Source of the DNA: Ferrimonas marina | Lineage (GTDB): Bacteria > Pseudomonadota > Gammaproteobacteria > Enterobacterales > Shewanellaceae | Assembly: GCF_900129905.1 (NCBI RefSeq) | Contig: NZ_FQXG01000005.1 | Location: 292,182-356,181 of the forward strand | Length of the DNA: 64,000 bases | Reading direction: 5' to 3' | In this document: piece after piece, positions 1-64,000 of the stretch | Numbering within the stretch: position 1 is the first letter of the stretch | Layout of the letters: the number at the start of each line of letters is the position of its first letter | Notes under the pieces: generated by a model | The model's database searches: none | What the model saw: the letters and a program-made list of their open reading frames with translations, nothing else | What the model was told of the DNA's origin: nothing | Position numbers and translations under genes: made by a program

Positions 1-1
1 T

Positions 2-77
2 TGGAGCGGCACACGAGGTTCGAACTCGTGACCTCAACCTTGGCAAGGTTGCGCTCTACCAACTGAGCTAGTGCCGC
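2..77 (-). tRNA. tRNA-Gly (anticodon GCC)
   Basis: On the minus strand this folds as a complete 76-nt tRNA. The acceptor stem is GCGGCAC/GTGCCGC, the D stem GCTC/GAGC, the anticodon stem CAACC/GGTTG with loop TTGCCAA, and the T arm ACGAG-TTCGAAC-CTCGT. The 3' end TCCA is encoded. Anticodon GCC reads GGC and GGU glycine codons. It is identical to the copy at 250-325. Confidence 0.97.
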
Positions 78-132
78 ATAAATTGTCGTTCCAGCCTTGA
101 GGCTAAAACCGCTTCTTGCGAAGACTTCAAAT

Positions 133-225
133 TGGAGCGGCACACGAGGTTCCCGATCTTCATCGAGAGTGTGACCTCAACCTTTCACAAGGTTGCGCTC
201 TATCAACTGAGCGACTCACATCTCC
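133..225 (-). pseudogene. Degenerate tRNA-Gly-like copy
   Basis: This lies between two intact tRNA-Gly genes and is clearly derived from one. The D arm and the 3' acceptor strand with TCCA are kept. The 5' acceptor strand no longer pairs with GTGCCGC. The GCC anticodon is replaced by GTGA, so the arm closes as a 7-bp stem with a GTGA tetraloop. The T arm is interrupted by a small CGAT-CTTC-ATCG hairpin. It should not work as a tRNA. The 5' limit is approximate. Confidence 0.7.
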
Positions 226-249
226 TCGCCTTGGCGCGGAGTGAAAATT

Positions 250-325
250 TGGAGCGGCACACGAGGTTCGAACTCGTGACCTCAACCTTGGCAAGGTTGC
301 GCTCTACCAACTGAGCTAGTGCCGC
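250..325 (-). tRNA. tRNA-Gly (anticodon GCC)
   Basis: This is a full 76-nt cloverleaf, identical to the tRNA at 2-77, with anticodon GCC and an encoded 3' TCCA. It is the first gene of the minus-strand cluster. The cluster presumably forms one transcript (inference from spacing). Confidence 0.97.
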
Positions 326-432
326 ATTCCGAGTGCTGTTATCGACAGGGGATTCCCCTCAACAGCGAGGGCGCATTATAAGCAAAATCCGGGGGGCCGC
401 AACCCCCCTATCGGCAAATTCAGCCCGTTTGC

Positions 433-978
433 TCAAATTTTGAAAACCGTCTCACGGTAGAACTGCAGTTCGGCGATCGACTCACGGATATCATCCAAGG
501 CCTTATGGGAGGCCGACTTGGTAAAGCGGTTCATCAGCTCCGGCTGCCAACGGCGCACCAACTCCTTGATGGTGCTGACATCCAGGTACCGGTAGTGGAA
601 GTAGGCCTCGAGCTGGGGCATGTAGTTGACCAGGAAGCGTCGATCCTGGCCCACGCTGTTGCCGCAGATGGGAGAGGCCCCTTTGGGTACCCACTGTTCC
701 AGAAAGGCCAGGGTCTTCTGCTCCGCCTCGGCCAGGGTAATGGTGCTCTTCTGAACCCGTTCAGTCAGCCCGCTGTTACCGTGGGTGCGCACGTTCCAAT
801 CGTCCATCTTATCCAGTTCAGACTGAGGCTGTCGGATGGCCATCACCGGTCCTTCGGCCAACACGTTGAGTTGGCTGTCAGTGACAATGGTGGCGATCTC
901 AATGATGGTGTTCTCGATCGGATCCAGGCCGGTCATCTCCAGATCAATCCAGATCAGATTACTGGCATTTTGTGTCAT
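433..978 (-). CDS. orn: Oligoribonuclease
   Basis: Oligoribonuclease is a 3'-5' exonuclease that degrades 2-5-nt RNA and pGpG left from mRNA and c-di-GMP turnover in the cytoplasm. The protein has 181 residues, the usual length. It opens with the DEDDh Exo I motif [12 protein letters not shown]. It also shows TIVTDSQLN, the Exo II region around [12 protein letters not shown], and the Exo [14 protein letters not shown] near the C-terminus. The ATG at 978 follows a purine-rich AGAGGA and is preferred over the TTG one codon upstream. It is divergent from rsgA, as in many gammaproteobacteria. Confidence 0.97.
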
Positions 979-1227
979 CAAATCCTCTAGTCTCGCTTGT
1001 CAGGTGATGTGGCTTATACAGCGGGGCGCATCCGGTCGGTGATCGCTACGTTGCCATCACGGCAATCAGATCGATCATTAGGGAACGACGGCACCGTGAC
1101 ATCCTCAGTTTTGTGCGCTCTGCACCTGTCACTTTCCCTATGAAACGGTACTGGCGACGGGCTTTTTGGTCAGAATGGAGTATCATACGGCTTTATTTTA
1201 ATTTAGACACGTTTTGCCAGGAGCAGA

Positions 1228-2280
1228 GTGAGCAAAGGCAAGAAACGACTGACAAAAGGTCAGTTACGCCGGGTCCGGGCCAACCGTGACAAACGGCTGA
1301 ACAAGCGCAACGAACCCGAGTGGGATAACGATACTTTGGGCCCGCAGATCCCTGGGCGCATTATCACCCGCTTTGGTCAGCATGCCGACGTGGAAACCGA
1401 AGAGGGCGAGGTGTTTCGCTGCAACCTTCGTCGCACCGTCGGCAGCGTCGTGGTGGGCGACCGGGTAGAGTGGCGTCAGGGCAACGAAGCCATGGCGGGA
1501 ATCGCCGGGGTGGTGGAAGCGGTACATCCGCGACGCAGCGAGCTGAAGCGCCCCGATTACTATGATGGGCTCAAGGTTGTTGCCGCCAACATCGACCAGA
1601 TCCTGGTGGTCTCGGCGGTGGTGCCCGAGCTCTCCACTCAGATCATCGATCGCTACCTGGTGGCGGCGGAGGACACCGGCATCACCCCGGTGCTGGTGCT
1701 CAACAAGATTGATCTGCTGTCAGCAGAGGAGCGCCAAGCGGTGGATGCCACCCTGGCGCCCTACCTGGCCATCGGCTATCGCATCCACCTGGTTTCCAGT
1801 GAGACCGGTGAAGGGGTTGCCGATCTGGAGCACTGCCTGCAGGACAAGGTCAGCATCTTTGTCGGCCAGTCCGGGGTGGGCAAGTCGTCGCTGATCAATG
1901 CCCTGATGCCCGGCATTGAACTGGAAACCGGTGAGGTTTCCAGCAACTCCGGTCTGGGTCAGCACACCACCACCACCGCCCGGTTGCTGCGCTTCCCCGG
2001 TGGCGGCGATCTGATCGACTCCCCCGGAGTACGGGAGTTCGCCCTCTGGCACCTGGCGCCCGAGCGGGTGACCTGGGGCTTTAAGGAGTTTCGCGAGCAC
2101 GTCGGTGGCTGCAAGTTCCGCGACTGCAAGCATGGCAACGATCCCGGCTGCGCCCTGAGAGCCGCGGTAGAACAGGGCGAAATTGACGCCCAACGATTTG
2201 AAAACTATCACCGGATCCTAGAATCTATGGTGTCGGAACGGCCGACCCGACACTTTGCCGATCCGCTGAACGACAAATAA
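1228..2280 (+). CDS. rsgA: Ribosome small-subunit-dependent GTPase A
   Basis: RsgA is a circularly permuted GTPase that checks late 30S subunit maturation. The 350-residue protein has a basic N-terminus with an OB-fold region. The G motifs run in permuted order: NKIDLL (G4) comes first, then [12 protein letters not shown] (G1), then DSPGVREF (G3). A C-terminal zinc finger shows C/C/H/C in [16 protein letters not shown]. The start is GTG at 1228, behind CAGGAG. psd follows 18 bp downstream, the conserved arrangement. Confidence 0.97.
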
Positions 2281-2298
2281 CCACTAAGGAACCCCCCA

Positions 2299-3165
2299 GT
2301 GTCACTGGACAAACTGAAAGTTAACCTGCAGTACGTGATGCCCAAGCACGCCCTCTCCCGTTTGGTCGGCAAGTTCGCCGCCTCCGAGTCAGGCTGGGCC
2401 ACCACCGCCTTCATCAACTGGTTTATTCGCCAGTACAAGATCAACATGCAGGAAGCGCTGATCGAGGATCCGAAAGGGTTCAAGACCTTCAACGATTTCT
2501 TCACCCGTGAGCTGAAGCCGGGCCTGCGTCCGCTGGACGAGGGCGAGAAGACCCTGGTGCAACCGGTGGATGGCTGCGTCAGCCAGCTGGGTCCCATCGT
2601 TGATGAGCGCATCTTTCAGGCCAAGGGCCACGACTACGGCCTGCTGGAGCTGCTCGGTGGCCACAAGGCCGACGCCGCTCCGTTTAAGGATGGTCACTTC
2701 ACTACCATCTACCTGTCGCCCCAGGACTACCACCGCATTCACATGCCCTGCGCCGGCACCCTGCGTCGGATGATCTACGTGCCCGGCGACCTGTTCTCAG
2801 TGAACCCGCTGACCACCGAGAATGTCCCGGGCCTGTTCGCCCGCAACGAGCGCGTGGTGACCCTGTTCGATACCGAGCACGGCCCCATGGCCATGGTGCT
2901 GGTGGGCGCCACCATCGTCGCCTCCATCGAAACCGTCTGGTCCGGTACCGTCACCCCGCCGGCCGGTGCCCAGATCATGAGCTGGGACTACCCGGCCGAG
3001 GGCGAGCAGGCGATCCGCCTGGAGAAGGGCGAGGAGATGGGCCGCTTCAAGCTGGGCAGCACCGTGGTGGCCTGCTTTGGTGCCGAGATGCTCGAGGGCT
3101 TTGACGAAGCCTTCACCGCCGGCGCCAAGACCCGTCTGGGTCAGGCCATGGCTACTGCCAAATAG
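2299..3165 (+). CDS. psd: Phosphatidylserine decarboxylase proenzyme
   Basis: Psd converts phosphatidylserine to phosphatidylethanolamine at the inner membrane. The proenzyme cleaves itself at an LGST motif to create a pyruvoyl prosthetic group. The motif [11 protein letters not shown] is present near residue 253 of 288. The conserved [16 protein letters not shown] and [13 protein letters not shown] segments are also visible. It starts at GTG 2299 just after rsgA and ends before a strong terminator. Length and order match the Shewanella/E. coli type. Confidence 0.97.
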
Positions 3166-3184
3166 GCGACCAAAAAAACCTGAC

Positions 3185-3220
3185 AACACCGGCTTGCCAT
3201 AGGCAGGCCGGTGTTTTTTT
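3185..3220 (+). terminator. Rho-independent terminator after psd
   Basis: The stem AACACCGGC/GCCGGTGTT is followed by a run of seven T, 20 bp after the psd stop. Confidence 0.9.
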
Positions 3221-3338
3221 GGCCTTGCTCAAAGTTCCGCCTGTGAGAGCAAGCTTTGTCAGCTAACTGCATAGGCAGCCACAACTTTCTTCGATAAACT
3301 TGCGCCGTTCCTTTGCCCTCGATACTAAGCTGATCACC

Positions 3339-6300
3339 ATGTGGCGCCTTCTCTGTTCCTTACTGCTCCTGGCCAGTACCCTGGCCCAGGCCAACTCGCC
3401 CTTTTCCATGGAGCGGCGACTCACCCCTTTTGGCTCCAATAACCCCCAGTCGGTCACCCTGGAGCAGTGGACCAGCCAGCAACGGCTGCTTGACCAACAG
3501 GCCGAAGAGTACCAGGAGCTGCTGGAGCAGTTCGTCGCCCGTCAGGCCCAGCTCAAGGAGCAGTTGCGCCAACCGCTTAGCTCCGAGGTGGACAGCGAAC
3601 AGCCCGTCAGCCAACAGCAATCCTGGGTGCACCTGCAGCTGCAGGAGCTGAAAACCAGCGCCGAATCACTGGCCTCGCTGCATAGCCAGACCCGCCAGCG
3701 CCTCAACCAGTTGCCGGATGCCGAACAGCAGGCCTCGGTGCAACTGCGCCTGGCCCGCAACGAGTCCGGCAGCGCTCCCCAGGTGGCAGCACGGCAACTC
3801 TACTACCAGAGCCTGGTGAATACCCTGCAGCTGGAGCAGCAGGCCCTGCCGCTGCAACTGCAGCTGATCCAGCTGCGCCAGCGCCTGGTGCAAAACCAGT
3901 TGGCGGCGCTGGAGCTGCGTCTCAACCGACTCAATGACAGCGCCGCCCAGGCCCGCCGCAACCAAAGCGAAGCGGCACTGAGCGACAACCCGGTGGGGCC
4001 GATGCAGGACCCCAGCCTCAGCGCCTTGAGTGAGGTGAACGCCGATCTGGCCCGCGCCCTGGCCCTGCTCAACCAGCGCATGGAGCAGACCAGCCGTGAC
4101 CTGGTCTCAGCTGAGCAGCAGTACCAAGCGCAGGCAGCGGAGCTGCGTGAGACCCAGGAACAGCTGGAGTGGGGCAGCGTCAGCGCCGACTTTGGCGAAT
4201 CGCTGATCCGCCGCCTCAAATCGCTGCAGCTGCACGACGGCGGTCAGGCCACCAGCCAACTGCTGACCCAATCGCGCTTGCAGCGCTACGACTACGACCA
4301 CCAGCGCGACGAGACCGAGCGCAAGATCCGCGACGGCGACGCGGATCTGCCCCACCAGCCCCTGTGGCAGCGTCAAGTGGAGCTGCTCAGCCTGCTGATC
4401 GACACCCACGAACAGTGGGTAGTGGAACTGAGCCGCCTCAAGCTGCAGCAGGAGCAGCTCGACAAACAGAGCGAACGTTTCGTCCGGCTGATCACCGAGT
4501 ACCTGTTCTGGCTGCCTAATGCCCGCCGCATCGGTGCCGAGACCTTCTCCAACCTGGGGCTGGGCCTGAGCTGGCTGACCAGCCCCCTGCGCTGGCAGGA
4601 GCTGCAGCAGTCGTACCAGAACAACATCAACTACTGGGGCGGCTGGCTGGCCCTGCTGGTGCTGATCCTGGCCAGCTGGGATCTGCTCAAGGGCCCCTAT
4701 GCCCGCGCCCGTGAGCACTACAGTCGCTTCGTTGGTAACGTAACCCAGGATAAGTTCAGCGCCTCTTTCAAGGTGCTACTGATGGCCATGGCGGTCAGCC
4801 TGTTGTTGCCTGCGCCGTTCTGGGTTGCCGGCAGTATCTTGCGCTTCGGCGAGGGGCCACTGTTTGCCCAGGCCGTGGGACAGGGGCTGCTGGCTATTGC
4901 CCTGGTGCTGCAGCTGTATTGGCTGATCTACCACCTGAGCCACGAAGATGGCCTGATGGTGGCCCACTTCCGCCGCAATGCCCCCCTGATGGCCCACGTA
5001 CGGCGGGTGCTGGGCAAGCTCCACCTGATTGCCGCGCCACTGCTGGCGCTGGTGGCCTTTACCCAATACCTGGACATGGCGCTGCTAAGCAACAGCCTCG
5101 GGCGCCTGGCCTTTATTCTGTTGTGTCTGCTGCTGGCCTACGCCTACCGGCGCTTGAGCCGGTTCGCCGGTCAGTATCACAAGCATCACAGCCGGGAAAA
5201 CATCAATCGCCGCTTCATTGAACGACTGATCTGGCTGGTGCTGATCGTGCTGCCACTGGTCTGTCTGGTGCTGGCCTGGCGCGGTTACTACTACAGCGCC
5301 CAGCAGCTGCTGGGCCAGGCCCAGATCACCGTTACCCTGGGGATAATGTTCCTGCTGGCTTATCTGCTGGTTAAACGCTGGATGCTGATCGAGCGACGCA
5401 AGCTGCAGTTTGAACTGGCCAAGGCCAAACGGGCCGAGGTACTGGCCCAGCGGGAAAAGGAGCGCTCCGAGGGGATCAGCAACACCAGTGCCGAGGGTCA
5501 GCTCGATACCCTGGACGAGCCCACCCTGGATCTGGACACCATCTCGACCCAGTCACTGGGGCTGGTGCGCTCCTTGATGATCCTGGCCTTTGCCCTGTCG
5601 CTGCTGGCGCTGTGGAGCCAGACCCATCCGGCGATGTTCAGCTTCCTCGAGGGGATCACCCTCTACTCCAGCAGCCAGCTGGTGGACGGGGTGGAGCAAG
5701 CGGTGCCCATCACCCTGATGTCGCTGGTGGCGGCATTGATGATCGGCGTGTTCACCTGGATGATCGCCCGTAACCTGCCCGGCCTGCTGGAGCTGTTGCT
5801 GCTGCAGCGATTGGAGCTGACCCCAGGCACCGGCTTTGCCATCTCCACCGTCAGTAAGTACGTGGTGTTCATGATCGGGGTGTTTGCCACCTTCTCCACC
5901 CTGGGCCTGGCCTGGAGCAAGATGCAGTGGTTGATTGCCGCCCTGACGGTGGGCCTCGGCTTCGGTCTGCAGGAGATCTTTGCCAACTTTATATCCGGCC
6001 TCATCATCCTGTTTGAGAAACCGATCCGCATCGGTGACACCGTCACCATCCGTGAGCTGACCGGTACGGTGTCCAAGATCCAGATCCGCGCCACCACTAT
6101 CGTCGACTGGGATCGCAAAGAAATCATCGTCCCCAACAAGGCTTTCATCACCGAGCAGCTGGTGAACTGGTCGCTGTCCGACGCCATCACCCGGGTGATC
6201 CTCACCGTCTCGGTGGCCCGGGACTCCGATCCGGCGCTGGTGGAAGCAGTGCTGCACCAGGCCGTTCAGGAGTGTCCGCTGGCCCTGGCCCAGCCGGAGC

Positions 6301-6512
6301 CGGAGATCTTCTTCGCCGGCTTTGGTGCCCACACCCAGGACTTCGAGGTGCGCGCCTACGCCGACGAGATGGGCAAACGCTGGCCATTGCGGCATGATCT
6401 GCACATGCGGATCACCAGCAAGTTCCGCGACAAGGGGATCGTACTGGCCTACCCCCAGATGGATCTGCACCTCAACACCAACGACGCCAAGGAGAGCGGC
6501 CTGATCCGCTAA
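3339..6512 (+). CDS. mscM: MscM/MscK-type mechanosensitive channel
   Basis: This is a large mechanosensitive channel of the MscS superfamily that releases solutes on hypo-osmotic shock. The ATG at 3339 gives a clean signal peptide (MWRLLCSLLLLASTLAQA), better than the upstream TTG. A long Gln/Leu-rich periplasmic coiled-coil region covers roughly residues 30-420. About eleven membrane segments follow. The C-terminal MscS pore and beta domain contains GLGFGLQEIFANFISGL and FEKPIRIGDTV. Its place directly after psd is that of E. coli mscM (yjeP). Length is about 1,057 residues. Confidence 0.92.
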   Translation: MWRLLCSLLLLASTLAQANSPFSMERRLTPFGSNNPQSVTLEQWTSQQRLLDQQAEEYQELLEQFVARQAQLKEQLRQPLSSEVDSEQPVSQQQSWVHLQLQELKTSAESLASLHSQTRQRLNQLPDAEQQASVQLRLARNESGSAPQVAARQLYYQSLVNTLQLEQQALPLQLQLIQLRQRLVQNQLAALELRLNRLNDSAAQARRNQSEAALSDNPVGPMQDPSLSALSEVNADLARALALLNQRMEQTSRDLVSAEQQYQAQAAELRETQEQLEWGSVSADFGESLIRRLKSLQLHDGGQATSQLLTQSRLQRYDYDHQRDETERKIRDGDADLPHQPLWQRQVELLSLLIDTHEQWVVELSRLKLQQEQLDKQSERFVRLITEYLFWLPNARRIGAETFSNLGLGLSWLTSPLRWQELQQSYQNNINYWGGWLALLVLILASWDLLKGPYARAREHYSRFVGNVTQDKFSASFKVLLMAMAVSLLLPAPFWVAGSILRFGEGPLFAQAVGQGLLAIALVLQLYWLIYHLSHEDGLMVAHFRRNAPLMAHVRRVLGKLHLIAAPLLALVAFTQYLDMALLSNSLGRLAFILLCLLLAYAYRRLSRFAGQYHKHHSRENINRRFIERLIWLVLIVLPLVCLVLAWRGYYYSAQQLLGQAQITVTLGIMFLLAYLLVKRWMLIERRKLQFELAKAKRAEVLAQREKERSEGISNTSAEGQLDTLDEPTLDLDTISTQSLGLVRSLMILAFALSLLALWSQTHPAMFSFLEGITLYSSSQLVDGVEQAVPITLMSLVAALMIGVFTWMIARNLPGLLELLLLQRLELTPGTGFAISTVSKYVVFMIGVFATFSTLGLAWSKMQWLIAALTVGLGFGLQEIFANFISGLIILFEKPIRIGDTVTIRELTGTVSKIQIRATTIVDWDRKEIIVPNKAFITEQLVNWSLSDAITRVILTVSVARDSDPALVEAVLHQAVQECPLALAQPEPEIFFAGFGAHTQDFEVRAYADEMGKRWPLRHDLHMRITSKFRDKGIVLAYPQMDLHLNTNDAKESGLIR

Positions 6513-6521
6513 CACGCCGAC

Positions 6522-7241
6522 ATGCTGATCATTGCCCACCGCGGTGCCTCGGGCGAGGCACCGGAGAACACCCTGGCCGCCATGACACTGGCCGTTGCCC
6601 AACAGGCGGATGCCATCGAGCTGGACGTGCATCGGGTCGAGGACACACTGGTGGTGATCCACGACCGCTTCCTCGACAAGACCACCTCGGGCCGTGGGCC
6701 AGTCAGCCAATCCACCCTGGCACAGCTGGCGCAGCTGGATGCGGGCCAAGGAGAGCGGGTACCCACCCTGTGGCAGGTGCTGGAGTGCGTTGGCGCGCGC
6801 TGCGGCTTGAACATCGAGCTGAAGGGGATGGCCACCGATGAGCTGCTACTGCCGTTGCTGGAGCAGGCGGTGGCGCAGTTGGGCTACCGTTGGGAGCAGT
6901 TCCTGGTCTCCTCCTTCCACCACCCGATGCTGGCCCGCATCAAAGGGACGAAGCCGGATCTGAGGATCGGCGCCCTCACCGCCAGCTGCCCACTGAATTA
7001 CGCCGAATTTGCCAGTGAACTGGCGGCAGATGCGGTGCATCTGGACGTGGATTTTGCCGATCCGGCCCTGATTGCCGACGCCCAGCAGCGCGGGCTCAAG
7101 GTGTACGTCTACACCGTAGACAAGGCGGAGGATCTGGCTCAGATGGCGGCGCTTGGGGTTGATGGGGTGTTTACCAACTTCCCCGCTCGCAGTCGCGCAC
7201 AGCTGGGCCTGACTGACCCCACTCCGCGCGGCTGGGATTGA
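6522..7241 (+). CDS. Glycerophosphodiester phosphodiesterase
   Basis: This enzyme hydrolyses glycerophosphodiesters to glycerol-3-phosphate and an alcohol. The 239-residue protein has the GDPD fold hallmarks: IAHRGASGEAPENTLAA at the N-terminus, then ELDVHRVEDTLVVIHD with metal and catalytic residues, then NIELKG. There is no signal peptide, so it is the cytoplasmic UgpQ-like form. It begins 9 bp after the mscM stop and is probably co-transcribed with it. The pairing with phospholipid synthesis genes fits lipid head-group recycling (inference). Confidence 0.93.
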   Translation: MLIIAHRGASGEAPENTLAAMTLAVAQQADAIELDVHRVEDTLVVIHDRFLDKTTSGRGPVSQSTLAQLAQLDAGQGERVPTLWQVLECVGARCGLNIELKGMATDELLLPLLEQAVAQLGYRWEQFLVSSFHHPMLARIKGTKPDLRIGALTASCPLNYAEFASELAADAVHLDVDFADPALIADAQQRGLKVYVYTVDKAEDLAQMAALGVDGVFTNFPARSRAQLGLTDPTPRGWD

Positions 7242-7242
7242 G

Positions 7243-7575
7243 TTACATCTGGCGGTGACGCTCGGCCCACAGGCCTATCAGGGTAAAGCTGAGGCACACC
7301 ACCAGCAGCAGCCACTGGGGTGACAGCTGGGCCAGTTGGCTGGCCAGGTAGGGGGCCGCTTGGGTGATCACCATGCCGTAGCCAAACGCCACCAGCAGGA
7401 CAAACACCAGGGTGCGGGCCAGGAAGGGCCAGGTGATGATGCGGCGGCGGATAAAGAGCTGAATGTCAGGACTGAGCACCACCAGCACACAAGCGAGCAG
7501 GGCGATGGCGATGTCCCCCAGGTAGGGGTAGAGCGAACGGCCCACGTGGCCGGTGAGATCAAGCAACCAATTCAT
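7243..7575 (-). CDS. DUF3392 family membrane protein
   Basis: This is a 110-residue integral membrane protein with three predicted transmembrane helices (IAIALLACVLVVLS, LVFVLLVAFGYGM, WLLLVVCLSFTLIGLW). It matches what I know of DUF3392 proteins of Shewanella and Vibrio. The ATG at 7575 gives MNWLLDLTGHVG. The reading frame is open further upstream, but that part looks unlike the family. The function is unknown. It is divergent from the dehydrogenase gene. Confidence 0.8.
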   Translation of the reverse strand: MNWLLDLTGHVGRSLYPYLGDIAIALLACVLVVLSPDIQLFIRRRIITWPFLARTLVFVLLVAFGYGMVITQAAPYLASQLAQLSPQWLLLVVCLSFTLIGLWAERHRQM

Positions 7576-7640
7576 CGAGCTTTCCAAAACAACATCAGGG
7601 ACGTAGCCTAACAGCGACTGTCTCAGTGAGAAACTCCAAC

Positions 7641-8543
7641 ATGACCGCCATCGCCCTGCTGACCCAAGACCCGAACGCCTACCACGCCCTGCTGGGGCAA
7701 AGCGACATCGAGGCCAGTGCCTCGCCGGCAGAGGCCGAGGTGTGGCTGGCAGAACCGGCCCTGGCGGCCGAGGCACTGCGCCAGGGGTATAAGCCGCGTT
7801 GGCTGGCCAGCACCTACGCTGGCGTCGACCCCCTGATGGCGACCGATCTGCCCAGGGATTACCAACTCACTAATATCCGCGGCCTGTTCGGCCCCTTGAT
7901 GGCCCAGTATGTCTTCGCCCACCTGCTGTCCCAGTTGCGCCACCTACCCCGCTACGCCGCCCAGCAACAGCAAACGCTGTGGCAGCCCCACCCTTACGGC
8001 ACACTCGAGGGGCAAACCCTGGTTCTGCTGGGTACCGGCGATATCGCCCAGCACATCGCCCGGGCGGCCAAAGGCTTTGGGATGGCGGTGCTGGGGGTGA
8101 GCCGCAGCGGCGCTGACGTGGCCCCGTTCGACCGAGTCTACCCAGTAACGCAGCTGCACCAGGCGCTAGCGCAAGCCCAGGTACTGGTGTCGGTGCTGCC
8201 GGCCACCGGTGATACCCACCACCTGCTCAACAGCGAGGCCCTGGCCTGCCTGCCCAAGGACGCCACCCTGTTCAACGTCGGTCGCGGCAATGTGCTCGAC
8301 CTGGATGCCCTGCTAATGGCGCTGGACAGCGGTCAGCTAGCTCAGGCGGTACTGGACGTGTTCGAGCAGGAGCCGGTCAGCGCCGACTCGCCATTGTGGC
8401 AGCATCCGCAAGTCACCCTGACCCCCCACATCGCCGCCACCAGCTTCCCCGAGCAGGTGGTGAGCCAGTTTGCCGACAACCTGGCGCGTTACCGTCGCGG
8501 CGATGACCTGCAGCACCGCATCGATTTTCAGCGCGGCTATTAG
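7641..8543 (+). CDS. D-2-hydroxyacid dehydrogenase (GhrA-like)
   Basis: This is an NAD(P)H-dependent reductase of 2-keto acids, probably glyoxylate or hydroxypyruvate. It has 300 residues. The Rossmann motif GTGDIAQHIARAAKGFGM is mid-protein. It is followed by SVLPATGDTHHLLN, the catalytic Arg in FNVGRGNV, the Glu in LDVFEQEPV and the His in TPHIAA. The ATG at 7641 is preferred over GTG 7626. The substrate cannot be fixed from sequence. DUF3392 lies divergently upstream. Confidence 0.9.
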   Translation: MTAIALLTQDPNAYHALLGQSDIEASASPAEAEVWLAEPALAAEALRQGYKPRWLASTYAGVDPLMATDLPRDYQLTNIRGLFGPLMAQYVFAHLLSQLRHLPRYAAQQQQTLWQPHPYGTLEGQTLVLLGTGDIAQHIARAAKGFGMAVLGVSRSGADVAPFDRVYPVTQLHQALAQAQVLVSVLPATGDTHHLLNSEALACLPKDATLFNVGRGNVLDLDALLMALDSGQLAQAVLDVFEQEPVSADSPLWQHPQVTLTPHIAATSFPEQVVSQFADNLARYRRGDDLQHRIDFQRGY

Positions 8544-8561
8544 CACCGCCGCTGAACGGCC

Positions 8562-8765
8562 CTACTCCTTGCTCAGCTCACCGGCGATTCGATGCTCAAA
8601 GTCCAGTGACGGCACCGACAGGGTCATCACCACCTTCACCGGCTCACCTCCTAAGGTGCCGGCTTTTTCGGCGTCCGCCAGCAGCTGATCCAGCTCCTGG
8701 TGGGACTGGATCCCGACCTGCTTGAGAAACCGACGAATGGCGTTGTTGCGCTGCTCCTGATCCAT
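8562..8765 (-). CDS. DUF6494 family small protein
   Basis: This is a 67-residue cytoplasmic protein. An N-terminal helix (AIRRFLKQVGIQSHQELDQ) precedes a short beta-rich end (VKVVMTLSVPSLDFEHRI). The pattern matches DUF6494, a small family of unknown function. AAGGAG lies seven bases before the ATG. It is convergent with the dehydrogenase gene, 18 bp from its stop, and divergent from bfd. Confidence 0.75.
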   Translation of the reverse strand: MDQEQRNNAIRRFLKQVGIQSHQELDQLLADAEKAGTLGGEPVKVVMTLSVPSLDFEHRIAGELSKE

Positions 8766-8862
8766 GGGATCGCTCCTTTTTGGCTAAGGCGTGATTGCCT
8801 TCACCATTTTTTATAACCCAGCAAGACGCATTGTTCGAAAACTTGCCTACAATGTTATTAGA

Positions 8863-8881
8863 CATGCGAATCGTTTGCATT
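8863..8881. promoter_or_regulatory. Probable Fur box upstream of bfd
   Basis: Read on the minus strand, AATGCAAACGATTCGCATG agrees with about 13 of 19 positions of the classical Fur box. It overlaps a perfect inverted repeat (CGAATCGT at 8867-8874, ACGATTCG at 8883-8890). It lies 44 bp before bfd, a typically iron-repressed gene. DUF6494 shares the intergenic region. Confidence 0.55.
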
Positions 8882-8924
8882 TACGATTCGTTATGTAATT
8901 GAGCAAACGGTTGGGAAGTGTCGA

Positions 8925-9116
8925 ATGTACGTGTGCATGTGTTACGGCGTCACGGATACGCAGATTAAGCAAGCGGTGGCCAAAGGGGCCACAGACGTCA
9001 AGACCCTGCAATCGCAACTGGGTGTCGGTGCCCAGTGTGGCAAGTGCATCCGCATGGCCCGGGAGGTGATGGAACAAGAGCTGGATTGCATCCCGAACTA
9101 CTACGAAGTGGCCTAA
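8925..9116 (+). CDS. bfd: Bacterioferritin-associated ferredoxin
   Basis: Bfd is a [2Fe-2S] protein that reduces bacterioferritin so that stored iron is released when iron is short. At 63 residues it is the usual size. The cluster ligands are visible as C4/C6 (VCMCYG) and C38/C41 (CGKC). It lies behind a Fur-like site and 108 bp ahead of bfr, the classic pair. Confidence 0.96.
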   Translation: MYVCMCYGVTDTQIKQAVAKGATDVKTLQSQLGVGAQCGKCIRMAREVMEQELDCIPNYYEVA

Positions 9117-9224
9117 GGCCCAGCACCAAACTCCTCCGCTCGCGAGCCAATCTGCTTGCGGGCCTTGCCCTGTTTGCGCCCCTTGACCATGCTTACTGCT
9201 CCTTAGCTCATCACGGGGGCTCCC

Positions 9225-9707
9225 ATGAAAACCGATCCCAATGTCATCGCCCACCTCAATACCATCCTGGGCAATGAGCTGATCGCCATCAATCAATACT
9301 TCCTTCACGCGCGCATGTACAAGGACTGGGGTCTGAAGCGGATCGCCGACAAGGAGTACCACGAGTCCATCGACGAGATGAACCACGCCGATCACCTGAT
9401 CGAGCGGATCCTCTTTCTTGAGGGCCTGCCCAACCTGCAAAGCCTGGGCAAACTGCGCATCGGTGAGCACACCAAGGAGATGCTGGAGTGCGACCTGGCG
9501 CTGGAGATGGACGCAATCCCGGACCTGCGCAACGCCATCGCCTACTTCGAAGAGGTGCGCGACTTCGTCAGCCGCGATCTGTGTCAGAACATCCTTGAGG
9601 ATGAAGAGGACCATGTTGACTGGCTGGAGACCCAACTGGAGCTGATCGACAAAGTCGGGATCCAGAACTACCAGCAAGCGCAGATGATCGAGGAAGAGGA
9701 GGGCTAG
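9225..9707 (+). CDS. bfr: Bacterioferritin
   Basis: Bacterioferritin is a 24-subunit haem-containing iron-storage shell. The 160-residue protein has all the ferroxidase ligands: Glu18 in [11 protein letters not shown], Glu51 and His54 in [11 protein letters not shown], Glu94 in the LALEMD helix, and the EDEEDHVDW pair. Met52 is the haem ligand. It follows bfd, with a bidirectional terminator 20 bp after the stop. Confidence 0.97.
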
Positions 9708-9724
9708 CGGCCTTCAGGAAGCAG

Positions 9725-9752
9725 AAAAAAGGGACGCCGCGGCGTCCCTTTG
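9725..9752. terminator. Bidirectional terminator between bfr and the zinc permease gene
   Basis: The hairpin GGGACGCCGCGGCGTCCC is preceded by six A and followed by TTTGTCGTTT. It can end bfr on the plus strand and the zinc operon on the minus strand. Confidence 0.8.
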
Positions 9753-9768
9753 TCGTTTCAGGTTAAGG

Positions 9769-10557
9769 TTACTTCGGCCTCACCACCACCCGAACCAGGA
9801 TCGCCACCGCCGCCAGGGTCACCACCACGGTGGCGCCGGAGGGCAGATCAAAGCCGGCGGACAGCCACAGACCGATGCCGTAACCGGTGATGCCGGTGAT
9901 CAAACCCCAGATCTGGGCGCGACGTCCCTGCAGCTGATTCACCGCCAGTGCCGGCAGGATCAGGCTGGAGAACACCAGGTAGACCCCCACCAGTTGCACC
10001 GAAAAGGGGATCACCAGGGCAAACATCAGGTAGAACAGCGGCCCATGGAGCGACTGCGGCCAAAACAGGATCAGTGCCAACACCAGCAGCGATAACAGCG
10101 CCGGTAGGATCAGATCCCCCCAGCCAGTCCACAGGATTTGGCCCGACAGGATTTGATGCAGCAGCTCACCCCCATGGGGATCGCCGGACAGCAACAGCAT
10201 CGCCGCCACCGCAGACACCACGTAGAGACTGCCGATCAAGGCTTCCAGCTCCGGCTTGAAGTAGCGCTCGAGCGCCGCAATCAGGGCCGCAGCGACCAAA
10301 GCAAACAAGGCCGGTAACAGAAACTCCAAGCCGATCATGGCACCGTGACCGGCATGATCAGCATGGCTGCCGTGGTCATGATGGGCGTGTAGGGTATGCG
10401 CCAACACCGCCCCCAGGGCGGCGAACTGGGCAATGGCCAGATCGATAAAGATGATCCCCCGCTTCAGCACCTGGCGGCCCAACACCACATGGGTGGAGAG
10501 CACCAGGATCCCAGCGACCATGGCGGGCGCCAGGATGCTCAGCAGGGTCATGTCCAT
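9769..10557 (-). CDS. Zinc ABC transporter permease, ZnuB-like
   Basis: This is a membrane permease of a manganese/zinc-type ABC importer. The 262-residue protein has about seven to eight transmembrane helices and the family segment FIDLAIAQFAALGAVLAH. A His-rich cytoplasmic or loop stretch, HAHHDHGSHADHAGHG, follows at about residues 57-73. The ATG overlaps the stop of the upstream binding-protein gene (TGATG), implying translational coupling. No ATPase gene occurs next to it, so the ATPase must be encoded elsewhere. Confidence 0.9.
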   Translation of the reverse strand: MDMTLLSILAPAMVAGILVLSTHVVLGRQVLKRGIIFIDLAIAQFAALGAVLAHTLHAHHDHGSHADHAGHGAMIGLEFLLPALFALVAAALIAALERYFKPELEALIGSLYVVSAVAAMLLLSGDPHGGELLHQILSGQILWTGWGDLILPALLSLLVLALILFWPQSLHGPLFYLMFALVIPFSVQLVGVYLVFSSLILPALAVNQLQGRRAQIWGLITGITGYGIGLWLSAGFDLPSGATVVVTLAAVAILVRVVVRPK

Positions 10558-11459
10558 CACGACGTCAGCTCCGCCAAGAGGGCGTCGATCACCTGGTCAT
10601 ACAGCTGGTACAGGTTGTCGATCCCCTCACTACCGGTGGAGTACGGCAGTGCCAGTACCGGCAGCTCGCTGCGCTGAGCCAGCCAGTTTGCTCCCCGCGG
10701 GTCCTGGAAGCGGGTGTGGATCACCGCCTTCACCTGTCCCGAGTTCGCCAGCTCCACCAGGCTCGCCAGGTGGGCGCTGGTGGGTGGCAGCCCCGGCTTG
10801 GGCTCCAGATCCCCCCGCTGCTCGATACCTAACCAATCAAACAGGTAACGAAACGCGGTGTGGTAGGCGATCACCCCTTGGCCTCTGAGCGGCGCGGCCT
10901 TGGCCTCCCACTTGGCGGTTGCCTCGGTCCAGCGCTGCTCAAACGCCGCCAGGTTGGCCTGGTAGCTGGCTTTGTTGGCCGGGTCGATCTCCCCCAGACG
11001 CTGGGCCAGGGCCTGGGCAATGGTCAGCATGCGGTAGGGTGAGAAGTGAAGGTGAGGGTTGCCCTCCGGATGCACATCCCCCATGGTGCGATCCACCTGG
11101 GTGAGCTGATCCAGGGTCTCCACCTGGTCGGCGGCGTAGAACATGCCGGGCTGACCATCGCGCAGCTTGCGGTTGTTGGCCTTCATCTGCAGCACCGGCA
11201 GCCAGCCCACCTCCAGCGCTGCGCCGGCACAAACTGCCAGATCCGCTTTGCGCATCTTGGCGATCAGGCTGGGGCGCGCCTGGACATGGTGTGGGTCCTG
11301 CAGCGCTGTGGTGGCGCTGTAGACCTCCGCCTCCGGCGCCAACTCCGTCAACAGGGCGGCGTACTCGGGCTCACAGGCAAAGATCTCCAGCGCAGACGCA
11401 GACGGCGTCAGCAGCAAGGCTGCGCACGCCGCGATCCAGTTAGAATTGATGCGCACCAT
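10557..11459 (-). CDS. Zinc ABC transporter substrate-binding protein, ZnuA-like
   Basis: This periplasmic metal-binding protein feeds the ZnuB-like permease. The 300-residue protein has a signal peptide ending ALLLTPSASA. Family ligand regions are visible: DPHHVQARPS, GNPHLHFSPYRM and AYHTAFRYLFDWLG. It lacks the long His/Asp loop of E. coli ZnuA. That role may be taken by the His-rich outer-membrane protein just upstream. It overlaps that gene by 20 bp and the permease by one base. Confidence 0.9.
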   Translation of the reverse strand: MVRINSNWIAACAALLLTPSASALEIFACEPEYAALLTELAPEAEVYSATTALQDPHHVQARPSLIAKMRKADLAVCAGAALEVGWLPVLQMKANNRKLRDGQPGMFYAADQVETLDQLTQVDRTMGDVHPEGNPHLHFSPYRMLTIAQALAQRLGEIDPANKASYQANLAAFEQRWTEATAKWEAKAAPLRGQGVIAYHTAFRYLFDWLGIEQRGDLEPKPGLPPTSAHLASLVELANSGQVKAVIHTRFQDPRGANWLAQRSELPVLALPYSTGSEGIDNLYQLYDQVIDALLAELTS

Positions 11460-12735
11460 GGGCCCCCAGAGTCACGTTGTATTGCAGGGTGATGATGTGG
11501 TCATCCGCTGCGGCAAACTCGGTCAGATCCTGGTGGGTGTACTGCAGACGGACCACCGAGAAGTGGCTGGGATGCCAGGCGATCATCGCCTCACTCTCTT
11601 TGATCTTGGCGTCGTGCAGGTGGGCATGCTCTTCGTGCATCAGTGCGGCACTGAGCTCACCGTAGCGCAGACCCGCAGACCAGCTGGGGTTGAACTGGTA
11701 AACACCGGACAGGTACCAGCCGTCGAAGTAGTCCGGGCCATCCTCGTGGTGCCCCTCTTCTTCGTGGCCGTGCTCCTCAAACGCATAGGGCTTATCCAGG
11801 TAGAAGTATTCGCCGCTGATGGTCAGGTGGTTGTACTTGTAGTTACCGCCCGGCGCCCACTTGTACACGAAGGAGGCGTTGAACAGGTCGCGGCCGGTAA
11901 AGGCGGCGCCGTGGCTGTGGTCATGGCCGTGGTCATCGTGGAGATGCTCGTCACCATGCTCATCGCCGTGCTCGTCGTCGTGACCGTGCTCCTCGTCATG
12001 ACCATGCTCTTCATCGTGGTCATGCTCTTCGTCATGCTCCTCATCATGATCATGCTCATCATGGTCGTCATGCTCATGCATGGCTGCCATGCCGTTCTCG
12101 TTGCGCAGCCAGGACAGGCTGGCCTGCCAGCTGTGAGACTGACCGATGTCACCACCCAGCTTGGTGTACAGGTGATAAACCCCGACCGTCTCCGGGTCCA
12201 CCAGGCCTTCCGCCATCAGCGGGTCACCACCTAGCACCTCGGCACCCAGCTCGAAGTAGAGATCGGTCGGCGCCACCCAGTTCAGGCGAACACCGTCGTC
12301 GTAGTAGTGATTACCGAGGAAGGCCCGGTACACCGCCGGACGCTCGACGAAGGCATCGGTGTGCATGTGCTGATTATTGAGGTAGCCGATATCAGACAGG
12401 AAACGACCGGCGCGCAGAGACAGGCCACCCGGCATCGCCAGGGTCTGGATAAAGGCCTCTTCCACCAGCAGCTCGGTCTCGCCATCGTGGCTTTCCAGCA
12501 CGGTGGTCAGCTTGCCGTACAGCTTGTCATCCACCGCCGCGGAGAACGCAAGCTCAGTGTGACCCAGGCCAAAACCCTCTTCACGCTCGCCCATGGGACG
12601 TTCGCCATCCTGGTAGTAGCCATCCAGTACCAGGCTGATGTTGGGGTTGGTCAGGCTTCCAGTGTTGGCCAGAGCAGGAGTAGCGAGCAGGGCAGCAACT
12701 GCAAAGGCAGTACCGTTCAACTTCATAGACATCAT
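11440..12735 (-). CDS. His-rich outer-membrane beta-barrel protein of the zinc operon
   Basis: This 431-residue protein has a signal peptide ending LLATPALA and porin-like alternating beta segments (SLVLDGYYQ, GLRYGELSAAL, HIITLQYNVTL). At about residues 215-272 sits an extreme His/Asp/Glu stretch, repeats of the type HDEEHGHDEEHGHDDEH, which very likely binds zinc at the surface or in the barrel. There is no TonB-box plug domain and the protein is too short for a TonB receptor. It heads the ZnuA/ZnuB genes and overlaps the next one. A role as zinc-scavenging porin is inference. Confidence 0.8.
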   Translation of the reverse strand: MMSMKLNGTAFAVAALLATPALANTGSLTNPNISLVLDGYYQDGERPMGEREEGFGLGHTELAFSAAVDDKLYGKLTTVLESHDGETELLVEEAFIQTLAMPGGLSLRAGRFLSDIGYLNNQHMHTDAFVERPAVYRAFLGNHYYDDGVRLNWVAPTDLYFELGAEVLGGDPLMAEGLVDPETVGVYHLYTKLGGDIGQSHSWQASLSWLRNENGMAAMHEHDDHDEHDHDEEHDEEHDHDEEHGHDEEHGHDDEHGDEHGDEHLHDDHGHDHSHGAAFTGRDLFNASFVYKWAPGGNYKYNHLTISGEYFYLDKPYAFEEHGHEEEGHHEDGPDYFDGWYLSGVYQFNPSWSAGLRYGELSAALMHEEHAHLHDAKIKESEAMIAWHPSHFSVVRLQYTHQDLTEFAAADDHIITLQYNVTLGAHGAHQF

Positions 12736-12804
12736 TCTATTTCCTAAAAAGACAATAAAGTGGGCATCGATGCGTGTGCCGATGCCGATACAACAGGGTC
12801 GGAT

Positions 12805-13140
12805 TTAGGAGTGCGCCGGCGGCGCCCGGGCGTGATATCGATGAGAATCGCCCTGCAACCAGGCGTGGATTTCAAGGGCGGGCGCAAGGGCCAGGGGGGC
12901 GTTGCCAGGCAGCAGCGGTACCTCGTGCCAAAACATCGAGGCCAACTGCTGCTGGTGGACAAAGAAGTCGCAGTGCTCTAACGCATCGTCTTGGTGACCA
13001 TGGCCGGAGGCATGGGTGTGCGCATGAGAATGATCATGATGATGGGACAGCTCATGGATCGGCGCCGCCAGCACCAACGCCAGCAGCCACAACACCATTA
13101 GAATGGATCCGACCCCTCGGGGTCTCCCTGCCCGTATCAT
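12805..13140 (-). CDS. Small His-rich protein, putative zinc chaperone
   Basis: The reading frame holds 111 residues. A hydrophobic N-terminal segment (LMVLWLLALVLAAPIHE) acts as signal or anchor. It is followed by HHHDHSHAHTHASGHGHQDD. Similar small proteins next to zinc ABC genes are annotated as zinc-uptake chaperones. The gene lies 69 bp upstream of the His-rich porin, in the same direction. The start is uncertain: no good ribosome site precedes 13140, and M15 is an alternative. Confidence 0.65.
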   Translation of the reverse strand: MIRAGRPRGVGSILMVLWLLALVLAAPIHELSHHHDHSHAHTHASGHGHQDDALEHCDFFVHQQQLASMFWHEVPLLPGNAPLALAPALEIHAWLQGDSHRYHARAPPAHS

Positions 13141-13182
13141 CGCCCTGCATCTGACTCCTTGTCATGATGGCGGCAGTGTAAC

Positions 13183-14154
13183 CTAAGCGCGAGACACTGG
13201 GAAGGCGATCACGTTTTCTATGTGATTGAGACCTTGAACCAGCATTATCAATCGATCTACCCCCAATGCGACGCCGGCACAGTCGGGCAAGCCATGACGC
13301 AGCGCGGCGATCAGGTGCTGATCGATCGGCCGCTGAGGCAGGCCCATCTGCGCTCGCTGCAGATTATCCGCCTCGAACCGGGCCAGCTGCTCATCGCCAT
13401 CGGCCAGCTCATAGAAGCCGTTGGCCAACTCGATGCCGCGGAAGTACACCTCAAAGCGATCGGCGGTGCGGGGGTCTTCTGCGCTGATCCGCGCCAGCGC
13501 TGCCTGGTTGGCGGGAAAGCCATGCACCATGCAGGGCACCTGCTGACCGATCTGCGGTTCCAGCACCATGGAGAACAGCAGCTGCTGCAACGGCGCCTCG
13601 GTCGTCTCCTGATCGCCCACATCCTGCAGGTTGTGCTCCCGGCACTTGGCCTGCAGCTGCTCAACGCTCGCTTCGAGTGGATCCAGCCCCAGCACCCGCT
13701 CAAACACTTCCGCGTAGCTCACCTTCTCCGGCTCACCGCAACCCAGGGTGGCTTGCAGCAGCTCGGCCATCTCCGCCATCAGGTCGTGATGATCAAACCC
13801 CACCCGGTACCACTCCAGCATGGTGAACTCCGGGTTGTGATGGCGGCCGGATTCCTCGTTGCGAAAGCTCTTACCCAGCTGGTAGATGCAACCGGAGCCA
13901 GCACACAGCAACCGCTTCATGTGAAACTCAGGGGAAGTCATCAGGTAGAGCGGCAGGCCATCGGCGGCGCCGGGGCCGACAAAGCGGGTTTCGAAGCTGA
14001 CCAGGTGGACGTCGGTGACCGCTGCTTGCGACAACGCCGGGGTATCCACCTCCAGTACATCGCGCTGGGCAAAAAAGGCACGGATCTTGGCGATCACCGC
14101 CGCTCGCTGACGCAGCTGCTCCCGGCTGGTGGTGGGATGCCATTCGGTGGTCAT
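13183..14154 (-). CDS. epmA: EF-P--(R)-beta-lysine ligase
   Basis: EpmA attaches (R)-beta-lysine to Lys34 of elongation factor P. It is a truncated class II lysyl-tRNA synthetase with a catalytic domain only. The 323-residue protein shows class II motif 2 ([21 protein letters not shown]) and motif 3 ([13 protein letters not shown]), and [12 protein letters not shown] between them. The ATG at 14154 follows AGGAG. It is downstream of efp on the same strand but separated by a terminator. Confidence 0.96.
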
Positions 14155-14224
14155 CACAATGCTCCTGCTTTATGGGGTGAGGGTGTCGCTGGGCTGTTGG
14201 GTTGAGCATGAGCGACGCCCAAAC

Positions 14225-14254
14225 AAAAAGAGTGGGCCGAAGCCCACTCCTGTT
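14225..14254 (-). terminator. Terminator after efp
   Basis: On the minus strand the hairpin AGTGGGC-TTCG-GCCCACT is followed by TTTTTGTTT, 16 bp after the efp stop. Confidence 0.85.
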
Positions 14255-14269
14255 TCATCTTGCCGGTGC

Positions 14270-14839
14270 TTACTTGCGCACCCGCTCAACGTATTCGCCG
14301 GTACGGGTATCCACCTTCACCACCTCACCAATGGAGATGAACAGAGGTACGCGAACCACAGCGCCGGTGCTCAGGGTGGCCGGCTTACCGCCAGTACCCT
14401 GGGTATCACCCTTCAGGCCCGGATCGGTCTCGGTCACTTCCAGCTCGACGAAGTTCGGCGGGGTCACCACGATCGGGTTGTCGTTCCACACGGTGATGGT
14501 GCACAGGTCTTGCTCGACCAGGAACTTCTCCGCGTCACCGACGGCTTTCTTATCCGCAGCGATCTGCTCGAAGGTGTCGTTGTTCATGAAGTGCCAGAAC
14601 TCACCGTCGTTGTAGAGGTAAGCCATCTGCAGATCCATGACGTCGGCGCCTTCCACGCTCTCGCCAGACTTAAAGGTCTTCTCCAGGGTCTTGCCGCTGA
14701 TCAGCTTCTTGATCTTCACGCGGTTGATGGCCTGACCCTTACCCGGTTTGAACAACTCGTTCTCAACGATGTTGCACGGCTCGCCGTCCAACATTATCTT
14801 TAGCCCGGATTTAAACTCGTTGGTAGAATAAGAAGCCAT
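14270..14839 (-). CDS. efp: Elongation factor P
   Basis: EF-P relieves ribosomes stalled at polyproline stretches. The 189-residue protein has the KOW-like N domain and two OB domains. Lys34, the modification site, sits in the loop KPGKGQA. The presence of this lysine together with epmA and epmB marks the beta-lysyl pathway rather than rhamnosylation (Arg32). It is divergent from epmB, with 43 bp between the starts. Confidence 0.98.
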
Positions 14840-14882
14840 TTCTGCTCTCTTCCAGCTGTTATAAGTTGATGTTAACCGGCTA

Positions 14883-15911
14883 ATGATAACCCGAAATCCC
14901 GCCCCTTTGCACCGACCTCAAGCCAGTTGGCAACAGGATTTGGCCTCGGCCTTCAGCGATCCTGTGGCACTGCTGACCCATCTGCGGATCGATCCGGCCC
15001 AGTTTGGCGAAGGCTTGGCCGCACGCCGGCTGTTTCCGATGCGTGTGCCCCGGCCCTACGCCAATCGAATCACCCCCGGCGATGCCCAGGATCCGCTGCT
15101 GCTCCAGGTGCTGCCGCTGGGCGCTGAGTTCCTGGCTCAGCCCGGTTTTGGCGTCGATCCCACCGGCGAGCAGGGGGGCGATACCCCGGGCCTGCTGCAC
15201 AAATACCGCAGCCGTGTTCTGCTGATGCTGCGCGGCGGCTGCGCCATCAATTGCCGCTACTGCTTTCGCCGTCACTTCCCCTACCAGGATCACAAGGTGG
15301 GCCGTGCCGAGCTGGAGCAGGCAGTAGCCTATCTCAATGCCGATCCCCAGATTAATGAGCTGCTGCTGTCCGGTGGCGATCCGCTGATGGCCAAGGACGA
15401 CCACCTGGCCCAGCTGTTCGAGCGTCTAACCCAGGCCAAGCACCTCAAGCGGGTGCGTTTCCATACCCGCCTGCCGGTAGTGATCCCAAACCGGGTCACC
15501 GATGCGCTGGTGACCCTGCTGGAGCAGGCGCCCTGGCCGGTAGTGATGGTGCTGCACATCAATCACCCCCGGGAGATCGACGACGAGGTGGTCGCTGCCA
15601 TGCAGCGCTTGCGGGCGGCCGGTGTCACCCTGCTCAACCAGGGGGTGCTGCTCAAGGGGGTCAATGACGATGCCCAGGTGCTGGCCCAGCTGTCCGAGCG
15701 GCTGTTTGAGGCGGGGATCCTGCCCTACTACCTGCATCAGCTGGACAAGGTGCAGGGAGCGGGGCATTTCGAGGTCAGTGATGAGCAGGCCCGGGCGCTG
15801 ATGGCGCAACTGCTGGCCACCCTGCCCGGTTTCCTGGTGCCCCGCCTGGTGCGGGAACTGCCGGGCCACAGTGCCAAGACGCCGATTGATCTGCGCCTCG
15901 AGCCCGCCTAG
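14883..15911 (+). CDS. epmB: EF-P beta-lysylation protein, lysine 2,3-aminomutase-like
   Basis: EpmB is a radical-SAM, PLP-dependent enzyme that converts L-alpha-lysine to (R)-beta-lysine for EF-P. The 342-residue protein has the CxxxCxxC cluster in [17 protein letters not shown], the [13 protein letters not shown] motif, and the PLP-lysine region near [15 protein letters not shown]. It is divergent from efp. No epmC hydroxylase is seen in this window. Confidence 0.96.
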
Positions 15912-15949
15912 GATGGGTCGCCCAATTTTACTCACTGATAAGGATGTCT

Positions 15950-16510
15950 ATGGCCACGCTGCTGTTTGTGACCGATATCTGGGGCCAGCACGCCAGTCTG
16001 GATCCCTTGCTGTCGCGCCTGGAGGCGCAGTTTGACCAAGTTGAGGTGCTCGATCCCTACAGCGGTCAGCGCTTCGCCTTTGAGGACGAGGCCCAAGCCT
16101 ACGAGTACTTCCAGCGCCGCTGTACCGCCCGTATCTACCAGCAGAAATTGGCAGAACGACTGAGCCAGGGTAGCGAGCCTTTGTTGCTGCTGGCCTTCAG
16201 TGCCGGTGCCAATGCCGCCTGGCCGCTGCTGAGCCAGCCCGAGCTGGCCAGCCGAGTAACCCGCGCGTCACTGTGCTACGGCAACCAGATCCTGGCTCAG
16301 CCGACGCTAACGCCGCAAAGCCCAACCCAGTTGCTGCTGTGCCGGGACGATGCTGGGGTGCTGGAACACCAGGCCCCGCTGGCGCGGGCCTGCCAGGTTG
16401 AGCTGAGCGAGGCCGGCCATGGCTTTATCAACCCCCGCAGCCCCCACTTCGACGCCAACGCCGCTGACACCGCGCTGGCTGACGCTGTGCAGTGGCTGCA
16501 GCAGCGCTGA
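15950..16510 (+). CDS. Alpha/beta hydrolase, dienelactone-hydrolase-like
   Basis: This is a short alpha/beta hydrolase of about 186 residues. The nucleophile elbow AFSAGAN is near residue 84, an Asp lies in LLCRDDAG and the catalytic His in SEAGHGFINPRS. These make a plausible Ser-Asp-His triad of the dienelactone hydrolase family. The ATG at 15950 is preferred because AAGGA sits at a proper distance; the ATG at 15944 is too close. It follows epmB by 38 bp. The substrate is unknown. Confidence 0.8.
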   Translation: MATLLFVTDIWGQHASLDPLLSRLEAQFDQVEVLDPYSGQRFAFEDEAQAYEYFQRRCTARIYQQKLAERLSQGSEPLLLLAFSAGANAAWPLLSQPELASRVTRASLCYGNQILAQPTLTPQSPTQLLLCRDDAGVLEHQAPLARACQVELSEAGHGFINPRSPHFDANAADTALADAVQWLQQR

Positions 16511-16535
16511 TCCACCGCGGGCAACAAAAAAAGAG

Positions 16536-16885
16536 CTCTGCCCTAGTTAGGTGTTGAATACACCTTACTCATTCAATCCAACAGAACTGTGTGACCCGCC
16601 GGCTCTTCGCCGACTTGGAGTCGCCCGAACGAAGTGGCCAAAGCCCAGGTTGAAGGCCAGGACGGCCTGAGTGGCTTGCGGAGACAGGGACGTCGACTCA
16701 AGCCTGAGCCGCAGACTTTGGTAACGAAAGTGAGGGTTAGCGACGATTGGAGGCAAACGGGGGTTCCAAGGGGGCGGAACGCCCCTTTGGTTGCAGCCGG
16801 CAACCCGGCAAAGCTATTTACAGCCAATGGTGAGAAAAATCGTCAGGCTAACTAGAACAACAGTTAATTCGGACAAAGCACAAAA
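16536..16885. repeat. Dispersed 350-bp structured repeat, copy A
   Basis: This intergenic block is closely matched by 34713-35061 over its whole length, with only scattered substitutions. It contains a hairpin CTTCG...CGAAG enclosing GACT/AGTC. A strong hairpin GGGGC-GGAAC-GCCCC sits near 16770-16790, and a GCCGG/CCGGC hairpin follows it. The ends carry a degenerate inverted repeat of the type TCTGTCC(N)AATT. Short frames inside it are not conserved as proteins. It lies between the hydrolase gene and the terminator of the TraB-family gene. Confidence 0.85.
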
Positions 16886-16910
16886 CAGCGGGGCATCATG
16901 CCCCGCTGTT
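16885..16910 (-). terminator. Terminator of the TraB/GumN gene
   Basis: The hairpin ACAGCGGGGC-ATGAT-GCCCCGCTGT is followed by TTTTG on the minus strand, 18 bp past the stop. Confidence 0.8.
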
Positions 16911-16927
16911 GCTATCTGCCCCAGACT

Positions 16928-17782
16928 CTAGCGCTGGCAATCGCTCTGCCAGCAGTCGGTCACCTGGACACCGGCTTTGCCCAGCAGGCTGGGGATCGAG
17001 CCCTCACCCACCAGGTGGCCCGCCCCCACGGCAATGAACAGGTGGTCGTGCTGCTGCATCAGAGCCTGGATCCCCTCACTCATGCCTACGTTGCGATCCA
17101 GCATCAGCTTCTGCCACAGCTCGGGGTGGTTCTGCAGCCCCTCCAGCATCTGCTCTGCCAGCTCCTCCTTATCGCCCTCGCGCCAGGCCCCCACCAACGC
17201 CTCGATCTCCTCGGCGCCCGAAGTCTCCAGGGTGGCCTTGAGCATGGCGTGGGAGGCCTCGTCGCTAAAGCTGTTGAACACCTCCAGCTGGAACGCCATC
17301 CCCTCCAGCTCCAGCACCGGCCTGTCCTTAAGTTGCGCCATCAGCTGCTGCTCCACCCCAAGATCCGGCCGGAAGCCCGCCTGGGCCATCATCCCCATGG
17401 CAATCTGGGAGCTGAGCATCCAGGGGCGCAAGCGCGGATCGCAGTGCAGCTGCTGGGCCTGGCAAAACTCCTGCAGCTGGGTAGCCAGCTCCGCTGGCAG
17501 CGGCGAAGTGGCCAGCATGTTCTGCATCACCAGGGCCTGGATATTAGGGTCGTTGGGATCCGCCTCCAGCACCAGCTGTTCGGCACCGGACAGCGCCTGC
17601 TCGATGCGCTCGGGCATGGGGTAGAAATCCGGCAGCCCCACATGAATAGAACCCAGCAGCCAGGCCTGGTGCCCTTGGTAATCCAACCGGTAGAACACCG
17701 GCTTATCCTCTGGTGCGGCCCAGCCCGGCATAGCCAGTAAGCCCAACCAAGCCGCTAGCAGCAACGTCCAGCCTCGTTTCAT
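16928..17782 (-). CDS. TraB/GumN family protein
   Basis: The 284-residue protein has a signal peptide (LAAWLGLLAMPGWA) and the family signatures: AWLLGSIHVG near the N-terminus, LVLEADPND, and FIAVGAGHLVGEGSIPSLL near the C-terminus. The conserved GSIH and GAGH histidines suggest a metal-dependent hydrolase of the TIKI/TraB type. The biochemical role in bacteria is not settled. A possible disulfide lies in the tail CWQSDC. It is a single gene with its own terminator. Confidence 0.85.
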   Translation of the reverse strand: MKRGWTLLLAAWLGLLAMPGWAAPEDKPVFYRLDYQGHQAWLLGSIHVGLPDFYPMPERIEQALSGAEQLVLEADPNDPNIQALVMQNMLATSPLPAELATQLQEFCQAQQLHCDPRLRPWMLSSQIAMGMMAQAGFRPDLGVEQQLMAQLKDRPVLELEGMAFQLEVFNSFSDEASHAMLKATLETSGAEEIEALVGAWREGDKEELAEQMLEGLQNHPELWQKLMLDRNVGMSEGIQALMQQHDHLFIAVGAGHLVGEGSIPSLLGKAGVQVTDCWQSDCQR

Positions 17783-17949
17783 TCCATTCTCTCCTGATCA
17801 ATTTGCCCAGTGGGCGTTCACTTCCATGTTTGTGTTACCAAAAAAGCGCCACGGCAACCCATACAGGCCACCGCTGCCAGAGAAACAGCGGATTTGAGTC
17901 GCTTCCCCTGGCTTTCTATAATCTGCCCCAGAAATTTGGGGGAGCCATC

Positions 17950-18258
17950 ATGTCCTACGACACCATCATTGAACAATACCGTACCAGCCTGCAGGCCGCC
18001 TACCGCCAGGCGCTGGATGCCGACAGCCTGCTCGAGGCGATGCAAAAAGAGGGCAAGGGCAAGTTTGCTGCCGTGTTCCGCGAAGACGCCGGCTTCAGCT
18101 GCCAGGCCAATCGCTTCACCCCCTACGTTAAAGAGCTGGGGGAGCAGCTGCAAGCCTTCGAGGCTGAGCCAAACCCAGAGCAGCTACCTGAAATGGTTAG
18201 AAAATTAGAGCTGTTGCTGACCACACTGCAGCAGCTTCGGCAGTCGCTGAAAGGATAA
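17950..18258 (+). CDS. Conserved small helical protein, function unknown
   Basis: This is a 102-residue cytoplasmic protein, almost all predicted helix (DTIIEQYRTSLQAAYRQAL, LELLLTTLQQLRQSLKG). A central segment is GKGKFAAVFREDAGFSC. I do not recognise a named family, though similar short proteins seem present in related marine genera. GGGGGAGCC precedes the ATG at 17950; the frame is open further upstream, but without a good ribosome site. It shares a bidirectional terminator with the DUF3016 gene. Confidence 0.7.
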   Translation: MSYDTIIEQYRTSLQAAYRQALDADSLLEAMQKEGKGKFAAVFREDAGFSCQANRFTPYVKELGEQLQAFEAEPNPEQLPEMVRKLELLLTTLQQLRQSLKG

Positions 18259-18286
18259 AAAAGCCGCCCTCCCGGGCGGCTTTTTC
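18257..18286. terminator. Bidirectional terminator
   Basis: AAAAAAGCCGCCC-TCCC-GGGCGGCTTTTT is symmetric. It serves the small plus-strand gene and the convergent DUF3016 gene, and overlaps both stop regions. Confidence 0.88.
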
Positions 18287-18815
18287 AGTTACTGGCCAGC
18301 TGGTCTGGGAGCGATTTGCGTACCCAGTCATCCAGCATGCGCAGCTCATAGCGCAGCGATTCGTTGCGATAGCGGCTCGGCGGTCGGGAGTCGAAGCCCA
18401 TATCGCGGATGTTCTCTTCACCTTGGGTCACCACCTGACCGGCGGGGTCCTTCACCTCGTAGTTAAAGGCGATACGGGGTGGATAGACGCTCTTGATGAT
18501 GCGGATATCACTGGTAGTGCGGCCCATGGAGGGGCGTACATCCCCGGCCAGATCCAGATCCGTGACGGTGAAGGTGATGGTCTGCCCCTCGGTCAGCATC
18601 GGCTCGATCTGCTTTTGCAGGTGCTTGCCCAAGGTGGCAAAGACGTGATTCTGATAGCGGGACTGGATCCCGGTGCCGGTGCGCACGTCGGTGTAATCAT
18701 CCGGCTGCTGCCAGATGACGGTGACCGCGCCGTCCTGCGTCGGCCACTCCGGTGCTTCTTCTGCCAGGGCATTGCCACTGACCAATGCCGCCGCCAGCCA
18801 TAACAGTCTCTTCAT
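18285..18815 (-). CDS. DUF3016 domain protein
   Basis: This is a 176-residue exported protein. The ATG at 18815, behind GAGGAG, gives the signal peptide MKRLLWLAAALVSGNALA. The mature part contains VTVIWQQPDDYTDVRTGTG and FTVTDLDLAGDV, as in DUF3016 proteins known from Shewanella and Xanthomonas. The function is unknown and it is probably periplasmic. It is a single gene. Confidence 0.82.
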   Translation of the reverse strand: MKRLLWLAAALVSGNALAEEAPEWPTQDGAVTVIWQQPDDYTDVRTGTGIQSRYQNHVFATLGKHLQKQIEPMLTEGQTITFTVTDLDLAGDVRPSMGRTTSDIRIIKSVYPPRIAFNYEVKDPAGQVVTQGEENIRDMGFDSRPPSRYRNESLRYELRMLDDWVRKSLPDQLASN

Positions 18816-19014
18816 TGCCCACTCCTCTACAGGTGACTTCATACAAGGTGTTAGAAGCGGCGCAGGGAAAAAGATTCAAAAAGATTGCGACCGGGCCGCG
18901 CTCTGTTCAAGAATCGTACAAGCTTTACCACAATGCGCCCTCCACCTTGGTGAATTACCGCCATTTTTTAAACTCTAAGTGTAGATAAAACAAGCCTTAG
19001 CAGTTCGCAGGCAT

Positions 19015-19044
19015 AAAAAAACGGACGCCGAAGCGTCCGTTTGT
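19015..19044 (-). terminator. Terminator after groEL
   Basis: On the minus strand ACGGACGC-TTCG-GCGTCCGT is followed by TTTTTTTA, 20 bp past the groEL stop. Confidence 0.9.
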
Positions 19045-19061
19045 TGCAGCCGGGGCTGGGC

Positions 19062-20723
<1,662 letters not shown>

Positions 20724-20740
20724 TCAGAATTGGATACAGA

Positions 20741-21031
20741 TTATTCAACGATCGCCAGGATGTCGGACTCGGACATGATCAGCACTTCTTCGCCATCGAC
20801 CTTCTCGGTCTTCACGCCGTAACCTTCGTTAAAGATCACGGTGTCGCCGATCTTCACGTCCAGCGGCTGAACGTCACCATTGTCCAGGATGCGGCCCTTA
20901 CCTACGGCCACCACCTCACCGCGAGTCGACTTCTCAGCAGCGCTGCCAGTCAAAACGATGCCGCCAGCGGACTTGGACTCAACTTCGGTGCGCTTAACGA
21001 TAACGCGATCATGCAACGGACGGATTTTCAT
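20741..21031 (-). CDS. groES: Co-chaperonin GroES
   Basis: GroES is the 10-kDa heptameric lid of the GroEL chamber. The 96-residue protein begins [14 protein letters not shown]. It has the mobile loop around [18 protein letters not shown] and the roof-loop region. It is the first gene of the groESL operon, with AGGAGAG before the ATG and a sigma-32-type promoter upstream. Confidence 0.99.
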
Positions 21032-21110
21032 CTGTAATCTCTCCTAAGAACGGTTCCGTGTTGTTCGGTACAAATACGGGTATGTCGGCTCTCGCCGCCA
21101 ACTGAATCGG

Positions 21111-21141
21111 TATATGGGGGTGGCAGCCGGGGGAAAACAAG
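21111..21141 (-). promoter_or_regulatory. Sigma-32 heat-shock promoter of groESL
   Basis: On the minus strand CTTGTTTT is followed, after about 15 nt, by a perfect CCCCATATA. This matches the sigma-32 consensus (CTTGAAA and CCCCATNT). It lies about 80 bp before the groES start. Confidence 0.8.
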
Positions 21142-21277
21142 GGGGGAGAGGAATTTTTTTTGCCGTCACACAGCCACAGATATCCTTTGCTCACCCAGTT
21201 GTGCTGTTGATACCATCCTCGCCTGAGGATTGAACGTACAATCCCAGCAGGTGTGTTGTTGGTTACGCGGGGTAGTT

Positions 21278-22651
21278 ATGGGAAAAGAGCTGGATCTGCT
21301 GAATGGCTCCATTGCCCGTACCCTGTTTCGCCTGTCCCTGCCTAACCTGTTTGCCGTCTGCTGCCTGCTGCTGTTCCAGCTGACCGACGCCTTCTTTATC
21401 TCCCGCCTCGGCACCGAGCCCCTAGCCGCCTTCGGCCTGACCCTGGCACCCACCCTGATGACCATCTCCATCGCCCTCGGACTGGGCACCGGCATGGCGG
21501 TGCAACTGGGCCGCCTGCTGGGCCAGGGCCGGCGGCGTGAAGCGGAGCAGTTCTGCAGCCATGGTCTGCTGCTGGCGCTTTTGGTGATCAGCGTGGTGGG
21601 TGCCGTCGGCTGTCTCACCATCGACCCGATGTTCCGCCTGCTCGGCGCCTCAGAATCGCTGTTGCCGATGGTGCGCGAGTACATGCTGGTGTGGTACCTG
21701 GGGGCGGCCTTTATGGTGTTACCGATTGTCGGTAACCAGGCCATTCGGGCCACCGGCAACACCCTGACCCCGGCCCTGGTTACCGGCATTGTTGCCCTGC
21801 TTAACGCCCTGCTCGATCCGCTGTTCATCTTTGGCTTCGGCCCGGTGCCGGCCTTTGGCCTGCAGGGGGCGGCCATCGCCACCGTGCTGGCATGGATGGT
21901 GGCTTTCGTCGTGGCCGGTGCCATGCTGCTGCGCCGCCACCGGCTGCTGGCCCGCCCCTGCCGTCGCCGCTTGCGCCCCCACTGGCAGGTGCAACTGCAC
22001 ATCGCCCGCCCGGCCACCCTCTCCTACCTGCTCAATCCCCTGGCCAACGCGGTGATCATCGCCCTGCTGGCGCGCATTGACACCCACGCGGTGGCGGCTT
22101 TCGGTGCCGCCAACCGGATCGAATCGCTGCTGATCATCGGCGTCACCGCGTTGTGCGGCGCGCTGGCGCCCTTTATGGCGCAAAACCTGGGGGCCGGTCA
22201 GAGTGCCCGGGCCAACCGCGCCCTGATGGGCAGCATCCACGTCATCCTGCTGCTGCAGCTGGCGGTCTACCTCGTGCTCTGGCCCAACATCGACGCCCTG
22301 GCCGGGCTGTTTGCCACCGATCCGCAAACCCACAGCTACCTGAGCCAATACCTGCTGTGGGTGCCACTGGGTTACGGTGCCCTGGCCATCGTCATCATGA
22401 TGGTGGTGGCCTACAACGCCCAGCGTCAGCCGATGCGTGCCCTGCTGCTCAGCGTCGCCCGGGTGGCGGCCCTGTTGCCACTGGCCTGGCTGGCCACCCG
22501 GCTGGGCGGTGCCCAGGGACTGTTCCTGGCCATGGCGGTGATCAACCTGGTGTTTGGTCTCTACTGCTACCGCCTGGCCCGCCAGCGCCGCCAACAGGGT
22601 CAGGGCACCGCGATGCCCGCTGGCTACCTGTCTGAGCTGCCCGGTCCCTGA
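21278..22651 (+). CDS. MATE family multidrug/cation antiporter
   Basis: This is an inner-membrane exporter of the MATE family, driven by Na+ or H+. It has about 457 residues and twelve transmembrane helices in two halves. The first half opens IARTLFRLSLPNLFAV. The second shows the parallel LHIARPATLSYLLNPLANAVI. The ATG at 21278 is chosen over the upstream TTG 21230, which adds an odd Cys-rich stretch. The substrate cannot be told. It is divergent from groES. Confidence 0.9.
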   Translation: MGKELDLLNGSIARTLFRLSLPNLFAVCCLLLFQLTDAFFISRLGTEPLAAFGLTLAPTLMTISIALGLGTGMAVQLGRLLGQGRRREAEQFCSHGLLLALLVISVVGAVGCLTIDPMFRLLGASESLLPMVREYMLVWYLGAAFMVLPIVGNQAIRATGNTLTPALVTGIVALLNALLDPLFIFGFGPVPAFGLQGAAIATVLAWMVAFVVAGAMLLRRHRLLARPCRRRLRPHWQVQLHIARPATLSYLLNPLANAVIIALLARIDTHAVAAFGAANRIESLLIIGVTALCGALAPFMAQNLGAGQSARANRALMGSIHVILLLQLAVYLVLWPNIDALAGLFATDPQTHSYLSQYLLWVPLGYGALAIVIMMVVAYNAQRQPMRALLLSVARVAALLPLAWLATRLGGAQGLFLAMAVINLVFGLYCYRLARQRRQQGQGTAMPAGYLSELPGP

Positions 22652-22804
22652 AACCTTTTTCTGCGCTAAGGCTTTTTTTTTACACGGGATCCCAACTTGG
22701 GCCGTCGCTTTGGCGGAGACCGGCAAACATGACCCAGCCGAGGTTTTTCCCCCGCCAGCGACGCTAATTTGAGCAGCAGGAAGCGTCACAAAAGGATGGG
22801 AAAC

Positions 22805-24214
22805 ATGTTCTGGATCCACTTCGCTCTACTGCTTGGCATCATCTTTATCGGTATTCGCTACGGCGGCATGGCCCTGGGCCTGCTCGGTGGCCTCGGGGTC
22901 TCGATCCTGGCCTTCGTGTTTGGCGTGGTGCCCGGCTCGCCGCCGGTCAGCGTGATGCTGATCATCCTGGCAGTGGTGGCCGCCTCGGCCGCGCTGGAGG
23001 TCACTGGTGGCCTGACCCTGCTGGTACAGGTTGCCGAACGGCTATTGCGTCGCCGGCCTGAAAAGGTGGCCTACCTGGCCCCGGTGTGCACCTGGAGCCT
23101 AACCACCCTGGTGGGGACTGGCCACTCGGTGTATCCGCTGCTGCCGGTGATCTACGACGTGGCCTACAGCAAGGGGATCCGTCCGGAGCGGCCGATGGCC
23201 ATCGCCACCGTTGCCTCGCAGATGGGGATCACCGCCAGCCCCATCGCCGCGGCTGCCGCCGTGGTGCTGGCCACCACCGCCACCAACAACGTCTCAGTCA
23301 GCCTGCTGGATATTCTTTCGGTCACCATCCCCGCCACCCTGATGGGGGTATTGATTGCCGCCACCTGGAGCGTCAAGCGTGGGTTGGAGCTGGCCGACGA
23401 CCCCGAGTTCCAGGCACGCCTGGCGGATCCTGACCAGCGCGCCTACATCGAAGGCGGTCAGGCCACCACCCTGGACAAGGCCGTGACCCGGGAAGCCAAG
23501 ATCGGCCTGGGCGTATTCCTCGCTGGCATCGCCGCCATCGTGGTGGTGGCGCTGTTCCCGGCGCTGCTGCCGGTGACCGAATCCGGCAAGCCGTTGTCCC
23601 TGTCGGTGGCGCTGCAGTTCATGATGCTGACGGTGGGGGGCCTGATCCTGCTCAGCACCCGCATCAAGACCGCCGACATCCCCAACTCCAGCGTGTTCAA
23701 GGCCGGCATGACCGCGGTGATCACCGTGTTCGGTATCGCCTGGTTCAGCGACACCATCGTGGCTGCCCACAAGCCTTACATCATCGAGCAGATCAGTGAC
23801 ATGGTGGCGGCGGCCCCCTGGACCTTCGCCATCGCCATGTTCGCGGTGTCGATGTTCCTCAAGAGTCAGGCCGCTACCCTGACGGTGATGCTGCCGATGG
23901 GCTTTGTGCTGGGGGTGGATCCCAAGGTGATGATCGGCGTCCTGCCGGCCTGCTACGCCTACTTCGTGTTCTGCTTCTACCCCAGCGATCTGGCGGCCAT
24001 CAACTTTGACCGCTCCGGTACCACCCGCATCGGCCGCTTTATCTTCAACCACAGCTTTATGCTGCCGGGGCTGATTGGCGTGGGCAGCGCCACGGTGATC
24101 GGTTATCTGCTGGCCACCACCCCCATCGGCTGGTTCGTGGTGGTGGGGATCTGGGCCCTGCTCACCTACGTCGGTCAGTTCTCCCGCTACGGCCAGGTGA
24201 AGGCCACCGCCTAA
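22805..24214 (+). CDS. dcuB: Anaerobic C4-dicarboxylate transporter, DcuB-like
   Basis: This carrier exchanges external fumarate or malate for internal succinate during fumarate respiration. The 469-residue protein has about twelve hydrophobic helices. Dcu-family segments include RYGGMALGLLGGLGVS, LVGTGHSVYPLLPVIYDV and ASQMGITASPIAAA. The ATG at 22805 follows a GGATGGG purine stretch. It fits with the frd operon at 44-47 kb. The last 38 coding bases and the terminator are duplicated exactly at 25953-26033. Confidence 0.9.
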   Translation: MFWIHFALLLGIIFIGIRYGGMALGLLGGLGVSILAFVFGVVPGSPPVSVMLIILAVVAASAALEVTGGLTLLVQVAERLLRRRPEKVAYLAPVCTWSLTTLVGTGHSVYPLLPVIYDVAYSKGIRPERPMAIATVASQMGITASPIAAAAAVVLATTATNNVSVSLLDILSVTIPATLMGVLIAATWSVKRGLELADDPEFQARLADPDQRAYIEGGQATTLDKAVTREAKIGLGVFLAGIAAIVVVALFPALLPVTESGKPLSLSVALQFMMLTVGGLILLSTRIKTADIPNSSVFKAGMTAVITVFGIAWFSDTIVAAHKPYIIEQISDMVAAAPWTFAIAMFAVSMFLKSQAATLTVMLPMGFVLGVDPKVMIGVLPACYAYFVFCFYPSDLAAINFDRSGTTRIGRFIFNHSFMLPGLIGVGSATVIGYLLATTPIGWFVVVGIWALLTYVGQFSRYGQVKATA

Positions 24215-24257
24215 GCCATCTGCCCAACAAAAAAGGGACGCCTCGGCGTCCCTTTTT
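24177..24257. repeat. 81-bp direct repeat, left copy (dcuB 3' end plus terminator)
   Basis: The block is identical base for base to 25953-26033. It covers the last 38 bases of dcuB, its stop, and the terminator hairpin GGGACGCCTCGGCGTCCC with five T. The flanking bases differ at once on both sides (C against T on the left; TT against GC on the right). Confidence 0.95.
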
Positions 24258-24260
24258 TTG
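24230..24260 (+). terminator. dcuB terminator
   Basis: The hairpin GGGACGCC-TC-GGCGTCCC carries A-rich 5' and seven-T 3' flanks, and lies inside the direct repeat. Confidence 0.9.
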
Positions 24261-24303
24261 TGTTCAGAATAACCCGATTTATTGGTCTTGTTCTCTGATT
24301 TAA

Positions 24304-24414
24304 TTAGAGAAATATTCCAGTTAAAAAGAAAGCAGCGACGAACACCAAAACCCCAACGATCATTACGGGATCTTCTTTTCGCACAATTCGGTAAAACTTC
24401 TTAATCAAACTCAT
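24304..24414 (-). CDS. 36-residue single-span membrane peptide
   Basis: This short frame starts at ATG 24414, behind AAGGA, and ends TAA at 24304. The start is basic (MSLIKKFYRIVRKEDP) and is followed by one strongly hydrophobic span (VMIVGVLVFVAAFFLTGIFL). It is the last frame of the minus-strand set inside the element. The charge pattern predicts an N-in membrane peptide. It could be a type I-like toxin, a small regulator or chance; no family is recognised. Confidence 0.45.
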   Translation of the reverse strand: MSLIKKFYRIVRKEDPVMIVGVLVFVAAFFLTGIFL

Positions 24415-24440
24415 AGTCAGCATCCTTCAGAGCTATATGT

Positions 24441-24941
24441 TTAATTTAGCAAGGCACAATGGCGAAGCTGCTTAGCCAACTCCTTGCCGGCCCGGTGTTC
24501 AGAGAACGCCACCAGCCAGCCGGCCAGCGTATCCTTTGGCAGATGATCAGGAGCCTGAGCCAGCCACTGCACAAAGCCAGCATTATCGCCGGCCAGTTGA
24601 ACCAAGTGCTTAGCCATCACAGCCCACTCCTGGGGAGAGCGCGGCAACCAGGTAGCGTCCAATAACAGATCCAGCGCACCACGCACCGCCCACCAAGGGC
24701 AATCACCGCCTTTCTTCAACCTGGCACCCTGGCCCGTGGTCATGGCGTGCTGCCCAGCCCAGCCGGCCAGGTTATTGCCATTGAGCGAAGTCCGTTGGGT
24801 GTAGTCCTGAGATTGACACCGTGCTAACAGCGCCTCGGCACACTCGGCCTGGGTCATGGATTGCTGCCGTGCTTGGAACAACAGCGAATCGATCACTAGG
24901 GGACGGCCCCCCAGCTCCAGACGATAAAAGAGATCAGCCAT
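24441..24941 (-). CDS. Unknown element protein, paralogue of the 25334-25783 product
   Basis: This is a 166-residue cytoplasmic protein of unknown function. Its C-terminal half (CPWWAVRGALDLLLDATWLP, then QEWAVMAKHLVQ and a final WLVAF) lines up with the first gene's APMWARRAALELLIAHGWTP, KEWARFAKLWVQ and WLLAA. The two are therefore homologous. Tryptophans and the WAxR-AL-LL core are the shared features. The ATG overlaps the stop of the middle gene by 8 bases (ATGGCTGA). No signal peptide or membrane span is seen. Confidence 0.75.
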   Translation of the reverse strand: MADLFYRLELGGRPLVIDSLLFQARQQSMTQAECAEALLARCQSQDYTQRTSLNGNNLAGWAGQHAMTTGQGARLKKGGDCPWWAVRGALDLLLDATWLPRSPQEWAVMAKHLVQLAGDNAGFVQWLAQAPDHLPKDTLAGWLVAFSEHRAGKELAKQLRHCALLN

Positions 24942-25341
24942 CAATGGCTTCCTCTATCCCGTTCGCCGCCAGAATCTCATCAATGTTGAATTCTTTCTGG
25001 AGGGCATGAGAAGGCCAAAGCTGGTCAACCGCTTTGCGAGTGACGTAGTAGTTGGCTTTCACGCCAGCGCTAGGGTTGGGGGCGAAGCTGCCATCCGGTC
25101 GGACAAAGCGAACTTTCACCAGCCCTTCCCGTTCCAGTTCCTTCGCCGTGCGGCCCACGTTGGTAGCGTGATGATTCACTGAATTAAACATACCTGCCGT
25201 GGCCTCGGCCAGTTCGTCGCGGGTCAGCTTGAGTTCTGGGCTGTCCACCAGGCGGGCCATCATTGCCATCGCAAGCTGGGGCCTGGTGGTTCGGAACGCT
25301 TCTTTGACCAGGTAATAAAGGTGAGTTCTTGTTTCAGCCAC
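24934..25341 (-). CDS. Probable winged-helix DNA-binding protein of the element
   Basis: This 135-residue protein is the middle gene of three. The segment LKLTRDELAEATAGMFNSVNHHATNVGRT... reads as a helix-turn-helix. It is followed by a wing (GLVKVRFVRPDGSF, YYVTRKAVDQLW). This is a typical layout for a MarR- or replication-type winged helix, but no family is recognised. It starts at GTG 25341 inside the previous gene's stop (GTGGCTGA). It could regulate the operon through the palindrome at 25841 (inference). Confidence 0.7.
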   Translation of the reverse strand: MAETRTHLYYLVKEAFRTTRPQLAMAMMARLVDSPELKLTRDELAEATAGMFNSVNHHATNVGRTAKELEREGLVKVRFVRPDGSFAPNPSAGVKANYYVTRKAVDQLWPSHALQKEFNIDEILAANGIEEAIDG

Positions 25342-25783
25342 GGGCTTTCCCTTCTTTTATTTGCTTGTTCGCCCTGAACAGGCGGTCGGACTCCAGCGCG
25401 GCAAGCAGCCAGGCCTGGGCCATCACGGGATCAAAGCCACTGGGCAATTCTTCCAGCAATCGTTCCAGATTGGCCCGGCGCTGACGCTGGACCCACAACT
25501 TAGCAAATCGCGCCCACTCTTTGGCGGTGGTGGGGGTCCAACCGTGGGCGATCAGCAACTCTAGCGCCGCTCGGCGGGCCCACATGGGGGCTTTCTTTTC
25601 CTTGTTCCACTCCACCAGCGCTAAACCTGGTACGGGCTCACGGGGGCCCACAAAGCCATTTTCAATGGCGGTGTTGGTCAGCAGTTCGGTCAGCTCGGCC
25701 CTTGAGCGGGAATCGCGTTTCATCAGATCAACAAACACATCGGTCGGGCGATCATCGAAGCTTTCAAATACAGACGGGATCAT
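25334..25783 (-). CDS. Unknown element protein, first gene of the operon
   Basis: The start ATG 25783 has AGGA at 8 bases; the ATG at 25792 lacks a site. The 149-residue protein has an acidic N-terminus (ESFDDRPTDVFVDLMKRD). Its core is APMWARRAALELL and KEWARFAKLWVQ, shared with the third gene. The end is basic (NKQIKEGKARG). No known family is recognised. It is the promoter-proximal gene, with an AT-rich leader and the 14-bp palindrome upstream. Confidence 0.75.
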   Translation of the reverse strand: MIPSVFESFDDRPTDVFVDLMKRDSRSRAELTELLTNTAIENGFVGPREPVPGLALVEWNKEKKAPMWARRAALELLIAHGWTPTTAKEWARFAKLWVQRQRRANLERLLEELPSGFDPVMAQAWLLAALESDRLFRANKQIKEGKARG

Positions 25784-25840
25784 GGGGTGCATCCTGCAAA
25801 TTGCATCATGAAAAAATCAAACAAAGTGATTAAAATTCAA

Positions 25841-25854
25841 ATGTTTGCAAACAT
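25841..25854. promoter_or_regulatory. Perfect 14-bp palindrome, candidate operator
   Basis: ATGTTTGCAAACAT is fully self-complementary and sits in AT-rich DNA 58 bp upstream of the first element gene. It is the right place and shape for a dimeric repressor site. Confidence 0.5.
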
Positions 25855-25952
25855 AAATCGAGGGCTTGATTATTTCTCCCGATGTCGAAAGTGTCAAAGC
25901 AAACAGACCAATGGCTCCCACTAACTATGCAGTCGGCTGAATGGGCTTTATT

Positions 25953-26033
25953 AGTTCTCCCGCTACGGCCAGGTGAAGGCCACCGCCTAAGCCATCTGCC
26001 CAACAAAAAAGGGACGCCTCGGCGTCCCTTTTT
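25953..26033. repeat. 81-bp direct repeat, right copy
   Basis: This is an exact duplicate of 24177-24257, including the dcuB stop and terminator. Here it follows no dcuB gene. It abuts fxsA and can still serve as its convergent terminator. Confidence 0.95.
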
Positions 26034-26046
26034 GCTACCGCAAGGC

Positions 26047-26574
26047 TTACTCCTTGCGCTCGTAGTCCCCATCGATGGTCTGGCCGTTTTGGCTGCCGCC
26101 ACCGCGGTGGGGATCATCGCCAAACGGCGACTGGCGGTCATCACCGAAAGGCGGTTGCTGCGGACCGGCCCCGAAGCCACCGCCAAAGCCGGCGCCCATG
26201 CCGCCGCCGTGCACCACCCGCAGCTGCATCCGCGCCATCAGGTAGCGGGCAATTGGCGCACGGGTGGCCGGAGTGAGGATCAGCAGGCCAAACAGGTCGG
26301 TGACAAAGCCCGGGGTCACCAGCAGTACCCCGGCCACCGCCAACAGCATCGCTTCGACGATCTGCTGACCGGGCAGTTCGCCCTGGTTGAGGCGCTGCTG
26401 CACGTTCATCATGGTGCTCAGCCCCTGGCTGCGTACTAGTGACGCCCCCACGGCGGCGGTCAGCAGCACCAGGGCAATGGTGGTCATGGCGCCGAACGCA
26501 TTACCCACCTGGATCAGCACGTAGATCTCCACAATGGGCATCACCGCAAACAGCAAAAACAGATAAAAGACCAC
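26047..26574 (-). CDS. fxsA: FxsA family membrane protein
   Basis: FxsA is a cytoplasmic-membrane protein. In E. coli, overproduction suppresses F exclusion of phage T7. The 175-residue protein has the family core: LFLLFAVMPIVEIYVLIQVG, GASLVRSQGL, and GVLLVTPGFVTDLFGLLIL. A Gly/Pro/Asp-rich tail follows, with the repeat PPFGDDRQSPFGDDPH. The start is GTG 26574. The fxsA/groESL neighbourhood is conserved, but here dcuB, a MATE gene and the element intervene. Confidence 0.93.
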   Translation of the reverse strand: MVFYLFLLFAVMPIVEIYVLIQVGNAFGAMTTIALVLLTAAVGASLVRSQGLSTMMNVQQRLNQGELPGQQIVEAMLLAVAGVLLVTPGFVTDLFGLLILTPATRAPIARYLMARMQLRVVHGGGMGAGFGGGFGAGPQQPPFGDDRQSPFGDDPHRGGGSQNGQTIDGDYERKE

Positions 26575-26847
26575 CGGTACCTCGAGAAATTATTGGGTGT
26601 GATGAAACTCAGATGGGGGTTGTCGGGTCTGATTTCAAGCCGAAGCGGTCGTCGCCGTCGCCTGAGCCTCGCTCGGGGAGGGGTGCGGGACTGTGACATT
26701 CGGTGGGGATTATTTTTCAGGCTTGGGGTACTCTGCCTGTTCGCCATTGAGCGAGCCGGTCGTCGGGGCCGTATCGACCCTCAATAGAGAGGCGATGCCC
26801 GGCCGCTGAGCCTTGCCGTATCATGGAATTTCGCAAACGCTGTGACT

Positions 26848-28590
26848 ATGAAAAGAATACTGACCATACTCCTGCTCACGCTGACCAGCCTTCAGGCCAG
26901 CGCCAGCTTCTCCTTCCTCAAGCAGGAGCCGCAGGTCCTTCCGGTTGACCAGGCCTACACCTTTGATTTTGCCCAGCAGGACAATCAGCTGCAGCTGAGC
27001 TGGAAGATGGCGGGCAAGGATTACTACCTCTACCAAGAGAAGTTTGAGCTGGCCATCGACGGCGAAGCGGTGGTGGGCGAGATCCGCTACCCGCAGCCAG
27101 AGAACCATTTCGACGATTGGTTCGGCGACCAGCCGGTCTACTTCGACCAGGTCACCCTGACAGTGCCGATCCTCGAATCCAGCAAGGACGCCACCATCAC
27201 CGTGACCTACCAGGGCTGCCTGGACGGGATCCTCTGTTACCCGCCGACCCGCGAGACCATCTACCTCAGTGAGGTGGCGGCCAACGACGGCGTGCTGCCG
27301 GATGCCCCGGCGCAAACCGGCCCGCAAACCCAGCAGGACGGCCTGGCCAGCATGCTGGCGTCCGACTCCCTGGTGCTGCCGCTGCTGACCCTGTTTGGCC
27401 TCGGTATCCTGCTGGCGTTCACCCCCTGTGTGTTCCCCATGTACCCGATCCTGACCTCCATCATCGGCGGCCAGGGCAACAAGCTGTCCACCGGCAAGGC
27501 CTTCGCCCTGTCGATGACCTACGTCCAGGGCATGGCGCTGACTTACACCCTGCTGGGTCTGGTGGTGGCTTCCGCCGGGATGAAGTACCAGGCGGCGCTG
27601 CAAAGCCCGGCGGTACTGATCGGTCTGGCGGTGCTGTTCGTGGTGCTGTCGCTGTCGATGTTCGGGGTCTACAACCTGCAGTTGCCCAGCAGCCTGCAGA
27701 ACCGCCTCAACAACGCCCAGAACCAACAGAAGGGCGGCTCCTTCGTTGGCGTGTTCGTGATGGGCCTGATCTCCGGCCTGGTGGCCTCCCCCTGCACCAC
27801 TGCCCCGCTCACCGGCGTGCTGCTGTACGTGGCACAAAGCGGTGACCTGGTACTGGGTGGTGCGGCACTGTACGCCCTCTCCATGGGCATGGGCCTGCCG
27901 CTGCTGCTGCTGGGCACCTCCGGTGGCAAGCTGCTGCCCCGTGCCGGCGCCTGGATGGAAACCATCAAGCACGTGTTCGGCTTCCTGATGATCGCCGTGG
28001 CACTGATGATGCTGGACCGCCTCTACGCCGGCCTGGTGCTCGACCTGCTGTGGGCCCTGTGGGGCATCACCCTGGCTGGCTACCTGCTGCTGGCCAACAA
28101 GCGCACCCAGTTCAACTGGCTCAAGGTCAGCCGCACCGTGGTGCTGGGTCTGGCCCTGCTGGGCTCGGTCTCCTATGGCATGCAGGCGGTGATGAACCGC
28201 GATGCGGTCAACCCGGCCCACGATTTGGCCTTTGTCCACATCAAGACCCTGGCGGATCTGGAGCGCGAGGTGGCCAAGGCCAACGCCGAAGGCAAGGCAG
28301 TGATGCTGGATCTATACGCCGACTGGTGTGTGGCCTGTAAGGAGTTCGAGCACAAGACCTTCCCGCAGCCCAATGTGCGTGAACGCACCGACACCATGGT
28401 GATGTTGCAGGCGGACGTGACCCGCAATGACGCCGAGGATATCGAGCTGCTGGAGGCGTTCGACGTGCTTGGCCTGCCCACCCTGCTGTTCTTCTCCGCC
28501 GACGGTGAAGAGCTGAGCCAGCTGCGCGTCACCGGCTTTATGGCGGCCCAGCCGTTTGCCAACCACCTGGACCAGGTGCTCAAGCTGTAA
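26848..28590 (+). CDS. dsbD: Thiol:disulfide interchange protein DsbD
   Basis: DsbD carries electrons from cytoplasmic thioredoxin to the periplasm for DsbC, DsbG and cytochrome c maturation. The 580-residue protein has a signal peptide and an N-terminal alpha domain with the Cys pair in GCLDGILCYP. An eight-span core follows with the two catalytic cysteines in FTPCVFPMYP and ASPCTTAPLTG. The C-terminal thioredoxin domain has ADWCVACK. It starts at ATG 26848. A terminator follows. Confidence 0.96.
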   Translation: MKRILTILLLTLTSLQASASFSFLKQEPQVLPVDQAYTFDFAQQDNQLQLSWKMAGKDYYLYQEKFELAIDGEAVVGEIRYPQPENHFDDWFGDQPVYFDQVTLTVPILESSKDATITVTYQGCLDGILCYPPTRETIYLSEVAANDGVLPDAPAQTGPQTQQDGLASMLASDSLVLPLLTLFGLGILLAFTPCVFPMYPILTSIIGGQGNKLSTGKAFALSMTYVQGMALTYTLLGLVVASAGMKYQAALQSPAVLIGLAVLFVVLSLSMFGVYNLQLPSSLQNRLNNAQNQQKGGSFVGVFVMGLISGLVASPCTTAPLTGVLLYVAQSGDLVLGGAALYALSMGMGLPLLLLGTSGGKLLPRAGAWMETIKHVFGFLMIAVALMMLDRLYAGLVLDLLWALWGITLAGYLLLANKRTQFNWLKVSRTVVLGLALLGSVSYGMQAVMNRDAVNPAHDLAFVHIKTLADLEREVAKANAEGKAVMLDLYADWCVACKEFEHKTFPQPNVRERTDTMVMLQADVTRNDAEDIELLEAFDVLGLPTLLFFSADGEELSQLRVTGFMAAQPFANHLDQVLKL

Positions 28591-28604
28591 CGCAGCAAAG
28601 CATG

Positions 28605-28636
28605 AAAAAAGCGGGGCTTCGGCCCCGCTTTTTTTG
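28605..28636 (+). terminator. Terminator after dsbD
   Basis: The hairpin GCGGGGC-TTCG-GCCCCGC is followed by seven T, 20 bp past the dsbD stop. Confidence 0.92.
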
Positions 28637-28752
28637 TCCCCGATTGCGGCCAAATTTCGCAAAATGTAACCAGTGGTAAGAGTGTGCATAATCGACGGCT
28701 TTTGGCCGGGGAAAGCGCTAGCATGGGGCCACATTTTCCCATGGGAGTCGCT

Positions 28753-30126
28753 ATGAAGCGCATCGCACTGGCTGCCGTCGTGGTGGCCCTGGGCCTGACG
28801 GCCCTCTACTGGCCCAGCGGCCAGCCCGAGGATGAGATCCTCTACAGCAGCCAGGCCATCGACAGTGGCGACATCCGCAAGGTGATCGCCGCCACCGGCA
28901 CCCTGGCGGCAGTGGACGACGTGGTGGTGGGCGCCCAGCTGTCCGGCCAGATCGACCAGGTGCTGGTGGACTTCAACGACCCGGTCGAGGCAGGCCAGTT
29001 GCTGGCCAAGATCGATCCCCGCACCTTCCAGGCCCGGGTTGATCAGTACCAGGCCCAAGTCGATAAGATGGCGGCGGATCTGGCGCTGCAGCAGGTCGCC
29101 ATCGAGCGGGCCCAGGTCAATGCCGAGCTGGCCCAGCGCGACCTGGAGCGTGCCCAGGCCCTTAAGGGGCAACAGCACATCTCCGAAGAAGAGCTCGACC
29201 GTCTGGCCACCGCGGCGCAGCTGAGCGTACTGGAGCACCAGCAGGCGCAGTTGCAGCTGGGCGCGCTGGAGGCCACCCTGGCCCAGAACCTGGCGACCCT
29301 GGCCCAGGGCCAGATCGAACTGGACCGAACCGACATCCGCGCCCCCATCGACGGCTTTGTCATCAACCGCACCATCGAGCCCGGCCAGACCGTGGCCGCC
29401 AGCCTCAACACCCCGGAGCTGTTCGTACTGGCCCGGGATCTGGCGGAGATGGAGATCGAGGCCTTTATCGATGAGTCCGACATCGGCCAGGTGGCCGAAG
29501 GACAACGGGTCAGCTTTGATGTGGACGCCTACCCGGATCGTCGCTTCCAGGGCGAGGTCAGTCAGATCCGCAAGGCCCCACAAAACAACTCCGGCGTGGT
29601 CAGCTACACGGTGATCATCAGCGCCAACAATCGCGAGGGGATCCTGCTGCCGGGCATGACCGCCAACCTGGAGCTGCAGGTGGACAACCTGCGCCAGGTG
29701 GCACGCATTCCCAACGCCGCCGTGCGCCTGGGCCAGCGGGAAGCCGGCAGCAATGACAGCGGCAACGCGCGGATGGGCAGCCTGGAGGCGCTCAATCTGA
29801 CCGATGAACAGCGAGAGCAGCTGCGGGCGGCCCGCCCGGCCCGCGATGCCGGTGCCAGCATGGGCCCCGGTGGCGATCGCAACCGTGAGCAGATGCGTCA
29901 ACGCATGGACCAGCTGATGGACCGTATCCTCACCGACGAGCAGAAGGTGCTGAAGGCGCAGCTGGACAGCGGCGCGGTCCGCGCCGGCCACCTGTTGGTG
30001 TTGGAGCAGGGCGAGCCGACCCTGATCCCGGTGCAGCTGGGCCTGAGCGACGGCGAGCACACCGCCCTGCTCAGCCCGGAGCTGGAAGGCCGTGAGGTGA
30101 TCACCCAGATGCGGAGCCGCTTATGA
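28753..30126 (+). CDS. MacA-like periplasmic adaptor protein
   Basis: This membrane-fusion protein links an ABC exporter to an outer-membrane channel. It has about 457 residues. The ATG at 28753 gives an N-terminal anchor ([18 protein letters not shown]). Two lipoyl halves ([36 protein letters not shown]-like) flank a coiled-coil hairpin. A beta-barrel with [10 protein letters not shown] follows. An unusual insert of about 85 residues near 335-420 carries LTDEQ motifs and many Arg, Gln and Met. It overlaps the ATPase gene by four bases. Confidence 0.9.
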
Positions 30127-30818
30127 GCAGCGCCATCCGCTGCCGCCAGCTGAGCCACAGCTTCCCCATGGCAGGGGAGCGCTTCCAGGTGCTCAGCGAG
30201 GTGGAATTGACCATCAAAACCGGCGAGATGGTGGCGATCATGGGCCCCTCCGGCTCCGGCAAGTCCACCCTGATGAATCTGATCGGCTGCCTGATGACAC
30301 CGGAGTCCGGTGAGCTGGCGCTGCTGGGCAAAAGCACCCGCGGCATGGACCGGGATGCCCTGGCCCAGCTGCGCCGGGACCACATCGGCTTCGTGTTCCA
30401 GCAATTCAACCTGCTGGCCCGTACCTCGGCGCTGGACAACGTGATGATGCCGCTGATGTACCAGGACAACCTGGTGACCGACGGCAAACAGCGCGCCATC
30501 CAGTGCCTGCAGGAGGTGGGGCTGGGCGACAAACTGGACAACACCCCCAGCCAGCTGTCCGGTGGCCAGCAGCAGCGGGTGGCCATCGCCCGGGCGCTGA
30601 TCAACCGGCCGGATATCCTATTGGCGGACGAGCCCACCGGTGCGCTGGACAGCCGTACCAGCAGCGAGATCATGGCGCTGTTTCGCCAGCTCAATCAACA
30701 GGGACTGACCGTGGTGCTTATCACCCATGAGCGCGAGGTGGCTGCCCTGGCGGATCGCACCATCTTGCTGCGCGATGGCCAGCTGGTCAGTGCCTCCGCC
30801 GAGGAGGCGTTGTCATGA
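30123..30818 (+). CDS. ABC exporter ATP-binding protein (MacB/LolD type)
   Basis: This is the cytoplasmic ATPase of the export system. The 231-residue protein has Walker [11 protein letters not shown]-loop VFQQFN, signature LSGGQQQR, Walker [13 protein letters not shown] and the H-loop LITHE. Length and motifs match the MacB/LolD group. The start overlaps the adaptor stop, and the stop overlaps the permease start (ATGA). Confidence 0.94.
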
Positions 30819-32041
30819 CCCTGTTTATTACTGCCCTGGTGTCGCTGCGCCGTAACCTGCTGCGTTCCATCCTCACCACCTTGGGGATCGTCATCGGCAT
30901 CAGCGCCGTGGTGATCCTGTTTGCCCTGGGCGAAGGGGCCCAGCGCGAGGTGGAGAAACAGATCGAGAGCCTCGGCTCCAACCTGCTGATGGTGCGCACC
31001 AGCGCCAGAAGCAGCGGCGGTGCCGTTGGCGCTGCCGGAGCCAATCAACGACTGCAGCTGGCCGATGTCGAGGCGATCAAGCAGCAGATCCCCCAGGTGG
31101 TCGCCGCTGGAGCCGCCAACAACGGCCAGAGCCAGGTGATCTGGGGCAACCGCAACTGGAATACCCAGATCTCCGGCATCAACAACGACATGCTGCTGGC
31201 CTCCAACTGGACCCTGGCCGATGGCCGCGGCTTCAGCGAGCAGGAGATCGCCCAGGCGGGTCGGGTGGCACTGATCGGCGAGACCGTGGCCACCGAGCTG
31301 TTTGGCGATCCCCGCTACGCGCTGGGAGAAACCGTGCGGGTGAACAAGGTGCCGCTGGAAATCATCGGCGTGCTCCACGGCAAAGGCCAGGATATGCGCG
31401 GCCAGGACCAGGACGACGTGCTGATGATCCCGATCAGCACCGCCAACCGCCGGGTGCTGGGATTCAGCAGTTCCGACATCAACCGGGTCTCGCGCCTGAC
31501 CCTGTCGGTGGACGACGCCCGCAACATGGATTACGTCAGCGAAGAGGTGGTGGCCCTGTTGGATCAGCGCCATCGCATCGGCGCTAATCAGACCTCACCG
31601 TTTAGCGTGATGAACCTGTCGCAGATGATGGAAACCCGGGCCCAGGCCAACCAGGTGTTCAACTCCCTGCTGGCCGGGGTCGCGGCGGTGTCGTTGCTGG
31701 TGGGGGGGATCGGGGTGATGAACATCATGCTGGTGTCGGTCACCGAGCGTACCCGGGAGATCGGTCTGCGCATGGCCGTGGGGGCCCGCCCCCGCGACAT
31801 CCTCTGGCAGTTTTTGATCGAATCGGTGGTGCTCTGTCTGCTCGGGGCTCTGATGGGCCTAGCCCTCTCCCTGGCGGCACTGCTGGTGCTGCAAGGGGCC
31901 TTTGGCTGGAGCATGGCGCTGTCGCCGATGATCATCCTGCTCAGCATCGGCGCCACCGCCCTGGTGGGGATCGGCTTTGGCTTCTACCCCGCCTACAAGG
32001 CCGCCAATCTCGATCCCATCGAAGCGCTGCGCTACGAATAA
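30815..32041 (+). CDS. ABC exporter permease (MacB/FtsX type)
   Basis: This is a four-span permease of 408 residues. One helix is N-terminal (RSILTTLGIVIGISAVVILFALGEG in part). A large periplasmic MacB_PCD domain follows (about residues 45-270). Three C-terminal helices end with YPAYKAANLDPIEALRYE, the FtsX signature. In E. coli MacB the ATPase and permease are one chain; here they are split. The substrate is unknown: candidates are peptides, lipoproteins or macrolides. Confidence 0.93.
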   Translation: MTLFITALVSLRRNLLRSILTTLGIVIGISAVVILFALGEGAQREVEKQIESLGSNLLMVRTSARSSGGAVGAAGANQRLQLADVEAIKQQIPQVVAAGAANNGQSQVIWGNRNWNTQISGINNDMLLASNWTLADGRGFSEQEIAQAGRVALIGETVATELFGDPRYALGETVRVNKVPLEIIGVLHGKGQDMRGQDQDDVLMIPISTANRRVLGFSSSDINRVSRLTLSVDDARNMDYVSEEVVALLDQRHRIGANQTSPFSVMNLSQMMETRAQANQVFNSLLAGVAAVSLLVGGIGVMNIMLVSVTERTREIGLRMAVGARPRDILWQFLIESVVLCLLGALMGLALSLAALLVLQGAFGWSMALSPMIILLSIGATALVGIGFGFYPAYKAANLDPIEALRYE

Positions 32042-32192
32042 TCCCTCCTTGTCTGTGGGCGGAACTGTGATCCAGATCCGCCCCACCTCCACCTGACACA
32101 AAAAGGGGTAGGCGGCAACCCCTTCCAGCCCGTAAACTGAGCGCCTAATTAGCATTTTTGTGCGCGAAAACAAGAAACGGAAACACCTTTCA

Positions 32193-33806
32193 ATGCTGGA
32201 CCCTATGCTGCTTCTCGTGCCCCTGCTGTTGGCCATTCTGGCCACCGTGGTGGGCTTCCCCCCTCTGATTGGCTACCTACTGGCGGGCTTCGCCCTGTAC
32301 GGTGCAGGCATCGAGGCGCTGCCCTTCCTCGAGCCCATCGCCGATCTTGGTGTGCTGCTGCTGCTGTTCGCCATCGGCCTCAAGCTCGACCTGCGCAGCC
32401 TGGCCAAATCCGAGGTTTGGGGCGGCGCCAGCATCCACCTGGGTCTGACCGTGCTGGTCTCCAGCCTGTTCATCAAGGGACTGGGCCTGGTGGGCCTGAG
32501 TCAGTTTGCCGCCCTGAGTCTGGACCAGACCCTGCTGCTGGCCTTTGCCCTAGGATTCTCCAGTACGGTGTTTGCCATCAAGGTGCTGGAGGAGCGCGGC
32601 GACAGCCAGACCCTGTACGGCCGAACCGCCATCGGCATCCTGATCATGCAGGACCTGTTTGCCGTGGTGTACCTCACCGCCAGTAAGGGCGCGCTGCCCT
32701 CGGTCTGGGCCCTAGGTCTGCTGGCGCTGCCGCTGGCCCGGCCGCTGTTCTACCGTCTGCTTGACCGGGTGGGCCACGGCGAGGTGCTGGTGCTGTTCGG
32801 CCTGGCCATGGCGCTGGTACCCGGCGCGGCGCTGTTTGACCTGGTGGGGCTGAAGCCGGATCTCGGTGCCCTGGTAATGGGTCTGCTGCTGGCCGGCCAC
32901 CGCAAGGCCAATGAGCTGTCCAAGTCACTGTTCCTGTTCAAGGAGCTGTTCCTGGTGGCGTTCTTCCTCAGCATCGGTCAACAGGGGCTGCCCACCGGCA
33001 GCGAGATCGTCGCTGCGCTGCTGCTGACCCTGTTGCTGCCGTTCAAGAGTGCGCTGTTCCTGGCGATGCTGACCCGTTTCCGCCTGCGTGCCCGCAGTGC
33101 CATGATGGCCTCGCTGACCCTGGGCAACTTCAGTGAATTTGGTCTGATCGTGCTGACCGCGGCCATCGCCGTGGGCAGCATGGATCCAAGCTGGCTGCGG
33201 GTGATGGCACTGATGGTGACCTTCAGCTTCCTGCTGGCGGCGCCGCTGTCGGATCGCGGCCAGGAGATCTACAGCCGCTGGCGCGCCCGTCTTAAGAAGA
33301 TGGAGCGCTACCCCTCCCACCCGGAGGATCAACCAATCCGGCTGGGCCAGCCGCGGGTGCTGATCTTCGGTATGGGCCGGATCGGCTCCGGTGCCTATGA
33401 CGATCTGCGCCAGCACTATGGCGACAACATCCTTGGCATCGACCACAAGCAGGAGATCGTCGATCACCACAACAATGCCGGCCGCCAGGTGGTGCTGGGG
33501 GATGCCACCGATACCGATTTCTGGGAGAAGCTGGAGCACTCGGACAGCATCGAGCTGGTGCTGCTGGCGATGCCCTCGCACCACGGTAACGAATTCACCG
33601 CACGTCAGCTCAAGCGGGTTAAGTTCAAGGCGGAAGTGGCCGCGGTGTCGCGCTGGCCGGAAGAGGAAGCGGAGCTGTATGACCTGGGGGTCAGCCAGGT
33701 CTACAACATCTACGAAGCGGCGGGTGCCGGTATGGCGGAGCAGATCCTGGAGCGCAACAAGGCTAGTCTCGGTGCGAAAGTATCAATGACATCACGTACT
33801 GCATAG
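32193..33806 (+). CDS. Kef-type cation:proton antiporter with TrkA-N domain
   Basis: This is an inner-membrane CPA2-family antiporter of 537 residues. About twelve helices (LLVPLLLAILATVVGFPPLI onward, LLLLFAIGLKLDLRSL) are followed by a cytoplasmic Rossmann RCK/TrkA-N domain from about residue 388 (VLIFGMGRIGSGAYDDL). It resembles KefC/YbaL-like potassium efflux proteins. It lacks the long KefC C-terminal extension. The ATG at 32193 is preferred over the GTG at 32160. Its 3' end overlaps the convergent LON-domain gene by 44 bp. Confidence 0.9.
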   Translation: MLDPMLLLVPLLLAILATVVGFPPLIGYLLAGFALYGAGIEALPFLEPIADLGVLLLLFAIGLKLDLRSLAKSEVWGGASIHLGLTVLVSSLFIKGLGLVGLSQFAALSLDQTLLLAFALGFSSTVFAIKVLEERGDSQTLYGRTAIGILIMQDLFAVVYLTASKGALPSVWALGLLALPLARPLFYRLLDRVGHGEVLVLFGLAMALVPGAALFDLVGLKPDLGALVMGLLLAGHRKANELSKSLFLFKELFLVAFFLSIGQQGLPTGSEIVAALLLTLLLPFKSALFLAMLTRFRLRARSAMMASLTLGNFSEFGLIVLTAAIAVGSMDPSWLRVMALMVTFSFLLAAPLSDRGQEIYSRWRARLKKMERYPSHPEDQPIRLGQPRVLIFGMGRIGSGAYDDLRQHYGDNILGIDHKQEIVDHHNNAGRQVVLGDATDTDFWEKLEHSDSIELVLLAMPSHHGNEFTARQLKRVKFKAEVAAVSRWPEEEAELYDLGVSQVYNIYEAAGAGMAEQILERNKASLGAKVSMTSRTA

Positions 33807-34341
33807 CCTTGCGGCAGTCCGGCTGCTCCATCAGCATCTGTTTCTCCTGCTCCATCAGGGGCAGGACCTCGAGCCAGCGCTGGCTGACCCAGCAGGCGTC
33901 CTCGAGCATCAGATCGGAGTAGAGATCCGCCAGGTCGGGCTGGGTGTCATAGAGGCGCTTAAGCGCCTCCCCCAGCATGGCGTAGTTGTCGCCCAGCGGG
34001 CGGGACGGCCAGTTGGGCATCGGCAGCACCTTGCCCATCCACACCCCGTCCGGAGCGGCCCAAACGTCGGAGATCCGCACCTTCTGCAGCCCCTCCACCA
34101 CGATGGAGAGGGTGTCATCCTCCAGCTGGTAAAAATCCACCACCTGCACCTGCGCTGCCACCGGGTAGACCGGCAGATCGCCCTCCTCCCGGTTCATGCA
34201 GGCCACCAGGCAGGGCTTACCGCTGCGCAGGGACTCGGCCACCACCCGCAACTGCCCCGGGGTGACGATGCGCAGCTCTTTGCGCCCCTGAGGCAAGACC
34301 GGGGCCTCGATGGGAAGCAGTGCCGCCTCGATTCGCTCCAT
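33763..34341 (-). CDS. LON N-terminal (substrate-binding) domain protein
   Basis: This is a 192-residue stand-alone LON substrate-recognition domain without ATPase or protease parts. It shows LPIEAPVLPQGRKELRIV, CLVACMNREEGDLPVYPVAA, VQVVDFYQLEDDTLSIVVEG and a helical end. Such proteins are common in gammaproteobacteria, with an unproven role in proteostasis. Its last 44 bases lie opposite the end of the antiporter gene. Confidence 0.88.
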   Translation of the reverse strand: MERIEAALLPIEAPVLPQGRKELRIVTPGQLRVVAESLRSGKPCLVACMNREEGDLPVYPVAAQVQVVDFYQLEDDTLSIVVEGLQKVRISDVWAAPDGVWMGKVLPMPNWPSRPLGDNYAMLGEALKRLYDTQPDLADLYSDLMLEDACWVSQRWLEVLPLMEQEKQMLMEQPDCRKAMQYVMSLILSHRD

Positions 34342-34649
34342 AGTGCCTCCAGCTGCGACTCTTTGGGCAAAAAACCTTAGGTTTTCAAGCCCGCAGGCCT
34401 TCCAAAAGGATTGGTTAGTAAGTCATTTCAGTGTAGTTCATCTCCCTATGGAGACCGCTTTTTCCCGGTTTCGCTTTCTTTTCCCGGTTCCACGATTTCT
34501 TCGATTAGCGCAATGGAATATTCCCGTTGGCCGTTATCACCGCCATCGTGGGATAGTCATTCCATCGAGACGGGTCCTTCCCATACCCCGCTTCGTAGGT
34601 CGAGGTTCTCACGACATCCCCTCGACCGAATTCATCATCATCCCTCGCA
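34342..34649. other. Unexplained 300-bp intergenic block
   Basis: No convincing gene is seen. On the plus strand the block ends in a good terminator at 34650-34679 that has no plus-strand gene in front of it. Near 34367-34382 a palindrome (AAAACCTTAGGTTTT) followed by T on the minus strand resembles a terminator or attenuator ahead of the LON gene. A minus frame reads a plausible-looking peptide (TSTYEAGYGKDPSRWNDYP) but has a stop. It is a candidate small-RNA gene or a remnant. Confidence 0.35.
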
Positions 34650-34679
34650 AAAAGCCGGCCCAGAGCCGGTTTTTTTTGT
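34650..34679 (+). terminator. Orphan plus-strand terminator
   Basis: CCGGC-CCAGA-GCCGG is followed by eight T. The nearest plus-strand gene upstream ends 840 bp away, beyond a convergent gene. Confidence 0.7.
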
Positions 34680-34712
34680 GCCCTTCCCCCAGGGCGACAG
34701 GCACAAAAAAGC

Positions 34713-35061
34713 CTCTGTCCTAATTGGGTTCTGAACTCTCCATAGTCATTCAATCCAACAGAACTGTGTGCCCCACCAGCTCTTCGCCGACTTGAAGTCG
34801 CCCGAGCGAAGTAGCCAAAGACCAGGCTGAAGGCCAGGACGGCCTGAGTGGCTTGCGGAGACAGGGATGTCGACTCAAGCCAGAGCCGCAGACATTGGTT
34901 ACGAGAGAGAGGATTAGCGACGATTGGAGGCAAGCGGGGGTTCCAAGGGGGCGGAACGCCCCTTTGGTTGCTGCCGGCAACCCGGCAAAGCTATTAGCAA
35001 AGAATGATAGGAGGAATCATCAGGTTTACAGGAGAAATAGATAAATTGGACAGGACACAAA
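34713..35061. repeat. Dispersed 350-bp structured repeat, copy B
   Basis: This is the second copy of the block at 16536-16885, in the same orientation and nearly the same length. The stems CTTCG/CGAAG, GACT/AGTC and GGGGC/GCCCC are unchanged while nearby loop bases differ. The ends carry CTGTCCTAATT and, inverted, CTGTCCAATTT. A 12-bp direct repeat CACAAAAAAGCC flanks this copy (34702-34713 and 35056-35067). As with copy A, it sits just outside the terminator of a minus-strand gene. Confidence 0.85.
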
Positions 35062-35086
35062 AAAGCCACCCCATCGGGGTGGCAAT
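35058..35086 (-). terminator. Terminator of the DUF2061 gene
   Basis: On the minus strand GCCACCCC-GAT-GGGGTGGC is followed by TTTTTTGTG. Confidence 0.88.
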
Positions 35087-35109
35087 CAACATTGCAGGGA
35101 GTGGCGAGC

Positions 35110-35304
35110 TCAGGCGAAGACAGGCTCCGCCCGGCGAGCTTCGATACGGGCCCAGACACGCTCGTGGATAGCGTAGCCGAAGGTGTTGACCAGCGGTTCG
35201 ATTACCGCCAGTAGACCGCCAATGACCCAGCTGCCAGTCAGCAGGTAAGCCAACACAAAGGCGATGATGAAGTGCATGATGCCAAAGGAGACAGTCTTAG
35301 CCAT
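35110..35304 (-). CDS. DUF2061 small membrane protein, Fur-box linked
   Basis: This is a 64-residue protein. The ATG at 35304 follows GGAGGTAA. Two hydrophobic segments (MHFIIAFVLAYLLTGSWVIGG and LLAVIEPLVNTFGYAIHERV) match DUF2061, whose function is unknown. A near-perfect Fur box lies 47 bp upstream, so the gene is probably iron-repressed. It is a single gene with its own terminator. Confidence 0.85.
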   Translation of the reverse strand: MAKTVSFGIMHFIIAFVLAYLLTGSWVIGGLLAVIEPLVNTFGYAIHERVWARIEARRAEPVFA

Positions 35305-35350
35305 GGGGTTACCTCCGAATAATGATGGGTTGCCGTGTCGCCACAATTCA

Positions 35351-35370
35351 AATGATAACGATTATCAGTT
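35351..35370. promoter_or_regulatory. Fur box
   Basis: AATGATAACGATTATCAGTT contains the perfect palindrome GATAACGATTATC-like core (TGATAATCGTTATCA on the other strand), very close to the Fur consensus. It lies between the DUF2061 gene and the end of the patatin gene, so only DUF2061 can be its target. Confidence 0.8.
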
Positions 35371-35398
35371 GCGTTGCAACGGCAAATATCTGCTTACC

Positions 35399-36439
35399 CT
35401 AATCGGTTTTTCCCACAACTAGGTGGCGCATGGGATCCTCTCTCAGCCGCTCAAACGCCTCAACCAGTAGCTCCCCATGCGCTGAGGCCCGCTCCCAGGC
35501 CTGGATCCGCTGTTCGGTGGGCAGCCGCTTGAAGTCGGTACGATCCGGCAGCTTGCCGCCAGGCAGCTGGGCCACGAACTCGGCGGTGGGTGCCAGGATC
35601 ACCACCTTACTGAGGTTGGCGCTGGCCCGGCGCCAGGGCAGCGCCTTATCAAACCACCCCGGGGTCACACTGGGATAGAAGTGAGGGTAAAGCGTCAGTC
35701 CCCCCTGTGACAGTGCCGGCAGATCCAGGTGGTAATCGGTAATGCCGCCATCGAAATAGCGCCCGGACGACACCCCGGGCAGCGCGGTTTCCCCCGGCAG
35801 CACCATGGGAATGCTGCCGCTGGCCAGCAGCGCCGGGATCAGGCTGTCGCCGCTTAGCGGGGCGCAGTAGGTGGGCAGGTCTTCCATCCGGGTAAAGGGG
35901 CCGGCCTCACCGCTGTGCAACACCCAGCGCTGCCACAACAGACTGATGGCACGGCGAGACAGCAGGTTGACCAGGGCCGTCAGCCCCGCCGCGGTCAGCA
36001 TGCTAGCCTTGTCGCCCCGGGCAAAAGGGCCACGACAGACGATCAGGTTGAGTCGACGATGGGGGTGCCCTACCAGGGCGGCGCGGCTTTGCGGCTCAAA
36101 CGCGGCTTCCAGCAATGCCCGGCACTGCTGGGCCACCTCCTGCTGGCTGGGCGGCGCGTCGTAGCGCTGATGGATGTAGTGATATTGCAGGCGCTGATGG
36201 GCCGCTTCGACCTGCGGGTGACACAGGGCAGCGCAGCGCCAGGCCCCGGAGGAGGTCCCCATCAGTGTCAGCGGCTGAGTCGAGCTTAAGAAGTGCTGAC
36301 TCAGGTGACGGTCCAGCGCCGCCAGTGGCAACCATTTCGGTCCGCCACTGGCCGCTATCCATTTATCAAACAGTTTGGGAGTGAGCCCCTGTTGCGCGAT
36401 TTGGCGACGTGCTTCCACACCTGCGACCAGTTGTAACAT
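35399..36439 (-). CDS. Patatin-like phospholipase
   Basis: This is a lipid acyl hydrolase with a Ser-Asp dyad. The 346-residue protein has the nucleophile motif GTSSG near residue 61-65, and the catalytic Asp in the DGG motif of GRYFDGGITDYHLDLP. The oxyanion glycines are in ASGGPKWLPL. The ATG at 36439 follows GGAAGGG, so the nine-codon upstream extension is unlikely. No signal peptide is seen. It is a single gene. Confidence 0.88.
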   Translation of the reverse strand: MLQLVAGVEARRQIAQQGLTPKLFDKWIAASGGPKWLPLAALDRHLSQHFLSSTQPLTLMGTSSGAWRCAALCHPQVEAAHQRLQYHYIHQRYDAPPSQQEVAQQCRALLEAAFEPQSRAALVGHPHRRLNLIVCRGPFARGDKASMLTAAGLTALVNLLSRRAISLLWQRWVLHSGEAGPFTRMEDLPTYCAPLSGDSLIPALLASGSIPMVLPGETALPGVSSGRYFDGGITDYHLDLPALSQGGLTLYPHFYPSVTPGWFDKALPWRRASANLSKVVILAPTAEFVAQLPGGKLPDRTDFKRLPTEQRIQAWERASAHGELLVEAFERLREDPMRHLVVGKTD

Positions 36440-36463
36440 GGTGCCCTTCCCTTCCTTGCACAC

Positions 36464-36754
36464 TCATCTTTTGTAACACTTCGTTAAAGAACAAAGCGCT
36501 GTTCAAAGGCATAAAGTTGCGAACATCAGTCGCATACCTATGCGTTTTAAAGTTGTTAAAATTTGGAGCTTGTGCGCCTTTTTTCGGCATTACCGCCCTG
36601 ATATCGATGCATTTTACAGCTGGCGCATCGATCGGTCCCACCAAATAAAGTCACTCGTGCAGCAGAATGCTCTGACGAATGCCCGGTCGCACAGTTTACT
36701 GTCGCTGCCGAGTTCACTTTTCTTTAACGTAGTGGTAAAACTTAATCAAAGTCG
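36464..36754. other. AT-rich intergenic region without a gene
   Basis: About 290 bp lie upstream of both the patatin gene and the CRP site of the next gene. The stretch 36530-36570 is AT-rich and may hold promoters. No coding frame here looks real. Confidence 0.4.
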
Positions 36755-36772
36755 CAGTGACCGGGATCACAC
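36755..36772. promoter_or_regulatory. Probable CRP site
   Basis: AGTGACCGGGATCACA fits the CRP core TGTGA-N6-TCACA with one mismatch. It lies 115 bp upstream of the DUF2057-like gene. Confidence 0.6.
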
Positions 36773-36886
36773 TCGTTCACGGTGGGGCCTCCATGGACCG
36801 AGGACACCGCCGGCGGCTTGCAGGGTCATCACGGTTTCACGCCGACGATGGACCTTCTGGCGCTGTAACTAGGAAGGAGAATCATC

Positions 36887-37273
36887 ATGCGCAAAATTAC
36901 AACTCTTACTGCAACTCTGGCTACTACCCTGCTGCTGAGCACCGGCGCTTCCGCCGGCCAACTGGCCCTGTCCGATGGCTTCTTCGCCACCGCGGTCAAC
37001 GGTGACAAGGTGTCTGTTCACGCCGACGCCGTAACCCTGAGCCAGGGCAAACAGATCGTGACCGTTCGCTACGAGCAGAACATCATCCACAACCGTGAGC
37101 AGAACGAATACACCGTATCCAAGCCGATGCACCTGGTATTCGATGCCCAAGGCAACGCCAACTACACCATCACCAAGACTGAGCAGGGTGTCGCCCTGGT
37201 CAGCAACAACCAGGCAGTGCCGGTAGAAGTGTTGACCGGTGATGCCGTGATCCACCGCGCCCTGGCCCTGTAA
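36887..37273 (+). CDS. Short exported DUF2057-like protein
   Basis: This 128-residue protein has a clear signal peptide (TATLATTLLLSTGASA). The mature part resembles the first half of DUF2057 (YccT) proteins: LSDGFFATAVNGDKV, then VTLSQGKQIVTVRYEQNI and YTVSKPMHLVFD. DUF2057 proteins are usually about 220 residues, so this is a half-length form. It may be a full, separate family. AAGGAG precedes the ATG and a CRP site lies upstream. Confidence 0.65.
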   Translation: MRKITTLTATLATTLLLSTGASAGQLALSDGFFATAVNGDKVSVHADAVTLSQGKQIVTVRYEQNIIHNREQNEYTVSKPMHLVFDAQGNANYTITKTEQGVALVSNNQAVPVEVLTGDAVIHRALAL

Positions 37274-37291
37274 GCCCCCTTTCCTGACCTT

Positions 37292-37319
37292 AGCGGCGTC
37301 CTCGGACGCCGCTTTTTTG
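37292..37319 (+). terminator. Terminator after the DUF2057-like gene
   Basis: AGCGGCGTCC-TC-GGACGCCGCT is followed by six T. Confidence 0.9.
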
Positions 37320-37422
37320 TTCTGGTCGAACCAACCCATACTAACTCTTTCATCTTGCGTTTGTTTCCAGTATCTATAGGGGCGCCTGGTCATCGCCTTT
37401 CTAGCCGTTAAGGAAATACGCA

Positions 37423-38022
37423 ATGAAGACCCTCTACCCTTTGATCTGCCTGCCCCTGCTGGTTGCCTGCACCAGCGACTCGGATGACACCCCACCGCCA
37501 CCACCGGCCATGTCCGCCGACTACTGCTACCAGATGACCACCAGTCTGGGCGAGATTGAGCTGGCCATCGACGCCAGCCACGCCCCGATCACCGGCGAGA
37601 ACTTCAAGCGCTACGTGGATGAGGGCTTCTACGATGGCACCCTGTTCCACCGGGTGATCGACCAGTTCATGATCCAGGGCGGTGGCTTCACCCCGGGGAT
37701 GGAGCAAAAGCCCACTCACGATCCCATCAAGAACGAAGCCAAGGGCGGCTTCAGCAACGAGCGTGGCACCCTGGCGATGGCCCGCACATCGCAGCCGGAC
37801 ACCGCCACCTCGCAGTTCTTCATCAACCACGTCGATAACCTGTTCCTGGACTGGGAAAACGACCCCAATCGCATCGGCTACGCCGTGTTTGGCAAGGTGA
37901 CCAAGGGGATGGAGGTGGTGGACCAGATCGCCATAGTCGATACCCACAGCGTTGGCTTCCACGGCAACGTGCCGGTGGAAGATGTGGTGATCGAGCAGAT
38001 CGTCGAGATCAGCTGCCGCTGA
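37423..38022 (+). CDS. Lipoprotein peptidyl-prolyl cis-trans isomerase (cyclophilin)
   Basis: This is a cyclophilin that catalyses proline isomerisation in the envelope. The 199-residue protein has a lipobox (LLVAC, Cys17) and a Pro-rich linker. The cyclophilin domain shows [46 protein letters not shown] and GYAVFGKV. The lipidated form differs from cytoplasmic PpiB. It is a single gene upstream of arfB, 45 bp away. Confidence 0.93.
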
Positions 38023-38067
38023 TCCGCCTCGCTTGCGTCTGCCTCTGGGGCCGATACAATCGGCCCC

Positions 38068-38484
38068 ATGCTAACCCTTTCCCAGCGCGTCACTATTCCC
38101 GCCCACGAGCTCGAGTTTCAGATGATCCGAGCCAGCGGGGCCGGTGGCCAGCACGTCAATAAAACCAGTACCGCCATCGTGCTGATCTTCGACGTGCGCG
38201 CCTCCCAGGCGCTGCCGGATTACTACAAGCAGCGGATCCTGGCCCACACCCACCCCAACCTCACCGCCAGTGGCAAGATCATCATCAAGGCGCAGCAGCA
38301 CCGCTCCCAGGAGATGAATCGGCAGGATGCCCTGGCCCGTCTCAAGGCCCACATCGACGCCGCCATGGTGGTGCAGAAGAAGCGGGTCGCCACCAAACCC
38401 ACCCGCAGCTCCCAGCGCAAACGGGTCGACAGCAAGAAGCGCCACGGCCAGACCAAGGCACTGCGGCGTAAGACCAGCTACTGA
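38068..38484 (+). CDS. arfB: Alternative ribosome-rescue factor ArfB
   Basis: ArfB is a peptidyl-tRNA hydrolase that frees ribosomes stalled at the 3' end of broken mRNA. The 138-residue protein has the release-factor GGQ in RASGAGGQHVNKTSTA. A basic unstructured tail (RKRVDSKKRHGQTKALRRK) enters the empty mRNA channel. Both parts are complete. Confidence 0.95.
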   Translation: MLTLSQRVTIPAHELEFQMIRASGAGGQHVNKTSTAIVLIFDVRASQALPDYYKQRILAHTHPNLTASGKIIIKAQQHRSQEMNRQDALARLKAHIDAAMVVQKKRVATKPTRSSQRKRVDSKKRHGQTKALRRKTSY

Positions 38485-38551
38485 CAGCGAAAAGCTGCGG
38501 CAATCTTCGGTGATTAGACCAGTAAATGGCTGCCAAACTCTGGCAAGTCGT

Positions 38552-38557
38552 TATAAT
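38552..38557 (+). promoter_or_regulatory. Candidate -10 box for aroQ-accBC
   Basis: A perfect TATAAT lies about 100 bp before aroQ. The upstream CTGCCA at 38530 is a poor -35 at 16-bp spacing. A TGACGTCA palindrome follows at once. Confidence 0.45.
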
Positions 38558-38657
38558 GACGTCATCAAAATAAGACGACGGGTCGGACCAGACTGATTAC
38601 AGTAGATTTTCTGTTTGGCCGACTGTTAACGTTGAGATTGCCGAGGATGGACGCACA

Positions 38658-39119
38658 ATGTCGGACAAATTAGAGATATTGCTGCTAAATGGACCCAACT
38701 TGAACCTGTTGGGGCGTCGCGAGCCGGGTCATTACGGTCACCAGACCCTGGCCCGGATCGTGGAAGGGCTGGAGCAGCAGGCCGCCAAGGCCGGGGTGAC
38801 CCTGACCCACCTGCAAAGCAACAGCGAAGCGGCCCTGATCGACGCCATTCATGCCACCAACGCCGATCTTGTCTTGATCAACCCGGCGGCCTTTACCCAC
38901 ACCAGTGTCGCCCTGCGTGATGCCTTATTGGGAATGGCCCTGCCCTTTATCGAGATCCACCTATCCAATGTCCACGCCCGGGAGCCGTTCCGGCACCACT
39001 CCTACTTCTCCGACAAGGCGATAGGGGTGATCTGTGGACTGGGGGCCGATGGCTACCGTTACGGCCTCGATGCCGCCATCTCTCATTTGCAAAAACAACA
39101 GACAGAGCAACAGGATTAA
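38658..39119 (+). CDS. aroQ: 3-dehydroquinate dehydratase, type II
   Basis: AroQ catalyses the third step of the shikimate pathway (dehydroquinate to dehydroshikimate). The 153-residue protein has [20 protein letters not shown] with the catalytic Arg and Tyr. It also has [30 protein letters not shown] and the catalytic His in [18 protein letters not shown]. It lies 8 bp ahead of accB, the common aroQ-accB-accC arrangement. Confidence 0.97.
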
Positions 39120-39127
39120 GCGCCGCT

Positions 39128-39595
39128 ATGGACATTCGCAAAATCAAGAAACTGATCGAACTGGTACAGGAATCCGGCATCGCCGAGCTGGAGATCACCG
39201 AGGGCGAAGAGAGCGTTCGCATCGCCAGCACCAGCACCGCGGCCCCGGCCCCGGTCACCTACGCCGCTCCGGCCCCGATGGCTCCGGCCGCCCCGGCAGC
39301 TCCGGTGGCTGCTGCCATCGCGCCTGCCGCTGCCGCCGCACCGGCGGACAGCACCCCGGCCGGTCACCAGGTGAAATCCCCGATGGTAGGCAGCTTCTAC
39401 CGTGCCGCTACCCCGGGCGCCAAGCCGTTCGTTGAAGTGGGCGACAGCGTCAACGTGGGCGACACCCTGTGCATCATCGAAGCAATGAAGATGATGAACC
39501 AGATCGAGGCGGACAAGGCCGGTGTTGTTAAGGCAATCCTGCTGGAAAACGGCGACCCGGTGGAGTTCGATGAGCCGCTGTTCATCATCGAGTAA
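39128..39595 (+). CDS. accB: Acetyl-CoA carboxylase biotin carboxyl carrier protein
   Basis: AccB carries the biotin group for malonyl-CoA synthesis. The 155-residue protein has the N-terminal [17 protein letters not shown] region, an Ala/Pro-rich linker (about residues 40-78) and a biotinyl domain. The modified lysine is in EAMKMMN. The operon is aroQ-accB-accC. Confidence 0.98.
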
Positions 39596-39606
39596 GGAAG
39601 GCCATC

Positions 39607-40953
39607 ATGCTGGATAAAGTGGTCATCGCCAACCGTGGCGAAATTGCCTTACGGATCCTGCGCGCCTGTCGCGAACTGGGGATCAAGACCGTGGCGGTGC
39701 ACTCCACCGCTGATAAGGACCTGAAGCACGTGCTGCTGGCCGATGAGACCTTCTGCATCGGTAAGCCGCCGGCTAACGAAAGCTACCTCAATATCCCGTC
39801 GATCATTGCGGCGGCCGAGGTCACCGACGCCATCGCCATCCACCCCGGTTACGGCTTCCTGTCGGAGAACGCCGACTTCGCCGAACAGGTGGAGAAGAGC
39901 GGCTTCATCTTCATCGGCCCCAAGGCCGAAACCATCCGCCTGATGGGCGACAAGGTCTCCGCCATCGAGGCGATGAAGAAGGCCGGGGTACCTTGTGTAC
40001 CCGGCTCTGACGGCCCGCTGACCGACGATAACAAGCGTAACCTGCAGATCGCCAAGCGCATCGGTTACCCGGTGATCATCAAGGCCGCCGGTGGCGGTGG
40101 TGGTCGCGGTATGCGCGTGGTTCGCACCGAAGACGAGCTGGTGGAGGCGATCGCCATCACCCAGTCCGAGGCCGGCAGCTTCTTTGGTAACTCCGTGGTG
40201 TACATGGAGAAGTTCCTGGAGAACCCGCGCCACGTTGAGGTGCAGGTACTGGCCGATGGCCAGGGCAACGCCATCCACCTGGGTGAGCGCGACTGCTCCA
40301 TGCAGCGCCGTCACCAGAAGGTGGTTGAGGAAGCCCCGGCGCCGGGGATCACCGAGGAGATGCGTAAGTTCATCGGTGAGCGCTGTGCCCGCGCCTGTAT
40401 CGAGATCGGCTACCGCGGTGCCGGTACCTTCGAGTTCCTGTTCGAGAACGGTGAGTTCTACTTCATCGAGATGAACACCCGGATCCAGGTGGAACACCCC
40501 GTGACCGAGATGGTCACCGGTGTCGACCTGATCAAGGAGCAGCTGCGCATTGCCGCCGGTCAGCCCCTGTCCATCACCCAGGACGAGGTGCAGATCCGTG
40601 GCCACGCCATCGAGTGCCGGATCAACGCCGAGGACCCGAACAGCTTCATCCCGTCGCCGGGCAAGATCGAGCACTTCCACCCGCCGGGTGGCATGGGGAT
40701 CCGCTGGGACTCCCACATCTATGCCGGCTACTCGGTGCCGCCGCACTACGACTCCATGATCGGCAAGCTGATCACCTACGGTGAGAACCGGGGTATCGCC
40801 ATCGCCCGCATGCGCAACGCCCTGCGTGAGCTGGTGATCGACGGCATCAAGTGCAACGTGCCGCTGCAGCAGCGCATCATGGATGACGAAAACTTCCAAA
40901 ACGGTGGTACCAACATCCACTACCTGGAGAAGAAGCTGGAAGCGGAGAAGTAA
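39607..40953 (+). CDS. accC: Acetyl-CoA carboxylase, biotin carboxylase subunit
   Basis: AccC carboxylates biotin on AccB using ATP and bicarbonate. The 448-residue protein has an ATP-grasp fold. [20 protein letters not shown] opens the N domain. The Gly-rich ATP loop is [13 protein letters not shown]. The catalytic region shows [14 protein letters not shown]. It starts 11 bp after accB and is followed by a terminator. Confidence 0.98.
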
Positions 40954-40971
40954 GGCCGCCTCAGCGTAAAA

Positions 40972-40999
40972 AAGGACGACCCCAGGGTCGTCCTTTTTT
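40972..40999 (+). terminator. Terminator after accC
   Basis: AAGGACGACCC-CA-GGGTCGTCCTT is followed by T. Confidence 0.92.
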
Positions 41000-41022
41000 G
41001 TTGCCTGCCGAGCCAGTGCGGC

Positions 41023-42141
41023 TCAGAAGTAGTAACCGACATTCAGGTTCACTTGGCGGCCCCAGCCATCACCGGATTGGGCCAGTCCCAGGTGCTGATC
41101 GCCGTCACCGTTGGTCCAGAGCAGGTTGTCACCGGCAATATGGTCCAGGTACAGGAAGAACTTCTGGTAGGACAGGGAGGCACCGGTGACGTTCAGGCGA
41201 GATATGTCCTGGCTTTGATTACCGGTGTCTGGCGTCAGGTAACCGAAATCGTTGTACAGCTTCAGTCGACCCAGCGGGGTGTCGAACCCACGGGCCAGGT
41301 TGAGGGTGTAGATCTGGGCCCGACTGGCGATCTCGAAGCGACTGTTGAGCATCCCCATACCGATGCGGCTGGTATCAAACCCCTGGCCCTCGTCGTACTG
41401 ACGATAGTCGTAGTGCAGGGCCTGCAGCAGCAGGTTCCAGTCGCGCCAGCTCAGATCCAGGTGCGCGGCCACGGCGACCCGATCCCCGGTCTCGCGGTAG
41501 CGGATGTTTTCGATCTGGCCCAGCTCCAGCGAACCGCCCAGGATGGCGTACCAATCTCCCTGCTCCAGGAAGTGGCTGTAGCGCGCATTAAGCTGATTGG
41601 TTTCCTTGTTGTGGTAGGTCTGCTGACCGATCTCACCGTGGCTGATGTCCGCAGCCAGGCCACGACCATCGCCGTACTCGGCATTCTTGAAAAAGCCCAG
41701 CTCAAGCCGGTGGTTGTCGCGCTGGTAACGACTGACGACGCCGGTGTCCGGATCGGATTCAAAGCCCACGTAGTAGTTGATGCTGAACCACCAGCTGTTG
41801 GAGGCCAGGTTGAGGCTGCCGAACGGTTTGTCCACTACCCCCAATTGCCACTGCCAATCGTCGCTGGGGTTATAGAACAGATAGCCGTAGCGCAGGTAGT
41901 CGTGCCCTTGCATCAAACGATAGTTGGCGCTGAAACCAAAGCGATCATCGGCGAAGCGGTCATCCAGCTTCAGCTCCAGCATATCGAAGGCGAGATCCCC
42001 ACCCACGTCCCGACTGGCCGGATCGAACGCCTTCCAGTTGTAGTTGAGCCGCAGTGAGCCCCCCAGCTGCGGTGCCGCCTGCGCCAAAGGCCCCACTAGC
42101 ATCGTCGTCGCCATCATGGCAACCACCCACGTCCTTTTCAC
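41023..42141 (-). CDS. Outer-membrane porin-like beta-barrel protein
   Basis: The 372-residue protein has a signal peptide ending LVGPLAQA. Many alternating beta strands are seen, and the chain ends in an aromatic residue (VNLNVGYYF), as outer-membrane barrels do. Segments such as WQWQLGVVDKPFGSLNLAS resemble phosphate-selective or general porins. The channel specificity is unknown. It is convergent with accC. Confidence 0.8.
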   Translation of the reverse strand: MKRTWVVAMMATTMLVGPLAQAAPQLGGSLRLNYNWKAFDPASRDVGGDLAFDMLELKLDDRFADDRFGFSANYRLMQGHDYLRYGYLFYNPSDDWQWQLGVVDKPFGSLNLASNSWWFSINYYVGFESDPDTGVVSRYQRDNHRLELGFFKNAEYGDGRGLAADISHGEIGQQTYHNKETNQLNARYSHFLEQGDWYAILGGSLELGQIENIRYRETGDRVAVAAHLDLSWRDWNLLLQALHYDYRQYDEGQGFDTSRIGMGMLNSRFEIASRAQIYTLNLARGFDTPLGRLKLYNDFGYLTPDTGNQSQDISRLNVTGASLSYQKFFLYLDHIAGDNLLWTNGDGDQHLGLAQSGDGWGRQVNLNVGYYF

Positions 42142-42244
42142 GTAACCTCAACAACTTAGCTCCATCTGGCCGCCAAGGTTAACGATTTGTCTGTGGTTAT
42201 GCTGAGCTGTTCGGTGCGGACGGGACAGTCCTCACGAACCAGAG

Positions 42245-42637
42245 TCACTCCAGTTCAATGGTGTGCCACCGGCTCTGCTTAGGGCCTACCAGCTGCACCC
42301 GCAGTGGCACGCCCGCTGGCAGAACGGCGGTGTCCAGGGCGAAGCGCAGCACCTTAAGGTGGGCGCTGGCGGGGCGGTGAAACACGCCGTACTGGCGAGT
42401 GGGTGCCTGGGGAGAACGGGCGATCAGCCGTTGCTGCTGATAGATCTCCACCCGTTGCAGATCAGGCCAGCCGCCGTGCAACGACAGGTGAAGCAGTTGC
42501 CACTGACCGTCCTGTTGGGTCAGCTCAAGCCGCGTCTCGGTTTGAAACTTAGGCAGCAGGGCCTGTCCATAGAAGGGGCTGGCCACTGCCAGCGATATTG
42601 AGCAAAGCCAAAGTAGTGCCATCCAGAGTATGCGCAT
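42245..42637 (-). CDS. Exported protein of unknown function
   Basis: This is a 130-residue protein with a signal peptide (LLWLCSISLAVAS). The mature region is beta-rich (TRLELTQQDGQWQLLHLSLHG, LRFALDTAVLPAGVPLRVQLVG). I recognise no family. It lies downstream of the subtilase gene on the same strand, 117 bp away. Confidence 0.6.
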   Translation of the reverse strand: MRILWMALLWLCSISLAVASPFYGQALLPKFQTETRLELTQQDGQWQLLHLSLHGGWPDLQRVEIYQQQRLIARSPQAPTRQYGVFHRPASAHLKVLRFALDTAVLPAGVPLRVQLVGPKQSRWHTIELE

Positions 42638-42754
42638 CCACCCATCTCCATGTTATCAGCCTGTAACCCCAAGCTAGGTGGTCGGGCCCATCGTCGCAAG
42701 CGACAAGGCTGAACCCCAGTCAGCATTGGCTCCCGATGCCCTAAGCTCAGTCCG

Positions 42755-43936
42755 CTATTGACGGTCGACCAAGGGGCAGAAGCGGGTGAGCCAGTCACTG
42801 GCGGCCATGGCCTGGACCAGGCCATGGCCATAGTCCGGATCCCGCCCCGGCAGGCCCAAATCCAGCGCACTCTCCGCCAGGGCTCGGCGCAGGGTCAGGT
42901 GATCACAATGCAGGTGTCGGCTCCACACCAGCGCCGCTACCCCGGCAATGTAAGGGGTGGCCATGGAGGTGCCGCTCTTGAGGCCATAGCCCTGCGGCAA
43001 GGTGGAGGGGACGCCCAGTCCCGGTGCCGCCAGTTCTACCTGGTCATTGCTTTGCGAGAAGCTGGCGCGCAGCCGGTTCTCCCCCACTGCCGCTGCTGAG
43101 ATCACCCCATCGTAGGAAGCCGGATAGGCGTAATCCTGGTTGCCCAGGTTGCCCGCCGCCGCCACCATCAGCGCGCCCAACTGGTGGAAGCTGTCGAAGG
43201 CGCGGCGCTCAAAGCGGGAGGCATCCGGCCCGCCCAGGCTCAGGTTGATCACCACCGGCCGCTGCTGCCGTGTCGCCTCCACCACACACTTATCCACTGC
43301 ACTGACCAGAGTGGAGGAGTAGGTCCAATCGCTGGCGTCATAGACCCGGACGATGTGCAGCCGGGGATCAGCATTGGGCAGCACCCCCACCACGCCGACA
43401 CCGTTGCCGCCGATGGCGGCCAGGATCCCCGCTACATGGGTGCCGTGGCCCATGGTGTCTTGGTACCAGGGGCCGGCCTGGCTATCGACATAGCCGGTGA
43501 CCAGGGCAGAGGGAAGATCTTCGTGGTTGAGCGCATAGCCGGAGTCCACCACGCACAGCAATACGCCGTCGATCAGACTGGAGTCCAGCAATTGGGCCTG
43601 CACCATGGGCAGCCCATAGGGCAGGGTTTCGCTTTGGGGGAGTCTGGGCAGATCAGGCTCTGCGGGAAAATGGGATGAATCGGTGATCAACGGGAAGCGG
43701 GGATGGTCTGGCTCCAATGCCAACAGCCATTGGCTGTCGGTCAGCTGTGCCTCGGTGCCCACCGGCAGGCTCACCGCCAGGGCCTGGTGCTGGGGCAACG
43801 CGGTGAACACCTCGCCACCGAGATCCTCCACCAGCGCGGCCGCCGCTTCGGGATCCTCTACCTCGAGGATCCAGCGTTGCTGCGGCAACACCACCGCCGC
43901 GGACAGCGATACGCCCAGAACCCACGAGGCCAACAT
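42755..43936 (-). CDS. S8 family serine protease (subtilase)
   Basis: This is a secreted endopeptidase of 393 residues. A signal peptide (WVLGVSLSAAVVLP) is followed by a short propeptide. The catalytic domain has Asp in LLCVVDSGYALNHEDLP, His in GHGTHVAGILAAIGG and Ser in SGTSMATPYIAGVAALVWS. All three triad residues are present. No C-terminal sorting domain is visible, so it is probably free in the periplasm or medium. Confidence 0.93.
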   Translation of the reverse strand: MLASWVLGVSLSAAVVLPQQRWILEVEDPEAAAALVEDLGGEVFTALPQHQALAVSLPVGTEAQLTDSQWLLALEPDHPRFPLITDSSHFPAEPDLPRLPQSETLPYGLPMVQAQLLDSSLIDGVLLCVVDSGYALNHEDLPSALVTGYVDSQAGPWYQDTMGHGTHVAGILAAIGGNGVGVVGVLPNADPRLHIVRVYDASDWTYSSTLVSAVDKCVVEATRQQRPVVINLSLGGPDASRFERRAFDSFHQLGALMVAAAGNLGNQDYAYPASYDGVISAAAVGENRLRASFSQSNDQVELAAPGLGVPSTLPQGYGLKSGTSMATPYIAGVAALVWSRHLHCDHLTLRRALAESALDLGLPGRDPDYGHGLVQAMAASDWLTRFCPLVDRQ

Positions 43937-44002
43937 GATTCGATCCCCTGCTTACACCGGATGCTGACCTTAGAAACTAGTTCTCCGCCGGCCCAACCGC
44001 CA

Positions 44003-44030
44003 CAAAAAAACACGGCCGTAGCCGTGTTTA
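44003..44030 (-). terminator. Terminator of the frd operon
   Basis: On the minus strand ACACGGC-TACG-GCCGTGT is followed by seven T, about 20 bp past frdB. Confidence 0.9.
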
Positions 44031-44050
44031 TCAATGGGCCCGCGCGCCGC

Positions 44051-44782
44051 TTAGAGGATGCGCGGATGCAGGGCCAGCTTACGGCGCAGGTAGCCGATCT
44101 GGGCCTGGTGGTTGAGATCTTTCGGGCAGTTGTCCGCACAGCCCAGCAGGGTCATGCAGCCAAACACCCCATCCTCGTCACCGATGATGTGGTAGAAATC
44201 ATCCACACTGCGATGATCCCGGTCATCCAGGGCAAAACGGGCCACCTTGTTGAAGCCCACCGCACCGAGGAAGGTCTCGCGCATCTGGGCGGTGGCGCAG
44301 CCGGCGACGCAACAGCCGCACTCGATACAGCGGTCGGTCTCGTAGATGGACTCCGCCAGATGGGGATCCATCTTCTGCTCCATAGCATCGATGTTATGCT
44401 CTTTCTCCCGGTGCAGCCAGGCGCCCACACGCTCTGACAGCGAGCGCATGAACTTGCCGGTGTTGACCGACAGATCGCCGATCAGCTCAAAGCCCGGCAA
44501 CGGCATCAGCTTGATGGTGCCGCCCTCGTACTGGCTGGTCAGGGTACGGCAGGCCAGGGTCGGCTTGCCGTTGATCACCATGGCGCAGCTGCCGCAGATC
44601 CCGGCCCGGCAGACAAAATCGAACTGCAGGCTGGGATCCTGAGTTTCGCGGATCAGCTTCAGCGCGACAAACACCGTCATCCCCGGTGCCTCCTCCAGCT
44701 GGTACTGCTGGGTGGTCGGCTTATCCTCCGGATCAAAGGGGTCGTAGCGGAAGATCTCAAAGGTCAGGGTACGGGCACTCAT
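44051..44782 (-). CDS. frdB: Fumarate reductase iron-sulfur subunit
   Basis: FrdB carries electrons from the membrane haems to FrdA. The 243-residue protein has the [2Fe-2S] ligands in [21 protein letters not shown]-type order, the [4Fe-4S] site [11 protein letters not shown], and the third cluster around [15 protein letters not shown]. The start overlaps the frdA stop by four bases. Confidence 0.96.
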
Positions 44783-46770
44783 GCTTGGCCTCCGGCTTTC
44801 GTTTCACGGCGGGCATTCGGTTCACGGCGAGCATTGCTGCCACGCAGGGGTTCAGGCAGATCATAGGGCATCAGCGCCCGCTGCCGGGTTTCCCGGTCGG
44901 CGTCCGGGTTGGCCTCATCCCAGGCGCGGATCTGCGCCTGGCGCTTGTCGGTGTCCGGGTGAGGAATGGTGAGATCCTTGCCGTAGCCACGGGAGCCCGG
45001 CGGCAGCTCCATCGCCATCACATCCAGATCCTCGTAACCGACGCTCGGCGCACTGTCGCCCTCCGGCCAGCGAACCAGGGTACGCTTGAGCCAGTCGCGA
45101 TCGTTACGCTCCGGGTAGTCTTCGCGGGCGTGGGCACCGCGGCTCTCGGTGCGGGCCTGGGCGGCCTGAGCGATACACAGCGCCACCTTCAGCATCTTGC
45201 GCACCCGCAGGGCATCCACCAGCTCCGGGTTGCTGTGGCGCTTACCGGTGGTCAGTGCCAGGCGCTCGCTTTGAGCCACCAGCTTGGTCAGCTCCGCTAC
45301 GGCCTGGTCAAGATCCTCACCATTACGGAAGATCCCCACCCGCTCCATCATGATCGATTCCATCTGTTGGCGCAGGGCGATGGGGCTTACGCCCTCCTCG
45401 TCACCGGCCAGTAGCTGGTCGATCTCCTGCTGCACCGCGGCCACATGAGCTTTGGCCACCGCCGGCTCGCCCATGGCAACCTGCTCACAGCGGTCCGCCA
45501 CCTTTTCGCCGACGATCATCCCCGCCACCACGGTCTCTGCCAGGGAGTTACCGCCCAGGCGGTTAAAGCCGTGCATGTCCCAGCAGGCGGCCTCGCCCAC
45601 GGCAAACAGGCCCTTGAGGCCATCGCTCTCGCCGTCGGCGTTGGTGCGCACCCCGCCCATGGAGTAGTGCTGGGTGGGGCGGACCGGGATCCACTCCTCG
45701 GCGGGATCGATGCCCAGGAAGTATTGGCAGATCTCCTTCACCTCCCGCAGGTTCTTCTCGATATGCTCGCGCCCCAGGATGGTGATATCGAGCCACAGGT
45801 GATCGCCGTATGGGCTGGGTACGCCCTTACCCTTGCGCATGTGCTCGGTCATCCGGCGGGACACCACGTCGCGGGAGGCCAGCTCCTTCTTCTCCGGTTC
45901 GTAATCCGGCATAAAGCGGTGGCCATCGACGTCGCGCAGCAGGCCGCCGTCGCCACGGCAGCCCTCGGTGGTGAGGATCCCCACCGGCACAATGGCGGTG
46001 GGATGGAACTGCACCGCCTCCGGGTTGCCCAGGGCGACCCCAGCGTCCAGCGCCAACGCAGCGCCGGTGCCTTCGCAGATCAGCGCATTGGTGGAGACCG
46101 ACCAGAGTCGGCCCCAGCCACCAGTAGCAATGGTGGTGGTGCGGGCCAGGTAGGTGATCAGCTCACCTGTGATGAGGTCCCGTACCACGGCGCCGTGACA
46201 GCGCTCGCCGTCGTGGATCAGGCGCAGCGCTTCTACTCGCTCATGCACCTGGATCCCCGCGCCGATCACCTCGTTGTCCAGGGCATAGAGCAGCGAGTGG
46301 CCGGTGCCATCGGAGGTGTAGCAGGTACGCCACTTGGCGGTGCCACCAAAATCACGGGCATGAATCAGACCATGGGCCGCCATCGGCTCCTTGATGGTGA
46401 CCTGTTCGGCGTTCACCACCGCCTTGCGCGAGCCGGCCTTGATCCGGCTCCAGGGCACGCCCCAGTTGGCCGACTGACGCACCGCCTTGGGCGCGACATG
46501 GGTAAACATTCGCGCCACGTCCTGGTCGCAGCCCCAGTCGGAGCCCTTCACCGTGTCGTGGAAGTGGACGTCTTCGTTATCGCCCTCCCCCATTACGGAG
46601 TTACCCAGGCTAGCCTGCATGCCACCCTGGGCCGCCGAGGAGTGTGACCGCTTGGCTGGCACCAGGGAGAGTACGATGGCGTCGAAGCCGCGCTCCTTAC
46701 AGGCCAATGCCACACGCAGACCCGCCAGGCCGCCACCAATCACCAGTGCATCGGTATAGAGGGTTTTCAT
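44779..46770 (-). CDS. frdA: Fumarate reductase flavoprotein subunit
   Basis: FrdA is the catalytic subunit reducing fumarate to succinate in the cytoplasm with covalent FAD. The 663-residue protein opens with [18 protein letters not shown] attachment is in [16 protein letters not shown]. Catalytic motifs are [21 protein letters not shown] and [16 protein letters not shown]. The extreme C-terminus carries a short degenerate duplication ([16 protein letters not shown]). It overlaps frdC and frdB. Confidence 0.97.
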
Positions 46771-47456
46771 CAGGCCGAGCCTCCAAACACAAACAAGCCG
46801 TTATATACGTGCATCAGCAGACTGACCACACCCAGCACCATCAGGTAAACCGCCACCCGGCGCATCCAGCGACGGCCCTGGAAGCGGGGCTCAGCATAGG
46901 GACACCACTTCAGCCACAGCCGGGCGATCCCCGCCAGGCCATGGATCACCGAGACCGGCAGCAGCAGGCCGTACAGCAGCCAGCCGCCTTCGTAGACGAT
47001 GCGGTAGGAGGAGGGCTCCGCCCCCAGGCTATGGGGCTGGGTCAGCATGGTCACCAGGTGGATGGGGATCAGGATCATCATCGCCACCCCGGTCAGCACC
47101 TGTACCAGCCACAGCCGGGTGCCGGCGTGCTGGACGATGCTCATGTGCTGCTGCAGCGCCTTCATCTGGCGATACTCGGTGGGGAAGCGGCGCAACACCG
47201 CTACCACGTGAATGAGCAGCAGCAGGGTAATGAACAGCACCGCCAGCATCACCATGCCGGCATAGCCGTGGCCAGCGGGATCGGCCCAACCGGCGTGGAG
47301 GAACCAGGCCACCTTGTCAAAGGCGTCCGGCCCGAGCAGCACACTGGCTTCCATATGAAGGTGTACAAACAGGAACAGGGTCAGGGCTGCCCCACTGGCA
47401 CCCTGTAAGATGTCCATCCGAGCCGGGCCCCGGCTCCATTCCAACAGTTTTCGCAT
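46770..47456 (-). CDS. frdC: Fumarate reductase cytochrome b subunit
   Basis: FrdC is the quinol-oxidising membrane anchor. The 228-residue protein has five hydrophobic helices and His ligands consistent with two b-haems ([35 protein letters not shown]). This is the Wolinella-type single-anchor organisation, not the FrdC/FrdD pair of E. coli. It is the first gene of the frdCAB operon and divergent from prmA. Confidence 0.94.
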
Positions 47457-47514
47457 GACCTATACGCGCTCCTCTGCTCGCTTAGCACCCACCCTAGGCG
47501 GCGCGAAGGCCGCT

Positions 47515-47536
47515 CACAGTGAGCCGGATCACAAGC
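47515..47536. promoter_or_regulatory. Probable CRP site in the frdC/prmA gap
   Basis: AGTGAGCCGGATCACA fits TGTGA-N6-TCACA with one mismatch. It lies 63 bp upstream of frdC. In Shewanella-type bacteria CRP activates anaerobic respiration genes, so frdC is the likely target (inference). Confidence 0.6.
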
Positions 47537-47677
47537 ATCAACATCCCCTTTACAGCCCAACGAAGGGCGCGATCTTGATCACACTCACTGCAGTTTGAAT
47601 CACGTTACCGCAAAACCGCTGGCGGTTCTTCCTTCAGCCATTACAATTCGCCCATCCAAACCGACAGAGAACCCAAC

Positions 47678-48559
47678 ATGGCCTGGATCCAACTGCGCCT
47701 CAACGCCACCGCCGACACCGCCGAAACCATCAGCGATCACCTGATGGAGCTGGGCGCCGCCTCGGTTACCTTCCTCGATGCCCAGGACACCCCGGTGTTC
47801 GAACCGGCCCCCGGTGAAACGCGCCTTTGGGGTGACACCGACGTGGTGGGCCTGTTCGATGCCATCACCGAGATGGAGCCGGTGATTGCCGAGCTGAAAA
47901 CCCTGCCGGAGCTGGCCGAGCAGATGACCTATAAGGTGGAGGCGCTGGAAGACAAGGATTGGGAGCGGGAGTGGATGGACAGCTTCCACCCGATGAAGTT
48001 TGGTAACCGACTGTGGATCTGCCCCAGCTGGCGCGAAGCGCCGGAGCCGGACGCGGTCAACGTACTGCTGGATCCGGGCCTGGCCTTTGGCACCGGCACC
48101 CACCCGACCACCGCTTTGTGCCTGACCTGGCTCGACGGCCTCGACCTGGCCGACAAGCAGGTGGTGGACTTCGGCTGTGGCTCCGGCATTCTGGCCATCG
48201 CCGCCATCAAACTCGGCGCCCAGGAGGTGATTGGCCTGGACATCGATCCCCAGGCGCTGACCGCCTCCGCCGACAATGCCCAGCGCAACGGCATCGAGGA
48301 CAAGCTCACCGTCTACCTGCCCAAGGACCAGCCGGAGAACCTGCAGGCCGACGTGGTGGTGGCCAATATCCTGGCCGGCCCGCTGCGGGAGCTGGCACCG
48401 GTGATCAGTGGCCTGGTTAAGCCCGGTGGTCAACTGGCGCTGTCCGGCCTGCTGCAGGAGCAGGCGGAGGAGCTGCGTGCCATCTACGGCGAGTACTTCG
48501 AGCTCAATCCCACCGCCATCGATGGCGACTGGTGCCGACTGGATGGCATTAAGCGCTAA
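47678..48559 (+). CDS. prmA: Ribosomal protein L11 methyltransferase
   Basis: PrmA trimethylates L11 at several amino groups using SAM. The 293-residue protein has an N-terminal L11-binding domain ([20 protein letters not shown]). It also has the linker [15 protein letters not shown] and the SAM domain with [33 protein letters not shown] and [14 protein letters not shown] hairpin without a T run follows the stop (48567-48590). Confidence 0.97.
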
Positions 48560-48734
48560 CCCCATGGGGCGCCGAGGCATTTCGGCGCCCAGCCCAACCT
48601 CCCTGGTGAAAAATTAGTCAACTCAGGCACAAACGCGGAAGTGAGTAACCGCTAACTTGGCTAACCGCCGCAGCGTTGGCTTTGCTCACAAAGAAGTCAA
48701 GCTAAAAAATTTGCGTTGCGTTCATTTTCTAACC

Positions 48735-48763
48735 TTCCCAGGCCCTATAAAAAAGAGTAAGAT
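48735..48763 (+). promoter_or_regulatory. dusB-fis promoter with GC-rich discriminator
   Basis: TTCCCA, a 17-bp spacer and TAAGAT are followed by TCGCCCCC. The C-rich discriminator is typical of stringently controlled fis promoters. It lies 36 bp before dusB. Confidence 0.6.
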
Positions 48764-48799
48764 TCGCCCCCTTGTTTCGGAAGCGGACCTGAGTGACCG

Positions 48800-49765
48800 A
48801 TGAAAATTGGACCCTATCAACTGGACAACCAGCTGATCGTGGCGCCGATGGCCGGTGTCACCGACCTGCCTTTCCGCCGACTGTGCCGCCGGCTTGGTGC
48901 CGGAATGGCCGTGTCAGAGATGCTGTCCTCCAACCCTGAGGTGTGGAAGACAGAGAAGTCGATGTCACGGATGGACCACAGCGAGGAGAGCGGGATCCGC
49001 TCCGTCCAAATCGCCGGCTGCGAGCCCGAATTGATGGCCCAGGCCGCCCGCTTCAATGTGGAGCGCGGTGCCCAGATCATCGATATCAACATGGGTTGCC
49101 CGGCCAAAAAAGTTAACAAGAAGCTGGCTGGCTCAGCCCTGCTGCGCCATCCGGATCTGGTCCGAAGCATTGCCGAAGCGGTGGTTAACGCCGTCGAGGT
49201 GCCGGTGACCTTAAAGATCCGAACCGGCTGGGACCCGGAAAGCCGCAATGGCGTCGAGATTGCCCGCATCGCCGAGCAATCCGGCATCGCTGCCCTGGCC
49301 GTGCACGGTCGAACCCGACAGTGCATGTACAAAGGCGAGGCCGAGTACGACACCATTGCAGCCATTAAGCAGGCGATCTCCATCCCTGTCATCGCCAACG
49401 GCGACATCGACAGCCCGGAGAAAGCCGCCCAGGTATTGAGACACACCCAGGCCGACGGCCTGATGGTGGGTCGGCCGGCCCAGGGCCGTCCCTGGATCTT
49501 TCGCGAGATCCATCACTACCTGGAAACCGGGGAGCACCTGCCGCCACCGCCAAAAGCGGAGCGACAGGCGCTGATGCAGGAACACCTACAATCCCTGCAC
49601 GACTTCTACGGTGAAGAGCGCGGCATGCGCATCGCCCGGAAGCACGTGGGGTGGTACCTGGATAACCAGCAGCAGCCGCTACTGCGTCGCCAATTCAACC
49701 AGCTTGAATCGGCCGCCGCGCAGCGGGACGCCCTAGCCGGCTTCTTCGAACAATTTGATTGTTAA
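48800..49765 (+). CDS. dusB: tRNA-dihydrouridine synthase B
   Basis: DusB reduces uridine (typically U17) in tRNA with FMN. The 321-residue protein has the TIM-barrel start VAPMAGVTDLPFRRLCR, the catalytic Cys in DINMGCPAKKV, LKIRTGWD, VHGRTRQCMY and MVGRPAQGRPWIF. It is followed 21 bp later by fis, the classic two-gene operon. Confidence 0.97.
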   Translation: MKIGPYQLDNQLIVAPMAGVTDLPFRRLCRRLGAGMAVSEMLSSNPEVWKTEKSMSRMDHSEESGIRSVQIAGCEPELMAQAARFNVERGAQIIDINMGCPAKKVNKKLAGSALLRHPDLVRSIAEAVVNAVEVPVTLKIRTGWDPESRNGVEIARIAEQSGIAALAVHGRTRQCMYKGEAEYDTIAAIKQAISIPVIANGDIDSPEKAAQVLRHTQADGLMVGRPAQGRPWIFREIHHYLETGEHLPPPPKAERQALMQEHLQSLHDFYGEERGMRIARKHVGWYLDNQQQPLLRRQFNQLESAAAQRDALAGFFEQFDC

Positions 49766-49786
49766 AATAGACAGAGCAAAGACAGT

Positions 49787-50095
49787 ATGTTTGATCAGCA
49801 GAACTCCTTTTCTGAAGCGCACCAACTGACCGTAGGTCAGATCGAGACCCCGAATGGCACTGTTAAGCCCCAGCTTCTGCGTGACTCCGTAAAGCGCGCC
49901 GTGAGCAACTACTTTGCTCAACTGGACGGCCAAGAAGCCTCTGAAGTGTACGAAATGGTGCTGTGCGAAGTGGAACAGCCGCTGCTGGACATCGTGATGC
50001 AGTACACCCGCGGTAACCAAACCCGCGCCGCCAACATCCTCGGCATCAACCGCGGCACCCTGCGTAAGAAGCTGAAGAAGTACGGCATGAACTAA
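49787..50095 (+). CDS. fis: DNA-binding protein Fis
   Basis: Fis is a nucleoid protein and growth-phase regulator that bends DNA. It has 102 residues, four more than E. coli Fis in the N-terminal part. The C-terminal helix-turn-helix is almost unchanged ([28 protein letters not shown]). Its stop overlaps the stop of the convergent methyltransferase gene by four bases. Confidence 0.98.
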
Positions 50096-51645
50096 GAGCC
50101 TTGCTCTGAACCCCGATTTGAACCCGAGCCCTTGGCTCGGGTTTTTTTGTGCCTTTTGGTTTTGGCCACCAGCCTGACATGCCCCATCTGCTCCCCAGGC
50201 TGCAGCACACGCTGTAACCGGGTCAGGCCCAGCTGTGCCACCGTGGTAAATCCCGCCTTGGCCGCCACGCTGTCCTCAGGCAATGGCACCGGCAGCTCCA
50301 CCAGCACAAACACCAGGCCATCCCCCGTCGCCCGGTTGTGCTCCAGCACCGCGTGACCGGTGGTGCCGGAGCCGGCAAAGCAATCCAGTACGATGTCGCC
50401 CGGGCCGCAGAGTGCGGCGATCAGCATCCGGCTGATCGCCACCACCTTGGGGGTGTCGAAGGGGATCCCCAGCTGGGCCAGAAGGGCATCATCGCTGCCG
50501 GCGTGGTAGATCACCGAAGGCAGGTTCTCCAGCATGTGATCGCATAAGCGGTACTTGCGGGTGGGCTGGGTGCGATGATCCTCACCGAACAGGATCTCCC
50601 CCTGGGCCTGCAGCCGGGCCATGGTCGCAGGTGGGTTGCGCCACCCCCGCTTGGGCACCGGACAGGGCTGGTCGGTGCCGGGGTGCCGAAGCGGGCGGAA
50701 GTAGGCCTCGGGGGGCACCTTCTTGTTGGGCCAGGCCATGGAGACCGGCCGGTAGATCTCCCCTTCGTCGTCGATAAAGCGATAGGCCTTGGCCCCCTGG
50801 CTGAACGGCTGAGCCTCCAGCCACTGCCGGAAAGCCTTGCGCACCGGCTCATTCACTCCGCCATGGCGACGCACCAGCGCCGCCACCTTAGCCCGCATCG
50901 CTTCGGCGTGGGGCTTGGGCCGCTTCAGCCCGCCGGCTTTGAGCAGCCGGGCCTTGTCTTTGGCGTAGAGGCAGATCAGCTCATGCTGCTGAGCGACGCC
51001 GCGGGCATCGCCCTTGGGGTTGCGCTTGTCCCAGACCAGTGTGCCGAGGTGGTTATGTTCGCCGAACACCTCCCCCAGCAGCTTCTCCAGGTTGGCGTGC
51101 TCGTGCTCGTCGATGTGAATGACGATGGCGCCGTCCGGTCGCAGCAGTCGATGGGCCAGGATCAGTCGTGGCAGCATCATGCTCAGCCAGGGGCTGTGCT
51201 GGGCAGCGGCATCGGAGTCGGGGTATTGGCCGGGGCTGGCTCGGTAGTTGTCGGAATAGGCGAAGGTTTTGCCGGTGTTGTAGGGCGGGTCGATGTACAC
51301 CAGCTTAAGTCGCTCAGCGTGACTGGGCTGCAGCAGCTTCATCGCCTCGAGGTTGTCCCCCTCGATAAAGCTGTGGGATGTCAGGTCGGGACAGGCACTC
51401 GGGGCAAAGGCGGCGTTGGGGACAGAGTCTGCCAGGGCCTGGGCGGCCGCCTTGCCGGGCCAGTTAAGCTGGTAGCGTTCCAGCTCCGCCCCGCCCAGGG
51501 TTTCGGCCAGGGCCTGCCAGTCCGCCGCCGGGCACAACCGGCCCTGCGGGTCGTAACGCTCCTGCACGCAGTGGGGGAACAGCTTCGCCAGCTGGCGCAA
51601 GGCCGCTGCCTGCTTGCCCGGCCTGCGCTTCTTGGGGATATCCAA
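50092..51645 (-). CDS. Orphan type III-like (beta-class) DNA methyltransferase
   Basis: This is a 517-residue N6-adenine (or N4-cytosine) DNA methyltransferase. The catalytic motif [12 protein letters not shown] is near residue 118 and the SAM motif [11 protein letters not shown] near residue 420. This is the beta-class order found in type III Mod proteins. The N-terminus ([19 protein letters not shown]) and [15 protein letters not shown] also fit Mod. No Res helicase-nuclease lies next to it. The basic tail ([18 protein letters not shown]) overlaps the fis terminator. The HEPN gene is upstream on the same strand. Confidence 0.88.
50121..50149 (+). terminator. fis terminator inside the convergent methyltransferase gene
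   Basis: AACCCGAGCC-CTT-GGCTCGGGTT is followed by seven T. It lies wholly inside the last codons of the minus-strand methyltransferase, encoding part of its basic tail. Confidence 0.9.
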
Positions 51646-51758
51646 GCCGCCGTCACCCTCCTAGTGAGCCACTGTGTCACTAAGGGTAGGCGGATTCGGC
51701 GCAGGCGGTGTCGAGTCGCTGCCGGATCAGGGCTTTTCAGTGTTTGCTCAGTGCCGGC

Positions 51759-52406
51759 TCAGGCAAGAACGGGGTAGTGCAGCTGACCCCAGTCCTGGTT
51801 GGGACTGGCCATCATGATCGACAGCATCACCGGCACAAAGGCCCGCATAAGGGCGACGCTGTCGCGGATCGCCTCCCGGTTGAGTTTGCCCTGCCAGGTG
51901 GCGCCACCGTGGGTCAGCTGATTGCGCAGGGTGTAGATCCGGCTGAACACCACCCGCAGGATCTTCACCGTATCCCGTTGACTCAAGGCGCGACTGACCC
52001 GGGTCTGAGCCTTGTCAAAGGACCACTTCCAGCCATCGGTACAGCCGGGCTGCTTCTGGCACTCCCAGAACGGCTGGAACACATAGGGGTTATCCAGCAG
52101 CACCCGAATGGGGCCGGAGAACTGCTGCCAGACCAGGGCCTCCAGCTGCTTGTCCCGGTCAAAGCGCTGCAACTGGTAGAGGAAGTCGGCAAACGCCTTG
52201 GCTTCCGGTGGGTGCTCCGATCGGATGTCGTTGGCGTAGGCGGCGTTGAAGGCGATCCAGAGGAACAGGAACTCGGCGTCCTCATCCTGCTCACACAGCT
52301 CGGCGCGCTGTAGCCAGCTCAGGGCGCGGTGAACCCGTACCGACAGCGCTTCGGGCCACTGCTCCCGCTCGGCACGATGCTGCAACTTCAGTGTCTGATA
52401 ATCCAA
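51759..52406 (-). CDS. HEPN-domain protein
   Basis: The likely start is TTG 52406, with AAGGAG eight bases upstream, giving 215 residues. The frame is open to 52472 without a ribosome site. The HEPN signature RNQLTH (R-x4-H) is near residue 160 in RIYTLRNQLTHGG. The segment FLFLWIAFNAAYANDI is typical of this HEPN subgroup. HEPN proteins are often RNases in defence or toxin systems, but this subgroup is uncharacterised. It lies 113 bp upstream of the methyltransferase gene on the same strand. Confidence 0.8.
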   Translation of the reverse strand: MDYQTLKLQHRAEREQWPEALSVRVHRALSWLQRAELCEQDEDAEFLFLWIAFNAAYANDIRSEHPPEAKAFADFLYQLQRFDRDKQLEALVWQQFSGPIRVLLDNPYVFQPFWECQKQPGCTDGWKWSFDKAQTRVSRALSQRDTVKILRVVFSRIYTLRNQLTHGGATWQGKLNREAIRDSVALMRAFVPVMLSIMMASPNQDWGQLHYPVLA

Positions 52407-52581
52407 ACTTCCCACTCCTTGGAGAACGCTCTGAACAAATCCAGCCCACACTTTACCCGCCGTTGACGACAAATCGAAGACCCTTTGCCCAGATGTCCGG
52501 CGTACAGCCTTTGCCCTCTGGGGCCTAACTGGTACACTCTTGCACCGTTATTGATTGAACCAGACAAGAGCGAGATTCCCG

Positions 52582-53298
52582 ATGGGTCGCAGTTTTGAAG
52601 TGCGTAAGGCCTCCATGGCCAAGACCGCCGGTCAGAAGACCAAGGTCTACTCCAAGTACAGTAAAGAGATCTACGTGGTGGCCAAAAACGGCAGCCCGGA
52701 TCCGGAGGCCAACCTGCAGCTGCGTAGCCTGATCGAAAAGGCGAAGAAGGACCAGGTGCCTTCCCACGTGATCGACAAGGCCATCGACAAAGCCAAGGGC
52801 GGCGCCGGTGAAGACTACGAGACCGCTCGCTACGAAGGCTTTGGCCCGGGCAACTGCATGGTGATCGTCGACTGTCTGACCGACAACAACAAGCGTACCT
52901 TCACCGACGTACGTCAGTGCTTCGTTAAAACCGACTCCAAGATCGGCTCCCCCGGCGTGGTGTCCCACATGTTCGACCACCAGTCCATCTTCGCCTTCGC
53001 CGGCGACGACGAGGATGCCGTGCTCGAGATCCTGATGATGGCCGACGTTGACGTCACCGACGTGGAAGTGGAAGACGGCATGACCACCGTATTCGCCCCC
53101 AACACCGAGTTCTTCAAGGTCAAGACCGCGCTGACCGAGGCGATGCCGGAGATCAAGTTCGAGATGGAAGAGATCACCTTCGTCCCGCAAACCTACACCA
53201 AGGTGGAAGGCGACGACGTGGCCCAGTTCGAGAAGTTCATGGCGATGCTGGAAGATTGCGACGACGTGCAAAACGTCTATCACAACGCTGAGCTGTAA
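52582..53298 (+). CDS. YebC/PmpR family regulator, YeeN-like
   Basis: The 238-residue protein has the same length as E. coli YeeN and YebC-family features: [41 protein letters not shown], and the end DDVQNVYHN. YebC-type proteins act as transcription regulators, or as the newer-proposed ribosome-stalling relief factors (TACO1 family). The start ATG 52582 gives [14 protein letters not shown]. Confidence 0.92.
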
Positions 53299-53316
53299 TC
53301 GCTCATTGCGCTGACA

Positions 53317-53344
53317 ACGCCGCCCTCCGGGGCGGCGTTTTTGT
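53317..53344 (+). terminator. Terminator after the YeeN-like gene
   Basis: AACGCCGCC-CTCCG-GGGCGGCGTT is followed by T. Confidence 0.88.
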
Positions 53345-53520
53345 TGCCAGCAAAAAACCCAGCGGCGGTGGACCTCAGCGCCGCAGCGTCACCTATACTT
53401 GCTGGGATTTAGGGGAAAGACCGGACCTGCCAATGAATTGGTGGGCTGTAACGAGCGACGGAAAAACCCGGACCAATGCAGTCCGTTATCGTGCCGCGTC
53501 ATTGCCAGGAAGGTACCCTA

Positions 53521-56500
53521 ATGATGGATCGTATCCACTGCCCTGCCCTGCTTGGATCCCTGCTACTCAGCCTTGCCGTTAACGCCGCCCCGGGCCTGAC
53601 CCAGAGCGAGCCGGTCGGTGCCTACCTTGATGCTGCCTTCCCGGACCAGCCGCCCAATGCCGCGGTGGAGGAAGGAGACTGGGTCCAGATCAACTACTTC
53701 CCCGAGGTGCGCTTCGTTGAGCCGATCCGCATCATCGAACACCCCACCCAGGATAAGCTGCTGATCCTCGGCAAGGACGGCATGGGCCACCTGATCAGCC
53801 ACCGTTACGGTGCCACCGATAAGACCGAGTTTCTCGATATCCGCCCCATCATGCACGGCAAGGCCGGGGCCGGTGAAGGGGGGATCTCTGATCTGGCCTT
53901 TCACCCGGAGTTTGGCGATCCCGATTCACCCAATGAGCGCACCGTGTTCCTCTCTTATCGCTGGTCACCGGACGACAGCGGCAGCTTCTCCGAGGAGTTC
54001 ACCGTCGACGGCTACAACCGGCTGTCCCGCTTCGAGGTGCTCGACGGCAAGGTCGATCTGGCCACCGAGCAGGTGCTGATCAACCAGTTCGACCAGGAAC
54101 AGTGGCACATCGCCATGGACCTGGAATTTGGCAGCGACGGCTACCTCTACGTTTCGGTGGGCGATGAGGGCCGCTGCTGCAGCCGCACCCTCTCCACCCA
54201 GCGCATCGATGGCGGCCTGTGGAGCGGGATCCTGCGCATCGACGTCGACAACGATCCCAACCGCAGCCACCCCATCCGCCGCCAGCCCCACCACCCGGGC
54301 AAAGACCCCAAGGACAACGGCAACCACTGGCCCCGCTCCTACAGCCAGGGCTACAGCATCCCCAACGACAACCCCTTCCTCAGCTCGGATGGTGACGTGC
54401 TGGAGGAGTTCTACAGCATCGGCCTGCGCCACCCCTGGACCATGTTCCTGGACCACACCACCGGGGATATCTGGGTGGCCGACGTGGGTGAGAAGAAGTG
54501 GGAGGAGATCGACCTGGTCCGCAAGGGCGATAACCACCAGTGGGGCTATCGCGAGGGCAACCACAGCGGGGTAATGTCGGAGCCGGATGAGATCATCGGC
54601 ACCCCACGGGGGCCAGTGTGGGAGTACGACAGAGACCTAGGCCTGGCAGTGATCGGAGCCGGGGTCTATCGCGGCAACCGCCACCCGGAGCTGGTGGGCA
54701 AGTACCTGTTCTCCGATTTCGGCTCCGGCCGATTCTGGACCGCAACCGCCAGCAACGACGGCTATGACATCGAGCAGATCACCAGCGTCACCGCCGGCTT
54801 CCCCAACGGCATCAACGCCTACCTGCTGGACAGCAAAGGACAGATCCTGATGGCCAAGACCAACGGCGGTCAGGACCCCGGCGGCACCATCGAGCTGCTG
54901 ACCCGGGATGGCGGCGCCAGCCTGGTGGACGATCCGCCGCAATGGCTATCGCAAACCGGTGCCTTTACCGATCTGCAAAGCCTGCAGCCCCACCCCGGCT
55001 GCATCCCCTACAGCATGAACGTGCCGTTCTGGTCTGACGGGGCGGAGAAATACCGTTGGCTGTGCCTGCCCAACGACGGCAGCCACGACAGCGCCGCGGA
55101 GCAGATCGTCTTTGCCGAGCAGGACCTATGGCAGTTCCCCGCCGGCACCGTGGCGATCAAGCACTTCGGCATGCGCGCCGATCGCAGCGACCCCGATTCC
55201 GAGTTCCCACTGGAAACCCGCTTCGTGGTGCGCACCGAGCGCGACCTCTATGGCGTCACCTACCGCTGGAATGAGGCGGGCACCGACGCCGAGCTGCTCA
55301 GTGATGGGCTGGAGTGGTCCTTCACCCAGCAAACCCCGGTGGGCCCACTGCAGCGTACCTGGACCTTCCCCAGTCGCAACCAGTGCCTCACCTGCCACGC
55401 CGACGCCAACGGTGGCCTGCTCGGCCTCAATACCCGCCAGCTCAACCGCGATCAGTACTACCCCGCCTCCGGTCAAACCGGCAACCAGCTGGAGACCTTC
55501 AACGCGCTGGGGATGTTCCACCAGCAGTGGCCACAGGACAGCTTCGCCGAGTTGCTGGAGCAGGTACTGACCGCCAGTCCCAGTGGCGATCAAAGCCTGG
55601 CGCTGGCCGACCGGGCCCGCAGCTACCTGGACTCCAACTGCGGCTATTGCCACCACCCCAATGGCGTGCGCGGCACCTTCGATGCCCGCTTGGTCACCCC
55701 GCTGTCGGAGCAGGGACTAATCTACGGTCAGCTGATGGAGAGCTACGGCATCGAAGGGGAAGCGGTGGTGGTGCCGGGCCAGCCGGATCACTCCATCCTC
55801 TATGTGCGGGCCAGCCAGGTGGGTCCGCTGGCGATGCCGCCGCTGGCCAAGGCGGTGGTGGACGACGACGGCATGAGCCTGCTGTCCAACTGGATCCGGG
55901 CGCTGGTCAATGCGGTCGAAGGGGCACCGGAGTTTACTGCCCAGCTACAGAACCTGCGCACCGATCTCTGCATCCAGGTGTTCGGTCAAAGTGGCAGCCA
56001 GGGGGCCAACGTCGAGCCCGGCCCCTGCGAACAGGATCAAGCCAGTCAATCGCTGCAGTTCCTTGCCATCCCCGGGATAGCAGACACCTACACGGTGCGC
56101 TTTGCCCATAGCGGTTTGTGCCTGGACGTGGATGGCGGCAGCGCCGACAACGGCGCCAACCTGGTTCAGAACATCTGCAACGCCAATCTGAGCCAGCAGT
56201 TCCGCTTACAGGCCGAGGGGGAGCAACTGGTGCTCTACACCGGCACCGGCAACCGCGATAAGGTGGTGGATTCCGACGCCAACGTCAGCAACATCATCCA
56301 GTGGCAGGACTACGGCAACGACAACCAACGCTGGCGCTTCTTCAGCCATACCGTGGATGTTGTGCTCGATTCCGATGGCGACGGGGTCGTGGACAGCGAC
56401 GACCCCTTCCCCACCGACCCCGGCGAATGGGCCGATGGCGACAGTGATGGCATTGGCGATAACAGCGACCGCTTCCCCCGGGACCCGCGCAACGACGTCG

Positions 56501-57117
56501 ATGGCGACGGCTTCAGCGGCCACATCGACAACTGCCCGGAGATCTACAACCCCACCCAGCGTGACCGGGACGCCGATGGCCAGGGCGACGCCTGCGATCA
56601 GGACAAGACCCCCCCGGGCTGGCTGCCTCGCCAGCCTGAACGCGGCGACACTCCTATCTCCCGACCCGCACTGGAGTCGCGTCGCCCCCATACGCTGCAG
56701 CGGGTAGAGCGCCAGCACCGTCTCGCGGTATCACCGCCCTGGCGTCCCGCCAGCGTCCAGCAAAGCCTAAGCCGGACCTCGGTCGCTGCCACCCCATCTC
56801 GGTCGAGTCACGCGCCCCAACGGACACAGGCCCAGCCAGCATTGACGCAGTGGCGTGGCCAAACGGTAGCGGGGGTCGGCCCGACATTGTGCTCCGAGGC
56901 CGATCTGTCCTTGTCGCAAGATCATCATCAACGGGAGAGAAACAACAAACTCAACCACTTAAGAGCAATACTCTGCCCTGCCAGCATAAAAGCAGTGGAT
57001 TCTGCCAGCGACAGGCGCTCCCTCTTCTACAATGAAACAAGTCTCAGGATTGAGGCACTTAGCCCTGTAGCGGATGCCAACGACACCAATAACCCCTCCC
57101 GGCAGCACAGGCACTAA
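53521..57117 (+). CDS. Secreted quinoprotein/haem/ricin-B/TSP3 multidomain protein
   Basis: This is an exported protein of about 1,198 residues. The ATG at 53521 gives a signal peptide (LLGSLLLSLAVNAAPG). Residues 54-465 form a soluble PQQ sugar-dehydrogenase-like beta-propeller (ISDLAFHPEF, LYVSVGDEG, LRHPWTMFLD, WGYREGNHSG). Residues 490-800 are a cytochrome-like region with haem motifs CLTCH (C622) and CGYCH (C707), recalling the HNE_0200-type partner of such enzymes. A ricin-B-like domain follows (about 805-943). Thrombospondin-3 calcium repeats come next (about 950-1031: DSDGDGVVDSDDPFP, DNCPEIYNP). The last 165 residues are Arg/Ser/Gln-rich and look unlike a folded domain. It is probably a periplasmic or extracellular sugar oxidase. 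Confidence 0.8.
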   Translation: MMDRIHCPALLGSLLLSLAVNAAPGLTQSEPVGAYLDAAFPDQPPNAAVEEGDWVQINYFPEVRFVEPIRIIEHPTQDKLLILGKDGMGHLISHRYGATDKTEFLDIRPIMHGKAGAGEGGISDLAFHPEFGDPDSPNERTVFLSYRWSPDDSGSFSEEFTVDGYNRLSRFEVLDGKVDLATEQVLINQFDQEQWHIAMDLEFGSDGYLYVSVGDEGRCCSRTLSTQRIDGGLWSGILRIDVDNDPNRSHPIRRQPHHPGKDPKDNGNHWPRSYSQGYSIPNDNPFLSSDGDVLEEFYSIGLRHPWTMFLDHTTGDIWVADVGEKKWEEIDLVRKGDNHQWGYREGNHSGVMSEPDEIIGTPRGPVWEYDRDLGLAVIGAGVYRGNRHPELVGKYLFSDFGSGRFWTATASNDGYDIEQITSVTAGFPNGINAYLLDSKGQILMAKTNGGQDPGGTIELLTRDGGASLVDDPPQWLSQTGAFTDLQSLQPHPGCIPYSMNVPFWSDGAEKYRWLCLPNDGSHDSAAEQIVFAEQDLWQFPAGTVAIKHFGMRADRSDPDSEFPLETRFVVRTERDLYGVTYRWNEAGTDAELLSDGLEWSFTQQTPVGPLQRTWTFPSRNQCLTCHADANGGLLGLNTRQLNRDQYYPASGQTGNQLETFNALGMFHQQWPQDSFAELLEQVLTASPSGDQSLALADRARSYLDSNCGYCHHPNGVRGTFDARLVTPLSEQGLIYGQLMESYGIEGEAVVVPGQPDHSILYVRASQVGPLAMPPLAKAVVDDDGMSLLSNWIRALVNAVEGAPEFTAQLQNLRTDLCIQVFGQSGSQGANVEPGPCEQDQASQSLQFLAIPGIADTYTVRFAHSGLCLDVDGGSADNGANLVQNICNANLSQQFRLQAEGEQLVLYTGTGNRDKVVDSDANVSNIIQWQDYGNDNQRWRFFSHTVDVVLDSDGDGVVDSDDPFPTDPGEWADGDSDGIGDNSDRFPRDPRNDVDGDGFSGHIDNCPEIYNPTQRDRDADGQGDACDQDKTPPGWLPRQPERGDTPISRPALESRRPHTLQRVERQHRLAVSPPWRPASVQQSLSRTSVAATPSRSSHAPQRTQAQPALTQWRGQTVAGVGPTLCSEADLSLSQDHHQRERNNKLNHLRAILCPASIKAVDSASDRRSLFYNETSLRIEALSPVADANDTNNPSRQHRH

Positions 57118-57120
57118 GGG

Positions 57121-57149
57121 CACAGCGGTGCGACCTGGTCGCACCGCTG
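57121..57149 (+). other. Strong intergenic hairpin without T run
   Basis: ACAGCGGTGCGA-CCTGG-TCGCACCGCTGT is a 12-bp perfect stem between the two giant genes, 31 bp before the second start. Without a T run it is not a simple terminator. It may protect or attenuate the transcript. Confidence 0.6.
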
Positions 57150-57179
57150 TCCATTCACACAAGGAAGGATAATGGGCCA

Positions 57180-60100
57180 ATGATGGATCGCTCAGTGTTG
57201 CGCACCCTGTGTTACTGGATTCTGATCGCCACCGGCGGCTTTGTCGCCACCACCAGCTCGGCACCGGTCGGCTCATCCACATCCTGGCGCCCCGACTCTG
57301 AGCGCGCTAGCTCCGCCGACTTCCAGGCCCTGCCTACCAGCGTGAGTGTCGCGACCAGGGCAGCGTTCGCAGCAGACCGGGATGGTGATGGCGTCCCCAA
57401 TGGCCTGGATGCCTTTCCCGACGACCCCAACGAGTGGGCCGACAGCGATAACGACCGCTTCGGTGACAACAGCGATCCCTTCCCCTGGGATCCCAACAAC
57501 GGCCAAGCCAGCCCATCGCCAGGCTCCAACTCACTGACGGCCCGGCTCAAGCGACAAGGGCATCCGCTGGTGGCAAACGAGGCTCGCTTTGCCCAAAGGG
57601 CGGCATCCTCGAGCCAACCTGCGCCCCGCTTGGGCGCAGCCGACCTAAGCCGCCTATCCGCCCTTACGCCTATCAGTGCAAGCCTGTTCTCGCCCTCTTC
57701 ACCGGCTGAGCAACAGGCCAACAACGCTGCGCAGCCATCCCCAAGCAACGACAACGCCGAGCTGACCAGTGCTGGGGCCAGCTTTATCGGTCAACTGCAG
57801 AACCTGCGCACCGATCTCTGCTTTGGCGTCGACAACGCCAGTGACGCCGCGGGCGCCAACGTTGGCCCCGCTCCGTGCCTGGCGGATCAGCCCGAGCAAT
57901 CCCTCGCCTTCATTCCGGTAGCGGACCAGGCTGACACCTATACCCTGCGCTTTGAGCATTCAGGCCAGTGCCTGGATGTGGAAAACGGCTCCAGTGCCGA
58001 TGCTGCCACCCTGGTGCAGATGCCCTGTGATGGCAGCGACAGCCAGCAATACCGCGCCCTGGATGAGGGCAACCAGTGGGTGATCTACACCGGCACCGGC
58101 AACCGCGACAAGGTGGTGGACTCCCACGCCCGCATCTCCGACATCATCCAGTACCGGGACTACGGCAACGACAACCAACGCTGGCGCTTCTTCCGCTTCA
58201 CCGAGGCGCTGGACAGCGATGGTGACGGCGTGCCCGATGGCCAGGATGCCTTCCCCAACGATCCCAAGGAATGGGCCGACAGCGACGGCGACAACCAGGG
58301 CGACAACAGCGATCCCTTCCCACTGGACCCCAACAACGACAGCGATGGCGACGGCATCAGCGGCCACATCGACAACTGCCCCGGCGACGCCAATGCCGAT
58401 CAGGCCGACCAGGATGGTGATGGCCTCGGCGATGCGTGCGATCCCTTCCCTCAGGACCCGGCCAATGACATCGACGGCGATGGCATCGGCGGCAGCCTGG
58501 ACAACTGCCCCGCCACCACCAACCCGAGCCAATCGGATGAGGACGGCGACGGCCAAGGCGACGCCTGCGATCCCTTCCCGCAGGACCCGGACAACGACAT
58601 CGATGGCGATGGCGTCAGTGGCCACATCGACAACTGCCCGCTGGAGCCCAACCCAGGTCAGGCCGACCAGGACGAAGATGGCGTCGGCAACGCCTGCGAC
58701 CCGGATTACGACGGCGGTGATGACAACGGTGATGGTGGCACTCAGGCCCTGTTCATCGGCCAGCTGCAAAACCTGCGCACCAATCTCTGCTTCGGCGTCG
58801 ACAACGCCAGCGACGTCACCGGTGCCAACGTCGCCCCCGCCCCCTGCCTGATGGATCAGCCGGAACAATCACTGGCCTTTATCCCGGTAGAGGGGCGTGA
58901 CGACACCTACACCCTACGCTTCGAGCACTCCGGCCAGTGCCTGGATGTGGCCGGTGGCTCCCGCGCCGATGCCGCCAGTCTGGTGCAAACCCCCTGTAAC
59001 AACAGCGACAGCCAGCAGTTCCGCGCCCTGGATGAGGGCAACCAGTGGGTGGTCTACACCGGCACCGGCAACCGCGACAAGGTGGTGGACTCCCATGCCC
59101 GCATCTCCGATATCATCCAATACCGGGACTACGGCAATGACAACCAGCGCTGGCGCTTCTTCCGCCGCACCGAGGCGCAGGACAGCGATGGTGATGGCGT
59201 GGTCGACAGCCTGGATCCCTTCCCCTACGACCCCGACGAGTGGGCTGACAGCGACGGCGACGGTCAGGGTGACAACAGCGATCCCTTCCCCTTAGACGCC
59301 GCCAACGACGCCGATGGCGACGGCATCAGCGGCCACATCGACAACTGCCCGGTTGACGCCAATGCCGACCAATCCGATCGGGACAGCGACGGCCTGGGCG
59401 ATCTGTGCGATCCCTACCCCGATGATCCGCTCAACATGAGCGCCTGGCCCGCCAGCTTCTCCAGCATCAATGTGATGGGCGACAGCTACGGCGATCGGCG
59501 CCAGAGCAACGGTGTGGTCTACGCCACTTACCTGGCCGACAACCTGGACCTGCCCCTGGCCAACGTCTCCCGCTCAGGCTGGACCACCGAGCATCTGCTG
59601 GAGGGCCGCTTCAGCGACCCTAGTCAGGTAGAGCGGCTGCTGGGGGATCCACCGCAAGCGGATCCCAGCGGGCTCTACGTGCTTTGGGCTGGCTTTAACG
59701 ACGTCTACTTTGGTGATGACGACAGCCCCATCAACCTCGACCGGGCCATCGATAACATGGAGACCCTGCTGGATATCCTTGAACAGGCCGGCGCCCGCTA
59801 CGTCACCGTCCCCAACCTGCTGGATGTGGGGCTGTGGCCCATCGTCGACAACAGCGACATCGAGGCCCACCGGGCCCGCACCATCGAGTTCAACGCCAAG
59901 CTGGAGCTGCTGCTGTTGGCCCGCCAGCAAACCGGCACCCTGCAGATCCTGCCGTTTGAGATGTTCGACTGGGTTGAACAGATCGAGGCCAACCCTAACG
60001 CCTTTGGCATCATCGACATCGACCGAATCTGTGAGCAGAACGAACCGGTCAGTGGCGACAACGACGCCCCGGTGGCGGAGTGCCCTGGATACTTCTTCTG

Positions 60101-62582
60101 GGACACCGTTCACCCCACCACCGAGATGCACAGCGTCATCGCCGGACGACTGCAGGACCTGATGGCACTGGAGGCGGACCCGGGCCGCTGGCTAGACAGC
60201 GACGAGGATGGGGTGCCTGATCACCGCGATGACTTCCCGTTCGACAACGGCGAGCAGTACGACTCCGACGGCGATGGCATCGGCAACAACAGCGACCCCT
60301 TCCCCACCATCCCCGCCGAGCCGGATCCCATGCCTGACGCCGCCTTTGTCGGCCAGGTGCAGAATCAGCGCACCGATCTCTGTATCCAGGTGGCTGGCGC
60401 CAGCATGGTGGCCGGCGCTAATGTCGAGCCGGGTCAGTGCCAGGAAGGCGCCGCCCATCAGCGCCTCCACTTCAACCCCATCGTCGACCAGGCCAACGCC
60501 TACACCCTGGTGTTTGAGCATTCCGGCCAATGCCTCGACGTCGAGGGTGGCTCCGCCAGTGACGCCGCCAGCCTGGTACAGATGCCCTGCGATGGTCGCG
60601 CCAGCCAGCAGTACAAGGCCTTCGATGAAGGCAGCGACTGGGTGATCTACACCGGCACGGGCAACGGCGACAAGGTGGTGGACTCCCACGCCTACGTCTC
60701 CGACATCATCCAGTACCGCGACTACGGCAACGACAACCAGCGCTGGCGCTTCTTCCGCCAGCAGTGGCTGAACCAGCAGCAGAGCAATGATGGCAATGCC
60801 GATGCACTGGACGCCCTTCCCGACGCCCCCGGCAACCAGCTCGATCAGGACGGCGACGGGCTGGGCGATCACGAAGACCCCTTCCCCCGCGACCCGGATA
60901 ACGACGTCGATGGCGATGGCATCAGCAGTCATCTCGATAACTGCCCGCTGGACTACAACCCGGACCAGGCCGACGCCGACCGGGATGGCATCGGCGATGC
61001 TTGCGATCCCAGCTACAGCGAAGCCGCTGCCCAGCGCATCAGCTTCGTCGCCTCACTGCAGAACCAGTTCAGCCGACAGTGCCTGCAGGTCAGCAACAAC
61101 AGCCTCTACGCCACCGCCCCTCTGGTTCCGGCGGCCTGTGCCTTAGGTGGCGATCGGCTCAACTTCCTGCCGCTGCCGGATGGCCGCTACCAACTGCAGT
61201 TTGTCCACAGCGGGCTGTGTGTTGGCGTCAGCGAGAGCAGCGATGCCCCTGGCGCCCGCCTGACTCAGCAGGTCTGCCTGGATATCCCCGCCCAGCAGTT
61301 CCGCATGGTGGAGGAGGGCGAGCAGGTAGTGCTGTTCACCGGTACCGGGGTGGGCGACAAGGTGATCAACGCGGTCAGCTTCCGCAGCCAGATCACCCAG
61401 GAGCGGGATTTCGGCAAGAGCCATCAACGTTGGTTGTTGCTGGATCTGGAGCCGATCCTCGACAGCGACGGTGACGGTTTCCCGGACTTCCAGGACGCCT
61501 TCCCCGACGATCCCAACGAATGGGCAGACAGCGATAGTGACGGCCAGGGCAACAACGCCGATCCCTTCCCCTTCGACCAGGACAACGACGGCATCCCCGC
61601 CGCCGACGACAACTGCCGCAAGGTCGCCAACTTTGATCAAAGCGACCGGGACGGCGACGGCATTGGCGATCCCTGCGACCCCACCCCAGATGGCGACATC
61701 GTGCTGCCGCCGGGCATGCCCTCCCAGTACAGCGCCATCGGCGCCATGGGCGACAGCTACAGCGACCGCTCCCTCAGCAACGGTGAGGTCTACGCGGTGC
61801 AGCTGGCACAGCAGCGTGACCTGCCGGTGGACAACGTCGCCATCACCCGCTGGACCACCGGCGATCTGCTCGACGGCCGCGACGGTGAGCAGGACCAGCT
61901 GACCCAGTTGCTGGGAGACCCACCCCAAGCCGACAGCGAGGCCCTCTACCTGGTGTGGATCGGCTACAACGACGTCTACAACAACCTCAACCTGGACCAG
62001 GCGGTGGCCAACGTCCGCACCCTGCTGCTGGCGCTGCAGGACGCCGGTGCCCGCTACGTGGTGCTGCCTAACCTGCTGGACGTGGCCCTCTGGCCCAAGG
62101 CCACCAGTGGCGAGCGCGCCAGCCTGCGCCGCCGCACCATCGAGTTCAATGCCAAGCTGGAGTGGATGCTATTGCAGTGGCAGCGGACGCAAAGCCTGAC
62201 GGTGCTGCCGCTGGAGATCTTCGATTGGGTCGAGCAGATCGTTGCTAACCCCGGTGACTACGGCATCAGCAGCATGACCCAGGAGTGTCGCGATTTTCGC
62301 AGCAACAGCGGCAGCAGCCGGGCGCCATTGGCGGATTGCGATGGCTTCTTCTTCTGGGACACCGTCCACCCCACCGCCGAGGTGCATGAGATGGTGACCG
62401 AGCGGCTGGACGCGCTGCTGACCCTGGAGTCCCAGCCCGAGCGCTGGAGCGACAACGACGGTGACGGCGTCTACGACCACCGGGATGAGTTTCCTGAGGA
62501 CCCCGACGAGCAGTACGACTCCGACGGCGATGGGGTGGGCAACAACGCCGATGCCGATCCCCTCGACCCGGAGATCAACTGA
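57180..62582 (+). CDS. Giant secreted protein with two GDSL esterase and four ricin-B-like domains
   Basis: The exported protein has 1,800 residues. Order: signal peptide (CYWILIATGGFVATTSSA); TSP3 (about 60-100); Ser/Pro linker; ricin-B-like 1 (200-345); TSP3 block (345-520); ricin-B-like 2 (524-670); TSP3; GDSL/SGNH hydrolase 1 (759-1000; Ser769 in MGDSYGD, Asp975 and His978 in WDTVHPT); TSP3; ricin-B-like 3 (1055-1200); TSP3; ricin-B-like 4 (1285-1425); TSP3; hydrolase 2 (1516-1740; Ser1526, Asp1727, His1730); TSP3 tail. Both triads and the block III Asn (WAGFNDVY, WIGYNDVY) are intact. The TSP3 repeats should bind Ca2+. The likely activity is carbohydrate or lipid de-esterification (inference). 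Confidence 0.85.
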   Translation: MMDRSVLRTLCYWILIATGGFVATTSSAPVGSSTSWRPDSERASSADFQALPTSVSVATRAAFAADRDGDGVPNGLDAFPDDPNEWADSDNDRFGDNSDPFPWDPNNGQASPSPGSNSLTARLKRQGHPLVANEARFAQRAASSSQPAPRLGAADLSRLSALTPISASLFSPSSPAEQQANNAAQPSPSNDNAELTSAGASFIGQLQNLRTDLCFGVDNASDAAGANVGPAPCLADQPEQSLAFIPVADQADTYTLRFEHSGQCLDVENGSSADAATLVQMPCDGSDSQQYRALDEGNQWVIYTGTGNRDKVVDSHARISDIIQYRDYGNDNQRWRFFRFTEALDSDGDGVPDGQDAFPNDPKEWADSDGDNQGDNSDPFPLDPNNDSDGDGISGHIDNCPGDANADQADQDGDGLGDACDPFPQDPANDIDGDGIGGSLDNCPATTNPSQSDEDGDGQGDACDPFPQDPDNDIDGDGVSGHIDNCPLEPNPGQADQDEDGVGNACDPDYDGGDDNGDGGTQALFIGQLQNLRTNLCFGVDNASDVTGANVAPAPCLMDQPEQSLAFIPVEGRDDTYTLRFEHSGQCLDVAGGSRADAASLVQTPCNNSDSQQFRALDEGNQWVVYTGTGNRDKVVDSHARISDIIQYRDYGNDNQRWRFFRRTEAQDSDGDGVVDSLDPFPYDPDEWADSDGDGQGDNSDPFPLDAANDADGDGISGHIDNCPVDANADQSDRDSDGLGDLCDPYPDDPLNMSAWPASFSSINVMGDSYGDRRQSNGVVYATYLADNLDLPLANVSRSGWTTEHLLEGRFSDPSQVERLLGDPPQADPSGLYVLWAGFNDVYFGDDDSPINLDRAIDNMETLLDILEQAGARYVTVPNLLDVGLWPIVDNSDIEAHRARTIEFNAKLELLLLARQQTGTLQILPFEMFDWVEQIEANPNAFGIIDIDRICEQNEPVSGDNDAPVAECPGYFFWDTVHPTTEMHSVIAGRLQDLMALEADPGRWLDSDEDGVPDHRDDFPFDNGEQYDSDGDGIGNNSDPFPTIPAEPDPMPDAAFVGQVQNQRTDLCIQVAGASMVAGANVEPGQCQEGAAHQRLHFNPIVDQANAYTLVFEHSGQCLDVEGGSASDAASLVQMPCDGRASQQYKAFDEGSDWVIYTGTGNGDKVVDSHAYVSDIIQYRDYGNDNQRWRFFRQQWLNQQQSNDGNADALDALPDAPGNQLDQDGDGLGDHEDPFPRDPDNDVDGDGISSHLDNCPLDYNPDQADADRDGIGDACDPSYSEAAAQRISFVASLQNQFSRQCLQVSNNSLYATAPLVPAACALGGDRLNFLPLPDGRYQLQFVHSGLCVGVSESSDAPGARLTQQVCLDIPAQQFRMVEEGEQVVLFTGTGVGDKVINAVSFRSQITQERDFGKSHQRWLLLDLEPILDSDGDGFPDFQDAFPDDPNEWADSDSDGQGNNADPFPFDQDNDGIPAADDNCRKVANFDQSDRDGDGIGDPCDPTPDGDIVLPPGMPSQYSAIGAMGDSYSDRSLSNGEVYAVQLAQQRDLPVDNVAITRWTTGDLLDGRDGEQDQLTQLLGDPPQADSEALYLVWIGYNDVYNNLNLDQAVANVRTLLLALQDAGARYVVLPNLLDVALWPKATSGERASLRRRTIEFNAKLEWMLLQWQRTQSLTVLPLEIFDWVEQIVANPGDYGISSMTQECRDFRSNSGSSRAPLADCDGFFFWDTVHPTAEVHEMVTERLDALLTLESQPERWSDNDGDGVYDHRDEFPEDPDEQYDSDGDGVGNNADADPLDPEIN

Positions 62583-62613
62583 CAGCAGCATTGCCCCGCC
62601 CGCACCAAGCGCG

Positions 62614-62651
62614 AAAAAAGCCGGCTGAGGTTGCCCCTCAGCCGGCTTTTT
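62614..62651. terminator. Bidirectional terminator
   Basis: AAAAAAGCCGGCTGAGG / CCTCAGCCGGCTTTTT is a long symmetric stem serving the giant gene and the convergent receptor gene. Confidence 0.93.
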
Positions 62652-62670
62652 GCTCACAACCTCGGGTTTC

Positions 62671-64000
62671 TCAGGGCCACTGGTAGCGCACCCCGACAAA
62701 CAGGCTGCGCGGGGCGCCAGGGCGGTAGGTGATCGCCTCCGCCCCTACCTGGTTGGTGGTGTTGGTGGAGTAGCGCTCGTCGGTCAGGTTGAGCAGGCGC
62801 GCATGCAGCCGCCACTGGGCGTTCAGTTCGTAGTTCAGCCTCAGGTTCAGCAGATCATGGCCGTCGTAGGACTGGGTGTTGGTCTCGTCGGTGTAGTACT
62901 CGCCGACATGGACCCACTCCAGCTCTGCCCGGGCACCGCTGAGCCAATCCGGGAAGTAGGCCAGGCTGGCGTTGCCCAGGGTCTTGGGGGCCCGACCAAT
63001 CTGGTTGCCGGCAAAATTCAGCGTTTCCTGGACAAAGCAGCTGCAGCCGGGGTCGAAATAGCCCAGCACGTAGCTGTAATCCACGTACTCCTGATCCGTC
63101 ACGGTGAAGGCCAGCCCCAGCTGCCATTGCTGGCCCAGGGCGATATCCAGCCCCAGCTCAATGCCTCGGTGGCGGGTCTCACCGGCGTTGGTGGTCTTGC
63201 GGTCGTCGCCGTCGATGTAGTTGACGATCTCGTTCTCCACCGTCATGTCATACAGGCTCAGCTCGTAATCCAGCCACTGGCCAAAGCGGCCCCGCACACC
63301 CCCCTCGATGTTGGCGGCGGTTACCGGCTGCAGCTCGGTGCTGTTCTCCACCCGACCGGAGCGAAACAGCTTGTCCACCGTGGGGGCACGGAAGGCGTGG
63401 CGGTAACTCAGGTAGAGGTGATGCGCCGGGGAAAACTGGTAGGTGGCCCCCAGCTTCGGGGTCCAGTTGTCGTAGTTGAGCACCTGGGACGGTGCCCGGT
63501 AGTGGTTGTCGCTGGCGTCCTCCCGCCCGGCCAGGCGGTCGTGGTAATCCACCCGGAAATGGTCGTAACGCAATCCGGCACTGAGGCGCCAATGCTCGCT
63601 GGCCTGCCATTCGCCATGCAGGTAGGGCGAGATGCTCCACTGGGCGGCATCAAAGTCGTAGTTGGGGGTACCGGTGCGCTGATAGCCGGTAAAGATATCG
63701 CCCTCCTTGCTGACCAGGATCGCCTCCTCCTGGTAGCGGGCATCGGTGTAATCCAGATCCGCCCCCAAAATTAGCTCAGTGCGCGCGCCACGCCAGCGCT
63801 GCTTGGCCATCAGGCCAAGGCTGGCAAACTCAGTATCGGCGTAGTTGGGATCGTAGCTGGCCATCCAGCTGGGGGTCATCTGCGAGCGGTTGTAGCGGGC
63901 AAAGGGGGTCAGGGTAGTGAGGCTGCCATCCTGCCAGCTGCGCGACCAGGCGCTGGCCAGGCGCACCGCCTCCACCTCGCGCTTACCCACGTCACCGTGG
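62671..64000 (-). CDS. TonB-dependent receptor, C-terminal part (runs off the window)
   Basis: The frame is open to the right edge, so the N-terminus, signal peptide and plug are missing. The 443 visible residues are an outer-membrane barrel. LYLSYRHAFRAPTVDKLFRSG and the final strand ending in an aromatic and basic tail (LFVGVRYQWP) are typical of TonB-dependent siderophore or vitamin receptors, with the ELGLDIALGQQWQLGLAFT segment between them. A periplasmic-side Cys pair (DPGCSCFVQ) is unusual. The GTG at 63990 is not the start. The ligand is unknown. Confidence 0.9.
   Translation of the reverse strand, partial: HGDVGKREVEAVRLASAWSRSWQDGSLTTLTPFARYNRSQMTPSWMASYDPNYADTEFASLGLMAKQRWRGARTELILGADLDYTDARYQEEAILVSKEGDIFTGYQRTGTPNYDFDAAQWSISPYLHGEWQASEHWRLSAGLRYDHFRVDYHDRLAGREDASDNHYRAPSQVLNYDNWTPKLGATYQFSPAHHLYLSYRHAFRAPTVDKLFRSGRVENSTELQPVTAANIEGGVRGRFGQWLDYELSLYDMTVENEIVNYIDGDDRKTTNAGETRHRGIELGLDIALGQQWQLGLAFTVTDQEYVDYSYVLGYFDPGCSCFVQETLNFAGNQIGRAPKTLGNASLAYFPDWLSGARAELEWVHVGEYYTDETNTQSYDGHDLLNLRLNYELNAQWRLHARLLNLTDERYSTNTTNQVGAEAITYRPGAPRSLFVGVRYQWP

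Follow-up and report, generated by a model that had tools for sequence, protein, structure and literature searches.

The closest described counterparts of the locus reported here are the accessory genes of type I par operons, found on pLVPK and on plasmids of Serratia, Rahnella, Yersinia and Vibrio; a third-gene family is common to those operons and to this locus, and no published account of this operon was found in the literature searches made. SGI1 is described as an integrative mobilizable element that hijacks the IncC parABS system and carries parS copies together with Sci (PMC10954446). We analyzed a stretch of 64,000 nucleotides of Ferrimonas marina DNA (contig NZ_FQXG01000005.1; hereafter the window), in which a small operon lies between the convergent genes dcuB and fxsA and is flanked by two copies of the same 81 bp. 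Our preferred explanation, to which we assign a probability of roughly one half (0.52), is that a partition-accessory operon from a plasmid or ICE was recently captured here as an orphan, by recombination that duplicated the 81 bp between the two genes.

The duplication and its coordinates, initially proposed in a sequence-only reading of the window, were confirmed. Positions 24177-24257 and 25953-26033 form a perfect direct repeat (81/81 identical), with 1776 bp from start to start. The left copy comprises the last 38 nt of dcuB with its stop codon, a spacer and a terminator hairpin with an A-run and a T-run, and in the right copy the terminator lies next to where fxsA ends (26047..26574, minus strand). 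The frame of the dcuB-like transporter (22805..24214, plus strand) is whole and closes with TAA at 24212-24214 inside the left copy, so that the gene was left intact as had been claimed. The name fxsA comes from the initial sequence reading, as does dcuB, which is a provisional name. With 25-mers of at least 50 copies excluded, the pair is the longest perfect direct repeat at spacings of 200-20,000 in 456 kb (456,000 bases) of the contig, and a chance origin is excluded. The runner-up repeat, of 79 bp, is tRNA-like sequence by eye; other repeats of the contig were set aside, one with a spacing of 358 because it lies beside tRNA genes (by eye) and those with spacings of 217-218 on the strength of the list of repeats.

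A repeat of this kind could also result from misassembly, if a contig break had fallen within a dcuB-terminator-fxsA junction and a 1.7-kb piece had been wrongly placed between the overlapping ends. The assembly is indeed a draft of 18 contigs, and exact overlaps of 77, 89 and 95 bases join three pairs of contig ends, so that overlaps of roughly this length do occur in it. However, 81 equals none of these lengths, there is no N at the junctions and the surrounding contig is 482 kb long with the piece in its interior, and we regard an artifact as highly improbable.

To place the insertion among relatives, the one strain of the species was compared with the rest of the genus, represented by 13 other genomes. 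In 13/13, MATE stands next to fxsA, with neither dcuB nor the element between them, and nothing similar to the element was present in any of these genomes. Judged by this gene order, dcuB itself is a lineage-specific insertion between MATE and its conserved, convergent neighbor fxsA. As for the earlier proposal to look for an empty dcuB-terminator-fxsA junction in relatives, the element is absent from all of them but dcuB is absent there too; with a single strain of the species to go by, an unoccupied dcuB-fxsA site and the sequence in which the insertions took place are inferred. Together with the identity of the two repeat copies, the absence of the element from the genus makes the event look recent, in agreement with the first reading.

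The terminator was compared with all 13 relatives using only repeat-internal bases, namely the 43 that follow the dcuB stop. The MATE/fxsA gap of genome G002 scored 58 and that of G011 scored 40, against background maxima of 30 among 47 hairpins and 39 among 11,996 windows; scores of the remaining 11 of the 13 relatives (12-29) were at background level. The terminator, which had been assigned to dcuB, is present in the repeat as described, but it borders on fxsA and probably belongs to the ancestral MATE/fxsA gap, not to dcuB. On this comparison, and mainly on G002, the 81-bp repeat appears to be chimeric, joining the end of dcuB to a terminator that was native to the fxsA side. With a chimeric-looking repeat, it is unlikely that the full 81 bp came in on a foreign attP, and because the terminator appears native to the MATE/fxsA gap, the repeat was probably copied from its own locus.

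Direct repeats resembling att sites at the end of an intact gene are present, as site-specific integration would leave them, and this had been the initial suggestion. The frames between them showed no match to a recombinase, transposase or replication family in Pfam, PHROGs or PADLOC (ORF1-3), in line with the original description. An att core common to other insertions or helper elements was not found: neither the genome itself nor the 13 other genomes of the genus contain a further copy of the 81-bp site beyond short terminator hairpins, no exact 28-mer junction match was found in IMG/VR, and DNA searches of plasmids and of phages (E up to 0.01) gave no match. With no second site, recombinase or junction match, and with a repeat that looks chimeric, site-specific integration is not supported. 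The same searches bear on the idea of a minimal satellite, as first suggested: a 1776-bp circle that integrates and excises at the 81-bp site through a recombinase supplied in trans by another element. Perfect repeats at the end of a gene that stays whole are what such a circle would produce; yet the genome holds no repeat-sharing element, the genus holds nothing similar, IMG/VR has no exact junction match and the apparent chimerism of the repeat speaks against it, and we consider it distinctly unlikely.

Other forms of insertion were considered. A transposon or insertion sequence was rejected, as the element has no inverted termini (12/40 end positions match) and no transposase; a duplication of 81 bp would, moreover, be unusually long. 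A tandem duplication would have doubled the whole 1776-bp unit, whereas only 81 bp is present twice, and it was likewise rejected. Homologous single crossover of a circle carrying the dcuB end and the terminator, once excised from a sister strain, was the other idea of the first reading and would explain the perfect identity without any recombinase and would fit a chimeric repeat if the donor was conspecific. Against it, no replication family was recognized among ORF1-3, RecA is not expected to recombine efficiently over so short a stretch as 81 bp, and the origin of the arrangement is only moved one step back, so that this route appears quite unlikely.

The inserted interior (24258..25952, minus strand; 1695 bp) has a GC content of 54.0% versus 63-64% in the flanks, which agrees with the view that the end of dcuB received an insertion of AT-richer DNA of apparently foreign origin. 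Read along the minus strand, it forms a self-contained operon with a promoter-like sequence, a 14-bp palindrome, ORF3, ORF2, ORF1 and a 36-aa peptide, which runs up to the duplicated terminator. The candidate promoter is sigma70-like (TTGACA-17-AATAAT, 25869..25897, minus strand; 11/12 consensus positions) and is one of two promoter-like sites found in the region where 0.8 would be expected. Between it and ORF3 lies the perfect palindrome ATGTTTGCAAACAT (25841..25854), a candidate operator. ORF3 (25334..25792; 152 aa), ORF2 (24934..25341; 135 aa, GTG start) and ORF1 (24441..24941; 166 aa, ATG start) are all on the minus strand, as is the 36-codon frame (24304..24414), which shows one hydrophobic stretch and an AAGGA ribosome-binding motif, both by eye; this membrane-like peptide had no Pfam match. 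The four minus-strand frames reported as unknown therefore stand as frames, but ORF3 and ORF1 can be placed in a family of plasmid par operons. Searched up to E 10, ORF1-3 gave only matches of ORF2 to MarR_2 (0.07) and HTH_Crp_2 (0.16) and of ORF3 (0.25) and ORF2 (0.071) to PHROGs of unknown function. A known defense system was rejected, as PADLOC gave no match, and so was a structured RNA, as Rfam gave 0 matches in 22500-27000 at gathering scores.

The placement of ORF3 and ORF1 relies on a profile built from seven third-gene proteins (six from plasmids and one from an ICE-like locus) and containing no window sequence. This profile matched ORF3 at 2.1e-35 and ORF1 at 1.1e-16, compared with 0.15 for the best of 5000 shuffled decoys, and by this measure both are members, ORF1 as a paralogue of ORF3, of a family without a name whose genes come after parA-parB on plasmids. 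A tblastn search of 72,556 plasmids (E up to 1) found matches of ORF3 in 762 and of ORF1 in 683, all below 60% identity, with query coverage of at least 80% in 27 and 22 records, respectively; 228 of the 762 plasmids matched by ORF3 are typed as conjugative. Ten plasmid regions were opened, seven through the ORF3 search and three through the ORF1 search, and in all ten the genes immediately upstream are of ParA type and of ParB or KorB type. In six of the ten, an overlapping small gene follows the third gene, as ORF2 follows ORF3. On the Vibrio plasmids L064 and L065, two members of the family are accompanied by one more small gene, and at L109 the second family member is fused to the last gene, which suggests that such trios act together. 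The question of whether these genes form an ordinary operon elsewhere had a mixed answer: the family does occur in a conserved one, parA-parB-third gene-small gene, but the same trio in the same order was not found.

Nine members of the family gave no convincing match in Pfam and NCBIfam, the best being DUF7059 at E 0.0031 in two of the nine. ORF3 had no tblastn match in phages, and scans of viral contigs with ORF3, ORF2 and ORF1 and of genome contigs with ORF2 and ORF3 found no relative, by a method that finds close relatives only. Distant chromosomal matches were present in G776 (E 1.3e-10) and G868 (6.3e-10), where 14 kb contained no tblastn match to parA, parB or the third gene; these lie outside the count of 12 genome loci, four of which (L067, L106, L107 and L109) are orphans in that they lack parA-parB directly upstream. 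Matches in G159 (3.4e-4) and G782 (2.1e-4), which fall inside frames of 1107 and 952 codons, were dropped. AlphaFold models of ORF3 and ORF2 (mean pLDDT 71 and 69) matched nothing in the PDB with E up to 0.001 and are too weak for fold assignment.

ORF2 may be the winged-helix partner of the third gene, as a weak profile match and its gene position suggest. Against a winged-helix profile of the small genes found after the third gene on plasmids it scored E 0.016, the best of 5010 sequences (best decoy 0.57), and hhalign gave E 0.0033 with a probability of 9.6. The last gene of the Vibrio trio reached E 1.3 against the winged-helix profile in L065 (L065c), and that of L064 (L064c) was not among the matches listed. 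ORF2 had no tblastn match in plasmids or in phages, and PDB sequence searches gave nothing convincing. A profile of ORF2 with the plasmid proteins matched ribosomal protein uS7 at 0.0016, covering 38 positions.

The distribution of the family raises the possibility that the operon is the remnant of a larger plasmid or ICE, integrated by a tyrosine recombinase at the 3′ end of dcuB and then reduced by internal deletion. The family does ride on plasmids, some of them typed as conjugative, and in our reading of the frames L067 has ICE-like neighbors (SSB, topoisomerase and TraD-like frames) and L106 lies among transposase- and recombinase-like frames. However, no recombinase remnant was found, the piece that is left is a complete promoter-to-terminator unit, and a foreign attP with 81 identical bases across a locus-private junction is improbable; we consider this origin unlikely. 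For the preferred origin, from the partition-accessory genes of a plasmid or ICE, a donor with identical gene order was not found.

In the preferred reading of recent capture, the 81 bp would have been made from the locus itself by the insertion and not brought by a foreign attP. This could have occurred by fill-in of a staggered break, by a template switch resuming 81 bp upstream, or by one-end homology-assisted illegitimate recombination with sister-strain DNA. ORF2 and ORF3/ORF1 may bind DNA as a complex and, through the palindrome, repress the promoter of their own operon, and recombination between the repeats would delete the operon and restore dcuB-terminator-fxsA. No ParA or ParB is encoded among the interior frames, the single ParB_N match of the genome is in a 356-aa frame on another contig (C4), and the parS-like palindrome of the plasmids, TTYGCATGCRAA, has 0 occurrences in the 64-kb window. 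The window palindrome differs from the plasmid ATTTCGCATGCGAAAT or ATTTTGCATGCAAAAT, whose core was not found in the window. Without ParA, ParB or parS, the operon alone would be unable to partition. A different role is conceivable, in which a free-standing incompatibility or anti-plasmid unit, the chromosomal regulatory half of a par operon, would poison or mis-regulate the partition of matching incoming plasmids; we judge this to be improbable, and give the same low likelihood to the part of that reading in which the small cassette is gained or lost by RecA at the 81-bp homologies between strains.

The ORF3 family occurs in the par operons of plasmids that come from many genera, its nine members tested have no convincing Pfam or NCBIfam match, and a natural orphan copy with no ParA, ParB or parS provides a clean system for determining what these proteins do alone. 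The apparently chimeric repeat also calls for caution, as a gene end can be flanked by long perfect repeats that are not att sites. The PICMI phage satellites of Vibrionaceae are likewise small marine chromosomal elements with few genes, whereas the element described here had no meaningful PHROG match (PMC10803314). SGI1 is likewise a chromosomal element with partition-related parts that is able to affect a plasmid par operon, in contrast to which the present locus has no parS-like site and no recombinase (PMC10954446). Finally, compared with the plasmid operons that share its third-gene family, the F. marina operon lacks parA, parB and the parS-like palindrome, and it differs further in having a paralogue after ORF2, an extra membrane-like peptide and a chromosomal position between direct repeats.

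The 81-bp perfect repeat reported by the sequence-only reading, with copies at 24177-24257 and 25953-26033, was exact at those coordinates by direct sequence comparison. It was also the longest perfect direct repeat with a spacing of 200-20,000 in the 456,000 bases of this contig that were scanned, the runner-up being 79 bp long and tRNA-like by eye. An own-genome search returned no other copy, only short terminator hairpins. The interior (24258-25952) has a GC content of 54.0% versus 63-64% in the flanks, and inverted repeats are absent at its ends (12 of 40 positions match). An assembly artefact was considered as the source of the repeat, because overlaps of similar size do occur in this assembly: the ends of contigs match exactly in three pairs, by 95, 89, and 77 bases. 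However, 81 is none of these sizes, and both junctions of the element are free of N and internal to a 482-kb contig. Other repeats in the window include a 79-bp perfect direct repeat at its start (1-79 and 249-327), which reads by eye as part of tandem tRNA genes, and direct repeats of 31-43 bp at 56307-59051 with spacings of 969 and 1850, probably within or between large coding genes. An intergenic repeat occurs in two similar but not identical copies 18,177 bp apart (16651-16794 and 34828-34971); both extend past these limits by eye, and TTCAATCCAACAGAACTGTGTG precedes each.

The MATE, fxsA, and dsbD genes lie together in all 13 other genomes of the genus that were compared, and the element is an insertion relative to every one of them. 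The gene order and the layout of the family point to a probable Ferrimonas-like genus for the host. A profile search of these genomes found no member of the third-gene family, the unnamed family of which ORF1 and ORF3 are members. Comparison with relatives for an empty dcuB-terminator-fxsA junction, as proposed earlier, gave a divided answer: the element was absent from all 13, but dcuB was also missing, with no match in the 8-kb MATE-fxsA-dsbD stretch of any of them, which marks dcuB as a lineage-specific arrival. Alignments of the MATE protein to the 13 relatives end 12-24 residues short of its C-terminus (window 22600-22807), and by eye no relative-like terminator follows the MATE gene; both are consistent with entry of dcuB at the MATE 3′ end. 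The nearest dcuB relative in the genus (65%) lies elsewhere in genome G002 and has another terminator (score 18). The 43 repeat bases past the dcuB stop scored 58 over 34 bases against the MATE/fxsA gap of G002, compared with background bests of 30 among 47 hairpin-like sequences and 39 among 11,996 100-base windows taken from 300 kb of the contig to which the window belongs. The same bases scored 40 in G011, 29 in G003, and 12-17 in the remaining ten relatives. These scores suggest a terminator native to the MATE/fxsA gap. One close relative shows this clearly, a second is borderline, and in eleven there is no visible trace of it; terminators may turn over fast.

The repeat would then be a chimera of 38 nt of the newcomer dcuB and a locus-native terminator, as one relative supports. 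If the terminator is native, a foreign attP would need to agree with this private junction over its entire length. It is chiefly this point that speaks against the origin first considered for the repeats, site-specific integration of a foreign element. The argument loses weight if the donor of the element was conspecific. We infer that the insertion itself generated the repeat; candidate routes are a staggered break, template switching, and one-end homology-assisted illegitimate recombination. Such recombination is described in naturally competent bacteria and in E. coli conjugation (PMC3240628).

The interior reads as a minus-strand operon. A putative promoter, TTGACA-17-AATAAT (25897-25869, 11 of 12 positions), is separated by the palindrome ATGTTTGCAAACAT (25841-25854) from ORF3 (25792-25334), which is followed by ORF2 (25341-24934, GTG start) and ORF1 (24941-24441), with eight-base overlaps at both gene boundaries. 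Next come the frame of a 36-aa peptide (24414-24304), which has a single hydrophobic stretch, and the terminator carried by the left copy of the repeat. This hairpin is not among the sites listed by the terminator scan; an A-run and a T-run are read on either side of it, so it could end both dcuB and the element operon. ORF1 and ORF3 are paralogous (blastp 6e-8 and, in another comparison, 6.6e-7).

No named family matched ORF1-3 convincingly; a nine-member family alignment gave DUF7059 as its best named match (0.0031, in two members). In a tblastn search of 72,556 plasmid records (E ≤1), 762 matched ORF3 and 683 matched ORF1, every one below 60% identity. Ten regions were opened, seven through the ORF3 search and three through ORF1, and in all ten the matching gene immediately followed a ParA-type and a ParB- or KorB-type gene. 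In six of them it was followed in turn, with a four-base overlap, by a small gene encoding 106-110 aa. A profile built from seven third-gene proteins (six from plasmids, one from an ICE-like locus), with the window sequence left out, scored ORF3 at 2.1e-35, ORF1 at 1.1e-16, and five further proteins at 1.1e-17 to 8.1e-7, whereas none of 5000 shuffled decoys did better than 0.15. ORF2 bears a weak likeness to the plasmid small gene (17-26% identity; hhalign E 0.0033, probability 9.6). It ranked first with the winged-helix profile, yet with an E value no better than 0.016 (the best decoy scored 0.57). On the Vibrio plasmids L064 and L065, two third-gene-family members and one more small gene lie behind parB; the winged-helix profile missed the final gene of this trio (L065c, 1.3). 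A natural fusion at genome locus L109 (9234-10109) joins a third-gene-family protein, corresponding to the second member of the Vibrio trio, to the Vibrio-plasmid small gene after it (blastp 3e-57 and 1.6e-22), suggesting joint action of the two.

Genomes were searched with family alignments as queries (E ≤0.001) in overlapping sets, the window's genome being counted in the family, order, and class sets. Only the window's own genome matched at the family level (1/146). With at most 9-10 candidates scored per genome, 4/394 matched at the order level and 4/369 at the class level; the families of genomes G446 and G311 gave 7/197 and 5/198. Profiles for parA, parB, the third gene, and the winged-helix family were run on twelve of the genome loci. 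Eight had parA-parB directly upstream, and four (L067, L106, L107, and L109) did not, so orphan family members are present elsewhere. L067 is an ICE-like stretch and L106 lies among transposase-like frames. At L067 (7341-8128), a third gene and a winged-helix-family gene without parA-parB sit inside the ICE-like cluster, in which we read SSB, topoisomerase, and TraD-like frames. Flanking repeats were looked for at two of the four orphan loci, L107 (9.5 kb) and L106 (10 kb), and no direct repeats of at least 22 bp, and none like the 81-bp pair, were seen.

The palindromes ATTTCGCATGCGAAAT and, in Vibrio, ATTTTGCATGCAAAAT, with variable outer bases, occur upstream of parA in all nine plasmid loci scanned (L028-L034, L064, and L065) and also after the last gene in seven, the exceptions being the two Vibrio loci. 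They are likely parS, and their common core is absent throughout the 64-kb window. A ParB_N search of the genome matched a single gene, on another contig, and thus gave no sign of a resident plasmid ParB of this type. ORF2 together with ORF3/ORF1 would autorepress the operon at the palindrome 25841-25854. By analogy, it is conceivable that the element interferes with the par operon of a plasmid, for which SGI1 offers a precedent (PMC10954446).
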